Positions 1-64,000 of a stretch of 64,000 nucleotides of DNA are shown here, piece after piece. Numbering within the stretch: the first letter of the stretch is position 1; each line of letters opens with the position of its first letter. The translations under genes and the position numbers were made by a program. Origin of the DNA: Streptomyces sp. NBC_01237. GTDB lineage: Bacteria; Actinomycetota; Actinomycetes; Streptomycetales; Streptomycetaceae. Location of the stretch: contig NZ_CP108508.1 in NCBI RefSeq assembly GCF_035917275.1, forward strand, positions 6,510,001 to 6,574,000, in the 5' to 3' direction. A model generated the notes under the pieces. The model had not been told where the DNA came from. It saw nothing but the letters and a program-made list of their open reading frames with translations, and made no database searches.

Positions 1-35
1 GCGGCGCCCGTCAGGAACATTCTGCGCGAGATCAC
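1..35 (-). CDS. Start of a Tat-exported protein (partial)
   Basis: Read on the minus strand, a GTG at 35-33 opens a frame beginning M-I-S-R-R-M-F-L-T-G-A and running off the left edge. The SRRMFL stretch matches the twin-arginine (Tat) signal consensus. A GGAG sits seven bases upstream of the GTG. Only 11 codons are visible, so the mature product is unknown. It is divergent from the GH101 gene and shares its regulatory region, so it may be another secreted carbohydrate-acting protein; that part is inference from position. Confidence 0.5.
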   Translation of the reverse strand, partial: MISRRMFLTGA

Positions 36-419
36 GAGGGGACTCCCGAGGTGTGTGTGGGGGCCGCAGACGGGGATCGCGGGGGTGGTGGGGGGAATGC
101 CGGGACAGTGGGGCGTCTGCGGTGCGCACCACTCTCGCGACGCCCGGGGTGGGCGTCAATACTTGTGACTGAGAGCGCTCTCAGAAATTCTGGGTCTTCA
201 CCACTCGACGCTGATTCACGGCACTTGGCGGGCTCCGTCCGGAAGCGGACGGGAGCTGACCGACGGGACGGCGGAGTCCGTGATCACCAAATGAACGCGC
301 CACCGGGTCCGGCCCGTGCGCTCCCGACTTGGACTAACGCACGGCGGTTGTTGGACTGCGACGGCCCTTGAAGGCGTACGTCGTTGACGCTGTCCCGACA
401 CGGCGACTACTCAGGGGCC
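36..419. other. Divergent intergenic region
   Basis: This gene-free stretch of about 380 bases separates the partial minus-strand gene from the GH101 gene. Its one clear feature is the LacI-type palindrome at 169-184. The open frame at 51-371 has no plausible ribosome binding site and no recognisable protein content, so I treat it as non-coding. Confidence 0.6.
169..184. promoter_or_regulatory. LacI-family type operator
   Basis: A perfect 16-bp palindrome, CTGAGAGCGCTCTCAG, lies between the divergent secreted-protein genes. The central GAGAGCGCTCTC resembles operators of Streptomyces LacI-family sugar regulators such as CebR, which are built around GGGAGCGCTCCC. It probably makes the glycan-degradation genes substrate-inducible. 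No LacI gene is in the window, so the cognate regulator would lie off the left edge or elsewhere. Confidence 0.65.
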
Positions 420-3400
420 ATGTCGCGAAGATTCACTTCGGCCGGCGCCGTCGCCGCCGCCTCAGCAGCCGTCCTGGCGCTCGTGGGGACCAGCCTCCCC
501 GCCGCAGCCGCCGACCCGCTCCCCGCCGCAGCCGAGGCGGCCGACCCCAGCGGCTCCGCCGTCATCGGATCCGCGCAGCTCTCCGTCGCCGTCGCCGACG
601 ACTTCCCGCGCGTCCTGTCGTACACCGACCGGGCCAGTGGGAAGCGGCTCCTCGGCAGCACCCGGCCGGTCGCCGCCGTCACCCTCAACGGCACCGCCCA
701 CCCGGTCGCCCTCAAGGGCGCACCCGAGGTCACCGCCTCCAGCGCCCGCTACACCCTCACCTTCACCGACCTGCCGGGCATCGAGATCGACGCCACGCTC
801 TCCGTCTCCGGACGCGCCACCACCTTCCAGGTGACCGCCGTCCGCGACACCGCGGCGTTCCGGGTCGGCACCATCGACATACCCGGGCACGACCTGGTCT
901 CCGTCGGCTCCGCGGACACCGGCGCGGCGACCGCCTTCACCAAGCTCGACCCGGACTCGACGCGGACCGCCGACGTCTTCGGGAAGGTCACCGCGGACAC
1001 GGCGGCCGACCCCGCACCCGTCGGCGCCAGTTACGCGATCGTCCACACCGGCGCCCTCGCCGCGGCCGTCGAGTCCAACTCCTCCTACGACAAGCCCGCG
1101 GGCGCCACCGGTGGCGACGACGCCCGCTTCTGGCACCAGGCCCGCAAAGCCGAGGACGGCGGCGTCCGGGTCGGCGTCTGGTCCGGCCAGTGGACCTACC
1201 GGGGCGAGGGCGCGCCGAAGCCCGAGAGCGGGGCGGACCTCCCCTGGGCGAAGGTCGTCGTCACGCCCGACGCCAACGGGGACAGGACCGTCGACTGGCA
1301 GGACGGTGCCATCGCCTTCCGCGGCATCGGCATCGCCGCACCCGGTGGCGAGGACACCCCGGACCGGGTCATCACCCACATCCCGTTCAACTTCGCCAGC
1401 CAGGCCACCCACCCCTTCCTGCGCACCCTGGACGACGTCAAGCGGATCTCGCAGGCCACCGACGGCCTCGGCCAGCTCGCCCTCCTCAAGGGCTACGGCT
1501 CCGAGGGGCACGACTCCGCCCACCCCGACTACGGCGGCAACTACAACAAGCGCGCCGGCGGGCTGAAGGACCTCAACGCGCTGCTCAAGAACGGCAGGAA
1601 GTGGGGCGCCACCTTCGGCGTCCACGTCAACGCCACCGAGTCGTACCCCGAGGCGAAGGCCTTCGACGAGAAGCTGGTCGACAAGTCCAAGCCCGGCTGG
1701 AACTGGCTCAACCAGAGCTACTACATCGACCAGCGCCGCGACATCAACAGCGGCGACCTGGCCCGGCGCTTCCAGCAGCTGCGCGACGAGACCGACAAGA
1801 ACCTCAGCCTGCTCTACATCGACGTCTACTACTCCCACGGCTGGATCGCCGACAAGACGCTCCAGGCCGTGCGGCGGCAGGGCTGGAACGTCGGCACCGA
1901 GTGGGCCGACAAGTTCGAGCGCGGCTCCCTGTGGTCGCACTGGGCGAACGACCTGAACTACGGCGGGGCCACCAACAAGGGCCTCAACTCGCAGATCATC
2001 CGGTTCATCCGCAACGGCGAGAAGGACATCTGGAACAACGACCCGGTCCTCGGGCAGAGCGCCATCGAGGAGTTCGAGGGCTGGACGGGCGAGACCGACT
2101 GGAACGCCTTCTACGCCAACATCTGGCAGCGGAACCTGCCCGCGAAGTACCTCCAGCAGGAGCGGATCACCCGCTGGGCCGGCAACGACATCACCTTCAC
2201 CGGTGGGGTGCGGGGCACGGTCGAGGACGGGAAGCGCACCTTCTACGACCACGGCCGCAAGGTCCTCAGCGGCAGTGACTACCTCCTGCCGTGGGACGGC
2301 GGGAAGAAGCTGTACCACTACAACAAGGCCGGTGGCAGCAGTAGTTGGGAGGTGCCCGGCAAGGGTGCGTACACCGTTTACAAGCTCACCGACAACGGCC
2401 GCGAGAAGGTCACGACCGTCCGCCCCACGGACGGGAGGATCACGCTGAAGGCCGCCGCAGGGCAGCCGTACGTCCTCTACCCCGACCACGCCCCGAAGGC
2501 CGCCGACCCCCGCTGGGGCGAGGGCACCCCGGTCGCCGACCCCGGCTTCAACGACAACGGGCTCGACGCCTGGACCCGTACCGGCACCGCCACCCGCGAC
2601 ACCGACGACCAGGGCCGCAACAGCGTCGAGCTCTCGGGCTCACCGGCCGCCTCGGTCTCCCAGCGCGTCACCGGCCTCAAGCCCGGCAAGCGCTACACCG
2701 CCTCGGCCCTCATCGAGGTGGAGCCCGGCGGGAGCAGGCACACCACCCTCTCGGCGGGCGGGAAGTCCGTCGCCGTGGACCGCTCCACCGCGAAGGACCA
2801 GGTCGCCGCCTCCGACTGGAACGGCACGTACTTCCAGCGGGCCAAGGTCAACTTCACCGCCCCCGCGAACGGCCGCACCACACTGCGCGTCGGAGCGGCC
2901 GGGGGCAGTACCGTCACGGTCCGCGCCGATGACGTACGCCTGGTCGAGAACGCGCCCACGACCAGGAAGAACACGGTCGTGTACGAGGACTTCGAGGACG
3001 TCGACCAGGGCTGGGGACCCTTCCTCAAGGGTGACGCGGGCGGCAGCACCGACCCCCGCACCAGCGTCTCCCAGCTGCACGCCCCGTACACGCAGGCAGG
3101 CTGGAACGGAAAGCGCGTCGATGACGTCCTGGGCGGCAAGGAGTCGCTGAAGGCCCACGAGGAGAACACCGGCCTCGTCTACCGCACGGCCCCCTGGACC
3201 GTGCCCATGACCGACGGCCGCCGCTACCGGGTCGAGTACGACTACCAGTCCAGCCACGCCGGGGCCTACGAGTGGGTCGACGGCTACGACCGGATCACCG
3301 CCGACGGCACCCCCGCCGCCACCGGGACCCGGACCACCCCCATCGGTGAGCAGCGCACCACCGGCCACTTCACCGAGACGCTCACCGCGGGCTGCGGTGA

Positions 3401-4292
3401 CACCTGGACCGGGCTGCGCAAGCGCGGGGACGCCCCCGAGGGTGCCGACTTCGTCCTCGACGGCTTCACCGTCACCGACCTCGGCCCGGCCCCGGCCGGT
3501 GAGGAGGCCGTCTGCGCCACCCTCGACGTCGCCGCCGACGCCGAGACCCTGGTGCCCGGCGAGGCCAACACGGTGAAGGCGTCCTTCAGCAACTTCGAGA
3601 CCACGGCCGCGACCGGCGTCGAGGTGGCCCTCACCGTGCCCGAGGGCTGGACCGCACAGCCCGCGGGCGCCGTCACGTTCGACTCGGTCGCGCCGGGCGC
3701 GAAGGTCACCGGCACCTGGCGGGTCACCCCGCCGCTGGACGCCGAGTACCGGACGTACCAGCTGGGTTCGCAGGCCGCGTACACGGTCGGCGGTACGGCG
3801 CGGAAGCTGGGCGCGCGGACGTCCGTGCGGACCCTGCCGCCGCCGCCCACCTCGGACAGCTGGGCCAGTGACCTGGACTGGACGGCCTCCGAGAACGGCT
3901 GGGGACCGGTCGAGCGCGACCTCTCCAACGGTGAGACGGGGACCGGCGACGGCTCCCCGCTGAAGATCGGCGGGGTCACCTACGCCAAGGGCATCGGCAC
4001 CCACGCCCCGGCGAAGGTCCGCTACTACCTGGGCGGGAAGTGCACCTCTCTCACCGCCGAGGTGGGCGTGGACGATGTGCAGACCTCGCGCGGCAGCGTG
4101 CGGTTCTCCGTCACCGCGGACGGCACCGGCAAGGTGACCTCGCCGGTGCTCAGGGCGACCGACGCCGCCTGGCCGCTCACCGCCGATGTGACCGGCGCGC
4201 GTTATGTCGAGCTGGTCGTCGACGACGGCGGCGACGGCAACGGCAACGACCACGCCGACTGGGGCAACGCCCGCTTCCACTGCGGGAGCTGA
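420..4292 (+). CDS. Endo-alpha-N-acetylgalactosaminidase, family GH101
   Basis: A secreted 1,290-residue glycosidase expected to release O-linked core-1 disaccharide (Gal-beta-1,3-GalNAc) from mucin-type glycoproteins. An N-terminal Sec-type signal (SRR, then an Ala/Leu-rich segment ending near residue 32) is followed by the GH101 catalytic domain. LYIDVYY supplies the likely nucleophile Asp468, and GTEW, 26 residues on, the likely acid/base Glu494; this parallels the D764/E796 pair of the pneumococcal enzyme. Carbohydrate-binding and beta-sandwich regions follow, then a NEW3-like domain (about 1,040-1,130) and a C-terminal NPCBM domain with the typical KGIGTHA motif. The frame is open from a TTG at 384, but the ATG at 420 begins the signal peptide. 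It probably acts with the PL8 lyase downstream. Confidence 0.92.
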   Translation: MSRRFTSAGAVAAASAAVLALVGTSLPAAAADPLPAAAEAADPSGSAVIGSAQLSVAVADDFPRVLSYTDRASGKRLLGSTRPVAAVTLNGTAHPVALKGAPEVTASSARYTLTFTDLPGIEIDATLSVSGRATTFQVTAVRDTAAFRVGTIDIPGHDLVSVGSADTGAATAFTKLDPDSTRTADVFGKVTADTAADPAPVGASYAIVHTGALAAAVESNSSYDKPAGATGGDDARFWHQARKAEDGGVRVGVWSGQWTYRGEGAPKPESGADLPWAKVVVTPDANGDRTVDWQDGAIAFRGIGIAAPGGEDTPDRVITHIPFNFASQATHPFLRTLDDVKRISQATDGLGQLALLKGYGSEGHDSAHPDYGGNYNKRAGGLKDLNALLKNGRKWGATFGVHVNATESYPEAKAFDEKLVDKSKPGWNWLNQSYYIDQRRDINSGDLARRFQQLRDETDKNLSLLYIDVYYSHGWIADKTLQAVRRQGWNVGTEWADKFERGSLWSHWANDLNYGGATNKGLNSQIIRFIRNGEKDIWNNDPVLGQSAIEEFEGWTGETDWNAFYANIWQRNLPAKYLQQERITRWAGNDITFTGGVRGTVEDGKRTFYDHGRKVLSGSDYLLPWDGGKKLYHYNKAGGSSSWEVPGKGAYTVYKLTDNGREKVTTVRPTDGRITLKAAAGQPYVLYPDHAPKAADPRWGEGTPVADPGFNDNGLDAWTRTGTATRDTDDQGRNSVELSGSPAASVSQRVTGLKPGKRYTASALIEVEPGGSRHTTLSAGGKSVAVDRSTAKDQVAASDWNGTYFQRAKVNFTAPANGRTTLRVGAAGGSTVTVRADDVRLVENAPTTRKNTVVYEDFEDVDQGWGPFLKGDAGGSTDPRTSVSQLHAPYTQAGWNGKRVDDVLGGKESLKAHEENTGLVYRTAPWTVPMTDGRRYRVEYDYQSSHAGAYEWVDGYDRITADGTPAATGTRTTPIGEQRTTGHFTETLTAGCGDTWTGLRKRGDAPEGADFVLDGFTVTDLGPAPAGEEAVCATLDVAADAETLVPGEANTVKASFSNFETTAATGVEVALTVPEGWTAQPAGAVTFDSVAPGAKVTGTWRVTPPLDAEYRTYQLGSQAAYTVGGTARKLGARTSVRTLPPPPTSDSWASDLDWTASENGWGPVERDLSNGETGTGDGSPLKIGGVTYAKGIGTHAPAKVRYYLGGKCTSLTAEVGVDDVQTSRGSVRFSVTADGTGKVTSPVLRATDAAWPLTADVTGARYVELVVDDGGDGNGNDHADWGNARFHCGS

Positions 4293-4485
4293 GAGGGGGG
4301 GGGCGCGGCCGGCACCCGGCCGCGCCCCCTCGGCCTCCGCTCCCGCTCTTTCGTCCCGACCGGGCCCGTGCTAGACCGGCGGGCGCCCGGTCCACACCGT
4401 TCGGAGCCCCGGCCGGCCGCCCGGACCAGGTCGCACGACCGGGTCCGGGCCGGTGTCCGGGCCCCCCGCCCCCGGAGGTTCACCC

Positions 4486-6849
4486 GTGCCGCTCATGTCC
4501 GACGCCGCCTGGTCGCGCCGCGCCTTCCTGGCCACCGGCAGTGCCACCGCCCTCGGCCTCTCCCTGCCGGGTCCGGCCCACGCCGCCGGCCCCTCACCGG
4601 CCCCCGACGACGCGGAGTTCGACACCCTCCGCCTGCGCTGGACCGGCCTCGCCCTCGGCACCGGCTACGACGCGGCGGTCGAGCCCTACGCCTCCCGCCT
4701 CGCCGCGACCGGCGCGTCCGCCGCCGGATTCCGTACGACCATGAGCCCGGCCCCGCACTCCCTCTGGCCCGGTCTGACCTTCGACCCGCCGTCCGGCATC
4801 ACCCAGAGCTACAGCCGCCTGTGGACCATGACCCGGGCGTACGCCCAGCCGGGTACCGGACACACCGGGGACGCCGGGCTCCTCGCCGATGTCCTGCGCG
4901 GCCTCGACCACCTCGGCACGACGGTCTACAACCCGTCCACCACCCGCTACGGGAACTGGTGGGAGTGGCAGACCGGCAGCCCCCGCCTCCTCATGGACAT
5001 CGTCGCCGTCCTCCACGACCACCTCACCGAGGAGCAGCGGCAGGCCGCCTGCGCGGCCGTCGACCACTTCATCCCCGACGCCATGCTCCGCGACTACAGC
5101 GGCACCTCCACCGGCGCCAACCGGGTCGACCTCTGCCGCTCCGTCGCCCTGCGCGGCATCCTCGGCCGGCAGGCGGCCAAGACCGCGCTGGCCCGCGACG
5201 CCCTCTCGCCGGTCTTCCCGTACGTGACGAAGGGCGACGGGCTCTACGCCGACGGCTCCTTCGTCCAGCACACCTGGGTCGCCTACTCGGGGACGTACGG
5301 ACAGGTCATGCTCGACGGCCTCGGCCGGCTGTTCGCGCTGCTCGCCGGGTCCACCTGGGCGGTCACCGATCCGGGCCGGCAGACCATCCTGGACAGCGTC
5401 GAGCACGCCTACGCGCCCTTGATCCTCAACGGCCTGGCGATGGACAGTGTCAACGGCCGCGCCATCAGCCGGGGCCTGCTCAAGGGCGACGAGCGCCAGG
5501 TGCTGCGGGGCGACCACTTCCACGGGCAGGGCCTGATCGCGGCCATCGCCCTGCTCGCGGGCGGGGCGTCCGCCGCCGAGCGCGACCGCTGGAACGGGAT
5601 GATCAAGGGCTGGATCGAGCGGGACACCACCTCCCCGATCCTCACCGCCCCGCAGTTCGACATCGGCGACCTCGCCCGGCTGCACGCCGCCGCGGCGGCC
5701 CCCGTCCCCGCCGCCCCGGAGCCCGTCGGCCACACCCTGTTCGCGGCCATGGACCGGGCCGTCCACCGCCGCCCCGGCTGGGCCGCCAACATCGCCATGT
5801 CCTCGGAGCGCATCAGCTCCTACGAGTGCGGCAACGGCGAGAACCCGCGCGCCTGGCACACCGGGGCGGGGATGCTCTACTGGTGGCCGGGGGCCGAGCG
5901 CGGCGACCAGTACACCGACTGGTTCTGGCCAACCGTGGACTGGTACCGCCTGCCCGGCATCACCGTCTCCACCAAGCGCCTCGCCGACCGGGCGGGCGGC
6001 GAATGGGGCGAGCCCCGGCCCGCCGTGCGGTGGACCGGCGGCGCCCACGACGGGGAGTTCGCCGCGGTGGGACAGCACATCAAGGGCCTCGGCTCCACCC
6101 TGGAGGCCCGCAAGTCCTGGTTCTGCGCCGCCGACGCGATCATCTGCCTCGGCGCGGGGATCACCGCCACCGACGGGGTGCCCGTCGAGACCGTGGTGGA
6201 CAACCGCAACCTCGGCCCGGACGGCGACGCCCACCCCTTCACGCTCGACGGCCGGGACCGCCCGCGCTGGGCCCACCTGGAAGGACACGGCGGCTGGGTG
6301 CTGCCCGGCGGCGCCGCCCTGCGCACGCTGCGCGAGGCCAGGACCGGTGCCTGGGCCGACATCAACACCACCAGCTCCACCGCCCGCGAGACCCGCCACT
6401 GGCAGACGCTCTGGCTCGACCACGGCACCGACCCGGTGGGCGCCGACTACGTCTATCTGCTGATGCCGGGCGCCGACCGGCGCACGGTGGCGGCCAGGGG
6501 AGCGGACCGGGGCTGGTTGAAGGTTCTCGCCAACACGGCCGCGGCGCAGGCCGTCGCCGTCCGCTCGCTGGGCCTGACCGCCGCGAACTTCTGGCAGCCC
6601 GGCGCGGCGGGGCCGCTTTCCGCCACGGGCCCGGCGAGCGTCCTTGTCAGGCAGGGGCGGCACTCCACTACGCTCTGTGTCAGCGGACCCGACCGGTCGG
6701 GTGCCCCGGTGGACGTGGTCTGGGACCGCCCGGTGCGTACGGTGGTCCGTACCGATCCGGGGATCGAGGTCCGCGCGACGGGCAACCGGCTCGTGCTGCG
6801 CGCCTCGCCGGGTACCGAAGGCGCCGCACTGCGCTGCGAGGTGCGCTGA
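4486..6849 (+). CDS. Polysaccharide lyase family 8 (hyaluronate/chondroitin/xanthan-type)
   Basis: A 787-residue exported lyase that cleaves uronic-acid polysaccharides by beta-elimination. The start is GTG 4486, with GGAGG at 4474-4478; GTG 4453 is in frame but lacks a good site. A Tat signal (SRRAFLATG then a hydrophobic stretch ending PAHAA) implies folded export. PL8 hallmarks are the aromatic patch GNWWEWQTG, Asn212 in GANRVD, and His262/Tyr271 in QHTWVAYSGTYG, with the nine-residue His-Tyr spacing of known PL8 enzymes; NGRAISR supplies a conserved Arg. The exact substrate cannot be told from sequence. It is co-oriented with GH101 about 190 bases downstream, suggesting a shared programme for host or environmental glycans. 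Confidence 0.9.
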   Translation: MPLMSDAAWSRRAFLATGSATALGLSLPGPAHAAGPSPAPDDAEFDTLRLRWTGLALGTGYDAAVEPYASRLAATGASAAGFRTTMSPAPHSLWPGLTFDPPSGITQSYSRLWTMTRAYAQPGTGHTGDAGLLADVLRGLDHLGTTVYNPSTTRYGNWWEWQTGSPRLLMDIVAVLHDHLTEEQRQAACAAVDHFIPDAMLRDYSGTSTGANRVDLCRSVALRGILGRQAAKTALARDALSPVFPYVTKGDGLYADGSFVQHTWVAYSGTYGQVMLDGLGRLFALLAGSTWAVTDPGRQTILDSVEHAYAPLILNGLAMDSVNGRAISRGLLKGDERQVLRGDHFHGQGLIAAIALLAGGASAAERDRWNGMIKGWIERDTTSPILTAPQFDIGDLARLHAAAAAPVPAAPEPVGHTLFAAMDRAVHRRPGWAANIAMSSERISSYECGNGENPRAWHTGAGMLYWWPGAERGDQYTDWFWPTVDWYRLPGITVSTKRLADRAGGEWGEPRPAVRWTGGAHDGEFAAVGQHIKGLGSTLEARKSWFCAADAIICLGAGITATDGVPVETVVDNRNLGPDGDAHPFTLDGRDRPRWAHLEGHGGWVLPGGAALRTLREARTGAWADINTTSSTARETRHWQTLWLDHGTDPVGADYVYLLMPGADRRTVAARGADRGWLKVLANTAAAQAVAVRSLGLTAANFWQPGAAGPLSATGPASVLVRQGRHSTTLCVSGPDRSGAPVDVVWDRPVRTVVRTDPGIEVRATGNRLVLRASPGTEGAALRCEVR

Positions 6850-6875
6850 CCAGCCCTGTCGTGTGCTGTACACCA

Positions 6876-6916
6876 CACCACTCCGCTTTGTAGGGGATTC
6901 ACAAAGCGGAGTGGTG
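6876..6916 (+). terminator. Terminator hairpin after the PL8 gene
   Basis: Two perfectly complementary 16-base arms (6876-6891 and 6901-6916) enclose a 9-base loop, 27 bases past the PL8 stop. There is no T-run, as is common for Streptomyces terminators. It insulates accB downstream. Confidence 0.8.
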
Positions 6917-7036
6917 CTGGGCTGGTGGTTCGGCTGCATGGGGCACGGGTTCTGTCCACTCCCACCACCAAACGGGGCAGGAGACTGTCCGGAGTCGACG
7001 GCAGGGTTTCTGGGTCGGGGTTCGTAGGGTCGGTAC

Positions 7037-8620
7037 ATGACCGTTGTGGAGGAAACCCCGGGTGACCCGACCGACACCCGTGGCCGGGTGGCCGAGCTGC
7101 TGGCCCTGCGTGAGCAGGCGAGGCGCGGACCGAGCGACCGTGCCACCGAGGCGCAGCACGCGAAGGGCAAGCTGACGGCGCGTGAGCGTATCGGGCTGCT
7201 GCTGGACCCGGATTCGTTCAAGGAGGTCGAGCAGCTGCGTCGCCACCGGGCGACGGGGTTCGGCCTGGAGGCGAAGAAGCCCTATACGGACGGCGTGATC
7301 ACGGGGTGGGGCACGGTCGAGGGCCGGACGGTCTTCGTGTACGCGCATGATTTCCGGATCTTCGGCGGGGCGCTGGGCGAGGCTCATGCGACGAAGATCC
7401 ACAAGATCATGGACATGGCGATCTCGGCGGGTGCGCCGCTGGTGTCGCTGAACGACGGTGCGGGTGCGCGTATCCAGGAGGGCGTCTCGGCGCTGGCCGG
7501 GTACGGGGGGATCTTCCAGCGGAACACGCGGGCGTCGGGGGTGATCCCGCAGATCAGTGTGATGCTCGGTCCGTGTGCGGGCGGTGCGGCCTACAGTCCG
7601 GCGCTGACGGACTTCGTGTTCATGGTGCGTGAGACGTCGCAGATGTTCATCACGGGTCCGGACGTGGTGAAGGCGGTGACGGGCGAGGAGATCTCGCAGA
7701 ACGGTCTGGGCGGTGCGGATGTGCACGCCGAGACGTCGGGCGTGGCGCATTTCGCGTACGACGACGAGGAGACCTGTATCGCGGAGGTGCGGTATCTGAT
7801 CGGGATGCTGCCCTCGAACAACCGGGAGAACCCGCCGACGGTGGCGAGCGACGACCCGGCCGACCGGCGCGGTGACGTCCTGCTGGACCTGGTCCCCGCC
7901 GACGGCAACCGCCCGTACGACATGCACAAGGTCATCGAGGAGCTCGTCGACGACGGCGACTACCTGGAGATCCACGAACGCTGGGCCCGCAACATCATCT
8001 GCGCGATGGCCCGCATGGACGGTGCCGTGGTCGGCATCGTGGCCAACCAGCCGCAGGCGCTGGCCGGAGTCCTGGACATCGAGGCGTCCGAGAAGGCCGC
8101 ACGATTCGTCCAGATGTGTGATGCATTCAACATCCCCATCATCACTCTTTTGGACGTACCCGGCTTCCTGCCCGGTGTCGATCAGGAGCACGGTGGGATC
8201 ATCCGGCACGGCGCGAAGCTGCTGTACGCGTACTGCAACGCCACCGTGCCGAGGATCTCGCTGATCCTGCGCAAGGCCTACGGAGGCGCCTACATCGTCA
8301 TGGACAGCCAGTCCATCGGCGCGGACCTCACCTATGCCTGGCCCACCAACGAGATCGCGGTGATGGGCGCCGAAGGTGCCGCCAACGTCATCTTCCGACG
8401 CCAGATCGCGGAGGCCGAGGACCCGGAGGCCATGCGGGCGCGCATGGTCAAGGAGTACAAGGCCGAACTGATGCACCCCTACTACGCGGCGGAGCGCGGC
8501 CTCGTCGATGACGTCATCGACCCCGCCGAGACCCGCGAGGTGCTGATCGCCTCGCTCGCGATGCTCCGCAACAAGCACGCCGACCTGCCGTCCCGTAAGC
8601 ACGGCAACCCGCCGCAGTAG
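7037..8620 (+). CDS. accB: Acetyl/propionyl-CoA carboxylase carboxyltransferase beta subunit
   Basis: A 527-residue carboxyltransferase that moves the carboxyl group from biotin (on a separate alpha subunit) to acetyl- or propionyl-CoA, giving malonyl- or methylmalonyl-CoA for lipids and polyketides. N- and C-terminal crotonase-like halves are complete, with acyl-CoA/biotin oxyanion-hole glycines at GGAAYSPALTD and in the AYGGAYIVM segment. Residue 420 is Ile in AYIVM. Ile at this site marks AccB, which accepts both substrates, whereas PccB has Asp there. The gene is followed by the epsilon-subunit gene accE. The first part of the gene uses more G/T-ending codons than the last third. Confidence 0.95.
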   Translation: MTVVEETPGDPTDTRGRVAELLALREQARRGPSDRATEAQHAKGKLTARERIGLLLDPDSFKEVEQLRRHRATGFGLEAKKPYTDGVITGWGTVEGRTVFVYAHDFRIFGGALGEAHATKIHKIMDMAISAGAPLVSLNDGAGARIQEGVSALAGYGGIFQRNTRASGVIPQISVMLGPCAGGAAYSPALTDFVFMVRETSQMFITGPDVVKAVTGEEISQNGLGGADVHAETSGVAHFAYDDEETCIAEVRYLIGMLPSNNRENPPTVASDDPADRRGDVLLDLVPADGNRPYDMHKVIEELVDDGDYLEIHERWARNIICAMARMDGAVVGIVANQPQALAGVLDIEASEKAARFVQMCDAFNIPIITLLDVPGFLPGVDQEHGGIIRHGAKLLYAYCNATVPRISLILRKAYGGAYIVMDSQSIGADLTYAWPTNEIAVMGAEGAANVIFRRQIAEAEDPEAMRARMVKEYKAELMHPYYAAERGLVDDVIDPAETREVLIASLAMLRNKHADLPSRKHGNPPQ

Positions 8621-8686
8621 CCGCGGCCCGCGGCGGTGACCCCGCCGGAGCCCGCGACACCCTGCCGAGAAGACGGAGACACACCT

Positions 8687-8890
8687 ATGAGCCCCACTCC
8701 TGCCGAGTCAGTGCTGCGCGTCGAGAAGGGTCACGCCGACCCCGAGGAGCTCGCGGCCATCACCGCCGTTCTGCTCGCCCGCGCGGCGTCCCAGCCCGCC
8801 GCCCCCGCCCACCGCGGCCGTGACACGGCCGGATGGCGCCGTCTGGAGCGCACTCCCGGCTTCCGCGCCCCGCACAGCTGGCAGGGCTGA
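8687..8890 (+). CDS. accE: Acyl-CoA carboxylase epsilon subunit
   Basis: A 67-residue protein right after accB. The start is ATG 8687, with GGAG at 8675-8678; the in-frame upstream ATG at 8636 lacks a site. The sequence shows the family layout: VLRVEKGHADPEELAAITAVL, an Ala-rich variable middle, then a C-terminal W..LERTPGFRAPHSW motif. Epsilon subunits of actinobacterial carboxylases bind the beta subunit and raise activity of the alpha-beta complex. The 66-base gap to accB suggests co-transcription. Confidence 0.9.
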   Translation: MSPTPAESVLRVEKGHADPEELAAITAVLLARAASQPAAPAHRGRDTAGWRRLERTPGFRAPHSWQG

Positions 8891-8985
8891 TAACGGCCGC
8901 TGAGGGCGGCCGGCGGGACCGGCCACCGGCAGCGGCCCGATGCGGGCGTCACGGAGCCCGCCGCGACGGACCCGGTACACACGGG

Positions 8986-9018
8986 AAAGCCCCGCACTCC
9001 CAAGGAGTGCGGGGCTCT
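8986..9018. terminator. Bidirectional terminator between accE and cvnD
   Basis: A 15-bp stem built on AAAGCCCCGCACTCC and its complement, closed by a three-base loop and ending in CTCTTG. It lies between the convergent accE (+) and conservon cvnD (-) genes, so it can serve both. Confidence 0.8.
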
Positions 9019-9039
9019 TGCGTGCGGCGGCCGGGGCCG

Positions 9040-9621
9040 TCAGCGCAGGCGGGCCATCAGGGCGTGCTCGACCAGCGTGATGAGCGCGCTCTTGGCGTCC
9101 GCGCGGTGGCGGGCGTCCGTCGTGAGGATCGGGGTGTCGGGTCCGATCTGGAGTGCTTCGCGTACTTCGTCGGGGGTGTAGGGCTGGTGTCCGTCGAAGC
9201 CGTTGAGGGCGATGACGAAGGGGAGGCCGCTGTTCTCGAAGTAGTCGACGGCGGGGAAGCAGTCGGCGAGGCGGCGGGTGTCGACGAGGACGACGGCGCC
9301 GATGGCGCCGCGTACGAGGTCGTCCCACATGAACCAGAAGCGGTCCTGTCCGGGGGTTCCGAAGAGGTACAGGATCAGGTCCTGGTCCAGGGTGATACGG
9401 CCGAAGTCCATGGCCACCGTCGTGGTGGTCTTGTCCCCGGTGTGGGTCAGGTCGTCGATGCCCGCGGACGCGGACGTCATCACGGCTTCGGTGCGCAGCG
9501 GATTGATCTCCGAAACAGCACCGACAAACGTGGTCTTACCCACGCCGAAGCCCCCTGCCACCACGATCTTCGCCGAGGTAGTGGAGCGGGCCGCTCCGCC
9601 GCTAGAGCTTGCGAAGTCCAC
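9040..9621 (-). CDS. cvnD: Conservon small GTPase-like protein CvnD (first conservon)
   Basis: A 193-residue P-loop protein with the MglA/Ras-like fold typical of conservon D proteins. GGFGVGKTTF is the Walker A loop, FGTPGQDRF the switch II/G3 region, and ALNGFD stands where NKxD would be. The GTG start overlaps the cvnC stop by 20 bases, so translation is coupled. Conservon D proteins are thought to relay signals from the membrane sensor-like A protein together with B and C, in a heterotrimeric-G-protein-like complex at the membrane. A 378-bp stretch is almost identical to the second conservon's D gene. Confidence 0.92.
   Translation of the reverse strand: MDFASSSGGAARSTTSAKIVVAGGFGVGKTTFVGAVSEINPLRTEAVMTSASAGIDDLTHTGDKTTTTVAMDFGRITLDQDLILYLFGTPGQDRFWFMWDDLVRGAIGAVVLVDTRRLADCFPAVDYFENSGLPFVIALNGFDGHQPYTPDEVREALQIGPDTPILTTDARHRADAKSALITLVEHALMARLR
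9136..9513. repeat. Near-identical block shared with the second cvnD
   Basis: This block matches 14462-14839 at every base except one (9481). The first 345 bases are identical, third codon positions included, while the flanking parts of the two D genes and the C, B and A genes differ freely. This pattern points to recent gene conversion. Confidence 0.9.
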
Positions 9622-10300
9622 TGAGCACCCTTTCGAGCAGTGTCACATCTGGCTGGCCGCCGGCGGCCTCGTCGCCGCCGGGCTGATGGATAGCGACGAG
9701 TCCGGCCTCGGCCAGGTCGGCCACGAGGATGCGGGCAACGCCGAGCGGGATCGAAAGAAGGGCCGAAATCTCGGCCACCGACTTGATCTCGATGCAGAGC
9801 CGGCAGATCCGCTGGTGCTCGGGCAACTGCCCTTGCAGCCGGGACGGATCGGCCGTGGTGCTGACCAGCGCCTCGATGGCGAGCTGGTAACGCGGCCGGG
9901 TCCGGCCGCCGGTCATGGCGTACGGACGGACCAGCGGGTTGTGCCCGGAGTGCGCGGCGGGCTCGGGGGCCTGCTGCGGCTGCACCGGCTGAATACGGGG
10001 CTGCCGGGGCGAGTCGTACCGCTGCGGCTGCTGGGGCTGCTGGGGCCACCCCGCGTCCGGGTGCTGCGGGGGCCAGTCGGAACCCTGCGCACGCCGGGGC
10101 TGCTGCGGCTGCTGGTACGGCTGTTGCGGCTGGTAAGGATAGTGCGGCTGCTGCTGGTACGGCTGGTGGGGCTGCTGCTGATAGGGCTCCTGCGGACCCT
10201 GTCTGCCGGGCGCGGAGGGGAAGTTGAAGCGGTTGTCACCGTGCTCACCCGGAACCCTCCGGGCACCGTCGTACGGGTGCCCGTCTGTGGGTGCTGCCAC
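9602..10300 (-). CDS. cvnC: Conservon DUF742 protein CvnC (first conservon)
   Basis: A 232-residue protein. The C-terminal 120 residues are a DUF742 domain (LVRPYAMTGGRTRP... then a winged-helix-like SVAEISALLSIPLGVARILVADL segment). The N-terminal 110 residues are a Gln/Pro-rich linker with QQPHQPYQQQPH-type repeats, absent from the shorter paralogue. I place the start at GTG 10300, directly after a GGAGGAGG ribosome site; the frame is open from 10348. It sits between cvnB and cvnD, overlapping cvnD by 20 bases. The helix-turn-helix-like fold suggests protein or DNA contact in conservon signalling, but its role is not settled. Confidence 0.88.
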   Translation of the reverse strand: MAAPTDGHPYDGARRVPGEHGDNRFNFPSAPGRQGPQEPYQQQPHQPYQQQPHYPYQPQQPYQQPQQPRRAQGSDWPPQHPDAGWPQQPQQPQRYDSPRQPRIQPVQPQQAPEPAAHSGHNPLVRPYAMTGGRTRPRYQLAIEALVSTTADPSRLQGQLPEHQRICRLCIEIKSVAEISALLSIPLGVARILVADLAEAGLVAIHQPGGDEAAGGQPDVTLLERVLSGLRKL

Positions 10301-10390
10301 GTTTCCTCCTCCGACTGCCGGTCGCCGATCCCAGTGGGGCCGCGCCACCGCACCTTATGGCGCGGTGGCGAGAAACGCACTGTCTGTCTA

Positions 10391-10804
10391 CTAGTTAAGA
10401 AGACTTCCCTGGAGCTCGGCGCGGAGGTCCGGGGTGAGAACCCCGCCCGCGCGGTCGACCAGAAGTGCCATTTCGTACCCGACAAGACCGATATCGGCAT
10501 CCGGGTGGGCGAGGACGGCGAGGGAGGAACCGTCAGAGATGGACATAATGAAGAGGAATCCACGCTCCATCTCCACAACCGTCTGATTCACGGCGCCGCC
10601 CTCGAAGATCCGCGAGGCGCCCGCGGTCAGCGACGTCAGACCGGAGGCGACAGCCGCCAACTGGTCGGCACGGTCGCGCGGGAAACCCTCGGACATCGCC
10701 AGCAGGAGTCCGTCGGCGGAGACCACCACCGTGTGCGACACCCCGGGGGTGTTGTCCACGAAGTTGGTGATCAACCAGTTGAGATTCTGCGCCGCCTGGC
10801 TCAT
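10391..10804 (-). CDS. cvnB: Conservon roadblock/LC7 protein CvnB (first conservon)
   Basis: A 137-residue roadblock/LC7 domain protein, the partner class for Ras-like GTPases such as CvnD. SHTVVVSADGLLLAMSEG and the GLTSLTAGASRIF helix are characteristic. The ATG at 10804 matches the paralogue's start (MSQAAQNLNW). A GTG at 10813 lies nearer the only good ribosome site (GGAG just before the cvnA stop) and would add three residues. The gene follows cvnA with almost no gap, so translation is coupled. Confidence 0.9.
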   Translation of the reverse strand: MSQAAQNLNWLITNFVDNTPGVSHTVVVSADGLLLAMSEGFPRDRADQLAAVASGLTSLTAGASRIFEGGAVNQTVVEMERGFLFIMSISDGSSLAVLAHPDADIGLVGYEMALLVDRAGGVLTPDLRAELQGSLLN

Positions 10805-10814
10805 CGGGCTCACA

Positions 10815-13800
10815 CTAACGCTCCTGGTTGTAGGTGGTACTTGTGTCCGACCCCGCACTGCGTCCCCGCTGGACACCGCGCCGCAGTCTGCTCAACCTGC
10901 CGCGGACGTCCTCGGGGGCACGGGAGACCTGTGGGCCGCCCTGCTGGGTCTGCTCCGCCGTGCCCTCGACCAGATTGGCCTTGGGTACACGCCGGGGAAG
11001 ACCGGAGGGGGTGATCCCGCCCGCCTTCGGTTCACGGAGCTTCTCGGCCCGCTCCCAGCGCTCGTCGTTCGTCGAGCGCCAGTCGTCGGGGCCGTCCCCG
11101 TTCGCCTGCGCGGCCTGCTGCTCCGGCTGCTGCTGCGGCTGTTCCTGCTGCGGCTGCTGCCGAGCTGCGACAGGCTGATCGTTTCCGCGCCCGGAGGGCT
11201 GCCAGTGCTGCTGACCGCCCCGGCGCGGCAGACCGGCTTCGGTCAGCTCGTGGCCGTCGTTCGGGGTAGGCCCCGGACGATCGAAGCCTACGCGCTCCGA
11301 AGGCTCCGCGGGAGCGCTGGGTACAGATTCCGCTTCGGCTTGGGCAACAGGCTCATAGGTGCCCTGATACCCGCTCTGATCAGGCCAACCATCCTGCTGG
11401 GGCTGTTCGTTGCCGGGGGTGTACTGCGCGGCGTAGGCGTCCTGCGGAGCGCCCGGAGCGGCATATGCCGATTCCGGATAGTCACCCTGTGGTGTCTGCT
11501 CCGGCTGTTGTGCCTGCGAGGGGTAGCCGGTCCCGGTGGCGTACGGATCGTAGCCGTTCCCGTACGCATTCCGCTCGTACTCCTGCTGCTGCGGCTCCTG
11601 GCCGTACGGGTCCTGGGCGTACTGCTCCTGGCCGTACCGGTCCTGGCCGTACGCGTCCTGCGCGTACGGCTGCGGCTCGGACGGGGGCTGCTGGGACTCC
11701 AGTGCGGCGCGGCGCTCCTCGCGCAGCAGCGAGCGGCCGACCGGGTCCAGCTGTGCCGAGTCGGCCGGTGCCTCGTACCGCGAGTCGTCGAAGCCGAGTT
11801 CGGCCGCGGTGCGGATCTGCGGCTGCTGCGGGGCGGCCGGGAAGGACTGCTGCTGCGGGATGATCGAGGAGACCGTGAAGTCGCTCTGGGCGGGTGCGGA
11901 TTCGCCGCCGCCACCGTGGGTGATGGCGTCCGGCAGCATGACCAGCGAGGTGGTCCCCGCCTGCTCGCCCGAGGGGCGCAGCTGGACGCGGATGCCGTGC
12001 CGGTCGGAGAGCCGGCCGACCACGAACAGGCCCATGCGCTGGGACACCGCGGCGTCCACGGTCGGCGGGTTGGCCAGCTTGTGGTTGATGTCGGCGAAGT
12101 CCTCGGGGGTGAGGCCGATGCCCTTGTCGTGGATCTCGACCATCACCCGGCCGTCCGGCAGCCGGGTCGCGTTGACGCGGACCTTGGTCTGCGGCGAGGA
12201 GAAGGTGGTGGCGTTCTCCAGCAGCTCGGCCAGCAGGTGCACCAGGTCGGTGACGGCCTGGCCGTGGATCTCGCTCTCCGGTACACCGGTGAGTTCGATG
12301 CGCTCGTAGGACTCCACCTCCGAGGAGGCGGCCCGCAGCACGTCGACCAGCGGCACCGGCTGGTTCCAGCGGCGGCCGGGCTCCTCACCCGCGAGCACGA
12401 GGAGGTTCTCGCCGTTGCGGCGCATGCGGGTGGCCAGGTGGTCCAGCTTGAAGAGGCTCTCCAGCTGGTCCGGGTCGGCCTCGCTGTTCTCCAGGCCGGT
12501 GATGAGGGTCAGCTGGCCCTCGATGAGCGACTGGTTGCGCCGGGAGAGGTTGGTGAAGATCGCGTTGACGTTGCCCCGCAGCATGGCCTGTTCGGCGGCG
12601 AGCCGGACGGCCTCGCGGTGCACCTGGTCGAAGGCGCGGGCGACCTCGCCGATCTCGTCCCGGGTGGTGATCGGGATCGGCTGGACCCGGGTGTCGACCC
12701 GGCCGGGATCGGTCCGCGACAGCTGGTCGACCAGCATCGGCAGCCGCTGTTCGGCGATACCGAAGGCGGCGGTGCGCAGCCGGCGCATCGAGCGGCTCAT
12801 CTGGCGGGCCATGAGCCCGGCCAGGATGAAGGCGGCCAGCAGCGAGACGACCACCACGGCGCCGTTGACGAAGGCGTCGGTCCTCGCCCCGGCGGAGATG
12901 TCCGCGGCCTCGGTGACCGCCTTGTCGACCAGCTCGTCCTCGACCGTGGTGTAGCCCTCGAACTTGGCGGTGGCGGCGGCCATCCAGGACTCCGGGGTGA
13001 TGCCCTTGGACGCCAGCTTCTCGGGCGTCTGGCCCTGGCCGATCTGCTGGGCCATGCCGTCGAAGACCGACCCGTCGATGCTCGGCGGCGCCACGAACTT
13101 CTTCCCGGCGGCCTCGGCCTGCCGCTTGGCCGTTCTGATCTGCTCGGCGCCGTCGGCCGCCGTGCTCGCCATGACCTGCTGGAGCCGGTCCACGTCCGCC
13201 TGGGTGCCGCCCGAGTTGAACTCACCCAGTGCGATCTGTTCCAGATAGTTGTACGAGCCGAACGCCTTGACCTGGCCGTTGAATGTGCCGGGCTCCTGGC
13301 TGGGACGCACCAGCAGATGCATGCCGATGGAGCGCTGAAGCGATTCTGCAGCCTTGGCCAGCTCGATCGCGTAGACCGTACGGCCATAACTGGTGATGTT
13401 GCCGGTACCGAGTCCGAGCTCGTTGGAGAACTCCATCAGCGAGTGCTGGACCTGGGTGTAACCCTCTTCGGTCTTCACCGGGTCCAGCGCCTCGGCGTAG
13501 GCGGCCTTGCGCAGCTCGGGGAGTTTGGGCTCCTCGGCCCTGAAGAGCTTGAGGCGACGCTCCAGGCCCTGCTTCGGGGGCATGTTCTTCACGGCGGCGT
13601 CGAACTTCGTCCGCGCCTCGTCCGTGGTGGCGCGGACCTGCTCGACGACGGCGGCCTCGCGGTCGTTGGAGAGCAGCGGCTGAGCGGTGAGGTCACGCTC
13701 GTCGAGCAGCGCCTGCCCGTACTCCGAGGCGGCGCGCACGATCAGCGCGGTCCGCTCGGCGTCCTGGGCCTCGCTCCAGGTGTCGACCGACCCCTTCACC

Positions 13801-14015
13801 TGGAAGCCGCCCATGACCAGACCGACCAGCACGGGGATCAGGAGGATCGCGTTCAGCCGGGTGGCCACCCGCCAGTTGCGCGGGGACAGCCGACTGGTGC
13901 TGCCGCCGGCCGCCTCCGGACCGGACGTGCTCGCAGACGATGCCGCGGCGCGCGGCGGCGGGGTGAAATTACCCCGTTCCGGCTGCGCCGCGGAGCCCTC
14001 GTTGCTTCGCCTCAC
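10815..14015 (-). CDS. cvnA: Conservon sensor histidine-kinase-like protein CvnA (first conservon)
   Basis: A 1,066-residue membrane sensor. A short cytoplasmic N-terminus leads to a first membrane segment (about 52-70), a roughly 290-residue extracytoplasmic nitrate/nitrite-sensor-like domain, a second membrane segment (about 375-397) and HAMP. A DHp-like helix pair carries HLATRMRRN, and a HATPase_c domain follows (N box near ELLENATTF, G1 box DKGIGLT). The last 350 residues are disordered and rich in Gln/Pro/Tyr (YGQDRYGQEQYAQDPYG), ending with the conserved RRVPKANLVEG segment. By order next to accE this is probably the equivalent of cvnA2 of S. coelicolor. The signal sensed is unknown. 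Confidence 0.9.
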   Translation of the reverse strand: MRRSNEGSAAQPERGNFTPPPRAAASSASTSGPEAAGGSTSRLSPRNWRVATRLNAILLIPVLVGLVMGGFQVKGSVDTWSEAQDAERTALIVRAASEYGQALLDERDLTAQPLLSNDREAAVVEQVRATTDEARTKFDAAVKNMPPKQGLERRLKLFRAEEPKLPELRKAAYAEALDPVKTEEGYTQVQHSLMEFSNELGLGTGNITSYGRTVYAIELAKAAESLQRSIGMHLLVRPSQEPGTFNGQVKAFGSYNYLEQIALGEFNSGGTQADVDRLQQVMASTAADGAEQIRTAKRQAEAAGKKFVAPPSIDGSVFDGMAQQIGQGQTPEKLASKGITPESWMAAATAKFEGYTTVEDELVDKAVTEAADISAGARTDAFVNGAVVVVSLLAAFILAGLMARQMSRSMRRLRTAAFGIAEQRLPMLVDQLSRTDPGRVDTRVQPIPITTRDEIGEVARAFDQVHREAVRLAAEQAMLRGNVNAIFTNLSRRNQSLIEGQLTLITGLENSEADPDQLESLFKLDHLATRMRRNGENLLVLAGEEPGRRWNQPVPLVDVLRAASSEVESYERIELTGVPESEIHGQAVTDLVHLLAELLENATTFSSPQTKVRVNATRLPDGRVMVEIHDKGIGLTPEDFADINHKLANPPTVDAAVSQRMGLFVVGRLSDRHGIRVQLRPSGEQAGTTSLVMLPDAITHGGGGESAPAQSDFTVSSIIPQQQSFPAAPQQPQIRTAAELGFDDSRYEAPADSAQLDPVGRSLLREERRAALESQQPPSEPQPYAQDAYGQDRYGQEQYAQDPYGQEPQQQEYERNAYGNGYDPYATGTGYPSQAQQPEQTPQGDYPESAYAAPGAPQDAYAAQYTPGNEQPQQDGWPDQSGYQGTYEPVAQAEAESVPSAPAEPSERVGFDRPGPTPNDGHELTEAGLPRRGGQQHWQPSGRGNDQPVAARQQPQQEQPQQQPEQQAAQANGDGPDDWRSTNDERWERAEKLREPKAGGITPSGLPRRVPKANLVEGTAEQTQQGGPQVSRAPEDVRGRLSRLRRGVQRGRSAGSDTSTTYNQER

Positions 14016-14365
14016 TCGACCAACAACCTCTCGGCGTCGGCACCTACGCTGTGCCGGATTTTTCGTTCAGGGCCGTACTGCTCGGTAGTTCATCGAATTG
14101 CAGCACGAGGACCGGTCGCGTTCCAAACAGTCGGAATGAGTCATTCCGAGTGGTCCAGGCCTCAGATAAAACGGGCATAAAGAGCGAGCCCCGTCAAAAG
14201 GCGGGGCTCATGTGAGCGCAGTGGCACCGGTCGGATGCGTCGGGTGTCGGGTGTAAGGGTAATTCTCTGTCGAAACGTTATGAACGCGGGGGCGGATCGT
14301 GTCAAAGGACACAGGTCGCCCCCGCGTGACTACGGCAACTTCCGTATACCGATAACGACTTACGC
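14016..14365. other. Spacer between the two conservons
   Basis: These 350 bases separate the second conservon's cvnD stop from the first conservon's cvnA start, both on the minus strand. They hold the hairpin at 14185-14210. The side near 14016 must carry the cvnA promoter if the two conservons are transcribed separately. I see no gene; the open frames here lack ribosome sites. Confidence 0.6.
14185..14210 (-). terminator. Hairpin downstream of the second conservon
   Basis: Arms CGAGCCCCG and CGGGGCTCA-type pair over an 8-bp core (14186-14193 with 14202-14209) around a TCAAAAGG loop. It lies between the two minus-strand conservons and is the likely end of the upstream operon. Confidence 0.6.
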
Positions 14366-14947
14366 CTACTTGAGGCGGGCCATCAGAGCGTGCTCCACCA
14401 GCGTGATCAAACCGCTCTTGGCGTCCGCGCGGTGGCGGGCGTCCGTCGTGATGATGGGCGCGTCGGGTCCGATCTGGAGTGCTTCGCGTACTTCGTCGGG
14501 GGTGTAGGGCTGGTGTCCGTCGAAGCCGTTGAGGGCGATGACGAAGGGGAGGCCGCTGTTCTCGAAGTAGTCGACGGCGGGGAAGCAGTCGGCGAGGCGG
14601 CGGGTGTCGACGAGGACGACGGCGCCGATGGCGCCGCGTACGAGGTCGTCCCACATGAACCAGAAGCGGTCCTGTCCGGGGGTTCCGAAGAGGTACAGGA
14701 TCAGGTCCTGGTCCAGGGTGATACGGCCGAAGTCCATGGCCACCGTCGTGGTGGTCTTGTCCCCGGTGTGGGTCAGGTCGTCGATGCCCGCGGACGCGGA
14801 CGTCATGACGGCTTCGGTGCGCAGCGGATTGATCTCCGACACGGCCCCGACGAACGTGGTCTTGCCCACGCCGAAACCGCCCGCCACCACGATCTTCGCC
14901 GAGGTAGTGGCACGTCCCGTACCGCCGCTAGAGCTTGCGAAGTCCAC
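14366..14947 (-). CDS. cvnD: Conservon small GTPase-like protein CvnD (second conservon)
   Basis: A 193-residue Ras/MglA-like P-loop protein, about 95% identical to the first CvnD. Walker A is GGFGVGKTTF and the G3-like motif FGTPGQDRF. Differences cluster in the first 15 residues and the last 50 (for example APIITTDARH). GTG starts 20 bases inside the end of cvnC, as in the other conservon. If the two D proteins are interchangeable, the conservons could cross-talk. By order this is probably the equivalent of S. coelicolor cvn1. Confidence 0.92.
   Translation of the reverse strand: MDFASSSGGTGRATTSAKIVVAGGFGVGKTTFVGAVSEINPLRTEAVMTSASAGIDDLTHTGDKTTTTVAMDFGRITLDQDLILYLFGTPGQDRFWFMWDDLVRGAIGAVVLVDTRRLADCFPAVDYFENSGLPFVIALNGFDGHQPYTPDEVREALQIGPDAPIITTDARHRADAKSGLITLVEHALMARLK
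14462..14839. repeat. Near-identical block shared with the first cvnD
   Basis: Partner of the 9136-9513 block, offset by 5,326 bases and differing at one position (14807). The divergence just outside it is abrupt at both ends. Confidence 0.9.
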
Positions 14948-15335
14948 TGAGCACCCTTTCGAGCAGTGTCACATCCGGCGCGCCGCCGGCCTCTCCATTG
15001 CCCGGCTGGTGGATGGCCACCATGCCGGCTTCCGCCAGGTCCGCGACGAGAATCCGGGCCACGCCGAGCGGCATGGACAGCAGCGCCGAGACCTCGGCCA
15101 CCGACTTGACCTCGCGGCACAGGTGGCAGATCCGCTGGTGCTCGGGGAGCAGTGTTCCCAGATGCGCCGGGTCTGCCGTCGTGCTGACCAGTGCCTCTAT
15201 CGCTAGCTGGTAGCGCGGCCGGGTCCGGCCGCCGGTCATGGCGTACGGACGGACCAGCGGCTGGTCGCCTTCACCGTCGTACGACGCGTGATGCAGTGCG
15301 CCGTACGGATCGTGTGAGGCGGGTGGCGGGGTCAT
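14928..15335 (-). CDS. cvnC: Conservon DUF742 protein CvnC (second conservon)
   Basis: A 135-residue DUF742 protein. ATG 15335 follows GGAGG at a four-base spacing. The DUF742 core (LVRPYAMTGG, then HLCREVKSVAEVSALLSMPL) matches the first conservon's CvnC closely, but the N-terminus is only about 25 residues and lacks the Gln/Pro linker. It overlaps cvnD by 20 bases and follows cvnB by about 130 bases. Confidence 0.9.
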   Translation of the reverse strand: MTPPPASHDPYGALHHASYDGEGDQPLVRPYAMTGGRTRPRYQLAIEALVSTTADPAHLGTLLPEHQRICHLCREVKSVAEVSALLSMPLGVARILVADLAEAGMVAIHQPGNGEAGGAPDVTLLERVLSGLRKL

Positions 15336-15469
15336 GAATCCTCCGGGCGTGACAACAGGCTGTCGGCTTGCCGTCTGAAGGGGCCGGTGAGGGGGCTGTG
15401 GCGGCCGGACGGGTGAGGGTTGTGGGAAGTACCTGGGGGGATCGTGTCGGGTATCCGCTGCATGGCCGC

Positions 15470-15883
15470 CTAGTGGAGCAGACTGCCCTGGAGCTCGGCG
15501 CGGAGGTCGGGCGTGAGGACGGTGCCCGCACGGTCCACCAACAGGGCCATCTCGTACCCGACCAGACCGATGTCGGCGTCCGGATGGGCGAGAACGGCCA
15601 GCGAGGAACCGTCCGAGATGGACATCAGGAAGAGGAATCCGCGCTCCATCTCCACCACCGTCTGGCTGACGGCACCGCCCTCGAAGATCCGGGAGGCACC
15701 CGCGGTCAGCGAGGTGAGCCCGGAGGCGACGGCGGCGAGCTGGTCGGCGCGGTCCCGGGGGAATCCCTCGGACATCGCCAGCAGCAGCCCATCGGCGGAG
15801 ACCACCACCGTGTGCGACACCCCGGGGGTGTTGTCCACGAAGTTGGTGATCAGCCAGTTCAGATTCTGCGCGGCCTGACTCAT
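15470..15883 (-). CDS. cvnB: Conservon roadblock/LC7 protein CvnB (second conservon)
   Basis: A 137-residue roadblock/LC7 protein, nearly identical to the first CvnB in protein (for example VSQTV instead of VNQTV). The ATG at 15883 is taken as start; a TTG at 15892, directly after the cvnA stop, has better spacing to the GGAG inside the cvnA end. Such tight coupling suggests fixed stoichiometry of A and B. Confidence 0.9.
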   Translation of the reverse strand: MSQAAQNLNWLITNFVDNTPGVSHTVVVSADGLLLAMSEGFPRDRADQLAAVASGLTSLTAGASRIFEGGAVSQTVVEMERGFLFLMSISDGSSLAVLAHPDADIGLVGYEMALLVDRAGTVLTPDLRAELQGSLLH

Positions 15884-15892
15884 GGGGCTCAA

Positions 15893-18800
15893 CTAACGCT
15901 CCTGCTGGTGAGTGGGGCCGAGTTGGAAACTGCCGGTCGACTGGCCGTTGTTGGCCTGCCGACCCTGCTGGATGCCCCGGCGGAGATTGGTCAGACGCCC
16001 GCGCACGTCATCGGGCGCACGCGAAACCTGAGGTCCGGTCTGGTGATTCTGCTGCTGTGCGGTGCCCGGCACCAAATTGGCACGCGGAACACGGCGCGGC
16101 AGTCCGGAGGTGGTGACCCCGCCCGCCGCCGGTTTCTTGACCCGCTCGGCCTGACGGACGAGTTCGTCGTTGGGCGAGGCACGCCACGAAGCGGTGGCCC
16201 CGGTGTCGGCCGCCTCACGGCGCGGCATGGGCGCGAGCGGAGCCCCGGAGTCCAAAGCGCCCGGTGCCTGCGGCTCGGCGGCGGGCGGCTGCTGGCCACC
16301 CTGCTGCGGGCCGTGGAACCAGTTGGTCTCCAGCGTGTCGTACAGCGGCGTCCGCCCGTCCCCGGGACCTGCCGGCGGCAGTGCCTCCGGCTGGGGCTGC
16401 TGCGGCAGCATGGGACGGTGCGGCGCCTCGCCGGCCGGTGAGGCCGACGGACGCGGTACGCCGAAGTCGCTGTCGTCCCGGTCGCGCTGACGCGGTGCGG
16501 GCAGCCCCTGGTCCTGCGGGCGCGGGGCGTTGAAGTCGGGGCGCGCGAACTGCGCGGTGCTCGCCGGGTCCTGCGCGTCCGACTGCGGGAACTGCGGCGC
16601 CTGGGGGAACTGAGGTGCCTGCGGCGCCGAGAAGTCGGGGCGGGCGAACTCGGAGGTGGCGCCGGGGCCCTGACGGTCGTCCATGGGCCGGCGCCGGACC
16701 GGCGGGGCGTCGAACGGCCGGTCCTGGCCCGGTCCGGCGTCCTGGCCGAGTCCGGCCGGCCGGGCGAACCGGCCGGTGGAGTCGGGCTCCTCGTGACCGC
16801 GCGGCGCGTCCAGCGGGGTACGCCGCTGCGCTCCCTGCTCCTCGACGCCCCAGCTGGCGGCCTGCGGGCGCTGCGGCTGCGGGTTGCCCCCGGGCAGCTC
16901 GGCACGCGGACCACCGGGCGGCGGCAGCTGACGGCCGGGGCCGCCGGGCTGCTGGAGTCCGCCCTGGGCGCCGGGACCGTTCTGACCCTGGAGGGGCTGC
17001 TGCGGCTGCTGCGGCGGGACGGGCCCGTTGTTCCGGCCCTGCTGGGCGAACGGGTCCTGCGGTGCGAACGGGTCCTGCGGTGCGAACTGGCCCTGGCGGG
17101 CGTTCGGGCCCTGCGGAGCCGGACCACCGTGACCGAACAGGTTGGGCTGACCCGAATCCGTACGGCCGGGGTTCTCGCCCTGGCCGCGGGCACCCAGCCG
17201 GGCGCCGCCGCCGAAGGCGCCGGAGAGGCCGCCGCCGTGGCGCTGCGGTTCCTGGCGCGGGAAGTCCTGCGGACCGCCCTGCGGAGCCTGGTTCGGGCGG
17301 CCGGGACCCTGCTGGCCGGGGTTCTGCTGGCCGGGGTTCTGCGGGCCGTTGTTCTGCTGGGACTGCGGCTGACGCGGCCCGGTGTCGCGCGAGGGCAGCG
17401 CGGCCCGCGGGCCGTTGCCCGCACCGACCTGGCCGCGCGAGCTGCCGGGACCCGTGCCGAGCCCCTTCGCGGGCGGGGCGGAAGGACCGCCGCCGAGGCC
17501 CGGACGCGGGGCGCTGCCCGGACCCGGACCCGTACCGGCGAGCAGACCGCCGGGCGCACCGGAATGCTGACCGGGGCCCTGCTTGGGAACGGGCTGCTTG
17601 CCCCCGTGCGCGACATCGACGGGCAGCATGACCAGCGCGGTCGTGCCACCGGAGTCGGAGGGACGCAGCTGGATCCGGATGCCGTGACGCAGGGACAGCC
17701 GGCCGACCACGAACAGACCCATGCGGCGGGAGACCGAGACATCCACGGTGGGCGGCGCCGCGAGCCGCTCGTTGATCGCCGCGAGGTCCTCGGGGGAGAG
17801 GCCGATGCCGGTGTCGTGGATCTCGACGAGCACCCGCCCGTCGGGCAGCGCGTGACCGGTGACCCGGACCTTCGTCTGCGGCGAGGAGAACGACGTGGCG
17901 TTCTCCAGCAGCTCGGCGAGCAGGTGCACGAGGTCGTTGACGACCCGGCCCGCGACCTCGGTGGCGGGCACCGCGGCCAGTTCGATGCGCTCGTACTGCT
18001 CCACCTCGGAGGCGGCGGCCCGGAGCACGTCGACCAGCGGCACGGGGCGGGTCCACCGGCGGCCGGGCTCCTCACCGGCGAGGACCAGCAGGTTCTCACC
18101 GTTACGGCGCATACGGGTCGCGAGGTGGTCGAGCTTGAAGAGCGAGGACAGCTGGTCCGGGTCGGCCTCGCGCGACTCCAGCTCGGAGATGAGCGAGAGC
18201 TGACGCTGGATGAGGCCCTGCGAGCGGCGCGAGAGGTTGGTGAACATCGCGTTGACGTTGCCCCGCAGCAGCGCCTGTTCGGCGGCGAGGCGGACGGCCT
18301 CGCGGTGCACGTCGTCGAAGGCCGCGGCCACCTGGCCGATCTCGTCCCGGGAGTGCACACCGACCGACTCGACCGAGGTGTCGACATCCTGGGGGTCGGT
18401 CTCGGAGAGCTGCTTGACGAGTTCGGGCAGTCGGTCCTGCGCAACACGCGTAGCGGTGTCCTGAAGGCGCCGCAGCGAGCGGATCATCGACCGTGCCACG
18501 ACGAAGGCGCCGACCAGCGAGACACCGAGCACGAGCAGGATGACCGCACCGTTGACGATCGCTTCGCGCTGCGATGCCTCGCGCAGCTCGCGGGCCTTGG
18601 CCTCCATGTCGCTGAGGAGGGTGGCCTCGATCGTCTGCATCGCGTTGATCTTGGTGGAGCTCTGGTCGTACCAGTCGAGGTACGAGCGGACCTTCTTGGT
18701 GTCGTTGAGGTCCGAGGTGGTGTCCAGGACCCGCTTCGCGTACATGTTCGCGGCGTTGATCTCGGGGTTGCCGTTGTCCAGCGGCGCCGTCAGCTCGGCC

Positions 18801-19753
18801 GCGCTGTCCCCGGTGGTCCCGTAGATCGTGTTGAACGAGGTGAGGGCCCGGGATTCCTTCGCCAGCGCGTTCTGACCGAACTGCTGGTCGTTCGGGTTGA
18901 GGTGCGGCTCCTTGACGCTGCCGCCGGGAAGCGCCGCGGCGATGATCGCCCGCTGGACCGAGGCGTACTCCTTGGCGGACGAGAACGCCGCCAGTGCACG
19001 GGTCCGCTTGATCATCTCCGGGTTGCTGGTCGCCTGCGCCATGTCCTGCGAGAGGCTCAGCAGCGAGGTGATCAGCTGGCTGTACTGGTCGATCGTGTTG
19101 AGACTCGGGGAGCCCTCCGCGTACGCCGTCTTGCGGATCGTGCGGATGTCGCCGAGCAGCGACGCGATCTGGGCGACGCTCGCGTGGATGCCTTCGAGCG
19201 CCTCGTCGCCCTGGGCGTCGCCGATGGCGTTCGTGGCGTCGAAGAACGCGTCCTTGGCCCGGTCGGTCTTCTTCCGGGGTTCGGTGACCTTGTAGTCGGT
19301 CGCCTTCGACTTGTTGGACAGCGGACCGGCCGACTGGTCGCGCTCCACCTGGAGGGCCTGGGCGAGCGTGGTCGCCTGCTTGGTCATCCTCGTCAGCAGC
19401 TGCATGTGCTCCAGCTGCTGCATGTCGTTCATCGACTCGTTGATGCGCAGTCCGCCCAGCGTGGTCGCGGCGACCACCGGAAGGGCGAGGAGGGAGACCA
19501 GACGGGTGCTGATGCGCCAGTTACGCAGCGCTATTCGCGACCCCGTGTTGATCGGGCCGCGGGACTTGAGGGGAGTGGCCGGCTCGCCGCCGCCGCCCGT
19601 CGTCGTGTCCGGGCGCTGCGCACGGTCGCCGCCTTCACCGGCTGCGGCCGGTCCGGGGTTCTGGGCGTGCTGGGGGGAGGAACCGCGGTCGGTCCCGCCG
19701 CGCGGCTCCTGTTCCGCCGGAGCACTGCCATCCCTCTTGAAACGTCCCTGCAC
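15893..19753 (-). CDS. cvnA: Conservon sensor histidine-kinase-like protein CvnA (second conservon)
   Basis: A 1,286-residue membrane sensor with the same plan as the first CvnA. A 75-residue Gly/Pro-rich N-terminus is followed by a membrane segment (STRLVSLLALPVVAATTLGG), a nitrate/nitrite-sensor-like extracytoplasmic domain, a second membrane segment (VILLVLGVSLVGAFVVA), HAMP, the HLATRMRRN helix and HATPase_c (ELLENATSF, DTGIGLS). A disordered tail of about 500 residues is rich in Gly/Pro/Gln, and the end RRVPRANLVPG is shared. GTG 19753 is my start choice, with GAGG 11 bases upstream; the frame is open to 19945 and could add 64 residues. Confidence 0.88.
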   Translation of the reverse strand: MQGRFKRDGSAPAEQEPRGGTDRGSSPQHAQNPGPAAAGEGGDRAQRPDTTTGGGGEPATPLKSRGPINTGSRIALRNWRISTRLVSLLALPVVAATTLGGLRINESMNDMQQLEHMQLLTRMTKQATTLAQALQVERDQSAGPLSNKSKATDYKVTEPRKKTDRAKDAFFDATNAIGDAQGDEALEGIHASVAQIASLLGDIRTIRKTAYAEGSPSLNTIDQYSQLITSLLSLSQDMAQATSNPEMIKRTRALAAFSSAKEYASVQRAIIAAALPGGSVKEPHLNPNDQQFGQNALAKESRALTSFNTIYGTTGDSAAELTAPLDNGNPEINAANMYAKRVLDTTSDLNDTKKVRSYLDWYDQSSTKINAMQTIEATLLSDMEAKARELREASQREAIVNGAVILLVLGVSLVGAFVVARSMIRSLRRLQDTATRVAQDRLPELVKQLSETDPQDVDTSVESVGVHSRDEIGQVAAAFDDVHREAVRLAAEQALLRGNVNAMFTNLSRRSQGLIQRQLSLISELESREADPDQLSSLFKLDHLATRMRRNGENLLVLAGEEPGRRWTRPVPLVDVLRAAASEVEQYERIELAAVPATEVAGRVVNDLVHLLAELLENATSFSSPQTKVRVTGHALPDGRVLVEIHDTGIGLSPEDLAAINERLAAPPTVDVSVSRRMGLFVVGRLSLRHGIRIQLRPSDSGGTTALVMLPVDVAHGGKQPVPKQGPGQHSGAPGGLLAGTGPGPGSAPRPGLGGGPSAPPAKGLGTGPGSSRGQVGAGNGPRAALPSRDTGPRQPQSQQNNGPQNPGQQNPGQQGPGRPNQAPQGGPQDFPRQEPQRHGGGLSGAFGGGARLGARGQGENPGRTDSGQPNLFGHGGPAPQGPNARQGQFAPQDPFAPQDPFAQQGRNNGPVPPQQPQQPLQGQNGPGAQGGLQQPGGPGRQLPPPGGPRAELPGGNPQPQRPQAASWGVEEQGAQRRTPLDAPRGHEEPDSTGRFARPAGLGQDAGPGQDRPFDAPPVRRRPMDDRQGPGATSEFARPDFSAPQAPQFPQAPQFPQSDAQDPASTAQFARPDFNAPRPQDQGLPAPRQRDRDDSDFGVPRPSASPAGEAPHRPMLPQQPQPEALPPAGPGDGRTPLYDTLETNWFHGPQQGGQQPPAAEPQAPGALDSGAPLAPMPRREAADTGATASWRASPNDELVRQAERVKKPAAGGVTTSGLPRRVPRANLVPGTAQQQNHQTGPQVSRAPDDVRGRLTNLRRGIQQGRQANNGQSTGSFQLGPTHQQER

Positions 19754-20332
19754 TAGCGTCGCAACCTCTGGACCAGGCGTCCCCTCCGCCAGGCGGGTGG
19801 GACGGTGTCGGCGTCGTGGAGCGCTGGACGCGCCCCATGGTGGTCGTGAGTGACCGGCGTTCTCCCCCTCCCGCCGCCACTCGGCGCTGCGTTGCGCCCC
19901 TGCGCGCCGGCCTGAAACCCGCGGCGGTGCGTGGAATTCCAGCACAGTGCCGGATCTCCAACAAGGCCCACGTACCGGGCTGTGACCTGGGTGACACGTT
20001 GTGATGAGGGAGTAACAAGCAGTGCAGAGTGTTCATGGTTAAATCGGACTATTAGGGAGGACTTGAAGGCCGGTGGGGGGTGTCCCAGTCGGCATGATCA
20101 GGAGCGGAATGGTTGATTCAGTGGTGCAATGTCCGTTTCCTGAAGCAGGGTCAGCTGACCGGTATGTTCGAATTGTCGATAACTTCGTGAGCAAACTCAC
20201 ATGATGATCGTCGTCTCTTCCCTGCTGCTGCGGGGAATTGGATGTTTAGCCTGACGCTTTACTAGGGATGGCGAATCCGACAAGCCGGCGCCCCTCCGGG
20301 CGGCGCCCACACCGACAAGGTCCATACGGCAG
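19754..20332. other. Promoter-bearing region upstream of the second conservon
   Basis: About 580 bases between the minus-strand cvnA and the plus-strand 60-residue gene. The part from 19990 to 20275 is markedly AT-richer than its surroundings, as expected for promoters. GGTCAGCTGACC at 20149-20160 is a perfect 12-bp palindrome and a possible regulator site. No tRNA or recognisable protein was found. Confidence 0.55.
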
Positions 20333-20515
20333 ATGAAGACGACGATGATGTTCCGCAACATTGCCAACCCCCGGCGCACCACGCTGGCGCACCTCAAGGA
20401 CGCCGAAGCGCTGCAGACGCCGGAGCTGCCGGAGCACGCCGTCGACCTGCCCACCCAGACGGCCAACCCGCGCCGCACCATCCTGATGGAAGCGCCGGTC
20501 GCGACCGCGCGCTGA
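20333..20515 (+). CDS. Small 60-residue protein with a repeated ANPRRT motif
   Basis: I do not recognise a family. The peptide begins MKTTMMFRNI and contains ANPRRTTL and ANPRRTIL, 31 residues apart, with a central acidic stretch (LKDAEALQTPELPEH). ATG 20333 has no good ribosome site; ATGs at 20345 and 20348 are alternatives. It lies alone between the conservon and the FAH gene. The internal repeat and strongly coding-like base use suggest a real gene. A conserved peptide of similar position may exist in other Streptomyces. Confidence 0.6.
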   Translation: MKTTMMFRNIANPRRTTLAHLKDAEALQTPELPEHAVDLPTQTANPRRTILMEAPVATAR

Positions 20516-20597
20516 TCGGCGTGGCTGTCCCCCTCGCCCGCGTTAGCCTGGAGCGTCAGTCTTCAGTCAGCGAGCAAGTGAGGGGCGACAGCATCCC

Positions 20598-21383
20598 GTG
20601 CGCATCGCCAGGTTCTCCATCGACGGCAATGTCGCCTTCGGCGCCGTCGAGGGTCAGGGCACCGTGGAATCCGGTGACCTCGTCCTCGACATCATCAAGG
20701 GCATTCCGTACGCCGACTTCGAGCTCTCCGGCACCAAGGTCCCGCTGAACAAGGTCCGGCTGCTGCCCCCCGTGCTCCCCAACAAGGTCGTGGCCATCGG
20801 CCGCAACTACGCGGAGCACGCCGCCGAACTCGGCAACGAGGTCCCCGATGTCCCGGTCGCCTTCTTCAAGCCCACCACCTCGGTGATCGGCTCGGGCGAC
20901 GCGATCGAGTACCCCTCCTTCTCCAACGAGCTGCACCACGAGGCCGAGCTGGCCGTGGTCATCGGCCGTATGTGCCGCGAAGTTCCGCGCGAGCGCGTCA
21001 AGGACGTCATCTTCGGCTACACCTGCGCCAACGACGTCACCGCGCGTGACGCCCAGCTGCGCGAGAAGCAGTGGGCCAGGGCCAAGGGCTTCGACACCTC
21101 CTGCCCGCTCGGCCCCTGGGTGGAGACCGACCTCGATCCGCACGACCTCACCATTCAGGCGACGGTCAACGGCGAGCAACGGCAACTGGGCCGTACGAGC
21201 GACATGGTCCGCTCGATCGAGGACATCGTCGTCCACATCACGGAAGCCATGACCCTGCTTCCGGGCGATGTGATCCTCACCGGAACTCCCGCAGGGGTCG
21301 GTCCCCTGCACGTCGGCGACGAGGTCGCCGTCACCATCGAAGGCATCGGCACTCTCACCAACAAGGTGATCAAGCGTGGTTAA
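20598..21383 (+). CDS. Fumarylacetoacetate hydrolase (FAH) family protein
   Basis: A 261-residue enzyme of the FAH/HpcE superfamily, metal-dependent hydrolases, isomerases or decarboxylases of 2-oxo acids. The metal-site pattern is visible: [11 protein letters not shown] carries the E-x-E type ligand, DVTARDAQ the third acidic region, and TGTPAGVGP the closing loop. The specific reaction (for example 2-hydroxyhepta-2,4-diene-1,7-dioate isomerase or acylpyruvate hydrolase) cannot be fixed. GTG 20598 is the start. The stop overlaps the gltX start by 8 bases, so the pair is co-translated. Confidence 0.9.
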
Positions 21384-22890
21384 CGGACCCACCCCCGAGC
21401 TCTCGGCTCCGCTCGACGAGCAGGGGACACCCATTCGCGTACGTTTCTGTCCCTCCCCGACCGGCAACCCCCATGTGGGTCTGGTCCGGACCGCCCTGTT
21501 CAACTGGGCCTTCGCCCGGCACAACAAGGGCACCCTGGTCTTCCGCATCGAGGACACCGACGCGGCGCGCGACTCCGAGGAGTCGTACGACCAGCTGCTC
21601 GACTCGATGCGCTGGCTCGGCCTCGACTGGGACGAGGGCCCCGAGACCGGCGGCCCGCACGCCCCGTACCGCCAGTCGCAGCGCATGGACATCTACAAGG
21701 ACGTCGCCGACAAGCTCCTCGCGGCCGGTCACGCGTACCACTGCTACTGCACCACCGAGGAGCTCGACACCCGCCGCGACGCCGCCCGTGCGGCCGGCAA
21801 GCCGTCCGGGTACGACGGACACTGCCGCGACCTCACGGCCGAGCGGATCGCCGCGTACCGGGCCGAGGGCCGCACCTCCATCGTCCGTTTCCGGATGCCC
21901 GACGAGGCGCTCACCTTCACCGACCTGGTCCGCGGCGACATCACCGTCCAGCCGGAGAACGTGCCGGACTACGGCATCGTCCGGGCCAACGGCGCCCCGC
22001 TCTACACGCTGGTCAACCCGGTCGACGACGCGCTGATGGAGATCACCCACGTCCTGCGCGGCGAGGACCTGCTCTCCTCCACCCCGCGCCAGATCGCCCT
22101 GTACCGGGCACTCATCGAGCTGGGCATCGCCAAGGACACCCCGGCCTTCGGCCACCTCCCGTACGTCATGGGCGAGGGCAACAAGAAGCTGTCCAAGCGC
22201 GACCCGCAGGCTTCGCTCAACCTCTACCGCGAGCGCGGCTTCCTCCCCGAGGGGCTGCTGAACTACCTCTCGCTGCTGGGCTGGTCGATCGCCGAGGACC
22301 GCGACATCTTCACCATGGACGAGATGGTCGCGGCGTTCGACATCAAGGACGTCAACGCCAACCCGGCCCGCTTCGACCTCAAGAAGTGCGAGCACATCAA
22401 CGCCGAGCACGTACGCAGGCTCGACGTGAAGGCGTTCACCGAGGCGTGCGGCCCCTGGCTCAGGGCCCCGTTCGCCCCGTGGGCCCCGGAGTCCTTCGAC
22501 GCGGAGAAGTTCGCGGAGATCGCCCCGCACGCCCAGACGCGGGTCACCGTCCTCTCGGACATCACCGACAACGTCGACTTCCTCTTCCTCGACGAGCCGG
22601 TCGAGGACGAGGCGTCCTGGACCAAGGCGATGAAGGAGGGCTCCGACGCCCTGCTGACCACGGCCCGTGCCAACCTGGCCGCCGCCGAGTGGAACGCCGA
22701 GGCCCTGAAGAACGCCGTGCTCACCGCCGGTGAGGCGCACGGCCTGAAGCTCGGCAAGGCCCAGGCCCCGGTCCGCGTGGCCGTCACCGGCCGTACGGTC
22801 GGCCTGCCGCTCTTCGAGTCCATGGAGATCCTGGGCCGCGAGAAGAGCCTCGCCCGGGTGGACGCGGCACTGGCGAAACTGGCCGGCTGA
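21376..22890 (+). CDS. gltX: Glutamyl-tRNA synthetase
   Basis: A 504-residue class I aminoacyl-tRNA synthetase charging tRNA-Glu. The HIGH signature appears as [11 protein letters not shown] near residue 27 and KMSKS as KLSKRD near 274. The anticodon-binding alpha-helical C-terminus is complete. Actinobacteria lack GlnRS, so this enzyme is expected to be non-discriminating and to also form Glu-tRNA-Gln for amidation; that part is family knowledge. GTG 21376 overlaps the FAH gene end. The tRNA-Gln and tRNA-Glu genes lie only 2.5 kb downstream. Confidence 0.97.
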
Positions 22891-22909
22891 CCGCTACCGC
22901 TTCACCACC

Positions 22910-22945
22910 ATGGGGTGGCCGCTCCCGAGGGAGCGGCCACCCCAT
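22910..22945. terminator. Bidirectional terminator between gltX and the TetR gene
   Basis: A 16- to 17-bp perfect stem (ATGGGGTGGCCGCTCCC and its complement) with a very short loop lies 20 bases after the gltX stop and just before the end of the convergent TetR gene. It serves both. Confidence 0.85.
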
Positions 22946-22958
22946 CGGCGTTCCGCCG

Positions 22959-23564
22959 TCAGACGGCGTCCAGCGCCGGGGCGATGACCGTGAAGGCCCG
23001 GTCGGTCAGCGCGGCCGGATCCTCGGCGCCCTCACTGCCGCTCCACCGCTGCAGCACGGTGTCGAAGGCGGCCAGCGCCATTCCCGCCGCCAGCCGCGGG
23101 TACAGGTCGGTCTCGGCATCGAGCCCCGCGCGGCGTGCCAGCTCCGCCGCGAGGTCGTCGCGCCACCGCGCCTGGTGCTCCAGGAAGCGGGCGCGCAGGG
23201 CAGGGGTACGCAGAATCAGCCGCACCACGCGAAGCGCCCGCTCGGAGTGGTCGGCGCAGGCGGACATCGCGGCCCAGACGGCGTGCCGCAGCGCCACGGA
23301 GGGCGGTTCCCCGACGGGCCGGGAGGCCAGCTCCGCGTGCATGCCGGTCCCCATCCCGGCCAGGAACTGGACGACCACGTCCTCCTTGGACGCGAAGTAC
23401 CGGAAGAACGTGCGCTTGGACACCCCGGCCGCGGCGACGATCTCGTCCACGGTGACGGCGTCGAACCCCCGCAGCGCGAGCAGTTGCAGCGCCGCTTCGG
23501 TCAACTCGTTCGCGACGAGCTGACGTTTGCGCTGGGCGAGGCTGACTTCGGGGGGAGGGCTCAC
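22959..23564 (-). CDS. TetR-family transcriptional regulator
   Basis: A 201-residue repressor-type protein. The N-terminal helix-turn-helix reads LTEAALQLLALRGFDAVTVDEIVAAAGVSKR followed by TFFRYFASKEDVV, the classic TetR pattern. The C-terminal helical ligand domain belongs to the MftR-like group (family guess). GTG 23564 is chosen; ATG 23588 in frame would add eight residues but reaches the operator. It is divergent from the SDR oxidoreductase, with a 35-bp inverted repeat between, so it probably represses that gene and itself. Confidence 0.9.
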   Translation of the reverse strand: MSPPPEVSLAQRKRQLVANELTEAALQLLALRGFDAVTVDEIVAAAGVSKRTFFRYFASKEDVVVQFLAGMGTGMHAELASRPVGEPPSVALRHAVWAAMSACADHSERALRVVRLILRTPALRARFLEHQARWRDDLAAELARRAGLDAETDLYPRLAAGMALAAFDTVLQRWSGSEGAEDPAALTDRAFTVIAPALDAV

Positions 23565-23590
23565 CCCGTGATCGTATCGCCATGCCATGG

Positions 23591-23625
23591 ATGGCACTCG
23601 GTATCTTCTTGACACCAAGTGCCAT
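23591..23625. promoter_or_regulatory. TetR operator overlapping the SDR promoter
   Basis: Two 15-base arms (23591-23605 and 23611-23625, outer half ATGGCACT/AGTGCCAT) pair with two mismatches around TTCTT. A TTGACA at 23609-23614 sits inside the operator. A weak -10 (CACTGT, 23632-23637) 17 bases later would place the transcript start at or next to the SDR ATG at 23645, giving a leaderless mRNA. Repressor binding would directly block the -35. Confidence 0.75.
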
Positions 23626-23644
23626 CTTCGGCACTGTCTGCCGT

Positions 23645-24793
23645 ATGACACAGAAGCAGCGCTGGACCGCCGAACGGATCCCGGACCAGTCCACGAGGGT
23701 GTTCGTCGTCACCGGGGCCAACAGCGGCCTCGGCCTGGCCACCACCCGGGCACTCGCCCGCCGGGGAGGGCGGGTGATCCTCGCGGTGCGCGACGAGGCG
23801 AAGGGCCACCGCGCGGCCGCCGGGATCACCGCCGAGCAGCCCGACGCGGCCCTGGAGGTGCGCCGCCTCGACCTGGCCGACCTCGACTCGGTCCGCGCCT
23901 TCGCCGCCGGGCTGCACGCCGACCATCGGCGGCTGGACGTGCTCGTCAACAACGCGGGCGTCCTGGCGCCGCCCCGCACCCTGAGCGCGCAGGGCCACGA
24001 GCTCCAGTTCGCGGCCCATCACCTGGGGCACTTCGCCCTCACCGGGCTGCTGCTGGACCTCCTCACCGCCGGGCGCGACCCCCGGGTCGTCACGGTCAGC
24101 TCGGTCAACCACCACAAGGGACGGCTGGACTTCGACGACCTCACCGGCGAGCGCGGCTACTCGCCGATGGGCTTCTACAACGGGTCGAAGTTCGCCAACG
24201 CCGTCTTCGGGCGGGAACTCCACCGCCGCCTGACCGGGGCCGGCAGCCCCGTGCGCAGCGTGCTCGCCCACCCCGGCTACACCGCCACCAACCTCCAGAG
24301 GGGCGCGCCGGTCCGCCTGTGGCGGGTCGTGCTCGGCCGCATCGGCAACCCGCTGCTCGCCCAGGGCCCCGACGCGGGGGCGCTGCCGCAGCTGTACGCG
24401 GCGACGGCCCCGGACGTGGAGGGCGGCGAGTTCATCGGCCCCGGCGGCCCGGCGGAACTGCGGGGCGCCCCGACCCGGGTGCGGCTGTCCCCGCGCGGCC
24501 GACACCGGGACCGCCCGCCGCCTGTGGGAGCTGTCGGAACGCCTGACCGACGTACGGATCGCGCTCCCGGCGCCCGGACTGCCCCCGCGCGCCGGGTGAC
24601 GGTCTGGCTCCCCGGCGGGCCCCCGGCTAACCTCGGCGCATGCCGATCCGAGCAGTCCTCTGGGACATCGACGACACGATCTTCGACTATTCGGGCGCCG
24701 ACCGCATCGGCATGCAACGGCACCTGGAACGCGAGGGCCTGCCCAGCGGGTACACCTCCGTCGAGCAGGCCCTCGACGGGTGGCGGGCGGTGA
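23645..24793 (+). CDS. Short-chain dehydrogenase/reductase with a probable C-terminal frameshift
   Basis: A classical SDR: TGANSGLG (cofactor glycines), LDLADLDSV, NNAG, the active-site region SSVNHHKGRLDF, and YNGSKFAN in place of YxxxK, so Tyr and Lys are present. Up to about residue 284 the frame is normal. After an apparent extra base near 24496-24499 the reading frame runs into a Pro/Arg/Thr-rich tail to 24793, overlapping the next gene by 150 bases. In the +1 frame the usual family end appears (TARRLWELSERLTDVRIALP) and stops at 24599, giving a normal 317-residue enzyme. Either a sequencing error or a genuine mutation. Confidence 0.85.
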   Translation: MTQKQRWTAERIPDQSTRVFVVTGANSGLGLATTRALARRGGRVILAVRDEAKGHRAAAGITAEQPDAALEVRRLDLADLDSVRAFAAGLHADHRRLDVLVNNAGVLAPPRTLSAQGHELQFAAHHLGHFALTGLLLDLLTAGRDPRVVTVSSVNHHKGRLDFDDLTGERGYSPMGFYNGSKFANAVFGRELHRRLTGAGSPVRSVLAHPGYTATNLQRGAPVRLWRVVLGRIGNPLLAQGPDAGALPQLYAATAPDVEGGEFIGPGGPAELRGAPTRVRLSPRGRHRDRPPPVGAVGTPDRRTDRAPGARTAPARRVTVWLPGGPPANLGACRSEQSSGTSTTRSSTIRAPTASACNGTWNARACPAGTPPSSRPSTGGGR

Positions 24794-25359
24794 CCGATGT
24801 GCACTGGGCGCGGTGCGCCGCGGGGGAGACCGACTTCCTGGGGCAACGCCGCGACCGGGTGCGGGAATTCCTTTCCCAGGCGATGGAGGACGCCGAGGCC
24901 GACGAGTGGTTCGGCCGGCACGCGGCGCACTACGAGGCCGCCTGGACGCTCTTTCCCGATGTGGTGCCGGTGCTGGACCTGCTGGCGCGTGACTACCGGC
25001 ACGCGGTCCTGTCGAACTCCAGCCTCCACAACCAGCACCGCAAACTGACCGTGCTCGGTGTGCGGGACCGGTTCGAGGCGCTGGTGTGCGCCGTCGACCT
25101 GGGGATCTCCAAGCCGCACGCCGGCGCCTTCCACGCGGCCTGCGAGGAGCTCGGGCTCGCGCCGCACGAGGTGGCGTACGTGGGAGATGAGCCGGACATC
25201 GACGCGAGCGGCGCGGTCGCCGCCGGGCTGGCGGGGATCTGGCTGGACCGCCGGGGAAGGGGCGGACGGGAGGATCTTGTCCGGATCACCGGGCTCGATC
25301 AGCTTCCCGGGCTGCTGGCGGGCAATACCCGTTTTGGAGCGCCGGACACCTTCGGGTAA
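24640..25359 (+). CDS. HAD-superfamily hydrolase
   Basis: A 239-residue haloacid-dehalogenase-type phosphatase. Motif I is DIDDT (residues 9-13), motif II VLSNSS, motif III the Lys in ISKPHAGAF, and motif IV GDEPDIDASGAVAAG. The helical cap between motifs I and II is of the C1 type. The substrate is unknown. ATG 24640 begins just after the repaired SDR stop at 24599, which supports the frameshift reading of the neighbour. Confidence 0.9.
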   Translation: MPIRAVLWDIDDTIFDYSGADRIGMQRHLEREGLPSGYTSVEQALDGWRAVTDVHWARCAAGETDFLGQRRDRVREFLSQAMEDAEADEWFGRHAAHYEAAWTLFPDVVPVLDLLARDYRHAVLSNSSLHNQHRKLTVLGVRDRFEALVCAVDLGISKPHAGAFHAACEELGLAPHEVAYVGDEPDIDASGAVAAGLAGIWLDRRGRGGREDLVRITGLDQLPGLLAGNTRFGAPDTFG

Positions 25360-25446
25360 TGTTCTTCCTGCGCCGCCCGAGCGGGCCGAAAGATCCGGCC
25401 GGGAAGCGCAGACAGAAATAAGACTCCTCCGGGGGTTGCGTTTCAG

Positions 25447-25518
25447 TGGGCTATGGTGTAATTGGCAACACTACGGTTTCTGGTACCGTCATTCTAGGTT
25501 CGAGTCCTGGTAGCCCAG
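25447..25518 (+). tRNA. tRNA-Gln (CTG)
   Basis: A 72-base cloverleaf. Acceptor TGGGCTA pairs with TAGCCCA, discriminator G; the anticodon stem ACGGT/ACCGT carries loop TTCTGGT with anticodon CTG at 25480-25482; the T arm is present (GGTTCGAGTCC). CCA is not encoded. Identical to the copy at 25775. Confidence 0.97.
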
Positions 25519-25556
25519 CGCACGTCAGCAGTAAATCGCAAATCAGTAGTAAACAC

Positions 25557-25629
25557 GCCCCCGTTGTGTAGCGGCCTAGCACGCTGCCCTCTCACGGCAG
25601 TAGCGCCGGTTCGAATCCGGTCGGGGGTA
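25557..25629 (+). tRNA. tRNA-Glu (CTC), copy 1
   Basis: A 73-base cloverleaf. Acceptor GCCCCCG pairs with CGGGGGT, discriminator A; the anticodon stem CTGCC/GGCAG carries loop CTCTCAC with anticodon CTC at 25591-25593; the T loop is GGTTCGAATCC. CCA is not encoded. Confidence 0.97.
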
Positions 25630-25689
25630 CAGATCCTTCCCGCGAGAACATCTGGGTCGCACCCACGTTCTTGATGCAGGATCGCTAGG

Positions 25690-25762
25690 GCCCCCGTTGT
25701 GTAGCGGCCTAGCACGCTGCCCTCTCACGGCAGTAGCGCCGGTTCGAATCCGGTCGGGGGTA
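25690..25762 (+). tRNA. tRNA-Glu (CTC), copy 2
   Basis: Identical in sequence to copy 1, 133 bases downstream; anticodon CTC at 25724-25726. The spacer before it is unrelated to the other spacers. Confidence 0.97.
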
Positions 25763-25774
25763 CTTGTCACACCA

Positions 25775-25846
25775 TGGGCTATGGTGTAATTGGCAACACT
25801 ACGGTTTCTGGTACCGTCATTCTAGGTTCGAGTCCTGGTAGCCCAG
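25775..25846 (+). tRNA. tRNA-Gln (CTG), copy 2
   Basis: Identical to the first tRNA-Gln; anticodon CTG at 25808-25810. Only 12 bases separate it from the preceding tRNA-Glu, so processing from a common transcript is expected. Confidence 0.97.
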
Positions 25847-25866
25847 CGCAAGTCAGCAGTGAACAC

Positions 25867-25939
25867 GCCCCCGTTGTGTAGCGGCCTAGCACGCTGCCCT
25901 CTCACGGCAGTAGCGCCGGTTCGAATCCGGTCGGGGGTA
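25867..25939 (+). tRNA. tRNA-Glu (CTC), copy 3
   Basis: Identical to the other two tRNA-Glu copies; anticodon CTC at 25901-25903. It is the last gene of the cluster and is followed 16 bases later by a strong hairpin. Confidence 0.97.
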
Positions 25940-25955
25940 CAACAGAGCAGTACGG

Positions 25956-25985
25956 GAAGGCCCTTCACCTCGGTGGAGGGCCTTC
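25956..25985. terminator. Terminator of the tRNA cluster
   Basis: A 13-bp stem (GAAGGCCCTTCAC with GTGGAGGGCCTTC, one G-T pair) with a CTCG tetraloop, followed by TTCCGTT. It ends the tRNA operon and can also terminate the convergent MerR gene. Confidence 0.85.
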
Positions 25986-26004
25986 TTCCGTTCCGGGGCG
26001 GCGG

Positions 26005-26646
26005 CTACAGCCCGTACCGCCGGGCCGACTCCTCGCCCTGGGCCAGCCTGCGCAGCGACATCAGCAGCGGCTCGTAGAGCACGGCCGAGGCGATGGCGTT
26101 CTCGACCTGCTCCGCCTCGGAGGCGTACGTCTCCATCTCGTCCAGATCGTGCACGGCCGCCTGTTCCATGATGCGGGCCTGCCGGGTCAAGTACGCGATG
26201 TCACAGGGGTATCCGAGCTTGCCGAGGGTGGCCACGGAAGCGACCAGCGACCGGTGGACGGGGGAGAGGTCGCCGAGTTCCAGCGCGGTTTCCCAGCCCA
26301 ACTCGCCGAGCAGCCGGGTCACCTCGGCGCGGGCGGTGGCCGTCTCCGGGGCGTCCTCGTCGGGATCGGGGCCGTGCGGCAGGGCCCACAGAGCGGCGCC
26401 CAGACGGATCGTCCGGCCCAGCGACTCGTCGTCGACATGGGCCAGCACCTCGCGGGCCGTGGCCACCGGCAGGCGCCCGATCTGGATCAGCGCCCGCACC
26501 AGACGCAGCCGGCGCAGATGCCCCTCGTCGTACTCGGCCTGCGTCGCGCTGATCCGCCTGCCCGGCGGCAGCAGCCGCTCGCGCAGGTAGTACTTGATCG
26601 TCGCCGTCGAGACGCCGCTCTGTTCACTCAGTTCCGACAGTCGCAT
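26005..26646 (-). CDS. MerR-family transcriptional regulator
   Basis: A 213-residue regulator. The N-terminal winged helix reads MRLSELSEQSGVSTATIKYYLRERLL, then Y...HLRRLRLVRALIQIG, the standard MerR DNA-binding domain. The C-terminal 140 residues are an all-helical effector domain without the Cys residues of metal sensors. I use ATG 26646, preceded by GGAAGG; the frame continues to a TTG at 26694, but that would run through the palindromic operator. It is divergent from the DUF4188 gene. Confidence 0.88.
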   Translation of the reverse strand: MRLSELSEQSGVSTATIKYYLRERLLPPGRRISATQAEYDEGHLRRLRLVRALIQIGRLPVATAREVLAHVDDESLGRTIRLGAALWALPHGPDPDEDAPETATARAEVTRLLGELGWETALELGDLSPVHRSLVASVATLGKLGYPCDIAYLTRQARIMEQAAVHDLDEMETYASEAEQVENAIASAVLYEPLLMSLRRLAQGEESARRYGL

Positions 26647-26686
26647 TCTCTGCGCCTTCCCTTGCGCCGCCCCTTGGGTGGTGGAA

Positions 26687-26705
26687 CTATCCAATCATTG
26701 GATAG
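26687..26705. promoter_or_regulatory. MerR-type operator palindrome
   Basis: CTATCCAAT and ATTGGATAG form a perfect dyad around a single C (19 bp total) between the divergent MerR and DUF4188 genes. MerR regulators bind such dyads inside over-long promoter spacers and activate by distorting DNA. The dyad lies 41 bases upstream of the MerR ATG and 33 upstream of the DUF4188 ATG. Confidence 0.75.
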
Positions 26706-26738
26706 CGAAACTCTCCAACGGAACCAGGGGTGCACAGC

Positions 26739-27236
26739 ATGTTCGCGAAGCCGATACCGGGCCGGACGACGGCAGCCGCGGAGGGCGAGGTCGTCGTCCT
26801 GCTGATCGGGATGCGCATCAACCACTTCTGGGGGGTGCACCACTGGCTGCCCGTCTTCGCCGCGATGCCGCGCATGCTGCGGGAGTTGGCCAGGGACAGG
26901 AGCCGGGGCCTGCTCGGCTACACGCTGCTCACCGGCTCGCCACGCACCTACTACGTCGTTCAGTACTGGGAGTCGAAGGAGAAGCTGTACGCGTACGCGA
27001 GCGCTCCCGACATGTTCCACCACAGGGCCTGGGCGAGGATCAATCGCAAGGAGAAGAACTCCCGGCAGCATGTGGGGCTGTGGCACGAGAGCTACATCGT
27101 GCCCGAGGGGGGTTACGAGTCGATCTACGCCGATATGCCGGCGTACGGCCTGTCGGCGGCGACCGGTGTGCTGCCGATCGAGGAGCGGGGCCGCCGGGCG
27201 GCGGACCGTCTCGCGCACCGCTCGTCCGAGGGGTGA
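26739..27236 (+). CDS. DUF4188 (monooxygenase-like) protein
   Basis: A 165-residue protein of the DUF4188 family, related to phenylacetaldoxime dehydratase-like and dimeric alpha-beta barrel proteins. Family marks are LLIGMRINHFWGVHHWLPVF near the start, GYTLLTGSPRTYYVVQYW in the middle and NVGLWHE-like HVGLWHESY. ATG 26739 follows AGGGG at eight bases. Divergence from a MerR gene with a palindrome between suggests inducible expression. The reaction is not established for the family. Confidence 0.8.
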   Translation: MFAKPIPGRTTAAAEGEVVVLLIGMRINHFWGVHHWLPVFAAMPRMLRELARDRSRGLLGYTLLTGSPRTYYVVQYWESKEKLYAYASAPDMFHHRAWARINRKEKNSRQHVGLWHESYIVPEGGYESIYADMPAYGLSAATGVLPIEERGRRAADRLAHRSSEG

Positions 27237-27350
27237 GAAGAGGTGCCGGGGGGCAGTCCGGGGAGGTGAGGGGGGCCGCCACGGCGCTGGGGCGGCCTTC
27301 CGGGGAAGGGGAAGGGGTGTTACCGGGAGGAGCGGGGTGACCGGTGGGCG

Positions 27351-28067
27351 TCAGCCCGTGCGGCGCAGGGCCTCGCTCAGCCGTGCTGCCGAGTCGATGA
27401 CCGCCTGTGCGTGCATCCGGCCCGGGTGGCGGGTCAGCCGCTCGATGGGCCCGGAGACCGAGACCGCGGCGACCACCCGGTTCGAGGGGCCGCGCACCGG
27501 CGCCGAGACCGAGGCGACGCCCGGTTCCCGCTCGCCGATCGACTGGGCCCAGCCCCGGCGCCGTACGCCCGAGAGGGCCGTCGCCGTGAACCTGGCGCCC
27601 TGGAGGCCGCGGTGCAGACGCTCCGGTTCCTCCCAGGCCATCAGGATCTGGGCGGAGGATCCCGCCTTCATGGTGAGCGTGGAGCCGACCGGTACCGTGT
27701 CCCGGAGTCCGGACAGCCGTTCCGCCGCCGCCACACAGATCCGCATGTCGCCCTGCCGGCGGTAGAGCTGAGCGCTCTCGCCGGTGATGTCGCGAAGATG
27801 GGTGAGCACCGGTCCCGCCGTGGCCAGCAGCCGGTCCTCGCCGGCCGCCGCCGCGAGTTCCGAGAGCCGGGGGCCGAGAATGAACCGGCCCTGCATGTCC
27901 CTCGCCACCATGCGGTGGTGTTCCAGTGCCACGGCCAGCCGATGGGCCGTGGGCCGTGCGAGCCCGGTCGCAGCGACCAGCCCGGCGAGGGTGGCCGGAC
28001 CGGACTCCAGGGCGCTCAATACCAGAGCCGCCTTGTCGAGAACGCCGACGCCGCTAGAGTTGTCCAT
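27351..28067 (-). CDS. ndgR: IclR-family regulator NdgR
   Basis: A 238-residue IclR-type regulator, matching the length and position (divergent from leuCD) of NdgR, which controls leucine and other amino-acid biosynthesis and affects antibiotic production and thiol stress. The N-terminal winged helix ([36 protein letters not shown]) is followed by the effector domain. ATG 28067 lies nine bases from the palindrome at 28076-28104, so it is probably autoregulated. Confidence 0.93.
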
Positions 28068-28075
28068 ACGACGAT

Positions 28076-28104
28076 ACTTGCGTCTCACTCTGTGAAACGC
28101 AAGT
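28076..28104. promoter_or_regulatory. NdgR-type operator between ndgR and leuC
   Basis: A 29-bp near-perfect palindrome. Outer arms are ACTTGCGT and ACGCAAGT, inner arms TCAC and GTGA, around TCT; only one symmetric pair and the centre break symmetry. It sits just upstream of ndgR and in the ndgR-leuC divergent region. Confidence 0.8.
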
Positions 28105-28241
28105 TCAATTTTCGGCGGAAGTTGCGAACCTGTACGGGCGGCCACACAACGGCCCGCAGCCGCCGCCCCGCTCGGGGGTCCGGACGGCGGCGCACCACAT
28201 CTCTAGTTGGGCCGGCGAAGACGCCGGCCGGAGGGAAAGCG

Positions 28242-29666
28242 ATGGGTAGGACACTCGCGGAGAAGGTCTGGGACGACCATGTCGTCCGGCGCGCGGAGGG
28301 CGAGCCCGACCTTCTCTTCATCGATCTTCACCTGCTGCACGAGGTGACCAGCCCGCAGGCGTTCGACGGTCTGCGCCAGGCCGGACGTCCGGTGCGGCGC
28401 CTCGACCTCACCCTCGCCACCGAGGACCACAACACCCCGACGATCGACATCGACAAGCCGATCGCCGACCCGGTCTCGCGTGCCCAGCTGGAGACCCTGC
28501 GCAAGAACTGCGCGGACTTCGGTGTCCGGCTGCACCCGCTGGGCGACGTCGAGCAGGGCGTCGTGCACGTGGTCGGCCCGCAGCTGGGGCTGACCCAGCC
28601 CGGTACGACGGTGGTCTGCGGTGACTCCCACACCTCCACGCACGGCGCGTTCGGCGCGCTGGCGTTCGGCATCGGCACCAGCCAGGTCGAGCACGTCCTG
28701 GCCACCCAGACGCTGCCGCTGGCCCGCCCGAAGACCATGGCCATCACCGTCGAGGGCGAACTGCCCGACAGCGTCACCGCGAAGGACCTGATCCTGGCGA
28801 TCATCGCCCGTATCGGCACCGGCGGCGGCCAGGGATACATCCTCGAATACCGCGGCTCCGCCATCGAGAAGCTCTCGATGGAGGCCCGGATGACCATCTG
28901 CAACATGTCGATCGAGGCCGGTGCCCGCGCGGGCATGATCGCCCCGGACGCGACCACCTTCGACTACCTGCGGGGCCGTGACCACGCCCCGCAGGGCGAG
29001 GACTGGGACGCCGCCGTCGCGTACTGGCGCACGCTGCGTACCGACGACGACGCCGTCTTCGACGCCGAGGTCGTCATCGAGGCCGCCGAACTGGCCCCGT
29101 TCGTCACCTGGGGCACCAACCCCGGCCAGGGCGCGCCCCTCTCCGGACACGTCCCCGACCCTGCTTCGTACGAGGACGCCTCGGAGCGGAACGCCGCCGA
29201 AAAGGCCCTGGAGTACATGGGGTTGACCGCCGGACAGCCGCTGCGGGACATCAACGTCGACACCGTCTTCGTAGGTTCCTGCACCAACGGCCGGATCGAG
29301 GACCTGCGCAACGCGGCCTCGATCCTGGAGGGCCGCAAAGTCGCCGACGGGGTGCGGATGCTGGTCGTCCCCGGCTCCGTCCGGGTCGCGCTCCAGGCCG
29401 TCGCGGAGGGCCTGGACAAGGTCTTCACCACCGCGGGAGCCGAATGGCGGCACGCGGGCTGTTCGATGTGTCTCGGCATGAACCCCGACCAGCTGGCCCC
29501 CGGCGAGCGCTCCGCCTCCACCTCGAACCGTAACTTCGAGGGCCGGCAGGGCAAGGGCGGCCGCACCCACCTGGTCTCCCCGCAGGTCGCCGCCGCCACC
29601 GCGGTGCTGGGCCATCTGGCCTCGCCCGCCGACCTGTCCGACGCCCGTACGCCCGCCGGAGTCTGA
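28242..29666 (+). CDS. leuC: 3-isopropylmalate dehydratase large subunit
   Basis: A 474-residue aconitase-family subunit catalysing isomerisation of 2- to 3-isopropylmalate in leucine synthesis, with LeuD. The 4Fe-4S ligands are Cys in SCTNGR and the pair in [29 protein letters not shown] and [10 protein letters not shown] are typical. ATG 28242 follows GGAGGGA. Regulated, by inference, by NdgR bound at 28076-28104. leuD follows after five bases. Confidence 0.97.
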
Positions 29667-29671
29667 GAACC

Positions 29672-30265
29672 ATGGAAGCTTTCACCGCACACACCGGCCG
29701 GGCCGTCCCGCTGCGCCGCAGCAACGTCGACACCGACCAGATCATCCCCGCCCACTGGCTGAAGAAGGTCACCCGCGACGGCTTCGAGGACGGGCTCTTC
29801 GAGGCGTGGCGCAAGGACGAGAACTTCGTCCTCAACCGCCCCGAGCGGCGCGGCGCCTCGGTCCTGGTGGCCGGTCCCGACTTCGGCACCGGTTCGTCCC
29901 GCGAGCACGCGGTCTGGGCCCTGCAGAACTACGGCTTCAGGACCGTCATCTCGTCCCGGTTCGCCGACATCTTCCGCGGGAACTCGCTGAAGAACGGGCT
30001 GCTGACCGTGGTCCTGGACCAGCAGGTCGTCGACGCGCTCTGGGAGCTGACGGACGCCGACCCAACGGCCGAGATCACCGTCGACTTGGAGGCGCGGCAG
30101 GTCCGGGCCGAGGGCATCACGGCCGACTTCGAGCTCGACGAGAACGCCCGCTGGCGGCTGCTCAACGGGCTCGACGACATCAGCCTCACCCTTCAGAACG
30201 AAGCGGACATTGCGACTTATGAGGCGGCAAGGCCGACCTTCAAGCCGCGTACAATTGAGGTCTGA
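29672..30265 (+). CDS. leuD: 3-isopropylmalate dehydratase small subunit
   Basis: A 197-residue swivel-domain partner of LeuC. Diagnostic stretches are [16 protein letters not shown], the [17 protein letters not shown] loop and [19 protein letters not shown]. Only five bases separate it from leuC, so the two are co-transcribed and produced together. A strong terminator follows. Confidence 0.97.
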
Positions 30266-30280
30266 GCAGCGCTTTTCCAG

Positions 30281-30316
30281 GACTGCGCCCCCTGCCTTCG
30301 GGTAGGGGGCGCAGTC
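30281..30316 (+). terminator. Terminator of leuCD
   Basis: Perfect 13-bp stem GACTGCGCCCCCT / AGGGGGCGCAGTC around GCCTTCGGGT, 15 bases after the leuD stop. Confidence 0.88.
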
Positions 30317-30369
30317 GCTTGTTGAGCCCCCCTCGGGCGACAACTCGCCCCAGATGGCACAATCGGTGC

Positions 30370-30597
30370 ATGGGACGCGACAGCCAACTCAAGCTCTATG
30401 GCCAAGTCGCCGACCGATTGAAGGAAGCGCACGCAAGGGTGCGTGCACTGCAAGTCCCGGAGGGCGTAAGGATGGCGCTGTCCCGGAAGCTGCTGGTCGT
30501 CACGGCCGCGGCGAAGCACGATCTCCCAGATGCGGCAAGGCGTCTGGACCGGTTGATGAAGGACCTCGATGAGGGCCGATTCCCCGAAGGTGACTGA
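30370..30597 (+). CDS. Small helical protein (75 residues)
   Basis: A basic-amphipathic helical protein starting MGRDSQLKLYGQVADRL and ending LDEGRFPEGD. I know it only as a conserved hypothetical found between leuD and hupS in Streptomyces. ATG 30370 is preferred over the in-frame 30319 because the family-like sequence starts there. No ribosome site is obvious, so the mRNA may be leaderless. Function unknown. Confidence 0.75.
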   Translation: MGRDSQLKLYGQVADRLKEAHARVRALQVPEGVRMALSRKLLVVTAAAKHDLPDAARRLDRLMKDLDEGRFPEGD

Positions 30598-30740
30598 CTC
30601 TGCGGAACTGTGCAGCGGTCGACTTCGTTGCGGCACTAGGGTGATTAGCCCGTTTCGTGTTTGATTTGCGGTATATATCTGCCTAACGTGCGAAAAAGCT
30701 TGAACACTTTCGTTCTGGCTATGTCTCCGAAGGGGAAGAC

Positions 30741-31418
30741 GTGAACAAGGCGCAGCTCGTAGAAGCGATTGCCGACAAGGTCGGCGGCCGTCAGCAGGCC
30801 GCAGACGCCGTCGACGCGGTACTCGACGCGATCGTCCGTGCCGTTGTCGCCGGGGACCGTGTCTCGGTCACCGGCTTCGGCTCGTTCGAGAAGGTCGACC
30901 GTCCCGCCCGGTACGCCCGCAACCCGCAGACGGGTGAGCGCGTACGGGTCAAGAAGACCTCGGTGCCCCGCTTCCGTGCGGGACAGGGCTTCAAGGACCT
31001 GGTGAGCGGCTCCAAGAAGCTCCCCAAGAACGACGTGGCCGTGAAGAAGGCGCCCAAGGGCAGCCTCTCGGGCGGATCTTCCACCCGTACGACGGCGAAG
31101 GCCGCGGCCAAGAAGGCCACCGCCAAGAAGGCCGTGGCGAAGAAGGCCACCGCCAAGAAGACCGTGGCAGCGGCGAAGAAGACCACCGCCACCGCCAAGA
31201 AGACCACCGCGACGGCGAAGAAGGCCACCGCGACGGCCAAGAAGGCCACGGCGACCGCGAAGAAGGCGGCCCCGGCGAAGAAGGCCACGACGACCGCCAA
31301 GAAGGCCGTCGCCAGCAAGACCGCGCCCGCCAAGAAGACCACGGCGAAGAAGGCGCCCGCGAAGAAGACCACGGCGCGCAAGACCACGGCCAAGAAGGCC
31401 ACTGCACGCAAGAAGTGA
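30741..31418 (+). CDS. hupS: HU-type nucleoid protein with histone H1-like tail
   Basis: A 225-residue DNA-binding protein. Residues 1-92 are an HU domain (MNKAQLVEAIADK, GFGSFEKVDRPARYARNPQTGE). The rest is a Lys/Ala tail of repeated AKKAT/AKKTT units resembling eukaryotic H1. In Streptomyces the HupS class compacts the nucleoid, especially in spores. GTG 30741 begins the HU domain. The tail DNA is itself a degenerate repeat and could vary in length between strains. Confidence 0.95.
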   Translation: MNKAQLVEAIADKVGGRQQAADAVDAVLDAIVRAVVAGDRVSVTGFGSFEKVDRPARYARNPQTGERVRVKKTSVPRFRAGQGFKDLVSGSKKLPKNDVAVKKAPKGSLSGGSSTRTTAKAAAKKATAKKAVAKKATAKKTVAAAKKTTATAKKTTATAKKATATAKKATATAKKAAPAKKATTTAKKAVASKTAPAKKTTAKKAPAKKTTARKTTAKKATARKK

Positions 31419-31449
31419 GACCGGGCACACGCTCGCTCCTCACACGCGC

Positions 31450-31482
31450 CGGGCCGGGCTCCCCTCGGGGGAGCCCGGCCCG
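31450..31482. terminator. Bidirectional terminator after hupS
   Basis: A 14-bp GC stem (CGGGCCGGGCTCCC and complement) around CTCGG, between the convergent hupS and the minus-strand 67-residue gene. Confidence 0.85.
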
Positions 31483-31539
31483 CGGGCTGTCCGGGGTCCG
31501 GACGGCCTTCGCGGGCCGCGCAGAGGTCCCCGGACCGTC

Positions 31540-31743
31540 TCAGAACGTCTGCAGCGTCACCAGGGTGATCCGCAGGGCCGCGCCCTCTCCCTCGCCCTCG
31601 ATCCGGACCCGCTGGCCCGGACGCAGCAGCCGCAGGCCGCCCGCGTCGAAGGCCGGGGCGTCGAAATCCACCGGGGTGCCGTCGTCCAGCAGCACGCTGC
31701 CGGTGCGGGTCTCGGAGTCGTACGTGTACGAGGTCGCCTGCAT
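31540..31743 (-). CDS. Small OB-like protein (67 residues)
   Basis: Starts MQATSYTYDSETRTG and contains VLLDDGTPVDF and PGQRVRIEGEG, an all-beta pattern reminiscent of small OB-fold or cold-shock-like proteins. It is a conserved hypothetical in my recollection of this locus. It lies ten bases downstream of the F420-pathway gene and is probably co-transcribed with it. Confidence 0.75.
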   Translation of the reverse strand: MQATSYTYDSETRTGSVLLDDGTPVDFDAPAFDAGGLRLLRPGQRVRIEGEGEGAALRITLVTLQTF

Positions 31744-31753
31744 GGGCGGCAGC

Positions 31754-32413
31754 CTATCGGTCGCGGGCCGGGGCGGCCGAAGCGTTCAGATCCGCCGTGT
31801 GCGGGCCCACGCCGAGCGTCAGAGCCACCCGCAGATCCTCCCCGGTGTCCACGTCCCGGCGGACCGAGTCGAGGCCGGCCAGATGAATTTCCGCCGCTCC
31901 CGACGCCAGGTGGCGGGCGCGGGAAGGCCCGCCGAAAGCCGGGCGCAATTCCACTCCCGGCGCAGCGGACAGAAATGTGGTGCCGATTCCTGCCGCATCC
32001 GTGACAAATGCGCGAGGAAAAGTGGAAGAAAAATCGAGCACCCGCGCCAATTCCGCGGGGCGCAGCGCGGGCAGGTCCGCGTTCAGAGCCGCCACCGCAC
32101 TGCCGGGCCGCAGCTCGCGGGCCGCCAGCGCGCCGTGCGCCAGCGCGGCGTTGAGCCCGGCGCCCGGTGTGTCGGGCAGGATGCGGGCCCCGAGCGCCGA
32201 AAGGGCCGCCGCGGCCACCGTGTCGTCCGTGACGACCACCACATCGCGCACCCCCGGGCAGGCCAGCGCCGCGGCCACGGTGTCCTGGGCGAACGCGAGG
32301 GCCAGCCGGGGCCGCAGCAGCTCGCCCGCCGCCCGCCCCAAGCGGCTCTTGGCCCGTGCGAGCGGCTTCAGCGGGACGACCAGTGACCAGGACCCGGTCA
32401 GGTCGGTGTTCGT
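31754..32413 (-). CDS. cofC: 2-phospho-L-lactate (PEP) guanylyltransferase, apparent ACG start
   Basis: A nucleotidyltransferase of coenzyme F420 synthesis (CofC/FbiD) that activates phosphoenolpyruvate or phospholactate with GTP. The catalytic N-terminus WSLVVPLKPLARAKSRLG is present and in frame, but no ATG, GTG or TTG precedes it before the upstream stop. The first standard start is a TTG at 32341, which would delete this motif. An ACG at 32413, six bases after GGAGGGGGAG and followed by Asn-Thr-Asp-Leu, is the probable initiation site or a mutated ATG. VVTDD, NADLPAL and a GGPSRARH region complete the family pattern. Length from ACG is 219 residues. Confidence 0.78.
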   Translation of the reverse strand, partial: TNTDLTGSWSLVVPLKPLARAKSRLGRAAGELLRPRLALAFAQDTVAAALACPGVRDVVVVTDDTVAAAALSALGARILPDTPGAGLNAALAHGALAARELRPGSAVAALNADLPALRPAELARVLDFSSTFPRAFVTDAAGIGTTFLSAAPGVELRPAFGGPSRARHLASGAAEIHLAGLDSVRRDVDTGEDLRVALTLGVGPHTADLNASAAPARDR

Positions 32414-32589
32414 GGCGATCTCCCCCTCCGTACGCGTCAGGACATATTCTCGCCTGCCGGTACGACAACCCGGAGGGGCGGTCCCGAAGGTGAGGCGTAC
32501 GGTGTTCTCGACACAGCAGGGGCCTGGGGCCAGACTTGACCGTCAGTAGCCAGGCAGCAGTAGGTCAGGTAATAGAGGAAGGTGTCCGA

Positions 32590-33342
32590 GTGTCCCGCCG
32601 CAGAATCGGCTTTTGGTACCGCCTGGCGGCGTTCATCGCCAAACCGCCATTGGTGGTTCTGTTCAAGCGTGACTGGCGGGGAACGGAACACATTCCGGCC
32701 GACGGCGGATTCATCACGGCGGTCAACCACAACTCGTATCTGGACCCGCTCTCGTACGGACATTTCCAGTACAACACCGGCCGGGTGCCGCGGCTGCTGG
32801 CGAAGGCGGGGCTCTTCCGGACCCCGTTCGTCGGAATGATGCTGCGGGGTACCGGGCAGATCCCCGTCTACCGGGAGACGACCAACGCGCTGGACGCGTT
32901 CCGCGCCGCCGTCGACGCCATCGAGCGGGGCGAATGCGTCGCCTTCTACCCCGAGGGCACCCTCACCCGCGACCCCGACATGTGGCCGATGGCGGGCAAG
33001 ACCGGCGCCGCCCGCGTGGCGCTGATGACCAGGGCACCGGTCATCCCCGTCGCCCAGTGGGGCGCCAATCTCGCGATGCCGCCGTACGCCAAGGAGAACA
33101 AGCTCCGGCTGTTCCCCCGCAAGACCCTCATCGTGCAGGCGGGACCGCCCGTCGACCTCAGCCGTTTCTACGCACTGGAGCCGACCCCCGAAGTGCTGCG
33201 GCAGGCCACCGAGGTCATCATGGCCGCGATCACCGCCCAGCTGGAGGACGTACGCGGCGAGAAGGCCCCCGCAGAGCTCTACGATCACCGCAAAGCCCGT
33301 GCTGAACTACGGCGCAAGGCCCAGGGAAAGGGACCCACGTGA
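32590..33342 (+). CDS. plsC: 1-acylglycerol-3-phosphate O-acyltransferase
   Basis: A 250-residue PlsC-type membrane acyltransferase transferring acyl groups to lysophosphatidic acid. Motif I NHNSYLD, motif II near GTGQIPVYRE, and motif III FYPEGTLTRD are clear. GTG 32590 follows GAGGAAGG at eight bases; the open frame to 32536 is not needed. It overlaps gpsA by four bases, so two consecutive steps of glycerophospholipid synthesis are coupled. Confidence 0.93.
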   Translation: MSRRRIGFWYRLAAFIAKPPLVVLFKRDWRGTEHIPADGGFITAVNHNSYLDPLSYGHFQYNTGRVPRLLAKAGLFRTPFVGMMLRGTGQIPVYRETTNALDAFRAAVDAIERGECVAFYPEGTLTRDPDMWPMAGKTGAARVALMTRAPVIPVAQWGANLAMPPYAKENKLRLFPRKTLIVQAGPPVDLSRFYALEPTPEVLRQATEVIMAAITAQLEDVRGEKAPAELYDHRKARAELRRKAQGKGPT

Positions 33343-34349
33343 CGCACCCCGTCAAAGCAGCCGTCTTCGGAACCGGCTCATGGGGTACGGCTTTCGCCGT
33401 GATCCTCGCCGACGCGGGATGCGAGGTCACCCTCTGGGGCCGCCGCGCCGAAGTCGCCGAGGCCATCAACACCACCCGTACCAACCCGGACTACCTGCCG
33501 GGCATCGAACTCCCCGCATCGGTACGGGCCACCACCGATGCCGCCGAGGCGCTGCGCGGCGCCGAGTTCGCCTTCCTCGTCGTGCCCTCGCAGACGCTGC
33601 GCGCCAACCTCGCCGACTGGGCCCCGTACCTGGAGGACCACACCGTCCTGGTCTCCCTGATGAAGGGCGTCGAACTCGGCACCGCCAAGCTGATGAGCGA
33701 GGTCATCGGGGATGTCTCCAAGGTCTCCCCGGACCGCATCGCCGTCATCTCCGGGCCCAACCTCGCCAAGGAGATCGCCGAACGCCGCCCCGCCGCGGCC
33801 GTCGTCGCCTGCCAGGACGAGTCCGTCGCCCGGCGCCTCCAGGCCGCCTGCCACACCCCGTACTTCCGCCCGTACACCAACACCGATGTGATCGGCTGCG
33901 AGCTCGGCGGCGCCGTGAAGAACGTCATCGGACTCGCCGTCGGCATCGCGGACGGCATGGGCCTCGGCGACAACGCCAAGGGCTCGCTCATCACCCGCGG
34001 ACTCGCCGAGACCACCCGGCTGGGCCTGGCGATGGGCGCCGACCCGCTGACGTTCTCCGGAATGGCGGGCCTCGGCGACCTGGTGGCGACCTGCTCCTCG
34101 CCGCTCTCGCGCAACCACACCTTCGGCACCAACCTCGGCCGCGGCATGACGCTCCAGGAGACGATCGCCGTCACCAAGCAGACCGCGGAGGGCGTCAAGT
34201 CCTGCGAATCGGTGCTCGACCTGGCCCGCAGGCACGGCGTCGACATGCCCATCACCGAGACGGTCGTCGGCATCGTCCACGAGGGCAAGCCGCCGGTCGT
34301 CGCCCTCAAGGAGCTGATGTCGCGCAGCGCCAAGGCCGAGCGGCGCTGA
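33339..34349 (+). CDS. gpsA: Glycerol-3-phosphate dehydrogenase [NAD(P)+]
   Basis: A 336-residue enzyme making sn-glycerol-3-phosphate for phospholipids. The Rossmann loop is FGTGSWGTAFA. SGPNLAKEI, GAVKNVIGLAVG with the catalytic Lys, and FSGMAGLGDLVATC are family marks. GTG start overlapping the plsC stop. Confidence 0.97.
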   Translation: MTHPVKAAVFGTGSWGTAFAVILADAGCEVTLWGRRAEVAEAINTTRTNPDYLPGIELPASVRATTDAAEALRGAEFAFLVVPSQTLRANLADWAPYLEDHTVLVSLMKGVELGTAKLMSEVIGDVSKVSPDRIAVISGPNLAKEIAERRPAAAVVACQDESVARRLQAACHTPYFRPYTNTDVIGCELGGAVKNVIGLAVGIADGMGLGDNAKGSLITRGLAETTRLGLAMGADPLTFSGMAGLGDLVATCSSPLSRNHTFGTNLGRGMTLQETIAVTKQTAEGVKSCESVLDLARRHGVDMPITETVVGIVHEGKPPVVALKELMSRSAKAERR

Positions 34350-34383
34350 CGTCTCCCTTACCAGCAGGTACGCTCATCGCGAT

Positions 34384-35559
34384 ATGAGCAGCGAGAACCT
34401 CCCCCAGAGCCCTGAGCGCCCCGAGAGCCCTGAGCAGCAGCGCCGTAAGCCGCGCGTGGCTGTCGTGTTCGGCGGCCGCAGCTCCGAACACGGCATCTCG
34501 GTCGTCACGGCCGGCGCCGTCCTGAACGCCATCGACCGGACCGTCTACGACGTCCTGCCGATCGGCATCACGACGGACGGCCGCTGGGCACTCACCGCCG
34601 ATGAGCCCGAACGCATGGCCATCACCGGCCGCCAGGTGCCCAACGTGGCCCAGCTGGCCGAGTCCGACGAGGGCGCCGTGGTGCTCTCCGTCGACCCCGG
34701 CAGCCGCGAAGTCGTCTACAGCGAACCGGGATCGGTGCCCAAGGCACTCGGCGAGGTCGACGTGGTCTTCCCCGTGCTGCACGGCCCGTACGGAGAGGAC
34801 GGCACGCTCCAGGGGCTGCTCGAACTCTCCGGAGTGCCCTACGTCGGCGCCGGTGTCCTCGCCTCCGCGGTCGGCCAGGACAAGGAGTACATGAAGCGGG
34901 TGTTCGTCTCCTTCGGACTGCCCGTCGGACCGTACGAGGTCTTCCGCCCCCGTGAGTGGGACAACGACCGCGACGCCGCCCGCAAGCGCATCGTGGACTT
35001 CGCCGGTGAGCACGGCTGGCCGCTCTTCATCAAGCCCGCCCGCGGCGGCTCCTCAGTGGGCATCACCAAGATCGACGACCTCTCCGGCCTCGACGAGGCG
35101 ATCGAGGAGGCCCGCCGCCACGACCCCAAGTTCCTCGTCGAGTCGCTGCTGCGCGGCCGGGAGATCGAGTGCGGGGTGCTGGAGTTCGAGGACGGACCGC
35201 GGGCCAGCGTGCCCGCCGAGATCCCGCCGGTCACCTCGCACGACTTCTACGACTTCGAGGCCAAGTACATCGACTCGGCCGCCGGTCTGGTGCCCGCCCC
35301 GCTCACCGCGGAGCAGACCGCCGAGGTCCAGCGCCTCGCCGTCGCCGCCTTCGAGGCCACCTCCTGCGAAGGACTGGTGCGCGCCGACTTCTTCCTCACC
35401 GAGGACGGCGGGTTCGTCATCAACGAGATCAACACGATGCCGGGCTTCACCCCGATCTCCATGTACCCGCGCATGTGGCAGGAGAGCGGCGTGGACTACC
35501 CGGAACTGGTGGACCGCCTGATCCAGGCCGCGCTGACCCGTTCCACCGGACTGCGCTGA
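34384..35559 (+). CDS. ddl: D-alanine--D-alanine ligase
   Basis: A 391-residue ATP-grasp ligase forming the D-Ala-D-Ala dipeptide for peptidoglycan. VFGGRSSEHGISVVTAG opens the enzyme; HGPYGEDGTLQG, the ATP-binding FIKPARGGSSVGITK and NEINTMPGFTPISMYP are all present. The residue set is that of a D-Ala ligase rather than a D-Ala-D-Lac (vancomycin-resistance) ligase, as far as I can judge. The gene is 34 bases after gpsA, same strand. Confidence 0.97.
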   Translation: MSSENLPQSPERPESPEQQRRKPRVAVVFGGRSSEHGISVVTAGAVLNAIDRTVYDVLPIGITTDGRWALTADEPERMAITGRQVPNVAQLAESDEGAVVLSVDPGSREVVYSEPGSVPKALGEVDVVFPVLHGPYGEDGTLQGLLELSGVPYVGAGVLASAVGQDKEYMKRVFVSFGLPVGPYEVFRPREWDNDRDAARKRIVDFAGEHGWPLFIKPARGGSSVGITKIDDLSGLDEAIEEARRHDPKFLVESLLRGREIECGVLEFEDGPRASVPAEIPPVTSHDFYDFEAKYIDSAAGLVPAPLTAEQTAEVQRLAVAAFEATSCEGLVRADFFLTEDGGFVINEINTMPGFTPISMYPRMWQESGVDYPELVDRLIQAALTRSTGLR

Positions 35560-35605
35560 GGCGCTCCGGGGGAGCGTGCCGGAGCACGACGCCCCGGCCC
35601 GCCGG

Positions 35606-36094
35606 TCACAGACTCTCCGGCACCGTCCTGCTGACGGGGGCGGCGAACGCGGCCAGCGGGCTGGCGTCGTGGGCGTACTCCTCGGAGAACGTCACCTCGA
35701 CGTACGCCTCGCGGTACGTGGTGGTGAACCGGGGGCCGGCGTCCTGGCGCTGCTCCAGCATCCAGTTGACGCCGTCCGCGTCGATCGCCTTGGACTGCGC
35801 GTCGTCCATCTTCGCGGGCCGGGGGACACCGCAGCGCAGTACGATCGCCCCGTCCCCCCAGCCGGCGGTCAGCTCCGAATCCGGTCCGGGATCACTCCGT
35901 TCGAGATCGGCGACGGTCTGCGGCAGCGCCTTGTGCAGCGCTCCGCAGTACGCGGCGGCCTGCGACGACGGGGTGGGAACCGTGACCGAGGGCTGCGCGT
36001 CGCTGGAGGAACAGCCCGCCGCGGCCAGGACCAGCAGGGCGGCGGACGGACCGAGGAACAGTGAGCGGGGGGACCGGCGGCGGAATGACGTCAC
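35606..36094 (-). CDS. DUF3515 lipoprotein
   Basis: A 162-residue secreted lipoprotein. A GTG start gives an Arg-rich n-region, a hydrophobic core and the lipobox LAAAGC (Cys near 28). The DUF3515 domain contains the Cys pair in YCGALHKALP and VLRCGVPRP, which may form a disulfide. It is convergent with ddl. Function unknown. Confidence 0.88.
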   Translation of the reverse strand: MTSFRRRSPRSLFLGPSAALLVLAAAGCSSSDAQPSVTVPTPSSQAAAYCGALHKALPQTVADLERSDPGPDSELTAGWGDGAIVLRCGVPRPAKMDDAQSKAIDADGVNWMLEQRQDAGPRFTTTYREAYVEVTFSEEYAHDASPLAAFAAPVSRTVPESL

Positions 36095-36114
36095 CGGCCC
36101 AGCCTAGACGGGGG

Positions 36115-36348
36115 TCAGATGTGGACGACCGGGCAGGTCAGGGTTCTGGTGATGCCGTCCACCTGCTGCACTTTGGCGACCACCATGCGGCCGAGCTCGT
36201 CGACCGTGTCGGACTGGGCCCGCACGATCACGTCGTAGGGACCGGTGACGTCCTCTGCCTGGATAACTCCCGGAATCTTGGCGATGGTCTCGGCGACGAT
36301 CGACGCCTTGCCCACCTCGGTCTGAATAAGGATGTACGCCTGTACCAC
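36115..36348 (-). CDS. Stand-alone Lrp/AsnC ligand-binding (RAM) domain protein
   Basis: A 77-residue protein containing only the RAM effector domain of Lrp/AsnC regulators (MVQAYILIQTEVGKA, PYDVIVRAQS), without the helix-turn-helix. GTG 36348 follows GGAGG at five bases; the upstream open frame is not coding. Such stand-alone domains form rings that bind amino acids and may modulate full-length Lrp proteins. It is divergent from thiL. Confidence 0.9.
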   Translation of the reverse strand: MVQAYILIQTEVGKASIVAETIAKIPGVIQAEDVTGPYDVIVRAQSDTVDELGRMVVAKVQQVDGITRTLTCPVVHI

Positions 36349-36567
36349 GGAACCTCCAGGGCGGCCACGAGGATCATGTGGGGGAAAGGGACGCCACGGT
36401 ATCGCGTTGCCGCGGGCCGCGGGGAGACCTGCGGGCCGTATGACGTCCACAGCGTGGCGTACAGACGACAGAAGTTGACGTATCTCTTGACGGTACCGAC
36501 AGCAGTGACGGCTCGCGACCGGGGGCCCGGACGGGTGTCCGGGGCGATAAATGAGAGGTGAGACTCG

Positions 36568-37539
36568 GTGAAGGGAACCGTGGGCGAGTTGGGGGAGTTC
36601 GGGCTCATCAGAGAGCTCACTTCCCGGCTCACCACCACTCCGGCGGTACGGCTGGGGCCCGGCGACGACGCCGCGGTCGTGGCCGCTCCCGACCGCAGGG
36701 TCGTGGTCAGTACGGACATCCTCCTGGAAGGCCGGCACTTCCGCCGGGACTGGTCGACCGCGTACGACGTCGGACGCAAGGCCGCCGCCCAGAACCTCGC
36801 CGACATCGCGGCCATGGGCGCCGTGCCCACCGCACTGCTCCTCGGTCTCGTCGTCCCCGCCGACCTCCCGGTCACCTGGGCCGGTGAACTCATGGACGGC
36901 CTGCGTGACGAGTGCCAGGTCGCGGGCGCGGCCGTGGTCGGCGGCGACGTCGTCGGCGGCGACACCATCACCGTCTCGATCACCGCCCTCGGCGACCTGC
37001 GCAACCACGAACCGGTGACCCGCTCCGGCGCCCGGCCCGGCGACGTGGTCGCCGTCACCGGCTGGCTCGGCTGGTCCGCCGCCGGATTCGCCGTGCTCTC
37101 CCGGGGTTTCCGCTCGCCGCGCGCCTTCGTCGAGGCCCACCGGCGACCCGAACCGCCGTACCACGCGGGCCCCGCGGCGGCCGGACTCGGCGCCACCGCG
37201 ATGACCGACGTCAGCGACGGACTGGTCGCCGACCTCGGGCACATCGCCGAGGCCAGCAAGGTCCGGATCGATCTGCGGTCCGGCCTCATCGACATCCCCT
37301 CGCAGATGTCCGACATCGGCCAGGCCGTCGGCGTCGACCCGCTCCAGTGGGTGCTCACCGGGGGGGAGGACCACGCGATCGTGGCGACGTTCCCCCAGGA
37401 CGTGAAGCTTCCGGCCCGCTGGAAGGTGATCGGCGAGGTCCTGAACCCCTCCGCACTGCCCCAGGTCACCGTCGACGGGGCGCCCTGGACCAGCAAGGGC
37501 GGCTGGGACCACTTCGGGAACATCGAGGACGCCCAGTAG
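36568..37539 (+). CDS. thiL: Thiamine-monophosphate kinase
   Basis: A 323-residue kinase converting thiamine phosphate to the diphosphate. [34 protein letters not shown] and [14 protein letters not shown] are the AIR-synthase/PurM-like ThiL motifs with metal-binding Asp residues. GTG 36568 begins the gene. thiD follows after about ten bases, so two thiamine genes form an operon. Confidence 0.96.
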
Positions 37540-37549
37540 ATTGCCGCGT

Positions 37550-38356
37550 ATGCCGATACGTACCGCCGTACCACCGCGTGTCCTCACCGTCGCCGGATCC
37601 GACTCCGGCGGCGGTGCGGGCATTCAGGCCGACCTGAAGACGATGCTGGCCCTCGGCGTGCACGGCATGAGCGTGCTGACCGCCGTCACCGCCCAGAACT
37701 CCCGCGGCGTCCAGGGCGCCTGGGAGCTTCCGGTGGAAGCCGTCACCGCCCAGTACCGCAGCGTCGTCGACGACATCGGCGTCCAGGCGGTGAAGACGGG
37801 CATGCTCTCGTCGGCCGCCCTGGTCGAGACCGTCGCCGCACTCCTCGCGGGAACCGACGCACCGGTCGTCGTCGACCCGGTGGGCGTCTCCAAGCACGGG
37901 GACGCGCTGCTCGCCGCCGAAGCGCTCGATTCCGTACGGACGAAGCTGCTGCCCGTCGCCACGGTGGCCACCCCGAACCTCGACGAAGTGGCACAGCTCA
38001 CCGGGATCACCGTCACCGGCGAGGCGGACCTGCGCCGGGCCGCCGCCGGAATCCTGGCGTACGGGCCGCGCTGGGTCGTCATCAAGGGCGGTCATCTGCC
38101 GGGCGAGGCCGTGGACCTGCTGACCGACGGCGGCGAGGAGCACTGGCTGCGCGCACCCCGGCACGACAACCGGCACACCCACGGCACCGGCTGCACCCTC
38201 GCCTCGGCCATCGCCTCCGGCCTCGCGCTCGGCCAGGACGTGCCCACGGCCGTGCGGGGCGCGAAGGCGTACGTCACCGGGGCGATCGAGGCCGGATTCC
38301 CGCTCGGCGGCGGCATCGGACCCGTCGACCACGGCTGGCGGACCCGGAAGGGCTGA
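37550..38356 (+). CDS. thiD: Hydroxymethylpyrimidine/phosphomethylpyrimidine kinase
   Basis: A 268-residue ribokinase-like enzyme that phosphorylates HMP and HMP-phosphate. [17 protein letters not shown] opens it; [21 protein letters not shown] and the [11 protein letters not shown] anion hole with catalytic Asp equivalent are present. ATG 37550 is used; TTG 37541 in frame is an alternative. Immediately follows thiL. Confidence 0.96.
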
Positions 38357-38456
38357 CCGGGCCGCCGTACCGGCAGGTGCGGTCGGCGGCGGACGGCGGC
38401 CGGACGGCCCTTCCGGTACGTCCGGTACATACGCCGTCCGCCGCCGTGCGGACAGC

Positions 38457-38490
38457 AAAAAGCCGGTCCACCGAGGTGGACCGGCTTTTT
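38457..38490. terminator. Bidirectional intrinsic terminator
   Basis: A 15-bp stem (AAAAAGCCGGTCCAC with its complement) with a CGAG tetraloop, flanked by A5 and T5 tracts. It works in both directions, for thiD (+) and rpmB (-). Confidence 0.92.
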
Positions 38491-38523
38491 GGGCAACCGG
38501 AAGGCTGCGCTACGACGGGAACG

Positions 38524-38709
38524 TCAGCGCGCGACCTTGCCGGCCTTGATGCACGAGGTGCAGACGTTGAGCCGCTTCGGCGTCCGACCGACCACGGCAC
38601 GCACGCGCTGGATGTTGGGATTCCAGCGACGAGACGTACGGCGGTGCGAGTGCGAAATGTTGTTGCCGAAGCCCGGCCCCTTGCCGCAGACGTCGCAGTT
38701 GGCAGCCAC
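38524..38709 (-). CDS. rpmB: 50S ribosomal protein L28 (zinc-binding form)
   Basis: A 61-residue L28. It has the Cys pairs CDVC and CTSC of the zinc-binding C+ form. Streptomyces usually also carry a Cys-free paralogue under Zur control elsewhere; that is family knowledge. [16 protein letters not shown] is conserved. Single gene on the minus strand. Confidence 0.97.
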
Positions 38710-38965
38710 GGGTCACTCCAAAGACTTCAGGTGCACTTACAGTGAATTCCGGCGCGCCGGAATCATTTGACTGAAGTGGCGGTACCGGAGGTATGGCCCG
38801 ACTCTCATCGGGCAACCGAAGCAGCATACAACGGCTGCTCCGGAGATACGAAACTACCATGACTGCGCCCGCCGTCCGCCCGCCCCCTGTTCCGGCCGGA
38901 CCCACCACAGGCGGGCTACCCTGCGGTGCAGTCCGCTGCCACGGCCGCTTCAAGGAGGACCATCG

Positions 38966-40645
38966 GTGCCGCAGCTCCCCGACGATCTGGACGCCGTCGC
39001 GGTGCGCACCTGGTGCTCACTGGCCCTGGAGGCCCTCGGCCGGGAACGCGCGGAGATCGACGCGATCAATGTGTATCCCGTCGCCGACGGTGACACCGGC
39101 ACCAATCTCTATCTGACCGTGGAATCCGCGACAGCCGCCGTCGAAGCGGTCTTCGCCGCCCATGAGACCGGCTCGACCGTGCCCGCCGCCGCCGACGCCG
39201 TACGGGCCATGGCGCACGGAGCGCTGATCGGTGCCCGGGGGAACTCCGGCACCATCCTGGCCCAGCTGCTGCGCGGTATGGCGGGGGTGCTGGCCGACGG
39301 CGGTGACGCCGACCGGCTGCGCGAGGCCCTCGCCCGGGCCGCTTCGGCCGCCCGGCAGGCCGTCGCCCACCCCGTCGAGGGCACGGTGCTGACCGTGGCC
39401 ACCGCGGCAGCCGAAGCCGCGCGGGACGCGGGTCCGGGTCTCGTCACGGTGGTGGAGGCGGCGTACGACGGCGCGCGGGCGGCGCTGGAGGCCACCCCCG
39501 GCCAGCTCGCCGTCCTCGGCCGGGCGGGCGTCGTGGACGCGGGCGGGCGGGGGCTCGTCGCCGTGCTCGGCGCGCTGCTGGAGACGGTGTCCGGCCAGGC
39601 GCCGGTACGTCACTCCTGGAGGGTCCCCGCGGTTCCGGCGGCGGGCGGTCCGGACGGCGGGGCGAGCTGCGGCGCGGACAGCGATCCGCGCGGTGGTCCG
39701 GACGACTGCGCGGCCGGCGGGCCGGGGAGCGGCCCCGCCTTCGAGGTGATCTATCTGCTGGAGGCCGACGACGAGGCGGTCGACCGGCTGCGGACCCGGC
39801 TGGACGCACTCGGGGACTCCCTGGTCGTCGTGGGCGGCGACGGGCTGTGGAACGTGCACGTCCATGTCGACGACGCGGGGGCCGCGGTGGAGGCCGGGGT
39901 CGAGGCCGGACGGCCGTACCGGATCCGGATCACCCACTTCGCCTCCGACGGCACCCTCGACGTCCGCCCCCACACGGAGCCCGCCCAGCGTGCCGTCGTC
40001 ATCGTGGTACCCGGCGACGGGCTGGCCGGGCTGTGCGCGGAGGCCGGTGCGACCACCGTGCTCGCGCGCCCCGGCGAACCGCCCGCCAGCGGCGAACTGG
40101 TCGACGCGATCCGCCGCGCCCACGCCCGCGAGGTGGTCCTCCTGCCCAACGACGCGGGGCTGCGGCACACCGCGGGAGCCGCCGCCGAGCAGGCCAGGAC
40201 CGAGGGCGTCCGGGTCGCCCTGATTCCCACCCGGGCGGCGGTCCAGGGCATCGCCGCGCTCGCCGTCCACGAGGCGGACCGCAGCTTCGACGAGGACGTG
40301 GTCGCGATGACGGCGGCGGCGGGGGCGACCCGGTACGCCGAACTGGCCGTCGCCGAACGGCAGTCGTGGACCATGGCCGGCATCTGCCAGGCCGGTGACA
40401 TCCTCGGCCTGATCGACGGGGACGTCGCCGTCATCGGCACCGACGTGCCCACGACGGCCCGCACCGTACTGGACCGGATGCTGGCGGCGGGCGGCGAACT
40501 GGTCACCCTGGTCCTCGGCGAGGATGTGCCGGACGCCCTGGCGGAGGCGCTCGCGGAGCATGTGCGCGAGGGGTATCTGGCCGTGGACACCGTGGTCTAC
40601 CGGGGCGGGCGCCAGGCGGCACCGATGCTGATCGGCGTGGAGTAG
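38966..40645 (+). CDS. DAK2/DhaL-domain protein, FakA-like
   Basis: A 559-residue protein. The N-terminal DhaL domain has the nucleotide/metal motif VYPVADGDTGTNLYLT, ARGNSGTILAQLLRG and HPVEGTVLTVATAA. A middle domain (FEVIYLLEADDEA...) and a C-terminal domain resemble FakA, the ATP-binding subunit of fatty-acid kinase, which works with a DegV-like FakB. No FakB is adjacent. A 35-residue Gly/Asp-rich insertion follows the DhaL domain. The next gene is recG. Confidence 0.88.
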   Translation: MPQLPDDLDAVAVRTWCSLALEALGRERAEIDAINVYPVADGDTGTNLYLTVESATAAVEAVFAAHETGSTVPAAADAVRAMAHGALIGARGNSGTILAQLLRGMAGVLADGGDADRLREALARAASAARQAVAHPVEGTVLTVATAAAEAARDAGPGLVTVVEAAYDGARAALEATPGQLAVLGRAGVVDAGGRGLVAVLGALLETVSGQAPVRHSWRVPAVPAAGGPDGGASCGADSDPRGGPDDCAAGGPGSGPAFEVIYLLEADDEAVDRLRTRLDALGDSLVVVGGDGLWNVHVHVDDAGAAVEAGVEAGRPYRIRITHFASDGTLDVRPHTEPAQRAVVIVVPGDGLAGLCAEAGATTVLARPGEPPASGELVDAIRRAHAREVVLLPNDAGLRHTAGAAAEQARTEGVRVALIPTRAAVQGIAALAVHEADRSFDEDVVAMTAAAGATRYAELAVAERQSWTMAGICQAGDILGLIDGDVAVIGTDVPTTARTVLDRMLAAGGELVTLVLGEDVPDALAEALAEHVREGYLAVDTVVYRGGRQAAPMLIGVE

Positions 40646-40696
40646 CCGACCCGTGTCGTGGCGCCCGGCGGACATTTGTCAGTGGCGTGGTGTGCA

Positions 40697-42916
40697 ATGG
40701 AACGCGTGTCTGCGTTCGATGAACCCCTCAAGAAGCTGCTCGGCGGAGCCACCGCGAAGGTGATGGCCGAACACCTCGACCTGCACACGGTCGGTGATCT
40801 GCTGCACCACTACCCGCGGCGGTACGAGGAGCGCGGTCAGCTCACGGCGCTGGCCGACCTCCCGCTCGACGAGCATGTGACGGTCGTCGCGCAGGTCGCC
40901 GACGCCCGGATCATGGTGTTCAACAACGGCCGGGGCAAGCGCCTCGAAGTGACCCTGACCGACGGCAGCGGCCGCCTCCAGCTGGTCTTCTTCGGCCATG
41001 GCGTCCACAAGCCGCACAAGGAACTCGTGCCCGGCCGCCGGGCGATGTTCGCGGGCAAGGTCTCCGTCTTCAACCGCAAGATGCAGCTCGCCCACCCCAC
41101 GTACCAGCTGCTGGACGCGGCGGACGCGGACGAGGCGACGGAGGCGGTGGACGCCTTCGCCGGGCGGCTGCTGCCCATCTACCCGGCCTGCAAGCAGCTC
41201 GACTCCTGGCGGATCGCCAAGGCTGTGGACGCCGTGCTGCCCAGTGCGCGGGACGCCGTCGACCCGCTGCCCGGGTCGCTGCGCGAGGGGCGCGGCTTCA
41301 CCCCGCTGCCCGAGGCGCTGCTCAAGGTCCACCGCCCGCAGACCAGGGCGGACATCGCGGACGCCAGGGAGCGGCTGAAGTGGGACGAGGCGTTCGTCCT
41401 CCAGGTCGCGCTCGCCCGCAGACGGTACGCCGACACCCAACTCCCGGCGGTGGCAAGGAAATCCGTCCCCGGCGGGCTGCTCGACGCCTTCGACGCCAAG
41501 CTGCCCTTCACCCTCACCGAAGGCCAGCAGAAGGTCACCGGCGAGATCTTCGGGGACCTGGCGACCGAGCATCCGATGCACCGCCTCCTCCAGGGCGAGG
41601 TCGGCAGCGGCAAGACCATGGTCGCCCTGCGCGCCATGCTGACCGTCGTCGACGCCGGCGGCCAGGCCGCCATGCTCGCGCCCACCGAGGTTCTCGCCCA
41701 GCAGCACCACCGGTCCATCACCGAGATGATGGGCGAGCTGGCCGAGGGAGGCATGCTCGGCGGCTCCGACCGGGGCACCAAGGTCGTTCTGCTCACCGGC
41801 TCCATGGGAGTCCCGGCCCGGCGGCAGGCACTGCTCGACCTGGTCACCGGCGAGGCCGGGATCGTGATCGGCACACACGCGCTGATCGAGGACAAGGTGC
41901 AGTTCCACGACCTGGGCCTGGTCGTCGTCGACGAGCAGCACCGCTTCGGAGTGGAGCAGCGCGACGCCCTGCGCTCCAAGGGAAAACAGCCGCCCCACCT
42001 GCTCGTCATGACCGCCACCCCCATCCCCCGTACGGTCGCGATGACGGTCTTCGGTGACCTGGAGACCTCCGTACTGGACCAGCTCCCGGCCGGACGCTCA
42101 CCGATCGCCACCCATGTCGTCCCCGCCAAGGACAAGCCCCACTTCCTCAGCCGCGCCTGGGAACGGGTCCGTGAGGAGGTCGAGAACGGCCACCAGGCGT
42201 ACGTCGTCTGCCCCCGCATCGGCGACGACGCCGACGAGGCGGCCGAGAAGAAGAAGGGCAGGAAGGCCAAGGAGAAGGCCGCCGAGGACGACGGGGAGAA
42301 GCGGCCGCCGCTGGCCGTGCTGGAGATCACCGAGGAGCTGCGCGGGGGCGCGCTGGCCGGACTGCGGATCGAGGTGCTGCACGGCAGGATGCACCCCGAC
42401 GACAAGGACGACGTGATGCGCCGCTTCGCCGCGGGCCAGGTCGATGTGCTGGTCGCCACGACCGTCATCGAGGTCGGGGTCAACGTCCCCAACGCCACGG
42501 CCATGGTGATCATGGACGCCGACCGGTTCGGCGTATCCCAGCTGCACCAGTTGCGCGGACGTGTCGGCCGGGGCTCGGCCCCCGGGCTCTGCCTGCTGGT
42601 CAGTGAGGCCCACGAGGCCAGTCCCGCACGGGCCAGGCTCGCCGCCGTGGCCGCCACCCTCGACGGCTTCGAGCTCTCCCGGATCGATCTGGAACAGCGC
42701 CGTGAGGGCGACGTCCTCGGCCAGGCACAGTCCGGCGTCCGCTCCTCCCTGCGGATGCTCACCGTCATCGACGACGAGGAGGTCATCGCCGCCGCCCGCG
42801 AGGAGGCCGTGGCGGTCGTCGCCGCCGACCCGGAGCTGGAACACCTGCCTGACCTGCGCATCGTGCTGGACGCGCTGCTGGACAAGGAGCGCGAGGAATA
42901 CCTGGACAAGGGATGA
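40697..42916 (+). CDS. recG: ATP-dependent DNA helicase RecG
   Basis: A 739-residue helicase remodelling stalled forks and Holliday junctions. The N-terminal wedge/OB domain is followed by helicase motifs I (GEVGSGKT), II as DEQH, III (TATPIPRT), V (VIEVGVNVPNA) and VI (QLRGRVGRG). A Lys/Glu-rich stretch (EKKKGRKAKEKAAEDDGEK) is inserted between motifs IV and V. ATG 40697 is used; GTG 40706 is possible. Confidence 0.96.
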   Translation: MERVSAFDEPLKKLLGGATAKVMAEHLDLHTVGDLLHHYPRRYEERGQLTALADLPLDEHVTVVAQVADARIMVFNNGRGKRLEVTLTDGSGRLQLVFFGHGVHKPHKELVPGRRAMFAGKVSVFNRKMQLAHPTYQLLDAADADEATEAVDAFAGRLLPIYPACKQLDSWRIAKAVDAVLPSARDAVDPLPGSLREGRGFTPLPEALLKVHRPQTRADIADARERLKWDEAFVLQVALARRRYADTQLPAVARKSVPGGLLDAFDAKLPFTLTEGQQKVTGEIFGDLATEHPMHRLLQGEVGSGKTMVALRAMLTVVDAGGQAAMLAPTEVLAQQHHRSITEMMGELAEGGMLGGSDRGTKVVLLTGSMGVPARRQALLDLVTGEAGIVIGTHALIEDKVQFHDLGLVVVDEQHRFGVEQRDALRSKGKQPPHLLVMTATPIPRTVAMTVFGDLETSVLDQLPAGRSPIATHVVPAKDKPHFLSRAWERVREEVENGHQAYVVCPRIGDDADEAAEKKKGRKAKEKAAEDDGEKRPPLAVLEITEELRGGALAGLRIEVLHGRMHPDDKDDVMRRFAAGQVDVLVATTVIEVGVNVPNATAMVIMDADRFGVSQLHQLRGRVGRGSAPGLCLLVSEAHEASPARARLAAVAATLDGFELSRIDLEQRREGDVLGQAQSGVRSSLRMLTVIDDEEVIAAAREEAVAVVAADPELEHLPDLRIVLDALLDKEREEYLDKG

Positions 42917-43045
42917 CGGGGCCGCGCGGGCGGCGGACGGACCGGGGAGGAGGCGCGAAGGCCGGGGCGGGCCCGACGCCATATCGTGGGAGCACGGCAC
43001 ACGCACGCCCTGTGTGCCGCCCCGCGACCCGAGGACCAGACACCC

Positions 43046-43630
43046 ATGACCCGCGTGATCGCCGGCTCGGCCGGCGGACGCCGCCTGGCCGTCCCGCCCG
43101 GCACCGGCACCCGCCCCACCTCCGACCGCGCGCGTGAGGGCCTGTTCTCCACGTGGGAAGCGCTCCTCGGCACCCTCGAAGGCATCCGCATCGCCGACCT
43201 GTACGCCGGGTCCGGCGCCGTCGGCCTCGAAGCGCTCTCCCGCGGCGCCGTCCACGCGCTGCTCGTCGAAGCCGACGCGAAGGCCGTCCGCACCGTGCGG
43301 GACAACGTCCGCACGCTCGGCCTGCCAGGCGCCGAGGTCCGTACCGGCAAAGCCGAACAGATCGTGACAGGACCGGCGCCCACGGACCCCTACGACGTCG
43401 TCTTCCTCGATCCCCCGTACGCCGTCACCGATGGCGATCTTGGCGAGATCCTGCTCACACTCCGTGCTCAGGGCTGGCTCACGGGCGATGCACTCGTCAC
43501 CGTGGAACGCAGCACCAGAGGCGGAGAATTCGGCTGGCCCGAAGGATTCGAGCCCCTGCGGGCCCGCCGCTACGGCGAGGGAACGCTTTGGTACGGTCGC
43601 GCCGCCTCTACGTGCGAAGACGCACGATGA
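43046..43630 (+). CDS. rsmD: 16S rRNA (guanine-966 N2)-methyltransferase
   Basis: A 194-residue SAM-dependent methyltransferase. [14 protein letters not shown], the SAM loop [16 protein letters not shown] and the catalytic DPPY motif (FLDPPYA) identify RsmD. ATG 43046 is chosen; the frame is open 60 bases upstream without signals. Its stop overlaps the coaD ATG (ATGA). Confidence 0.95.
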
Positions 43631-44136
43631 CCGGACCGGAGAGCGAGGGAATCAGGGTGCGCCGCGCCGTCTGTCCGGGGTCCTTCGACCCCATCACCAA
43701 CGGACATCTCGACATCATTGGCCGAGCCTCGAAGCTGTACGACGTCGTGCACGTCGCGGTGATGATCAACCAGTCCAAGAAGGGCCTCTTCACGGTGGAC
43801 GAGCGGATCGAACTGATCCGTCAGGTCACCGCCGACTTCGGCAACGTCGAGGTCGAGTCCTTCCACGGCCTGCTGGTCGACTTCTGCAAGCAGCGCGAGA
43901 TCCCGGCGATCGTGAAGGGCCTGCGGGCCGTGAGCGACTTCGACTACGAGCTTCAGATGGCCCAGATGAACAACGGCCTCTCCGGTGTCGAGACGCTCTT
44001 CGTGCCGACCAACCCCACGTACAGCTTCCTGTCGTCGTCCCTGGTCAAGGAGGTCGCGACCTGGGGCGGCGACGTCACCCACCTGCTGCCGCCGGTGGTC
44101 CACGACGCCCTCATCGCGCGCCTCGGCGAGCAGTGA
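43627..44136 (+). CDS. coaD: Phosphopantetheine adenylyltransferase
   Basis: A 169-residue enzyme of CoA synthesis. The nucleotidyltransferase signature [13 protein letters not shown] and the end motif near [16 protein letters not shown] are diagnostic. ATG 43627 overlaps the rsmD stop by four bases, the usual rsmD-coaD coupling. About ten residues precede the normal N-terminus. Confidence 0.97.
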
Positions 44137-44233
44137 GCGACTGACGGACCGTCACCAGGTGTCGGGCGGGAGCCGACTGGCCTTACAGTCGTCCCGTCCG
44201 GCTCCAACAGCAGCAGAGAGTGGCGAGCACACG

Positions 44234-45352
44234 GTGGACGTGCAGAAGAAGCTCGACGAGATCGTCGAAGCGGTCGGGAACGCCCGCTCCATGCCCATGT
44301 CGGCCTCGTGCGTGGTCAACCGCGCCGAGCTGCTCGCGATGCTCGAAGAGGTGCGGCAGGCCCTGCCCGGCTCGCTGGCCCACGCCCAGGAGCTCATCGG
44401 CGACCGTGAGCAGCTGGTCGAGCAGGCCCGTCAGGAGGCCGAGCGGATCATCGAGTCCGCCCACAGCCAGCGCGGCTCGCTGGTCTCCGACACGGAGGTC
44501 GCCCGGCAGTCCCGGGGCGAGGCCGACCGCATCCTCTCCGAGGCGCGCCGGGAGGCCGACGAGGTCCGGGCCGACGCCGACGAGTACGTCGACAGCAAGC
44601 TCGCCAACTTCGAGGTCGTCCTCACCAAGACCATCGGCTCCGTGGACCGCGGCCGGGAGAAGCTGCTGGGACGCGGCCAGGGCCTGGACGAGCAGGGCTA
44701 CCAGGACCCGGACTTCGCCGAGGCGCCCGAGCGCAGCGCCGACCCGGCCACGCTCCAGCGCCGGGCCGACGAGTACGTCGACACCAAGCTCGGTGCCTTC
44801 GAGGCGGTGCTCGCCAAGACCCTGGAAGCGGTCGGCAGGGGCCGGCAGAAGCTGCACGGCCGGGTGGCCAGCGACGACCTCGGCGCGCACATGGCCGCCC
44901 AGGACGCCGCGGGCGGCCAGGGCCACACCAGCGACGCCGACTATCTGGCCGGTCTCGCCGAGCTCGCCACCCCGGACCCGCGCCAGGTGCCCCAGCCGTC
45001 GCCGCAGCCCCAGCAGCCGCACTTCCCGGCCCAGGCGCAGCCCGAGCCACAGGTCGAGCCGCAGTACGCGCAGGCGTACGGCTACCAGGAGCAGCCGTAC
45101 CAGCAGGACGCCTACGGCTACCAGCAGCAGCCCGACCCGTACGCCGCCTATCAGCAGCAGGGTTACGACCCCGCTCAGCTACAGGCGCAGCAGCAGCCCC
45201 AGCAGGTCCAGCAGGACTACGGGTGGCCGCAGCAGCCCGCCCAGCCGCCCGCCCCGGCCCCGCAGGGCGAGAGCGCACTGGACGAGACCAGCCTCTTCGA
45301 CACGAGCATGATCGATCTGGAGCAGCTGCGCCGCTACGAACAGGGCCGCTGA
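44234..45352 (+). CDS. Coiled-coil protein, DivIVA/ATP-synthase-b-like
   Basis: A 372-residue protein. The first 190 residues are a long coiled coil with two related segments, each containing RADEYVD..KL..FE.VL.KT (DEYVDSKLANFEVVL and DEYVDTKLGAFEAVL). The C-terminal 130 residues are Gln/Pro/Tyr-rich and disordered, ending LDETSLFDTSMIDLEQLRRYEQ. It is usually annotated as a cell-division-initiation or F0-b-like protein in this locus. A role in polar growth is plausible but unproven. GTG 44234 is the start. Confidence 0.85.
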   Translation: MDVQKKLDEIVEAVGNARSMPMSASCVVNRAELLAMLEEVRQALPGSLAHAQELIGDREQLVEQARQEAERIIESAHSQRGSLVSDTEVARQSRGEADRILSEARREADEVRADADEYVDSKLANFEVVLTKTIGSVDRGREKLLGRGQGLDEQGYQDPDFAEAPERSADPATLQRRADEYVDTKLGAFEAVLAKTLEAVGRGRQKLHGRVASDDLGAHMAAQDAAGGQGHTSDADYLAGLAELATPDPRQVPQPSPQPQQPHFPAQAQPEPQVEPQYAQAYGYQEQPYQQDAYGYQQQPDPYAAYQQQGYDPAQLQAQQQPQQVQQDYGWPQQPAQPPAPAPQGESALDETSLFDTSMIDLEQLRRYEQGR

Positions 45353-45520
45353 CGCACGGTGCCGGGCCCCGGTCCGGGTGCCCGCCTTCGGCTCCGGCCC
45401 GGATTGGGTGCTGAGCGGTACGTCAAGTATCCTGGCTCTTCGGTCGCGCGTAGATCCGCGATCCCGGCTGCCCGTTTCGACTCCGGACCGGGTCGGCCCC
45501 TCCGATGCAGCACGACGCAC

Positions 45521-46186
45521 ATGATCGCGAAAGCAGGAAAAGCCCTGAACGGCCACCTCGACCACCGAAACCCCCTCGTGTTCGATACGCACGAGCTGGG
45601 TCGGCGTCCCGGTGCCCTCAAGCGGCTGACCCGCTCGGTCGAGGCACCGAAGGATCTGGGTATCGACGGCGTCATCGGTGTGCCGGAAGGCGCACCCGTG
45701 GTGCTGGACATCCGCCTCGAGTCGGTCATGGAAGGGGTGCTTGTCACAGGCACCGCCCGTGCGTCGGCCGAGGGGGAGTGCGTAAGGTGTCTGGAGCCGC
45801 TGACCGTAGAGGTCGAAGCGGACTTCCAGGAGATGTTCTCGTACCCTGACGCCGATGACCGGGGCCGCAGCAAAGCGGCGGACCCGGCCGACGACGCCGA
45901 GGACGACGAGGACGTGTTCTTCCTTGAGGACGGCTTGTTCGACCTCGAGTCAGTGCTGCGTGACGCGGTAGTGCTCGCACTGCCCATGCAGCCGGTGTGC
46001 AAGGAGACCTGCGCCGGCCTGTGTTCCGAATGCGGAATCAGGCTGGACGAGAATCCCGGCCACCACCACGACGCCGTCGACATTCGTTGGGCGGCACTGC
46101 AAGGACTCGCCGAGACCGTTCAGGACGGCGAGAAGGACAACATGGGCGGCGCCGAACCTGGCGTCGACGAGAAGCAGGAGAAGTAG
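45521..46186 (+). CDS. DUF177 (YceD) protein
   Basis: A 221-residue YceD-family protein. CVRCLEPL and a second CxxC pair region ([11 protein letters not shown]) suggest zinc binding; the middle is very acidic. YceD proteins are nearly always encoded just before rpmF and are tied to 23S rRNA accumulation; here rpmF follows after two bases. The ATG at 45521 is my choice, without a strong ribosome site; the conserved part begins about ten residues later. Confidence 0.9.
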
Positions 46187-46188
46187 CC

Positions 46189-46362
46189 GTGGCTGTTCCG
46201 AAGCGGAAGATGTCGCGCAGCAACACGCGCCACCGCCGGTCGCAGTGGAAGGCTGCGGTCCCCACCCTGGTTTCGTGCGAGCGTTGCCAGGAGCCGAAGC
46301 TCCAGCACATTGCGTGCCCGAGCTGCGGCACCTACAACAAGCGCCAGGTCCTCGAGGTCTGA
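46189..46362 (+). CDS. rpmF: 50S ribosomal protein L32
   Basis: A 57-residue L32 with the CxxC...CxxC zinc motif (CERCQEP and CPSCG) and the N-terminus [22 protein letters not shown] 46189, directly after the DUF177 stop, with CAGGAG upstream. rnc begins 20 bases later. Confidence 0.97.
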
Positions 46363-46381
46363 GCGGCTGGTGAGAGGCCCG

Positions 46382-47206
46382 ATGTCTGAGTTGTCCAGTG
46401 CCAAGAAGCAGGCAGACAACGTCAACACAGCCTCGTCCCACACGCTTCTGGAAGGGCGGCTCGGGTATCACCTCGAGTCCGCCCTTCTGGTGCGTGCGCT
46501 GACCCACCGTTCGTACGCATATGAGAACGGCGGTCTGCCCACCAACGAGCGGCTCGAATTCCTCGGGGATTCGGTGCTCGGCCTGGTGGTCACGGACACG
46601 CTGTACCGCACCCACCCCGACCTGCCCGAAGGCCAGCTGGCCAAGTTGCGGGCCGCGGTGGTCAACTCACGTGCACTTGCGGAAGTGGGCCGCGGCCTCG
46701 AACTCGGCTCCTTCATCCGGCTCGGCCGCGGTGAAGAGGGCACGGGGGGCCGGGACAAGGCTTCCATCCTCGCCGACACCCTTGAAGCGGTGATCGGTGC
46801 GGTCTACCTCGATCAGGGCCTCAGCGCGGCCTCGGAGCTGGTTCACCGGCTCTTCGACCCGCTGATCGACAGGTCCTCGAACCTCGGCGCCGGTCTGGAC
46901 TGGAAAACCAGCCTCCAGGAGCTCACCGCGAGCGAGAGCCTCGGAGTCCCCGAGTACCTCGTCACGGAGACCGGCCCGGACCACGAGAAGACCTTCACTG
47001 CTGCTGCTCGCGTCGGTGGTGTCTCGTACGGCACCGGCACCGGCCGTAGCAAGAAGGAAGCGGAGCAACAGGCGGCGGAATCCGCCTGGCGTGAGATCAG
47101 CGCCGCCGCGGAAGCGCGGGAGGCCGCGGCGAAGGCCGCAGCCGACGGAGGGGTCGCCGACACCCCTGCCGAGCCGTCGCCGAACACGGACGTCGCTCCG
47201 GCCTGA
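46382..47206 (+). CDS. rnc: Ribonuclease III
   Basis: A 274-residue double-strand RNA endonuclease. The signature is [15 protein letters not shown], with the second catalytic acid region [13 protein letters not shown]; a dsRNA-binding domain follows ([11 protein letters not shown] ... KKEAEQQAA). The last 40 residues are Ala-rich and disordered. In Streptomyces RNase III (AbsB) influences antibiotic production. ATG 46382 follows GAGAGG; GTG 46370 is an alternative. Confidence 0.96.
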
Positions 47207-47214
47207 AGCAACCG

Positions 47215-47250
47215 GGAACCCCTCGGTGCCTAGCGCACCGGGGGGTTTCC
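47215..47250 (+). terminator. Terminator after rnc
   Basis: An imperfect 14- to 15-bp stem (GGAACCCCTCGGTGC with GCACCGGGGGGTTTCC) around CTAGC starts about nine bases after the rnc stop. Confidence 0.75.
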
Positions 47251-47252
47251 CT

Positions 47253-47337
47253 GTGCCGCACGAACCGTCCGTGCCGCACGAACCGTCCGTGCCGTCCGGA
47301 CCGTCCGTGCCGTCCGGACCGTCCGTGCCGTACGGAC
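47253..47337. repeat. 18-bp tandem repeat between rnc and mutM
   Basis: Four full units and a partial fifth: GTGCCGCACGAACCGTCC twice, then GTGCCGTCCGGACCGTCC twice, then GTGCCGTACGGAC. A frame through it would read V-P-H/S-E/G-P-S, but no start or domain supports translation. Copy number is likely to vary between strains. Confidence 0.9.
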
Positions 47338-47383
47338 ATCCCCTTGTCGTCCCGTACCACCCAGTCGTTCCAGGAGCGCCATC

Positions 47384-48241
47384 GTGCCCGAGCTGCCCGA
47401 GGTAGAAGTCGTACGGCGAGGGCTGGAGCGCTGGGTCACCGGCCGCACCGTCACCGAGGTCGAGGTCCTGCACCCGCGCGCGGTCCGCAGACACCTCGCG
47501 GGCGGCGTGGACTTCGCGGCGCGGCTGCGCGGGGTCCGGTTCGGCACGGCGATGCGACGGGGCAAGTACCTCTGGGTGCCGCTGGAAGAGGAGTCCTCCT
47601 CGCTGCTGGGCCATCTCGGGATGAGCGGCCAGCTGCTCGTCCAGCCCGAGGACGCCGCCGACGAGAAGCACCTGCGGATCAGGATCCGGTTCGACGACGC
47701 GCTCGGCACCGAGCTGCGCTTCGTCGACCAGCGGACCTTCGGCGGGCTCTCGCTCCACGAGAACACCCCGGACGGGCTTCCCGACACCATCGCCCACATC
47801 GCCCGGGACCCGCTCGACCCGGAATTCGACGACGCCGCGTTCCACACGGCCCTGCGCCTGCGCCGTACGACGGTCAAACGCGCCCTGCTCGACCAGTCGC
47901 TGATCAGCGGCGTCGGCAACATCTACGCCGACGAGGCGCTGTGGCGGGCCAGGCTCCACTTCGACCGGCCGACCGCGACGCTGACCCGGCCCAAGTCGGC
48001 CGAGCTGCTCGGCCACGCCCGCGACGTGATGAACGCGGCCCTCGACCAGGGTGGCACCAGCTTCGACAGCCTCTATGTGAACGTGAACGGCGAGTCCGGC
48101 TACTTCGACCGCTCGCTCGACGCGTACGGGCGGGAGGGCGAGCCGTGCCACCGCTGCGGTACGCCGATGCGCCGCCGGGCCTGGATGAACCGCTCCAGCT
48201 ACTACTGCCCGCGCTGCCAGCGGCCGCCGCGCGCCTCGTGA
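47384..48241 (+). CDS. mutM: Formamidopyrimidine-DNA glycosylase
   Basis: A 285-residue base-excision repair enzyme removing oxidised purines such as 8-oxoguanine. N-terminal [13 protein letters not shown] gives the catalytic Pro2/Glu3. [19 protein letters not shown] is the H2TH motif and the C-terminal zinc finger has CHRCGTPM...YYCPRCQ. GTG 47384. Confidence 0.96.
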
Positions 48242-48289
48242 CCGGCCCCCGCTCGCGCGGACCGCTCCGTGACCGGGTCGGGACAGCCC

Positions 48290-48664
48290 TCAGCGGCCGC
48301 CGTGCGCCTCGTCGTAGCGCTCGCGGGCCGTCAGTACCTCGGCCATCCGGTCCTGCACGAGCTGGATGAGTCCCAGCAGCCGCCCGGTCACCTCGCGGCC
48401 GAGGGGGGTCAGCTCGTAGTCCACCCGGGGCGGATTGGTGGGCTGTGCCTCCCGGTGCACGAGTCCGTCGCGCTCCAGGGCATGCAGGGTCTGGGAGAGC
48501 ATCTTCTCGCTCACCCCGTCGACCCGACGGCGCAGCTCGTTGAAACGGAGGCTGCCCTCGTACAGCGCGCCGAGGGTGAGGCTGCCCCAGCGCCCGGTGA
48601 CATGCTCCAGCGTGCCGCGCGAAGGGCACTGCCTGGAGAAGACGTCGAACGAGAGGCTGTCCAT
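48290..48664 (-). CDS. HxlR-family transcriptional regulator
   Basis: A 124-residue winged-helix protein. GRWGSLTLGALYEGSLRFNELRRRV and VSEKMLSQTLHALERDGLV form the HxlR domain; a Cys in SRQCPSR near the N-terminus is common in this family and can sense redox or electrophiles. ATG 48664 is used. The expected divergent target gene is missing: upstream lies the integrated element instead. Confidence 0.88.
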   Translation of the reverse strand: MDSLSFDVFSRQCPSRGTLEHVTGRWGSLTLGALYEGSLRFNELRRRVDGVSEKMLSQTLHALERDGLVHREAQPTNPPRVDYELTPLGREVTGRLLGLIQLVQDRMAEVLTARERYDEAHGGR

Positions 48665-48766
48665 ACGCCACACCTTACGCCCGCACAGCGCTTACCAGGA
48701 GAGTGCGCTGTGCGACGTAAAGGGGGGATGCGGGGGCGATACCGGTGGTGCCAGAAGCCCACAGAG

Positions 48767-48804
48767 GCGCTCGGAAGTCTCAGAAGCGCTCGGAAGCCTC
48801 AGAA
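48767..48804. repeat. Tandem 19-bp repeat outside attL
   Basis: Two abutting 19-base copies of GCGCTCGGAAGYCTCAGAA (48767-48785 and 48786-48804). The second copy runs into the attL core, so each unit contains a partial core-like sequence (CTCAGAAG). Confidence 0.85.
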
Positions 48805-48811
48805 GCCGAAG
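48798..48811. repeat. attL core
   Basis: CTCAGAAGCCGAAG, identical to 58306-58319. Joining the left chromosomal flank to the right flank through this core rebuilds an uninterrupted 3' end of the CAP-domain gene. Confidence 0.85.
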
Positions 48812-48964
48812 AACTGAGCCCCCCTTCACGGCGACCTGCGGAACAACGGGCTTTCACTGCCCTGACCTGCGGGGCAGTGGGGCACCATTGGTGAACGTTG
48901 GTGGCTGTGGGCCGTCGTTGGACGGCCCACAGACGGCCCCGGCTAGCGAGGCGAGGAGGGGTCC

Positions 48965-49215
48965 TGACACCTCCGTGACAGTCAGGGCCCCGTGACACCC
49001 AAACCCTTAGGCACGAGCGGTGTCACGCGGGCCTGACACCGCTCGTGACACCGCCTGACGGTGGCCCGTGACGTTGCCTGACACTGCCCGTGACACCTCG
49101 CGTGCCCCGCTCTGACACCCTCAGGGGCGTCGGGGTGTCAGGAGCGTCAGGCCGTGCGTCAGAGGGGTGTCAGACGCTCCTGACGGACGCGTCTACCTAG
49201 GGAAACGTGGTGTCA
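48965..49215. repeat. TGACAC/GTGTCA word array
   Basis: Eleven occurrences of TGACAC (7) or its complement GTGTCA (4) in 251 bases, at irregular spacing and in both orientations. Random expectation is about 0.1. It also holds CACCCAAACCCTTAGGC, closely matched near 56655. Confidence 0.88.
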
Positions 49216-49390
49216 GGCCGTCAGGGGCGTCAGACGAAGAGCCGGATAGACCGCCCTTCGGGCGGGCGACTTTCCGGCGCCTCTGCGGGAGTTCTCCGCC
49301 AGGGCGTCGGCGCCTGCGGAACTCGGATGCCTTCCTACGCAGCACGCCCCTGCCTGAACCGCCTCGTGCTCATCCCGAACGCTCTGCACA

Positions 49391-49430
49391 AGCAAGAGGA
49401 GCACCCGCCGCCGCGCGTGCTCCTCTTGCT
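49391..49430. terminator. Terminator-like hairpin, AGCAAGAGGAGCAC family, copy 1
   Basis: Perfect 14-bp arms (49391-49404 and 49417-49430) around a 12-base loop. The same arm sequence recurs at 51066-51110 and in part at 50706-50755. Confidence 0.75.
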
Positions 49431-49603
49431 GTTCCGGGATATCCCGGTGTCAGGGCCGCCGCAGGCGTTGGCAGGGCTGCGATCCCACGTGGTGCAGCCG
49501 GGAGATGAAGAGGCCACCCCGCCCCGTGGCGTGGTGGTCTCTTCCTGGCGCCCGAGCGTTTCGACGGGTCCGGCAGCGGGCCGCGATACCGATATCGAGC
49601 AGA

Positions 49604-49935
49604 GGGAGGCGCCCCCGCACGGTCCGGGGAGGCAGGGAGAACTCCCTAACCCCCTCCCTGGGCCGCCTCCCTTGGCCTGACCAGCGCAAACCGTCGTTCA
49701 GGGAGGCAGGGAGGCAGTCAGACCAGCCCCCTGAAAGGGGCCGCTGCGAGCCAACCTGAGGGGGGTGTCTCCGCCTCCCTGACACATCCCGAGCAGGGAT
49801 GCCGCACAGCAGCCGTCCGCCTCTCCCACTGAAATGCCTCCAGGAGCCACGTGGGGAGGCAGGGGGCTTCGGGCTTGAGGTCATCCGGCCGCTTCCCCTC
49901 CACGTAGCTTCTGAAGGCATTTCAGTGGGGGAGGC
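49604..49935. repeat. GGGAGGC/GCCTCCC word array
   Basis: Eight copies of GGGAGGC or GCCTCCC (49604, 49627, 49665, 49701, 49709, 49773, 49854, 49929), both orientations. The last lies inside the long inverted repeat. Confidence 0.8.
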
Positions 49936-49937
49936 GG
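49817..49937. repeat. Long inverted repeat (about 120 bases)
   Basis: Arms 49817-49839 and 49915-49937 pair over 23 bases with one mismatch (ACTGAAATGCCT in the left arm). Pairing continues inward imperfectly (AGGAGCCACGTGGGGAGG against CTTCCCCTCCACGTAGCTT), giving a stem of about 40 bp. Such a structure could be a replication origin, a conjugative-transfer locus or a structured RNA; the sequence does not decide. Confidence 0.82.
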
Positions 49938-50172
49938 TCATTCCGCTGGCTCTCACCGCACCTCTTGCGCGCTGCTACCACTTTCATCTGCGGAGCCTGG
50001 AACCCCTTCTCCGCTAGTTGTATCCGCTGATGAGAAGACACCGAAGGCTGCCGACCGCCTCAACGCGTGCTGACGAATATGCCGAAAGTGTGGGCTGCGA
50101 GAGCCTGTCGTTGGGCAGGCGCATTGCTCTTCTTAGGACGGGTACCCAACCCGCTCTGAAACTGGAGACCTC

Positions 50173-50340
50173 ATGGACCACATCGCTCTCGCCGCAGTCC
50201 TCCTCGGTGGGCTCAGCCTGCTCTGCGTCACCGTCGTCTGCGTCGTCGCGATTTGCCGCGCCCATCAAACGGACGTCGTCGCGGTCGTGCTGGCCCTTCC
50301 GGAGCTTGCCCTTGCGCTGCTCCGCCGTAGGCGCCCGTGA
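50173..50340 (+). CDS. Small membrane protein (55 residues)
   Basis: ATG 50173 follows GGAG at five bases. The peptide starts MDHIALAAVLLGG, has a single long hydrophobic span (about residues 4-28) with three Cys, a short polar turn RAHQTD, and a second hydrophobic/amphipathic stretch ending in Leu-Leu-Arg-Arg-Arg-Arg-Pro. Probably one or two membrane passes with a cationic cytoplasmic end. I recognise no family; small Spd-like membrane proteins are common in Streptomyces elements. Confidence 0.65.
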   Translation: MDHIALAAVLLGGLSLLCVTVVCVVAICRAHQTDVVAVVLALPELALALLRRRRP

Positions 50341-50425
50341 CCAATCAGCTTAGGTGCCGTTCCTGAAGCAGTTCTGATTCCGCAACACTTCCCCTGCGCC
50401 GGCGCATCGGTGAAACGATGCCGAG

Positions 50426-50641
50426 ATGACTCGGAACCGGAACTTCACCTCATGGTTGAAGACGCACTCAAAGGCTGAGAGCGCCATCGGTGACCTGGCG
50501 CGTGACGTCGCCGCAGACCCTGACTGGCCCAGCAGGCAGCGGCTCAATGGACAGCGGGGGTACTTGGAGGACCGGGGGGCGATTCCGGCCGCTGTGGAGA
50601 CCCTGGAACGCGCGTGGGAGCTCTACGAGTCTCAGCGGTAG
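50426..50641 (+). CDS. YozE-like SAM-fold protein
   Basis: A 71-residue protein resembling the YozE/UPF0346 family: FTSWLKTH near the start, GDLARDVAADPDWP in the middle, GYLEDRGAIPAAVETLERAWELY at the end. The family forms a small helical SAM-like bundle and is common in actinobacterial elements; function unknown. The hairpin at 50647-50682 directly after the stop is its terminator. Confidence 0.75.
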   Translation: MTRNRNFTSWLKTHSKAESAIGDLARDVAADPDWPSRQRLNGQRGYLEDRGAIPAAVETLERAWELYESQR

Positions 50642-50646
50642 AAGGG

Positions 50647-50682
50647 CAAGAGACCACTCGGTCGCCGCGAGGTGGTCTCTTG
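50647..50682 (+). terminator. Terminator after the YozE-like gene
   Basis: Perfect 11-bp arms CAAGAGACCAC / GTGGTCTCTTG around 14 bases, six bases past the stop. A related hairpin (GAAGAGGCCACC/GGTGGTCTCTTC) is at 49507-49544. Confidence 0.8.
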
Positions 50683-50705
50683 GCTTTCCTGTATTCGCCG
50701 CGCCT

Positions 50706-50755
50706 ACGTGCAAGAGGAGCTCGGCGCCACCTGGCAGCGAGCTCCTCTTGCACGT
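50706..50755. terminator. Terminator-like hairpin, copy 2 (17-bp arms)
   Basis: ACGTGCAAGAGGAGCTC and its exact complement enclose 16 bases. The CAAGAGGAGC core is shared with copies 1 and 3. Confidence 0.75.
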
Positions 50756-50822
50756 GGCCAGGCTCTTCAGGGGGTTCCGCTTAGCTCTCGCCCCCTCTCA
50801 TCCTAGAGAGTTAAGGGAAGAC

Positions 50823-51007
50823 AGCGTCCGTAGCGTCCGCAAGGTGTGGCGCACTATGCCTGACCTGCTGAAACAGTGCGGACGCTAAACAAAATGTATA
50901 GCGTCCGCCAGCGTCCGCAGCGTCCGCAAGATCCACTCCCTCTGAAGAGCATCACCGCAGGTCAAGGCGGCTCTTCAGAGGAGAGATGTGCGGACGCTGC
51001 GGACGCT
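50823..51007. repeat. AGCGTCCG/CGGACGCT word array, copy 1
   Basis: Eight copies of the octamer in 185 bases, both orientations, including three in a row at 9- to 10-base intervals (CCAGCGTCCGCAGCGTCCGC). The same word array recurs at 56068-56329. The stretch also has an AT-rich promoter-like patch (AAACAAAATGTATAG). Confidence 0.88.
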
Positions 51008-51187
51008 GACCCCCGCACCGAGCGCTGGTTCCGGGCGGTCGCAAGCATTCCGCTTCGTACGTACAAGCAAGAGGAGCACCCCCGCCGGGGCCGCTGGTGC
51101 TCCTCTTGCTGTTCGGCTCAAGCCGCGCTTCGTGCTTGGCGGTACTACAAAGGACTTCCCCCTCTTTTTCTTAAGTAGGGAAGCTCT
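51008..51187. other. Non-coding stretch with hairpin copy 3
   Basis: Part of the gene-free region 50642-51686. It contains the 15-bp hairpin at 51066-51110 and an AT-rich patch near 51150-51180 with the stem CTTCCC/GGGAAG. I see no gene. Confidence 0.55.
51066..51110. terminator. Terminator-like hairpin, copy 3
   Basis: AGCAAGAGGAGCACC and its exact complement (51096-51110) around 15 bases; the arm is one base longer than copy 1 and otherwise the same. Confidence 0.78.
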
Positions 51188-51403
51188 GCGTCACCTGCGT
51201 CACCTAGGACAGAAAGCGGCCCCTGAGCTGCACGAACAGGGGTGACGCAGACGGCCGATCCTGCGTCACCCCTGCGTCACCTGCGTCACCCCCCGCGTCA
51301 CCGATGACGCAGACGATGACGCAGGGGTGACGCACCCCCAACCGGCTGCGTCACCCAAAACGCCAGGTCAGAGCCCCCGATGACGCGGGTGACGCGGTGA
51401 CGC
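51188..51403. repeat. GCGTCA/TGACGC word array
   Basis: Fourteen copies of GCGTCA or TGACGC in 216 bases, most as TGCGTCACC, both orientations. This is the densest of the element's arrays. The first copies run into CCTAGG at 51204. Confidence 0.9.
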
Positions 51404-51614
51404 AGAAAACGGAGCCTCGGACAGGTCCTGTGCCATCGGATCGGAGGACCCGCACCGCGCCACGGCGCCGCGGCCGGACGACGCGCCTCGCGCGCTCGCG
51501 CAGCGGGCTGCAAAATGTCATGCGGCTTGCCGCTCCTTCTATCCACTCCCTCACCACGGCACGTGATTCTGGGCGGCAGAAGGTGACTCCAAGGTTGCGT
51601 AGTCCCTGCCAGGT

Positions 51615-51690
51615 CTAGCAGGGGCGGGTGCTAGACCTAGCAGGCGCGCTAGCGGCTCAAAGTGCCCCTGATCAGGGATCTAGCGTCTAG
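51615..51690. repeat. CTAG cluster
   Basis: Six CTAG tetramers in 76 bases, a word that is normally rare in Streptomyces DNA. It sits at the 3' end of the kinase gene; the last copy includes that gene's stop codon. GCCAGGTCTAGCAGGGGCGGGTGCTAGACCTAGC-type symmetry suggests overlapping small palindromes. Confidence 0.75.
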
Positions 51691-52247
51691 CGCTCGGTTT
51701 TCAGCCCTGCCGTTTCGAGGGCTTCCAGCACCGAATCAGGGTTGCCGCCGTAGACGATGTGAGGCTCATCGGCCTGAGGCGGGATGAATCTCGTCCGGTA
51801 CCGAGTCAGGTCGCTTTCCGAGAAGAAGATCGAGTTCGGATCGGCCTTGTGGCGAGCGTTTCGCTCGCTGACTCGTGCCCAGAGTTCTTCGTGGCTCGCC
51901 TCCAGGTAGACAAGCATTACCCGACCCCCGGCGTTCGCGGCCACCGAGCTCCAGTGAGCGCGGTCTTCTGGAGTCCAGAACCCGTGATCGACCACGACGT
52001 TGTGTCCCGCCCGAAGCTGCTCACCGAGGTCTACGGCGATCTCTTCCAGCACCGGGCGTTCCAACTTCGGGAAGATGCCTCGCGGGAAGTCGACCCCGTA
52101 CACACCATGGCGACGAAACATCTCCTCGTCCGGGCACAGCCGGACGAACCTGCGTGCCGTAAGGGCGCGCGAGAGAGTCGTCTTACCCGATCCGGGGAGC
52201 CCCGCCATTAGGACGCAGAACGGACCTGAGGTTGAAGCCGCCGTCAC
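51687..52247 (-). CDS. P-loop kinase (zeta-toxin-like/AAA ATPase)
   Basis: A 186-residue nucleotide-binding kinase. AGLPGSGKTTLSRAL is the Walker A loop; LCPDEEMF follows a beta strand, VVVDHGFWTPEDRAHW is the Walker-B/lid region, and RNARHKADPN a basic lid. The fold is that of small-molecule or zeta-toxin-type kinases. GTG 52247 overlaps the GntR stop by four bases with GGAGG upstream, so GntR and kinase are one operon. Whether it is a toxin, a nucleotide kinase or a resistance-type phosphotransferase is open. Confidence 0.82.
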   Translation of the reverse strand: MTAASTSGPFCVLMAGLPGSGKTTLSRALTARRFVRLCPDEEMFRRHGVYGVDFPRGIFPKLERPVLEEIAVDLGEQLRAGHNVVVDHGFWTPEDRAHWSSVAANAGGRVMLVYLEASHEELWARVSERNARHKADPNSIFFSESDLTRYRTRFIPPQADEPHIVYGGNPDSVLEALETAGLKTER

Positions 52248-53002
52248 TGCGCTACCTCCGACTCCGTGAGCCACGTCCGGCCCGGCCCGCCGAGGTCTAC
52301 GCCATATTCAACGACCTGGCCCGTACTGTCGATGAACTTCGCGGTCATGACGACCACCGGCTCCATCGGAGGGTTCGACGGGTCCAGCTCCAGGAGCCTG
52401 GCGTCTGTCGGCCTCAGCAGGCGGGCTGAAGCGGTGTCGATCCGGCGGGTGATCGGCCTTCCGGTGGCCTTGGCGATGAGCTGCAACGACGTGCCACCGG
52501 TGAGGCGGGCACTCTCGGCGAGTTGGGGCACCAGCTCTCCATACTCAGCGGGAATCCACGAGGTCGAATGCGCGACGATGCCGCGACGATCGCGATACAC
52601 CCGGCGTCGGCGGATAACGTCTGAGTCCGGCGTGATCTCCAAGGCTGCTGCCACATCGGCCGGCGCTGAGACCATCGACGCCTCATGCGAGTCGGACCGC
52701 TCACCCGCTCCCCAGCTCGAACCGCTGCGGTGGCCACGATCCTGCCGCTGGGAGCCTGAGGACATCGGCGTGGGGCGGTCGATCACCTCGGTACCAATGC
52801 CGTGGATGCCTCGCACGAGCCCTTCGCCGCGAAGCTGCCGCAACGCCTTCTCGGCGGTGGCGGTGCTGACGCTCCACTCCTGTGACAGGGCTTTGATGCT
52901 GGGCAGAAGCTCGCCGGGCTGCAGTTTTCCTGAGGCGATCAGGTCCGTGTAGTGGGCGGCGATCCGTGCGTACGGCGCCCTATGACCAGCCTGCTCCGGC
53001 AT
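52244..53002 (-). CDS. GntR/UTRA-family regulator (KorSA-like)
   Basis: A 252-residue repressor. The N-terminal winged helix is YARIAAHYTDLIASGKLQPGELLPSIKAL...VSTATAEKALRQL. A Ser/Arg-rich linker leads to a UTRA effector domain (VIRRRRVYRDRRGIVAHSTSW...). The best-known analogues in Streptomyces elements are KorSA/Pra-type regulators of pSAM2. It faces the coupled plus-strand operon, with a CCCTAGGG array between, its probable operator. Confidence 0.88.
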   Translation of the reverse strand: MPEQAGHRAPYARIAAHYTDLIASGKLQPGELLPSIKALSQEWSVSTATAEKALRQLRGEGLVRGIHGIGTEVIDRPTPMSSGSQRQDRGHRSGSSWGAGERSDSHEASMVSAPADVAAALEITPDSDVIRRRRVYRDRRGIVAHSTSWIPAEYGELVPQLAESARLTGGTSLQLIAKATGRPITRRIDTASARLLRPTDARLLELDPSNPPMEPVVVMTAKFIDSTGQVVEYGVDLGGPGRTWLTESEVAQ

Positions 53003-53031
53003 TCTCAGCTCCTTCTCTCAGTTGATGAGTT

Positions 53032-53079
53032 CCCTAGCGTACCGCTTGACACCCTAGGGCGCCCTAGGGAACCCTAGGG
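53032..53079. promoter_or_regulatory. CCCTAGGG operator array with 10-bp phasing
   Basis: Perfect CCCTAGGG palindromes at 53052, 53062 and 53072, plus a half-site CCCTAG at 53032, all on a 10-bp register (one helical turn). A TTGAC lies between the half-site and the first full site. The array is between the divergent GntR and replication/nuclease operons. Confidence 0.85.
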
Positions 53080-53146
53080 ATGTGCCCACCGGTTGCTCAA
53101 ATCGGGAGGTGCAGCAGCGCTGTGGACCTGGTGCTGATCGTAAGAA

Positions 53147-53170
53147 AGCCCTGGCCAGAAGACCAGGGCT
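53147..53170. other. Leader hairpin upstream of the 131-residue gene
   Basis: AGCCCTGG / CCAGGGCT arms around CCAGAAGA, 67 bases before the ATG at 53237. It may be an attenuator or an end point for transcripts from the operator side. Confidence 0.5.
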
Positions 53171-53236
53171 CTCACAGGGAGCGGCTCCCTACCGCCAAGC
53201 AGAACGCCGCTCCCCGACCCTCGAAGGGGTAAGTCC

Positions 53237-53632
53237 ATGATGCCTGGAATTCTTGCGGAGCGTTCTACCGCTGGACAGCTGGTCAACGACGTCGATGTGT
53301 TCGGTGAGCCGGAGCAGGGGACACCGACCCGCGTAACGGTGCAGGTTCGTGCCTGCCTCTCCTTCGGGGAGCTGCTGGCGATGCTGGTGTTCACGCCCGG
53401 GCTGAATCTGCTCTGGGAGGAGCTGGACGAGGACGAGGCGATCCGGTACGGCGTCCAGTTCGCGGCCCTTTCGGCGGACCTGTTGGACCTGTACTACCTG
53501 GCCTCGTACGTCACGGCCCTGTACCGGGGTGACGAAGTGCTGCACACGGAGCGGGTGTACCCGGCCGTGGAGGTCGACTACCTGATGGCGGTCGGCCGCG
53601 CCGTCACCCGCGTATTCGGGGTGACCGCGTGA
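53237..53632 (+). CDS. Element hypothetical protein (131 residues)
   Basis: I do not recognise the family. It is acidic, starts MMPGILAERSTAGQLV, and has a helical middle (FGELLAMLVF... LLWEELDEDEAIRYG... LLDLYYLASYVTAL). ATG 53237 follows AAGGGG. Its stop overlaps the HNH gene start (GTGA), making it the first gene of a chain of translationally coupled genes. Homologues are likely in other actinobacterial elements, but I cannot name one. Confidence 0.7.
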   Translation: MMPGILAERSTAGQLVNDVDVFGEPEQGTPTRVTVQVRACLSFGELLAMLVFTPGLNLLWEELDEDEAIRYGVQFAALSADLLDLYYLASYVTALYRGDEVLHTERVYPAVEVDYLMAVGRAVTRVFGVTA

Positions 53633-54279
53633 GTGCCCGTCACCTGACCGCGTCCCGTCGGCGCCTGCGCAAGGAACAGCTCGCACGCGTCCACGGGGCC
53701 CGGTGCACCTACTGCCGTCGCCGGTTCGCGGCGCTGCGGGAAGCGACCCTGGACCACATCGTGCCGGTGTCCCTCTACCGGACGTGGTCGGTCGGCAACC
53801 TCGCTCTTGCGTGCGCCAACTGCAACCACGCGAAGGCCGACCGGCTGCCGCTGTCCATGGCCCTTCTGCTGGTCTGGTGGACGGCTCCGGACCGGTCGGC
53901 CGTCCACCCGGTGCAAGAGGTGGACGTTCACGGTTTCCACCCGGTGTTCACCACCCCTCGGGACGCGTTCATCGAGAGCGCCGACGGCACCGCCGGTTCC
54001 CTTGCGGGAATTGGGAATCCGCCGGTCGGGGCGGGTGGAAACGGGGTGGACAGCCAACCGGTTTCCACCCCGTCCCCCTCGATCGACTGGCGCCTGCTGG
54101 CCCGACTCGCGCACGCCCGCCAGTCGGCCACCGCGCCCCGTGGACGCCCTGAGTGTCCGGGGGGACGCCGCGATCACCATTTGGGATTCCACCTGCGTGT
54201 TCACCCCCGCCACCGGCCCGACCGGTCGACCCGCACGCGGCTGTGCGCGCACCACCCGACCGGCGAGGGGGCGGCATGA
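53629..54279 (+). CDS. HNH endonuclease
   Basis: A 216-residue protein. The HNH core spans residues 26-67: zinc Cys26/Cys29 (CTYC), the LDHIVPVS strand with the catalytic His43, Asn57 in GNLALAC, and the second zinc pair Cys62/Cys65 (CANCNHAK). The C-terminal half is low complexity and holds a repeated FHPVFT/GFHP-type DNA word (GTTTCCACCC). GTG 53629 overlaps the previous stop and the final TGA overlaps the next ATG. HNH enzymes in elements may nick DNA for replication, recombination or helper interference; the target is unknown. Confidence 0.85.
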   Translation: MSARHLTASRRRLRKEQLARVHGARCTYCRRRFAALREATLDHIVPVSLYRTWSVGNLALACANCNHAKADRLPLSMALLLVWWTAPDRSAVHPVQEVDVHGFHPVFTTPRDAFIESADGTAGSLAGIGNPPVGAGGNGVDSQPVSTPSPSIDWRLLARLAHARQSATAPRGRPECPGGRRDHHLGFHLRVHPRHRPDRSTRTRLCAHHPTGEGAA

Positions 54280-54452
54280 CACCCCCGATCCGCACGGCCG
54301 TCCGCACACCCCGCACGGTCACCCGCACGGCTACCCGCACGCCTGACCGGTCGAGGTGTTACCTGCGCGTACACCGGGGCCGCACGGCCACCCGCACAGT
54401 CACCCGCACGGCCACCACCCGCCTGCGCGGAACCGCAAGGACGGCAGCATGA
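54276..54452 (+). CDS. Arg/Thr-repeat basic protein (58 residues), translationally coupled
   Basis: ATG 54276 overlaps the HNH stop (ATGA), and its own TGA (54450-54452) overlaps the helicase ATG 54449 (ATGA again). The peptide is built of RT-rich repeats (TVTRTATRT, TATRTVTRTAT) with about 15 Arg and 17 Thr, almost no acidic residues, and no known fold. The double overlap strongly suggests translation. A nucleic-acid-binding role for such a basic peptide is inference. The DNA is correspondingly a CCGCACGG-type repeat. Confidence 0.6.
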   Translation: MTPPIRTAVRTPRTVTRTATRTPDRSRCYLRVHRGRTATRTVTRTATTRLRGTARTAA

Positions 54453-56158
54453 ACATCCCGACCAAGCGACTGAACGCCGTGAACGGTTCCGTGAACACCA
54501 GCCCCCCGGCGCTGAACACCGAGGGCGGCACCGTGAACGATCGACCCGACCACGTGAACACGATCCCGGCCGCCGTGAACAAGCGGCAGTCGACCGGCGG
54601 CCCGACCGATCGACCCGGCGGTGGTGACGGGGACGGAGGCAAGAAGCAGTCGGCCGCCGTCCGGCTGGTCGCTCTGGCGCGGGAGCGGTACACGTTCGTC
54701 ACGTCGACCGACGGCCGCCCGTACGCGGTCGCGATCGACGGCCCGAACCTCGCTCTCCCTCTGCGTGGCCGGACCGGGCTTCGCCAGCGTCTCGCCCGCC
54801 TGTACGCCGACACCTTCGAAGGGGACGTTGCCTCGCAGTCGGCCCTGGCGGACGCGATGACGGTGCTGGAGGGGATCGCGGATTCCGAGGACCCGGTACC
54901 GGTCCATCTGCGGGTCGGGAACGACGACTCGGGCCGGATCGTGGTCGACCTGGGGACCGCGGACGGCCGTGCCGTGACCGTGTCCGGGGCCGACGGATGG
55001 CACGTGGTGGAGCGCTCCCCGGTGCTGTTCCGCCGCTCCGGGGCCATGGCCCCGATGCCGACCCCGGTCCTGGACGGTGACGGCCTGGCCAAGCTCCACG
55101 GGCTGCTGAACATGGACGAGACCACGTTCCGGCAGCTGGTGGCGTGGCTGGTCGCCGCGTGGATCCCGACCATTCCGCACCCGGTCCTGACGTTCAAGGG
55201 CGAGCAGGGCACGGGGAAGTCGAAGACGGCGCAGATGGTCGTGAACCTCATCGACCCGTCGCCCGCCTCGAAACGGTCGCAGCCGCGGGACATCAAGGCT
55301 TGGTCCGCGCAGGCGTTCAACTCGTGGGCGCTGTGCCTGGACAACGTCAGCACGATCCCGCCGTGGCTCTCCGACACTCTGTGCAAGGCCGTCACCGGCG
55401 ACGGGATCGTGGACCGGGCCCTGTACACCGACGACGACGTGGTCGTGCTGTCCTTCCGCCGGGTGCTGGCCATGACGACGATCGACGCGGGGGCGCTGGC
55501 CGGAGACCTCGCGGAACGGCTCCTGATGCTCGATCTCCAGCTGATCGAGGAAGACCGGCGCCGGACGGAAGAGGAGCTGGACGGCCGGTTCGAAGAGGTC
55601 CGGCCGGCCGTTCTGGGAGCTCTCTTCGATCTCCTGGCGTGCGTGCTGGCCACCCTGCCCACGGTGCGGCTCGACTCCATGCCCCGCATGGCCGACTTCG
55701 CCCGCGTGCTGGCCGCCGTCGACCAGGTCCAGGAGTGGCAGACCCTGGACACCTACCTCACCGCTTCCGCGAACGTCGCGGGCGACGCGCTGGAAGGCGA
55801 CTTGTTCGGCTCGGCGGTCGCGGCCCTGGTCGAAGAGGCCGGGACATGGACCGGGACCGCGGCGCAGCTTCTCGAACAGCTCCAGCCGCCCGGCGGGGTC
55901 CGGCCGCCGAACTGGCCCAAGGACGCCACCCGCGCGGGAGGCAAGGTCAAGCGCCTCGCTCCGCTCCTGCGGTCCGTCGGGATCACGGTGGACGACACGC
56001 AGCGTAGCCGTGACAGGCACCGTCACAAGCTCCTGATCCTCACCCGGACCGATCCGCCCGACGAGTCAGCGTCCGCAGCGTCCGCACCGCAGGAACAGAC
56101 CCTGTGGCCCGACGTGGCCCCCATCGGACAGGGACACATCCCGCCTGACCTGCACTGA
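54449..56158 (+). CDS. SF3/D5-like helicase (replication ATPase)
   Basis: A 569-residue protein. Walker A is FKGEQGTGKSKTA (Lys257) and Walker B likely LCLDN (Asp298), followed by a sensor-like RRVLAMTT stretch, matching virus/plasmid SF3- or D5-type DNA helicases, often fused to primases. No primase catalytic motif is visible. The N-terminal 45 residues are a disordered repeat of V-N (LNAVNGSVNT...). The C-terminus has a winged-helix-like segment (KRLAPLLRSVGI). It is the best candidate replication protein of the element. Confidence 0.8.
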   Translation: MNIPTKRLNAVNGSVNTSPPALNTEGGTVNDRPDHVNTIPAAVNKRQSTGGPTDRPGGGDGDGGKKQSAAVRLVALARERYTFVTSTDGRPYAVAIDGPNLALPLRGRTGLRQRLARLYADTFEGDVASQSALADAMTVLEGIADSEDPVPVHLRVGNDDSGRIVVDLGTADGRAVTVSGADGWHVVERSPVLFRRSGAMAPMPTPVLDGDGLAKLHGLLNMDETTFRQLVAWLVAAWIPTIPHPVLTFKGEQGTGKSKTAQMVVNLIDPSPASKRSQPRDIKAWSAQAFNSWALCLDNVSTIPPWLSDTLCKAVTGDGIVDRALYTDDDVVVLSFRRVLAMTTIDAGALAGDLAERLLMLDLQLIEEDRRRTEEELDGRFEEVRPAVLGALFDLLACVLATLPTVRLDSMPRMADFARVLAAVDQVQEWQTLDTYLTASANVAGDALEGDLFGSAVAALVEEAGTWTGTAAQLLEQLQPPGGVRPPNWPKDATRAGGKVKRLAPLLRSVGITVDDTQRSRDRHRHKLLILTRTDPPDESASAASAPQEQTLWPDVAPIGQGHIPPDLH

Positions 56159-56329
56159 CGTAGCCGGAACACCACCGGGCCGGGCCGCGAAACAGCGGCC
56201 CGGACACGTCACCCGCTGCGGACGCTGAAGCCGTCCAGCGTCCGCAGCGTCCGCACCAGCGTCCGCACCTCTCACCCCAACTGACCTGCGAAGACAGGTG
56301 GGTGCGGACGCTGGGACGCTGCGGACGCT
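56068..56329. repeat. AGCGTCCG/CGGACGCT word array, copy 2
   Basis: Eight copies of the same octamer as at 50823-51007. The first two lie inside the helicase gene (coding SASAASAP); the others fill the 250-base gap before the excisionase gene. The two arrays bracket the central operons of the element. Confidence 0.88.
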
Positions 56330-56408
56330 GCGATACATCAACTCTCTAGTACGGCGACCGGCACCACTCCCACGCACCGCACCACGGACACGAGGAGTAA
56401 CCACCACC

Positions 56409-56630
56409 ATGGCCACCGACCCCCGCGCGACCCTCCGCGCCGGACTCCCGGACCGCTACCTCACCCCCGAAGACCTCGCCGCGCTGCTCACCGTCCCGGT
56501 CGAGACCGTCTACCACTGGCGCAAGCGCCGCACCGGACCGCCCGGCTTCCGCGTCGGCCGCCACATCCGCTACGACCCCGCCGCCGTCCGCGACTGGATC
56601 ACCCAGCAGACCACCCGCGACGCCGCCTGA
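56409..56630 (+). CDS. Excisionase-like helix-turn-helix protein
   Basis: A 73-residue MerR/Xis-type protein. YLTPEDLAALLTVPVETVYHWRKRRTGPPGFRVGRHIRY is the typical HTH_17 pattern with the WRKRR wing, then DPAAVRDWI. ATG 56409 after an ACGAGGAG-containing leader. It lies upstream of the integrase gene, as Xis commonly does in AICEs, and presumably directs excision. Confidence 0.88.
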   Translation: MATDPRATLRAGLPDRYLTPEDLAALLTVPVETVYHWRKRRTGPPGFRVGRHIRYDPAAVRDWITQQTTRDAA

Positions 56631-56635
56631 CACCC

Positions 56636-56756
56636 GTCACATGTGACAGCCGCGTCACACCCAAACCCCTAGGCGGGAGCGGGTGTGACGCGCCCTCACG
56701 GCGGCCCGTCACACCCCCGCGTGACGGCGTCACACCCCCGCCGTCACAGCGTCACA
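56636..56756. repeat. GTCACA/TGTGAC word array
   Basis: Eight copies in 121 bases. It includes CACCCAAACCCCTAGGCGGGAGCG, a close relative of the motif at 48994 in the left array (written here only in part: CACCCAAACCCCTAGGC). Confidence 0.85.
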
Positions 56757-56758
56757 CC

Positions 56759-56930
56759 CACCCGGTCGGCAGCTGAAATGCCCCGGTTTGCCACCCGGTC
56801 GACGGACACCGCTACCCGGTCGGCCGACCACCCAACGGGGGGCAGCGACCACCCGGCAAACCGGGGTCAAACGGGCGCCGACCGGGTTGCGACCACCCGG
56901 ACGACCACCCAATTTGCCCCGGACTGCACC
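56759..56930. repeat. ACCCGG and GACCACCC word array
   Basis: Six ACCCGG/CCGGGT and four GACCACCC words in about 170 bases, directly after the GTCACA array. CCCCGGTTTGCC and its approximate complement (GGCAAACCGGGG) form an inverted pair, 56782 and 56855. Confidence 0.8.
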
Positions 56931-57050
56931 CCGGACAACCGGGCGGACAGGGGGCGGACACGACCCGGGCACCGTCCACCCCCCTGTCCACCCTGCTGTC
57001 CGCCCTCACCGACCCAAGGCACAGCACCCAACCGAGAGGAGTCAGCCACC

Positions 57051-58379
57051 ATGGCTGGCCACATCCAAGACCGCTGGTTCAAGACCGAGACCACTTCAGA
57101 CGGCAAGACCAGCCGCACAAAGACCGACCGTCACGGAACCGGCCTCCGTTACCGGGCCCGCTACATCGGGCCCAACGGCACCGAGAAGTCCAAGAGCTTT
57201 CCTGACAAGCAGAAGCGACTGGCCGAGCAGTGGCTGAACGAGACGGCGGCCGACATGGCGCGCGGACACTACGTCGACCCAGATGCAGGGAAGGTGACGT
57301 TCGGGCAGTACGCCATCAAGTGGATGACCACCCAGATGACAGACCCCGCAACCAGGGAGTCCGTAGAGATGCGACTTCGGCTCCACGCGATCCCTCATCT
57401 GGGACAGCGCTCCTTGGCCTCTTTCAACCCGACTCACCTGCGGCAGTGGATTCGGACCCTGGAGGATGCCGGGCTCTCACCCGCCTACCGGCGCGGAATC
57501 TTCGCGCACGTCTCGACTGTGTTTACGGCAGCGGTCGAGGACCGGCTTATCCACTCGAATCCGTGCAGCGCCCGTTCGGTCAAGGCACCCCGCCTTGATC
57601 CGCGCAAGGTCAAGCCGTGGCCGGCCGATCGCGTGATGGCTGTGCGAGCAGCGCTTCCCGAGCGATATCGCGTCCTGGTCGAGCCTGCCGCCGGGTGTGG
57701 CCTGCGGCAGGGGGAAGTCTTCGGGTTGGCCGTTGAGGACGTGGACTTTCTTGGTGGAGTCGTGCATGTGGTGCGGCAGGTGAAGCTTCTGCGTAACCGG
57801 CCGGTGTTCGCCCCTCCCAAGGGAGGCAAGGAGAGGGATGTTCCGTTGCCTGATTCGGTTGCGGACGCCTTGAGGGCGCACCTGGTGAAGCATCCGGCGA
57901 AGGAGATCACCTTGCCGTGGAAGTCGGCGGACGGGAGGCCCGTCACCGCGACCCTGATCCTTTACAGCCCTGAGGGCCTCTCCCTGAACCGCAATCGCTT
58001 CAATCACCGGGTGTGGAAGCCCGCTCTCGAAGCCGCGGGCGTCCCCACGGTTCGCGACAACGGTACGCACGCGCTGCGGCACTTCTACGCGTCGGTGCTC
58101 CTGGACGCCGGGGAGAGCATCAAGGCTCTCAGCGAGTATCTGGGGCACCACGACCCAGGTTTCACGCTACGGACGTATACCCATCTCATGCCTGCGAGCG
58201 AGACTCGTACCCGCGCGGCGGTGGACGGCGTCTTCAACGGAACCGGGCACACCCACGGCCCTGAGACGGCCCATGGGCACGAAGGTGTCTCTGACCTGCG
58301 GACTTCTCAGAAGCCGAAGTCCTGCGTCCACCAGGGGCCGCCGGAACCGGCGTGCATGCCGACGCCGAGGGTCTTGTAA
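57051..58379 (+). CDS. int: Tyrosine-recombinase integrase
   Basis: A 442-residue phage/AICE-type integrase. An N-terminal arm-binding region (residues 1-70) and a SAM-like core-binding domain (TFGQYAIKWM...) precede the catalytic domain, with Arg219 (CGLRQGE), His340/Arg343 (HALRHFYAS), His366 (LGHHDPG) and nucleophile Tyr376 (RTYTHL). ATG 57051 follows GAGAGGA. The gene reads through attR: its last 19 residues are encoded by chromosomal DNA antisense to the CAP gene. In the excised circle the frame would end one codon after the core. Confidence 0.95.
   Translation: MAGHIQDRWFKTETTSDGKTSRTKTDRHGTGLRYRARYIGPNGTEKSKSFPDKQKRLAEQWLNETAADMARGHYVDPDAGKVTFGQYAIKWMTTQMTDPATRESVEMRLRLHAIPHLGQRSLASFNPTHLRQWIRTLEDAGLSPAYRRGIFAHVSTVFTAAVEDRLIHSNPCSARSVKAPRLDPRKVKPWPADRVMAVRAALPERYRVLVEPAAGCGLRQGEVFGLAVEDVDFLGGVVHVVRQVKLLRNRPVFAPPKGGKERDVPLPDSVADALRAHLVKHPAKEITLPWKSADGRPVTATLILYSPEGLSLNRNRFNHRVWKPALEAAGVPTVRDNGTHALRHFYASVLLDAGESIKALSEYLGHHDPGFTLRTYTHLMPASETRTRAAVDGVFNGTGHTHGPETAHGHEGVSDLRTSQKPKSCVHQGPPEPACMPTPRVL
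58306..58319. repeat. attR core
   Basis: CTCAGAAGCCGAAG, matching attL. It contains the last two codons and TGA stop of the CAP gene (minus strand) and codons 419-423 of the integrase (plus strand). Confidence 0.85.
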
Positions 58380-59248
58380 TCGCAGTTGAGAATGTTTGCC
58401 CGGTGCCCGTCGCTGTTCATCCAAGCCGCCATCACGGCCTTGGCGTCGGCCTGTCCGCGGGCGATGTTCTCGCCGCCGAGCCCCTGTATGCCGGCCTTCG
58501 CGGCACGGTCCCAGGGGGTCGCGCCGTCGGGGTCGGTGTGGTCGAAGAAGCCGCGCGCAGCCATGTCCTCGCTGAAGTTCTGGGCGAGCGCGGTCAACGG
58601 GGCGCTGGTGGTGACCGGGGAGCAGCCGACCTTGGACCGTTCCTGGTTCACCAGGGCGAGGACGGCGGCCTGCGCGGAGGTGGCGGAGGGCGAGGGGGCG
58701 GCCGGTGCCTTCCGGGACGGTGCGGCGGACGAGGTCTTCGGCGCGGCCGGGGCCTTCGTCGCCGGGCTCGTGGTCTTCCTCGGCGTCGCGGGGGGAGTCT
58801 TCGACGGCGTCTTCGAGGGCGCCTTCGACTCGGTCGGCCTCTTCGACGGCACGGCGGCCGGCTTGCTGGGGGTGGCGGAAGCGGAAGCGGACTTCGACGG
58901 AGCCTTCGGCCGTGCGCTGCCCCGGCTTGCGGGGTTGGAGGCCGAAGCGGAGGCGCGGTCGGTCGGCTCGGCCGAGTCGCCGCCCTGCGTCAGGAGGTCC
59001 GGTGCGCCACCGGAGCGCAGCTGGTCCGCGGTGGACGTACCGCCCACGGTGTGGGTGTCACCACCGGGCAGCAGACCCGAGGCCAGGGCGACCGCTCCCA
59101 GGGCCACCGCCGCGGAGACGCCGAGGAGCCCGGTGCGCACGGGCAGGGAAGCCCGCTTCTTCCGTCGCGCATCCCGGTGCCCGAACGCGGCTCCGGCCGC
59201 GTTCTCCTCGGCGGCGGGGTCTGCGGCGGATCGTCGGTGGCGTCCCAT
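58307..59248 (-). CDS. CAP/SCP-domain secreted protein
   Basis: A 313-residue protein. A basic N-terminus and one hydrophobic segment (VRTGLLGVSAAVALGAVALA, an anchor or signal) lead to a 110-residue Ser/Pro/Lys/Ala linker and a C-terminal CAP domain (residues about 190-313). The domain shows VLALVNQERSKVGCSP, the HTDPDGATPWDR region, GENIARGQADAKAVMAAWMNSDGHRANIL and the end GGPWWTQDFGF. Cys pair in GCSP/NCDY. CAP proteins of this kind are secreted and of uncertain function. The stop codon lies in the attachment core. Confidence 0.92.
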   Translation of the reverse strand: MGRHRRSAADPAAEENAAGAAFGHRDARRKKRASLPVRTGLLGVSAAVALGAVALASGLLPGGDTHTVGGTSTADQLRSGGAPDLLTQGGDSAEPTDRASASASNPASRGSARPKAPSKSASASATPSKPAAVPSKRPTESKAPSKTPSKTPPATPRKTTSPATKAPAAPKTSSAAPSRKAPAAPSPSATSAQAAVLALVNQERSKVGCSPVTTSAPLTALAQNFSEDMAARGFFDHTDPDGATPWDRAAKAGIQGLGGENIARGQADAKAVMAAWMNSDGHRANILNCDYKTLGVGMHAGSGGPWWTQDFGF

Positions 59249-59401
59249 GCGCAGTGCCTTCCTGGTGCTCCGGACGCCCCTGCGACGTCACAATTCTCAG
59301 CCGTACTCACCCGTTCGAGTGAGACTATTGCGACCGGACTGTACGCCATGGGTCAAAGGGGCGAAGTGCTCCGAGGGCCATTGGCCCGTTAGCGTTCACG
59401 T

Positions 59402-59683
59402 ATGAGCGAAGACGCACGACTCGTCGTTTGGGTACGCGGCCGAGTACAGCAAGTAGGCTTCCGCTGGTTCACCAGGGCAAACGCTTTGGAGATCGGTGGG
59501 CTGATCGGCTTTGCCCTCAATCTCGACGACGGCAGGGTGCAGGTCGTCGCCGAGGGTCCACGTGAGAATTGCCACCGTTTGCTGGACTGGCTGCGTTCCG
59601 ACGACACACCCGGGCGCGTGGACGGAGTCACTGAGATCTGGGACACGCCGCGCGGGGGTTACGAGGGATTCGCGATCCGTTGA
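59402..59683 (+). CDS. acyP: Acylphosphatase
   Basis: A 93-residue enzyme hydrolysing acyl phosphates. The signature [12 protein letters not shown] gives the catalytic Arg, and the Asn in [15 protein letters not shown] the second active residue. ATG 59402. It commonly precedes smc in Streptomyces. Confidence 0.94.
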
Positions 59684-60123
59684 TCACGGCATCGGCGAGG
59701 GGCTGTGGATTCGCACCGTATACGGAGCGCGCCGGGCGGTTACCGAAGAGTTCAGGGTGACCCCGCACCCGAAATGACCTGCGAAGGGACCTGGCGGCGG
59801 CCTGTGGTTGCCAAGAACGGGCCGGCGTGCCAGGCTGCGGCATTAACGAAGATCTCCACGCCCCTCAGGGCCCCGCAGGAGAGTCGCGCCGCATGATCGA
59901 AAAGCCGCGCACCCCCGGGACGCCCGCCTCTACGGGGTGTGATCGTGTTGACCGTCAAACTTTTTGGTGAGACGCTGAAAACCCCGCGCACCTTAGCTGT
60001 TTGGCAGAGCTGTTTGGCAGCAGAACCGCAGTGTTGACAGGGCACTGCCGAGCACCGCGGGTGCGATTCCCTCACGACCCACACCGCTCTCGGTCGGTCA
60101 CTCAGTGTGGAGGACCATCCATC
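59684..60123. other. Intergenic region upstream of the 70-residue gene
   Basis: These 440 bases hold a tandem 13-bp repeat (AGCTGTTTGGCAG at 59995-60007 and 60008-60020) and a TTGACA at 60034-60039 about 85 bases before the next ATG. The repeat and promoter element probably serve the downstream gene. A T-loop-like GGTGCGATTCCC near 60060 is not part of a foldable tRNA. Confidence 0.5.
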
Positions 60124-60336
60124 ATGGCAAAGGCGCTTCTCGGTTACGTCGGCGGTTCCGACCCGCGACTCCTCGCCGAGATGCGACGGCTCCAGCAGCG
60201 CGTCCAGGACCTGGAATCCGAGCTTGTACGGATCCAGGACGAGAACGACGCGCTGAACGCCGCCGCCCAGCACCAAGAGTCGCTGCTCGACAGCATCGAC
60301 ATCGACGTACCCCAGGCGGAGCCTGCGCTGACCTGA
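60124..60336 (+). CDS. Small coiled-coil protein (70 residues)
   Basis: Starts MAKALLGYVGG, then a leucine-zipper-like helix (EMRRLQQRVQDLESELVRIQDENDAL) and an acidic end. It is a conserved hypothetical between acyP and smc in my recollection. GGAGGA lies nine bases before the ATG. It could dimerise; its partner is unknown. Confidence 0.8.
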   Translation: MAKALLGYVGGSDPRLLAEMRRLQQRVQDLESELVRIQDENDALNAAAQHQESLLDSIDIDVPQAEPALT

Positions 60337-60677
60337 CCGGTGGCCCCGTGGGGCCGGTCGGGCCGGGCATGCTCAGCCGCCTGAGAATTACTGGATCGTC
60401 TTCGTCACGGATCGCGCACCGGAACACCGAGGGTGTCCCGGAACACCGGGCATGTGCTCATCGTCCGGTGTGTCAGCGATCCGTCACGCAGGACGCCGCG
60501 CAAGATTTACAGGGACGCTTCGGCGTCCCTTTCTTTCGTTCTCGACCCCCCGGTCGCACATTCCCGCCCCCGGCGCCGATCCGGGCCCCCGCCCGGACGT
60601 ACAGCCCTTCCCTTACCGTCTGATGTGCCCTGCACCTTCAGCAGCGAAACCGAGAGTGAAAGGTAGAGTCCGGCGGC
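60337..60677. other. Leader region upstream of smc
   Basis: These 341 bases hold a hairpin near 60337-60361 that may end the 70-residue gene, the structured segment 60403-60538, and about 140 bases immediately before smc that must contain its promoter and ribosome site. No open frame here looks coding. Confidence 0.55.
60403..60538 (+). ncRNA. Candidate structured RNA ending in an intrinsic terminator
   Basis: An outer stem (60403-60415 with 60476-60488, 12 of 13 pairs) encloses two hairpins: 60419-60428/60432-60441 (9 of 10 pairs, GAG loop) and 60443-60449/60465-60471 (7 pairs). This forms a three-way junction. It is followed by AGGGACGC-TTCG-GCGTCCCT (60511-60530) and a T-rich tail, a textbook terminator. 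It may be a small RNA, or an attenuator in front of smc. I match it to no known family. Confidence 0.5.
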
Positions 60678-63600
60678 GTGCACCTCAAGGCCCTGACCCT
60701 GCGTGGTTTCAAATCGTTCGCCTCCGCCACGACCCTGCGGTTCGAACCGGGGATCACCTGTGTCGTCGGACCCAATGGATCAGGCAAATCCAATGTGGTG
60801 GACGCGCTCTCCTGGGTCATGGGGGAACAGGGCGCCAAGTCCCTGCGCGGCGGCAAGATGGAGGACGTGATCTTCGCCGGCACGACCGGGCGGCCACCGC
60901 TCGGCCGGGCGGAAGTGTCGCTGACCATTGACAATTCCGATGGCGCGCTCCCCATCGAATACGCCGAAGTGACGATCACCCGGATCATGTTCCGCAATGG
61001 CGGCAGCGAATACCAGATCAATGGGGACACCTGCCGGCTGCTCGACATCCAGGAACTCCTCTCGGACTCCGGAATCGGCCGCGAGATGCATGTCATCGTC
61101 GGCCAGGGTCAGTTGGACTCCGTACTGCATGCCGATCCGATGGGCCGCCGCGCCTTCATCGAGGAGGCCGCGGGTGTGCTCAAACACCGCAAGCGAAAAG
61201 AAAAGGCGCTGCGGAAGCTGGACGCGATGGGGGCCAATCTGGCTCGCGTCCAGGACCTCACCGACGAACTGCGCCGCCAGCTGAAGCCGCTCGGCAGACA
61301 GGCGGCCGTCGCCCGCCGGGCCGCGGTCATCCAGGCCGATCTGCGCGACGCCCGGCTGCGGCTCCTCGCCGACGACCTCGTGACCCTGCACAGCGCGCTG
61401 CGCGACGAGATCGCCGACGAGGCCGAACTGAAGAAGCGCAAGGACGCCGCGGAGGCCGAGCTCAAGGCGGCCCTCGCCCGGGAGGCGGAGCTGGAGGGCG
61501 AGGTGCGGCGCCTCGCGCCGAGACTCCAGCGGGCCCAGCAGACCTGGTACGAACTGTCGCAGCTCGCGGAACGGGTACGCGGCACGATCTCGCTGGCCGA
61601 CGCCCGGGTCAAGAGCGCCACCGCCGCGCCCGCGGAGGAACGGCGCGGGCGGGACCCGGAGGACATGGAGCGCGAGGCAGCCCGGATCCGCGAGCAGGAG
61701 GCGGAGCTGACGGCCGCGCTGGAGGCCGCGGAACACGCCCTGGAGGACACCGTCGCCCACCGGTCCGACCTGGAGCGGGAGTTGGCGGCCGAGGAGCGCA
61801 GGCTCAAGGACGCCGCGCGGGCCATCGCGGACCGGCGCGAAGGGCTCGCGCGGCTGAACGGCCAGGTCAACGCGGCCCGCAGCCGGGCCGGCTCGGCCCA
61901 GGCGGAGATCGACCGGCTGGCCGCGTCCCGCGACGAGGCGCGGGAGCGCGCGGCCGTGGCCCAGGAGGAGTACGAGCAGCTCAAGGCCGAGGTCGACGGC
62001 CTGGACGCGGGCGACGCGGAGCTGGCCGGGCGGCACGAGGCCGCCAAGCGCGCGCTCGACGGGGCGGAGGCGGCCCACGGTGCGGCGCGGGAGGCCACGA
62101 CGGCCGCCGAGCGCGAGCGCGCAGCGGTCGCGGCCCGGCACGAGGCGCTGGCCCTGGGCCTGCGCCGCAAGGACGGCACGGGCGCGCTGCTCGGTGCCCG
62201 CGACCGGCTGTCCGGTCTGCTCGGCCCGGCCGCGGAACTGCTCACGGTGGTACCGGGGTACGAGGTCGCGGTGGCGGCAGCCCTGGGCGCGGCGGCGGAC
62301 GCGGTGGCGGTGACGGACCCGGCCACGGCCGCGGAGGCGATCCGGCTGCTGCGCAAGGAGGACGCGGGGCGTGCGGCGCTGCTGCTGGGCGCCGGCCCAC
62401 GGGCGGCTGCCCAGGCGGGCGTTCAGCTGGGTGGTCAGCATCTACCCGGGCAGGGGGACGCGCATGTGACGGGGCACGGGGGTGCCGCCGTTCCGGGGCA
62501 GGCCGGCGAAGCGTCGGTGAGCGGTCCCGGCGCGCACGTACCCGGACAGGTGGACGCGCACGTACCCGGGCAGGTGGACGCGACACAGCTGCCCGGCCGG
62601 GGTGACGCGTACCCGGGTGGGCAGAGCGACACGGGCGTCCGTCCGGCCGCCGCCGACGCCCCCTCCGCCCCGGCCGCCCTGGTGGCCGCCGGGGACGAGG
62701 CCCCGCTCGCGGGAGCGCCCGCCGTCGCCGGGCTGGTGCGGGGGCCCGCCGAGCTGATGGGCGCCGTGCGCGCACTGGTGCGGGACATGGTGGTCGTCGG
62801 CACCCTGGAGGACGCCGAGGACCTGGTCGCCGCACACCCCGGGCTGACCGCGGTGACCGGTGAGGGCGACGTGCTGTCGGCCCACTTCGCGCACGGCGGT
62901 TCCGCCGGGGCGCCGAGCCTCCTGGAAGTGCAGGCGTCCGTCGACGAGGCGGCCGCCGACCTGGCGGAGCTGGCCGTGCGGTGCGAGGAGCTGGCCGCTG
63001 CCCAGCGGCTCGCGGGGGAGCGGCGCCGGGCCGGTGCCGCGCTCGTCGAGGAGCTGGGGGAGCGGCGCCGCGCCGCGGAGCGGGAGAAGTCGGGCGTGGC
63101 CCAGCAGCTGGGGCGGCTCGCCGGGCAGGCCCGGGGAGCCGCGGGCGAGGCCGAGCGGACCGCCGCGTCCGCGGCCCGCGCCCAGGAGGCCCTGGAGCGG
63201 GCGACCGAGGAGGCGGCGGAGCTGGCCGAGCGGCTGCTGGTGGCGGAGGAGCTGCCGGTCGACGAGGAGCCCGACACCTCCGTACGGGACCGGCTCGCCG
63301 CCGACGGTGCCAACGCCCGCCAGACCGAGATGGAGGCCCGTCTCCAGGCCCGTACCCATGAGGAACGGGTGAAGTCGCTCGCCGGGCGCGCCGACTCCCT
63401 GGACCGCGCGGCCCGTGCCGAACGTGAGGCCCGCGCCCGCGCCGAGCAGCACCGGGCCCGGCTGCGGCACGAGGCCGCGGTGGCCTCCGCCGTCGCCTCC
63501 GGTGCCCGTCAGCTGCTCGCGCACGTCGAGGTGTCCGTCGTACGGGCCCAGGAGGAGCGGGCCTCGGCGGAGGCGGCGAAGGCCGAACGCGAGCGGGAGC

Positions 63601-64000
63601 TGGCGGCCGAGCGGGACCGGGGCCGGGCGCTGAAGGGCGAGCTGGACAAGCTGACCGACTCGGTGCACCGCGGTGAGGTCCTGGGTGCCGAGAAGCGGCT
63701 GCGGATAGAGCAGTTGGAGGCGAAGGCGCTGGAGGAGCTCGGCGTGGAGCCGGCCGGGCTGGCGGCCGAGTACGGACCGGACCAGCTGGTTCCGCCGTCC
63801 CCGGCGGCCCAGGGCGAGGAGCTGCCGGAGGATCCGCAGGACCCGCGCAACCAGCCGAGGCCGTTCGTCAGGGCCGAGCAGGAGAAGCGGCTGAAGTCGG
63901 CCGAACGGGCGTATCAGCAACTCGGGAAGGTGAATCCGCTCGCCCTGGAGGAGTTCTCGGCGCTGGAGGAGCGGCACAAGTTCCTCTCCGAGCAGCTGGA
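60678..64000 (+). CDS. smc: Chromosome segregation protein SMC (partial at right edge)
   Basis: GTG 60678 starts an SMC ATPase; 1,107 codons are present and the C-terminal ATPase half is off the edge. The N-terminal head has Walker A VGPNGSGKSNVVDAL and the Q-loop/hinge-proximal GQGQLDSVLHADPMGRR. A long coiled coil follows. The hinge begins near residue 499 (LLGARDRLSGLLG) and is interrupted at about 586-679 by a low-complexity, repeat-bearing insertion with two copies of AHVPGQVD, then resumes (VAGLVRGPAELMGAV...). SMC with ScpA/B condenses and segregates chromosomes, vital during sporulation. Confidence 0.96.
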   Translation, partial: MHLKALTLRGFKSFASATTLRFEPGITCVVGPNGSGKSNVVDALSWVMGEQGAKSLRGGKMEDVIFAGTTGRPPLGRAEVSLTIDNSDGALPIEYAEVTITRIMFRNGGSEYQINGDTCRLLDIQELLSDSGIGREMHVIVGQGQLDSVLHADPMGRRAFIEEAAGVLKHRKRKEKALRKLDAMGANLARVQDLTDELRRQLKPLGRQAAVARRAAVIQADLRDARLRLLADDLVTLHSALRDEIADEAELKKRKDAAEAELKAALAREAELEGEVRRLAPRLQRAQQTWYELSQLAERVRGTISLADARVKSATAAPAEERRGRDPEDMEREAARIREQEAELTAALEAAEHALEDTVAHRSDLERELAAEERRLKDAARAIADRREGLARLNGQVNAARSRAGSAQAEIDRLAASRDEARERAAVAQEEYEQLKAEVDGLDAGDAELAGRHEAAKRALDGAEAAHGAAREATTAAERERAAVAARHEALALGLRRKDGTGALLGARDRLSGLLGPAAELLTVVPGYEVAVAAALGAAADAVAVTDPATAAEAIRLLRKEDAGRAALLLGAGPRAAAQAGVQLGGQHLPGQGDAHVTGHGGAAVPGQAGEASVSGPGAHVPGQVDAHVPGQVDATQLPGRGDAYPGGQSDTGVRPAAADAPSAPAALVAAGDEAPLAGAPAVAGLVRGPAELMGAVRALVRDMVVVGTLEDAEDLVAAHPGLTAVTGEGDVLSAHFAHGGSAGAPSLLEVQASVDEAAADLAELAVRCEELAAAQRLAGERRRAGAALVEELGERRRAAEREKSGVAQQLGRLAGQARGAAGEAERTAASAARAQEALERATEEAAELAERLLVAEELPVDEEPDTSVRDRLAADGANARQTEMEARLQARTHEERVKSLAGRADSLDRAARAEREARARAEQHRARLRHEAAVASAVASGARQLLAHVEVSVVRAQEERASAEAAKAERERELAAERDRGRALKGELDKLTDSVHRGEVLGAEKRLRIEQLEAKALEELGVEPAGLAAEYGPDQLVPPSPAAQGEELPEDPQDPRNQPRPFVRAEQEKRLKSAERAYQQLGKVNPLALEEFSALEERHKFLSEQL

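Follow-up and report, generated by a model that had tools for sequence, protein, structure and literature searches.

The 9.5-kb element at positions 48798-58319 of the window (the whole analysed stretch, 64,000 nucleotides of the Streptomyces sp. NBC_01237 chromosome) is quite probably an integrative mobilizable element (IME), a satellite of actinomycete conjugative elements that carries a library of clt mimics along with one foreign replication-type array. In Streptomyces conjugation, the hexameric FtsK-like protein TraB suffices: at the clt locus it recognizes TRS, recurring words about 8 bp long, and it moves double-stranded DNA. The satellite reading draws on the observed homology and positions of the repeat arrays, the lack of a detectable TraB in the element, the variable repertoire of arrays among related elements and the conservation of the repeated words. 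The borders and genes of the element are the following.

48798-48811, plus strand: attL core CTCAGAAGCCGAAG at the left border, identical to the 14 bp at 58306-58319
50174-50341, plus strand: putative 55-aa peptide, open reading frame, hydrophobic by eye
50426-50641, plus strand: YozE SAM-like 71-aa protein (PF06855, E 7e-9)
51687-52247, minus strand: AAA_33 or zeta-like kinase (PF13671, E 4e-21), start codon uncertain
52244-53002, minus strand: GntR-UTRA regulator (PF00392, PF07702)
53237-53632, plus strand: 131-aa protein, open reading frame without a Pfam or PHROG match
53629-54279, plus strand: HNH endonuclease (PF01844, E 2e-9)
54449-56158, plus strand: replication helicase-like ATPase, recognized from homologues, without a Pfam or PHROG match
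56409-56630, plus strand: Xis-like HTH_17 protein (PF12728, E 3e-12; phrog_66 excisionase)
57051-58379, plus strand: tyrosine integrase (PF00589, E 3e-20)
58306-58319, plus strand: attR core; a minus-strand CAP-domain gene (58307-59248) has its 3' end here

The uninterrupted site, mutM-HxlR-CAP with the same att core, was found in another genomic locus (L260). The tyrosine integrase, Xis and att sites are all present, as expected of an AICE, and AICEs such as pSAM2 likewise have Int, Xis and a replication gene with an array after it (available part of PMC3218068); unlike these AICEs, the element has no detectable TraB/FtsK. Indeed, FtsK/TraB was detected in 0 of the 30 element regions (the element in the window and 29 relatives) at E 1e-5, and none of the nine element proteins scanned against Pfam and PHROG belongs to a relaxase or T4SS family. 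With its own integration genes present and no transfer machinery found in these scans, the element is best read as an IME, not an AICE, that a helper would mobilize. The putative helicase shows 35% identity to hel2 of the same genome and retains the P-loop GEQGTGKS in the alignment of homologues; related plasmid and phage genes are annotated as ATP-binding protein, VapE, helicase or primase. Within the frame of the 55-aa peptide, positions 50217-50300 match, at 80% on the DNA level, a region under a hypothetical gene of plasmid NZ_CP107795.

The repeat arrays, to which no strand is assigned, are listed below together with the basis of each assignment.

48965-49240: TGACACC array, putative clt mimic of a pWTY27-type TraB (homology to the pWTY27 clt)
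49590-49945: GGGAGGC array, putative clt mimic of an L102-type FtsK/TraB (array homology)
50815-51015: left AGCGTCCG array, candidate second part of the element's own replicon (AGCGTCC clusters)
51175-51415: GCGTCA array, replication-type, of hel2-helicase elements, putative mimic of a foreign origin (homology, position)
51600-51695: CTAG array, putative clt mimic of another FtsK/TraB kind (array homology)
53040-53085: CCCTAGG repeats before gntR, possible operator (word count)
3' part of the HNH gene (53629-54279): GGGTGGA repeats (word count)
54231-54410: CCGCACG array, 7 copies at 54231-54404, in the end of the HNH gene and the following spacer (word count)
codons at the 5' end of the helicase gene (54449-56158): GTGAAC (CGTGAAC) array (word count)
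56060-56340: right AGCGTCCG array at the helicase 3' end, putative origin of the element (position)
56628-56757: CGTCACA array, second putative pWTY27-type clt mimic, with a shifted word (homology to traB 3' arrays)
56757-56950: ACCCGG / GACCACCC array (word count)

The original prediction held that each non-coding segment of the element is an array of its own short word, present in both orientations. Its counts were reproduced on both strands: TGACAC 7+4, GGGAGGC 6+2, GCGTCA 7+7, CTAG 6 (a palindrome), GTCACA 6+2, AGCGTCCG 5+3 and again 5+3, and ACCCGG 5+1 plus GACCACCC 4; CCCTAGG, CCGCACG and, in coding sequence, GGGTGGA and CGTGAAC were not in its list. Words repeated several times within about 100-250 bp, as in clt loci, are thus found in the arrays. 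When the copies of the commonest 7-mer per 200-bp window were compared with dinucleotide-shuffled windows, 22 of 188 element windows but 3 of 2400 shuffled ones had at least 6 copies, far above the shuffled background. Outside the element, 21 of 1081 windows reach this count (e.g. CAGCAGC, AAGAAGG, CCGGCCG, CCGTCCG), so that some GC-rich 7-mers recur there too; the notion that the words fall within expectation for this base composition is nevertheless refuted by the shuffles and by the homologous arrays elsewhere. The claim that each word is confined to its own stretch stands for local density; it fails for the words as such, which are also scattered elsewhere in the window (GCGTCA, for example, occurs 31 times outside the element, both strands counted), and for AGCGTCCG, which is used at two places in the element. 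The local feature of the words is density, not occurrence.

The clt of pWTY27 has been defined by footprinting and transfer tests and is needed in cis for transfer (PMC3583192). Positions 48965-49061 are 81% identical to pWTY27 positions 9816-9913, the footprinted clt at the 3' end of traB, and among the 19 loci that match the TGACACC array the best six show 80-83% identity; traB loci account for five of these six, including one in the genome of the element itself. The CGTCACA array, in its best matches, is 79-82% identical to arrays at traB 3' ends; 7 of the 9 matching places besides the window itself lie at FtsK/TraB 3' ends. This array and the stop codon of xis overlap, and in the alignment that codon faces the stop of traB in pWTY27; the start of the matches at the xis stop was set by the query edge, and with a longer query some begin 5-17 bp earlier. 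Neighbouring regions do carry different words, as predicted. TGACAC (48965) and GTCACA (56640) represent one array in two forms, with the common core CCCAAACCC[C/T]TAGGC. Among the clt-type sites matched here, that of pWTY27 alone is experimentally established, and for the other arrays next to FtsK genes the name clt is based on position and architecture; 6 of 27 traB loci have no 7-mer at 5 or more copies.

The GGGAGGC array is 76-78% identical over about 200 bp to arrays that begin to match 13-27 bp past ftsK stop codons; the genome of the element itself contains one such array (L169). Among 150 genomes, 27 of the 30 loci fetched (out of 41 places) have this array at the 3' end of an FtsK-like gene. 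The CTAG array, which is met by the 3' end of the kinase gene, is 79% identical to an FtsK 3' end (L124), and its homologue in L023 matches ftsK 3' ends, 1-44 bp past the stop, in 27 of 29 cases in the 150 genomes (25 distinct genes, two pairs being one gene each). CGCTTGC was not counted separately because all 8 of its matches at FtsK are at the same genes as the CTAG matches. The GTAGAGG arrays, present in relatives of the element, lie at the 3' end of an FtsK-like gene in 6 of 14 fetched loci from the 150 genomes. Of the 13 CTAG, GGGAGGC and GTAGAGG loci away from FtsK 3' ends, 10 fall in this element family. Homology to a mapped clt or to traB/ftsK 3' arrays is therefore seen for TGACACC, CGTCACA, GGGAGGC and CTAG. 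In a translocase tree built by a quick method, GGGAGGC and GTAGAGG each label one clade and CTAG two, with a program warning of long branches meeting where CTAG splits; the TGACACC rows were picked by protein, and only some of them carry TGACACC, whereas the remaining three labels did not depend on which proteins were chosen. An array and its neighbouring gene are co-inherited, and such clustering is by itself weak proof of specificity.

The arrays might instead be iterons of several replication origins, with one replication protein per array. GCGTCA fits this explanation by position, and AGCGTCCG probably does; a GGGAGGC match on plasmid CP109096 is an exception, being located between rep and the genes that follow, with an ftsK about 1.8 kb further on. 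TGACACC, CGTCACA, GGGAGGC, CTAG and GTAGAGG, however, lie at FtsK/TraB 3' ends, and TGACACC is the footprinted transfer site in pWTY27, so that for the arrays as a whole we regard the iteron explanation as very unlikely.

The GCGTCA array has matches in 50 of the 150 genomes, and in 27 of the 30 loci fetched from the places listed it lies 3' of a hel2 gene. It also matches plasmid CP109214 (73.6%, E 4e-24), there 3' of a VapE-type gene. GCGTCA, which a common class of conjugative elements has as its replication-type array, probably mimics the origin of a helper. By contrast, strong matches to the AGCGTCCG array occur in 4 of the 150 genus genomes only, own genome included, all within this element family, along with 4 short chance-level ones; together with the 29 relatives from a pattern-limited scan, this gives a rough idea of abundance. 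The right AGCGTCCG array follows the helicase in 29 of 30 elements, and 25 of 30, including that in the window, have two AGCGTCC clusters, that is, one iteron word at two distant sites, as in P4. GCGTCA and AGCGTCCG share a CTGANC[AT]GC core with GGGAGGC, and hence the boundary between origin-type and clt-type arrays is not sharp.

ACCCGG, CCGCACG, GGGTGGA, GTGAAC and CCCTAGG gave no match at a TraB in the genome and plasmid comparisons, and are not filed as clt because they lack homology to a mapped clt or to traB/ftsK 3' arrays. The ACCCGG / GACCACCC array has a single 36-bp match outside its own genome among the 150 genomes and none in plasmids; the CCGCACG array has a 78% match confined to relatives of this element and no plasmid match. 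The CCGCACG word resembles the pJV1 clt repeat, CCGCACA[CG][CG] as quoted in PMC3583192. Of 29 loci with GACAAGC, 8 have a gene 23-28% like the 'transfer protein' of plasmid NZ_CP109021, 3 (two of them one place) have genes of this element family and 1 has an ftsK match; no query matched in the other 17, except for a primase-polymerase in L232. Four possibly coding open frames adjoining GACAAGC give only weak AAA, FtsK or zeta scores below curated cut-offs. A structured RNA, considered early, was dropped once the arrays turned up at traB; it was checked against Rfam alone, and a scan of 44000-62000 detected no known RNA family at the gathering threshold.

The check proposed with the original prediction has a positive outcome: in the homologous elements, word identity changes while the layout stays. 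The 30 elements, namely the one in the window and 29 loci from a single pattern-limited scan of species genomes (L026, L027 and L059, which likewise have a helicase of at least 65% identity but no xis match, were left out), span regions of 4.5-11.9 kb, several cut by contig ends. They are varying mixtures from one pool of arrays: of six classes of foreign array, 28 of the 30 have from 2 to 5, compared with 0 foreign-array matches in 189,017 bases of control sequence. GGGAGGC and CTAG are each kept in 27 of 30 elements. When the elements are aligned to the AICE consensus, word positions are kept at 94% versus 58% for other positions in GGGAGGC, and at 92% versus 50% in CTAG; for TGACACC (5 elements) the words are kept only slightly above the other positions (85% versus 73%). 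Words are likewise better conserved than spacers in the AICE copies, so this contrast is not special to the elements. In the GGGAGGC tree, most element copies have branches to themselves and so look like old copies that were retained, which speaks against frequent recapture; grouping with AICE copies is limited to the copy in the window and to L025 and L056, both on long branches.

These patterns also bear on the possibility that the arrays are modular debris, gained by recombination with conjugative elements and functionless here. The Int and Xis types, which the element shares with hel2-type elements, would agree with such an origin; the absence of any FtsK remnant detectable in the 30 elements, the retention of GGGAGGC and CTAG with conserved words and diverged spacers, and the separate branches of most GGGAGGC copies make it highly improbable. 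Alternatively, the arrays could act as decoys for the TraB of conjugative elements, resident or incoming, titrating it and so hindering these elements instead of serving transfer of the element that carries the arrays. The same anatomy, with TraB-type arrays, conserved words and no TraB, would fit, but single arrays of about natural clt size would be weak competitors, and int, xis and the att sites fit mobility; we consider decoys unlikely.

Phage P4 combines a helicase with one iteron word at two separated sites. This layout, with a helicase and two arrays of one word, would suit a phage satellite in which the arrays imitate helper-phage origins or packaging sites. However, positions 48800-51720 have no DNA match among 50,697 phage records, the helicase matches two phage records only, both of Microbacterium phage Zeta1847, and no capsid, terminase or packaging family was found among the nine element proteins scanned (Pfam, PHROG). 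A phage satellite was accordingly rejected as barely conceivable; unlike P4, the element has proteins that were scanned without finding phage genes, and would be expected to transfer by conjugation.

The satellite reading changes what was expected of the binding proteins. Local amplification of each word, one of two ideas in the original prediction, need not be invoked, since homologous arrays exist elsewhere. The other, a different binding protein for each array, is the better one, with the expected binders of most arrays being TraB/FtsK translocases of other elements in place of the GntR, Xis, helicase and RT peptide proposed (of the nine element proteins scanned against Pfam and PHROG, none matched an RT family). 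The idea that GntR, Xis or the helicase of the element binds every array was rejected, most arrays recurring at FtsK genes away from such neighbours.

Far from resembling no named system, the arrays belong to the clt/TRS kind: in the loci of pWTY27, pJV1, pSVH1 and pIJ101, short repeated words and inverted repeats are read by the plasmid's own TraB-type protein, whereas here clt-type arrays of different TraB kinds occur together and no traB was found in the element. SGI1 and other IMEs are also integrating elements moved by a helper (available parts of PMC5704250, PMC11389934 and PMC7433901), but those described in the available parts of PMC5704250 and PMC11389934 depend on a relaxase, oriT and T4SS, none on TraB. 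The precedent is staphylococcal oriT mimicry, in which an element that is not itself conjugative bears mimics of the transfer origins of several helper types (PMC8136818, as far as available). That system, in the same part of the source, has 2 or 3 mimics and works through oriT, a relaxase and a T4SS; the present one differs in having double-stranded DNA/TraB word arrays, an integrating element and up to 5 foreign array classes, one of them replication-type. We found no description in the literature of a double-stranded DNA/TraB version of transfer-origin mimicry.

From the sequences compared, we infer TraB binding, mobilization and replication by a helper as follows. The element would integrate and excise through its own Int and Xis, and its helicase would probably replicate it from the paired AGCGTCCG arrays. 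Since it has no TraB of its own, it would carry clt mimics of several TraB kinds (TGACACC, the CGTCACA variant, GGGAGGC and CTAG), to which relatives would add GTAGAGG and perhaps GACAAGC, and any active helper with a matching TraB could transfer the excised circle. Its own genome contains possible helpers: one FtsK gene has a GGGAGGC array and, after it, hel2 and GCGTCA, and one traB has a TGACACC array. The element can thus probably hitch a ride with several unrelated helpers. More tentatively, and with slightly less than even confidence, we propose a class of Streptomyces elements that takes both steps of its spread from unrelated helpers, with a swappable library of TraB-specific clts for transfer and copied helper replication arrays (GCGTCA) for amplification, the repertoires following the TraB types of the population.

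If true, such elements would be satellites of conjugation with multiple helpers, and TraB word specificities could be read from their arrays as from a dictionary. The element family suggests that several helpers can be used by way of several clts on one element, and supplies the sequences for a test. Candidate clt words for several translocase kinds (GGGAGGC, CTAG, GTAGAGG) emerge together from the comparison, which would make a TraB word code testable.

The gene content of the element comprises a tyrosine integrase, an Xis-like HTH protein, a helicase-like ATPase, an HNH protein, a GntR-UTRA regulator, a zeta-like kinase and small proteins, and the same 14-bp sequence stands on either side of these genes, at 48798 and at 58306. 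In a relative (locus L260) the mutM-HxlR-CAP region is free of the element, and its CAP gene carries this core at the 3' end; the two repeats are therefore taken as attL and attR, which gives a size of 9.5 kb. At the same CAP-gene 3' end, locus L261 (genome G002) contains DNA that resembles the integrase gene at about 74% and probably holds another element at this att site.

The original prediction was that each non-coding segment of the element is an array of its own short word. When counted in the window, every word was found at its predicted place and copy number, and the word density in the element is far above that of dinucleotide-shuffled sequence. Three points were missed in the original list: the arrays at 48965 and 56640 represent a single array in two versions, which share the core CCCAAACCC[C/T]TAGGC; two arrays contain AGCGTCCG; and some additional arrays are present inside coding sequence. 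Toward its 3' end (53870-54060), the HNH gene contains many GGGTGGA/TCCACCC words. The helicase N-terminus (54449-54600) has a variable tail of 'VN' repeats encoded by a GTGAAC word, and its homologues have different repeats at this position; therefore, coding sequence and a word array may coincide at the 5' end of the gene. A core, CTGANC[AT]GC, lies within the GGGAGGC, GCGTCA and both AGCGTCCG arrays (49677, 50860, 51223 and 56281), with 7 occurrences in 9.8 kb of the element versus 11 in the 54.2 kb outside. Three hairpins of GCAAGAGGAGC ... GCTCCTCTTGC (49387-49430, 50705-50751 and 51062-51110), located between array segments of the left part, may be transcription terminators.

Plasmid traB regions gave matches to the element's left part; in particular, 48965-49061 matches positions 9816-9913 of pWTY27 at 81%. 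According to PMC3583192, the clt of this plasmid maps to 9803-9977, includes four TGACACC repeats among others, is footprinted by the plasmid's own translocase (named TraA there and traB in the RefSeq annotation) and is required for transfer. The GTCACA array at 56640 matches the same traB sites as the TGACAC array, and in these alignments the stop codons of xis and traB fall at the same position. Among 150 genomes of the genus, 27 pWTY27-type traB genes were detected in 23 genomes (E up to 1e-30); 16 of the 27 loci contain TGACAC-type 7-mers at no fewer than 5 copies per 250 bp, one has GGTGTTA, four have other words (CTGTTCC, CCGGACG, CCGCCGC, GCGCACC), and in six no 7-mer reaches 5 copies in 250 bp. 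The TraB-like genes of L078, L094, L095 and L097 have GGTGTTA, CTGTTCC, CCGGACG and GCGCACC nearby, which are further candidate clt words.

Individual arrays were also searched, each against 150 genomes of the genus (E up to 1e-4). CGTCACA occurs at 10 places, one being the window, and seven of the nine others abut or closely follow pWTY27-type traB genes. CTAG is found at 29 places in 24 genomes, 27 of them just 3' of an FtsK-like gene, 1-44 bp past the stop, and two within relatives of the element; for GGGAGGC (41 places in 38 genomes), 27 of 30 fetched places sit 13-27 bp past an FtsK stop and three within relatives. The 14 GTAGAGG places (12 genomes) include six at 68-103 bp past an FtsK stop, five in the element family (one in the window), two without context and one beside genes only 36-44% like gntR and HNH. 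CGCTTGC has 10 places, eight at FtsK genes, all already counted under CTAG. GCGTCA, present in 50 genomes, lies 3' of a hel2-type helicase at 27 of 30 fetched places, the others being the window, a relative and one unplaced. In 27 of these 50 genomes, comparison of coordinates put a GCGTCA place 2.7-5.2 kb downstream of a traB, a CTAG place or a GGGAGGC place, as expected for a single conjugative element with clt and origin. Strong AGCGTCCG matches came from four genomes, all in the element family, plus four short matches without context; ACCCGG gave a single 36-bp match outside its own genome.

A search with the helicase scored 1417 homologues, including distant ones (E up to 1e-3), and all those named among the 120 matches listed are from Streptomyces, which suggests a Streptomyces host. 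One scan of species genomes yielded 61 loci, of which 29 were retained, each with an xis match and a best helicase segment of at least 65% identity, making 30 elements with the window. AGCGTCCG is in the helicase-xis spacer of 29 (the exception is L012) and two AGCGTCC clusters are in 25, and the arrays of the xis-int spacer and left part vary. Thus, among homologues, the words change and the array layout stays, the comparison that the original prediction had proposed.

Scored by homology to helper arrays, the 30 elements carry GGGAGGC (27), CTAG (27), GTAGAGG (11), GACAAGC (6), GCGTCA (6) and TGACACC (5); 28 combine two or more of the six classes, with a maximum of five. The control sequence, 189,017 bases in 26 stretches (the first 40 kb of the window and, for 22 loci, the flanks beyond int), contained no helper-type array match, and all 30 element regions were without an FtsK/TraB match. 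When aligned by MAFFT to the AICE consensus, word positions of GGGAGGC are kept at 94% in elements versus 58% for other positions (96% versus 80% in AICE copies), and those of CTAG at 92% versus 50% (95% versus 72%); the contrast is small for TGACACC (85% versus 73%, five elements). In a quick translocase tree of 85 pieces, GGGAGGC and GTAGAGG each correspond to one clade and CTAG to two.

The strain's own genome encodes possible helpers: in a row, an FtsK gene with a GGGAGGC array (C1:4752171, L169), a hel2 helicase (4754532) and GCGTCA (4756223); and a traB with a TGACACC array at C1:3604178. Given what is reported on TraB (PMC3583192, PMC4170104), we infer that Int and Xis would excise the element, with some replication from the AGCGTCCG pair; TraB of whichever helper is resident would assemble on the matching array and transfer the double-stranded circle to the recipient, to be integrated there by Int. 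GCGTCA occupies the origin position, and therefore the element's copy may recruit the helper's replication proteins, the least certain step of this scheme.

Carriage of helper transfer-origin mimics is already known for staphylococcal plasmids, which have even two or three kinds (PMC8136818), and a review mentions multiple oriTs on one plasmid (PMC11389934). Frankia elements lacking tra or rep have been interpreted tentatively as remnants or as 'mobilizable integrating elements' (PMC3218068). The staphylococcal case is a precedent for mimicry; for the TraB/dsDNA system, no description of a clt-mimicking element was found in the open-access literature searched. If one array per kind of TraB is enough, such a library of arrays would widen the range of helpers available to the element.
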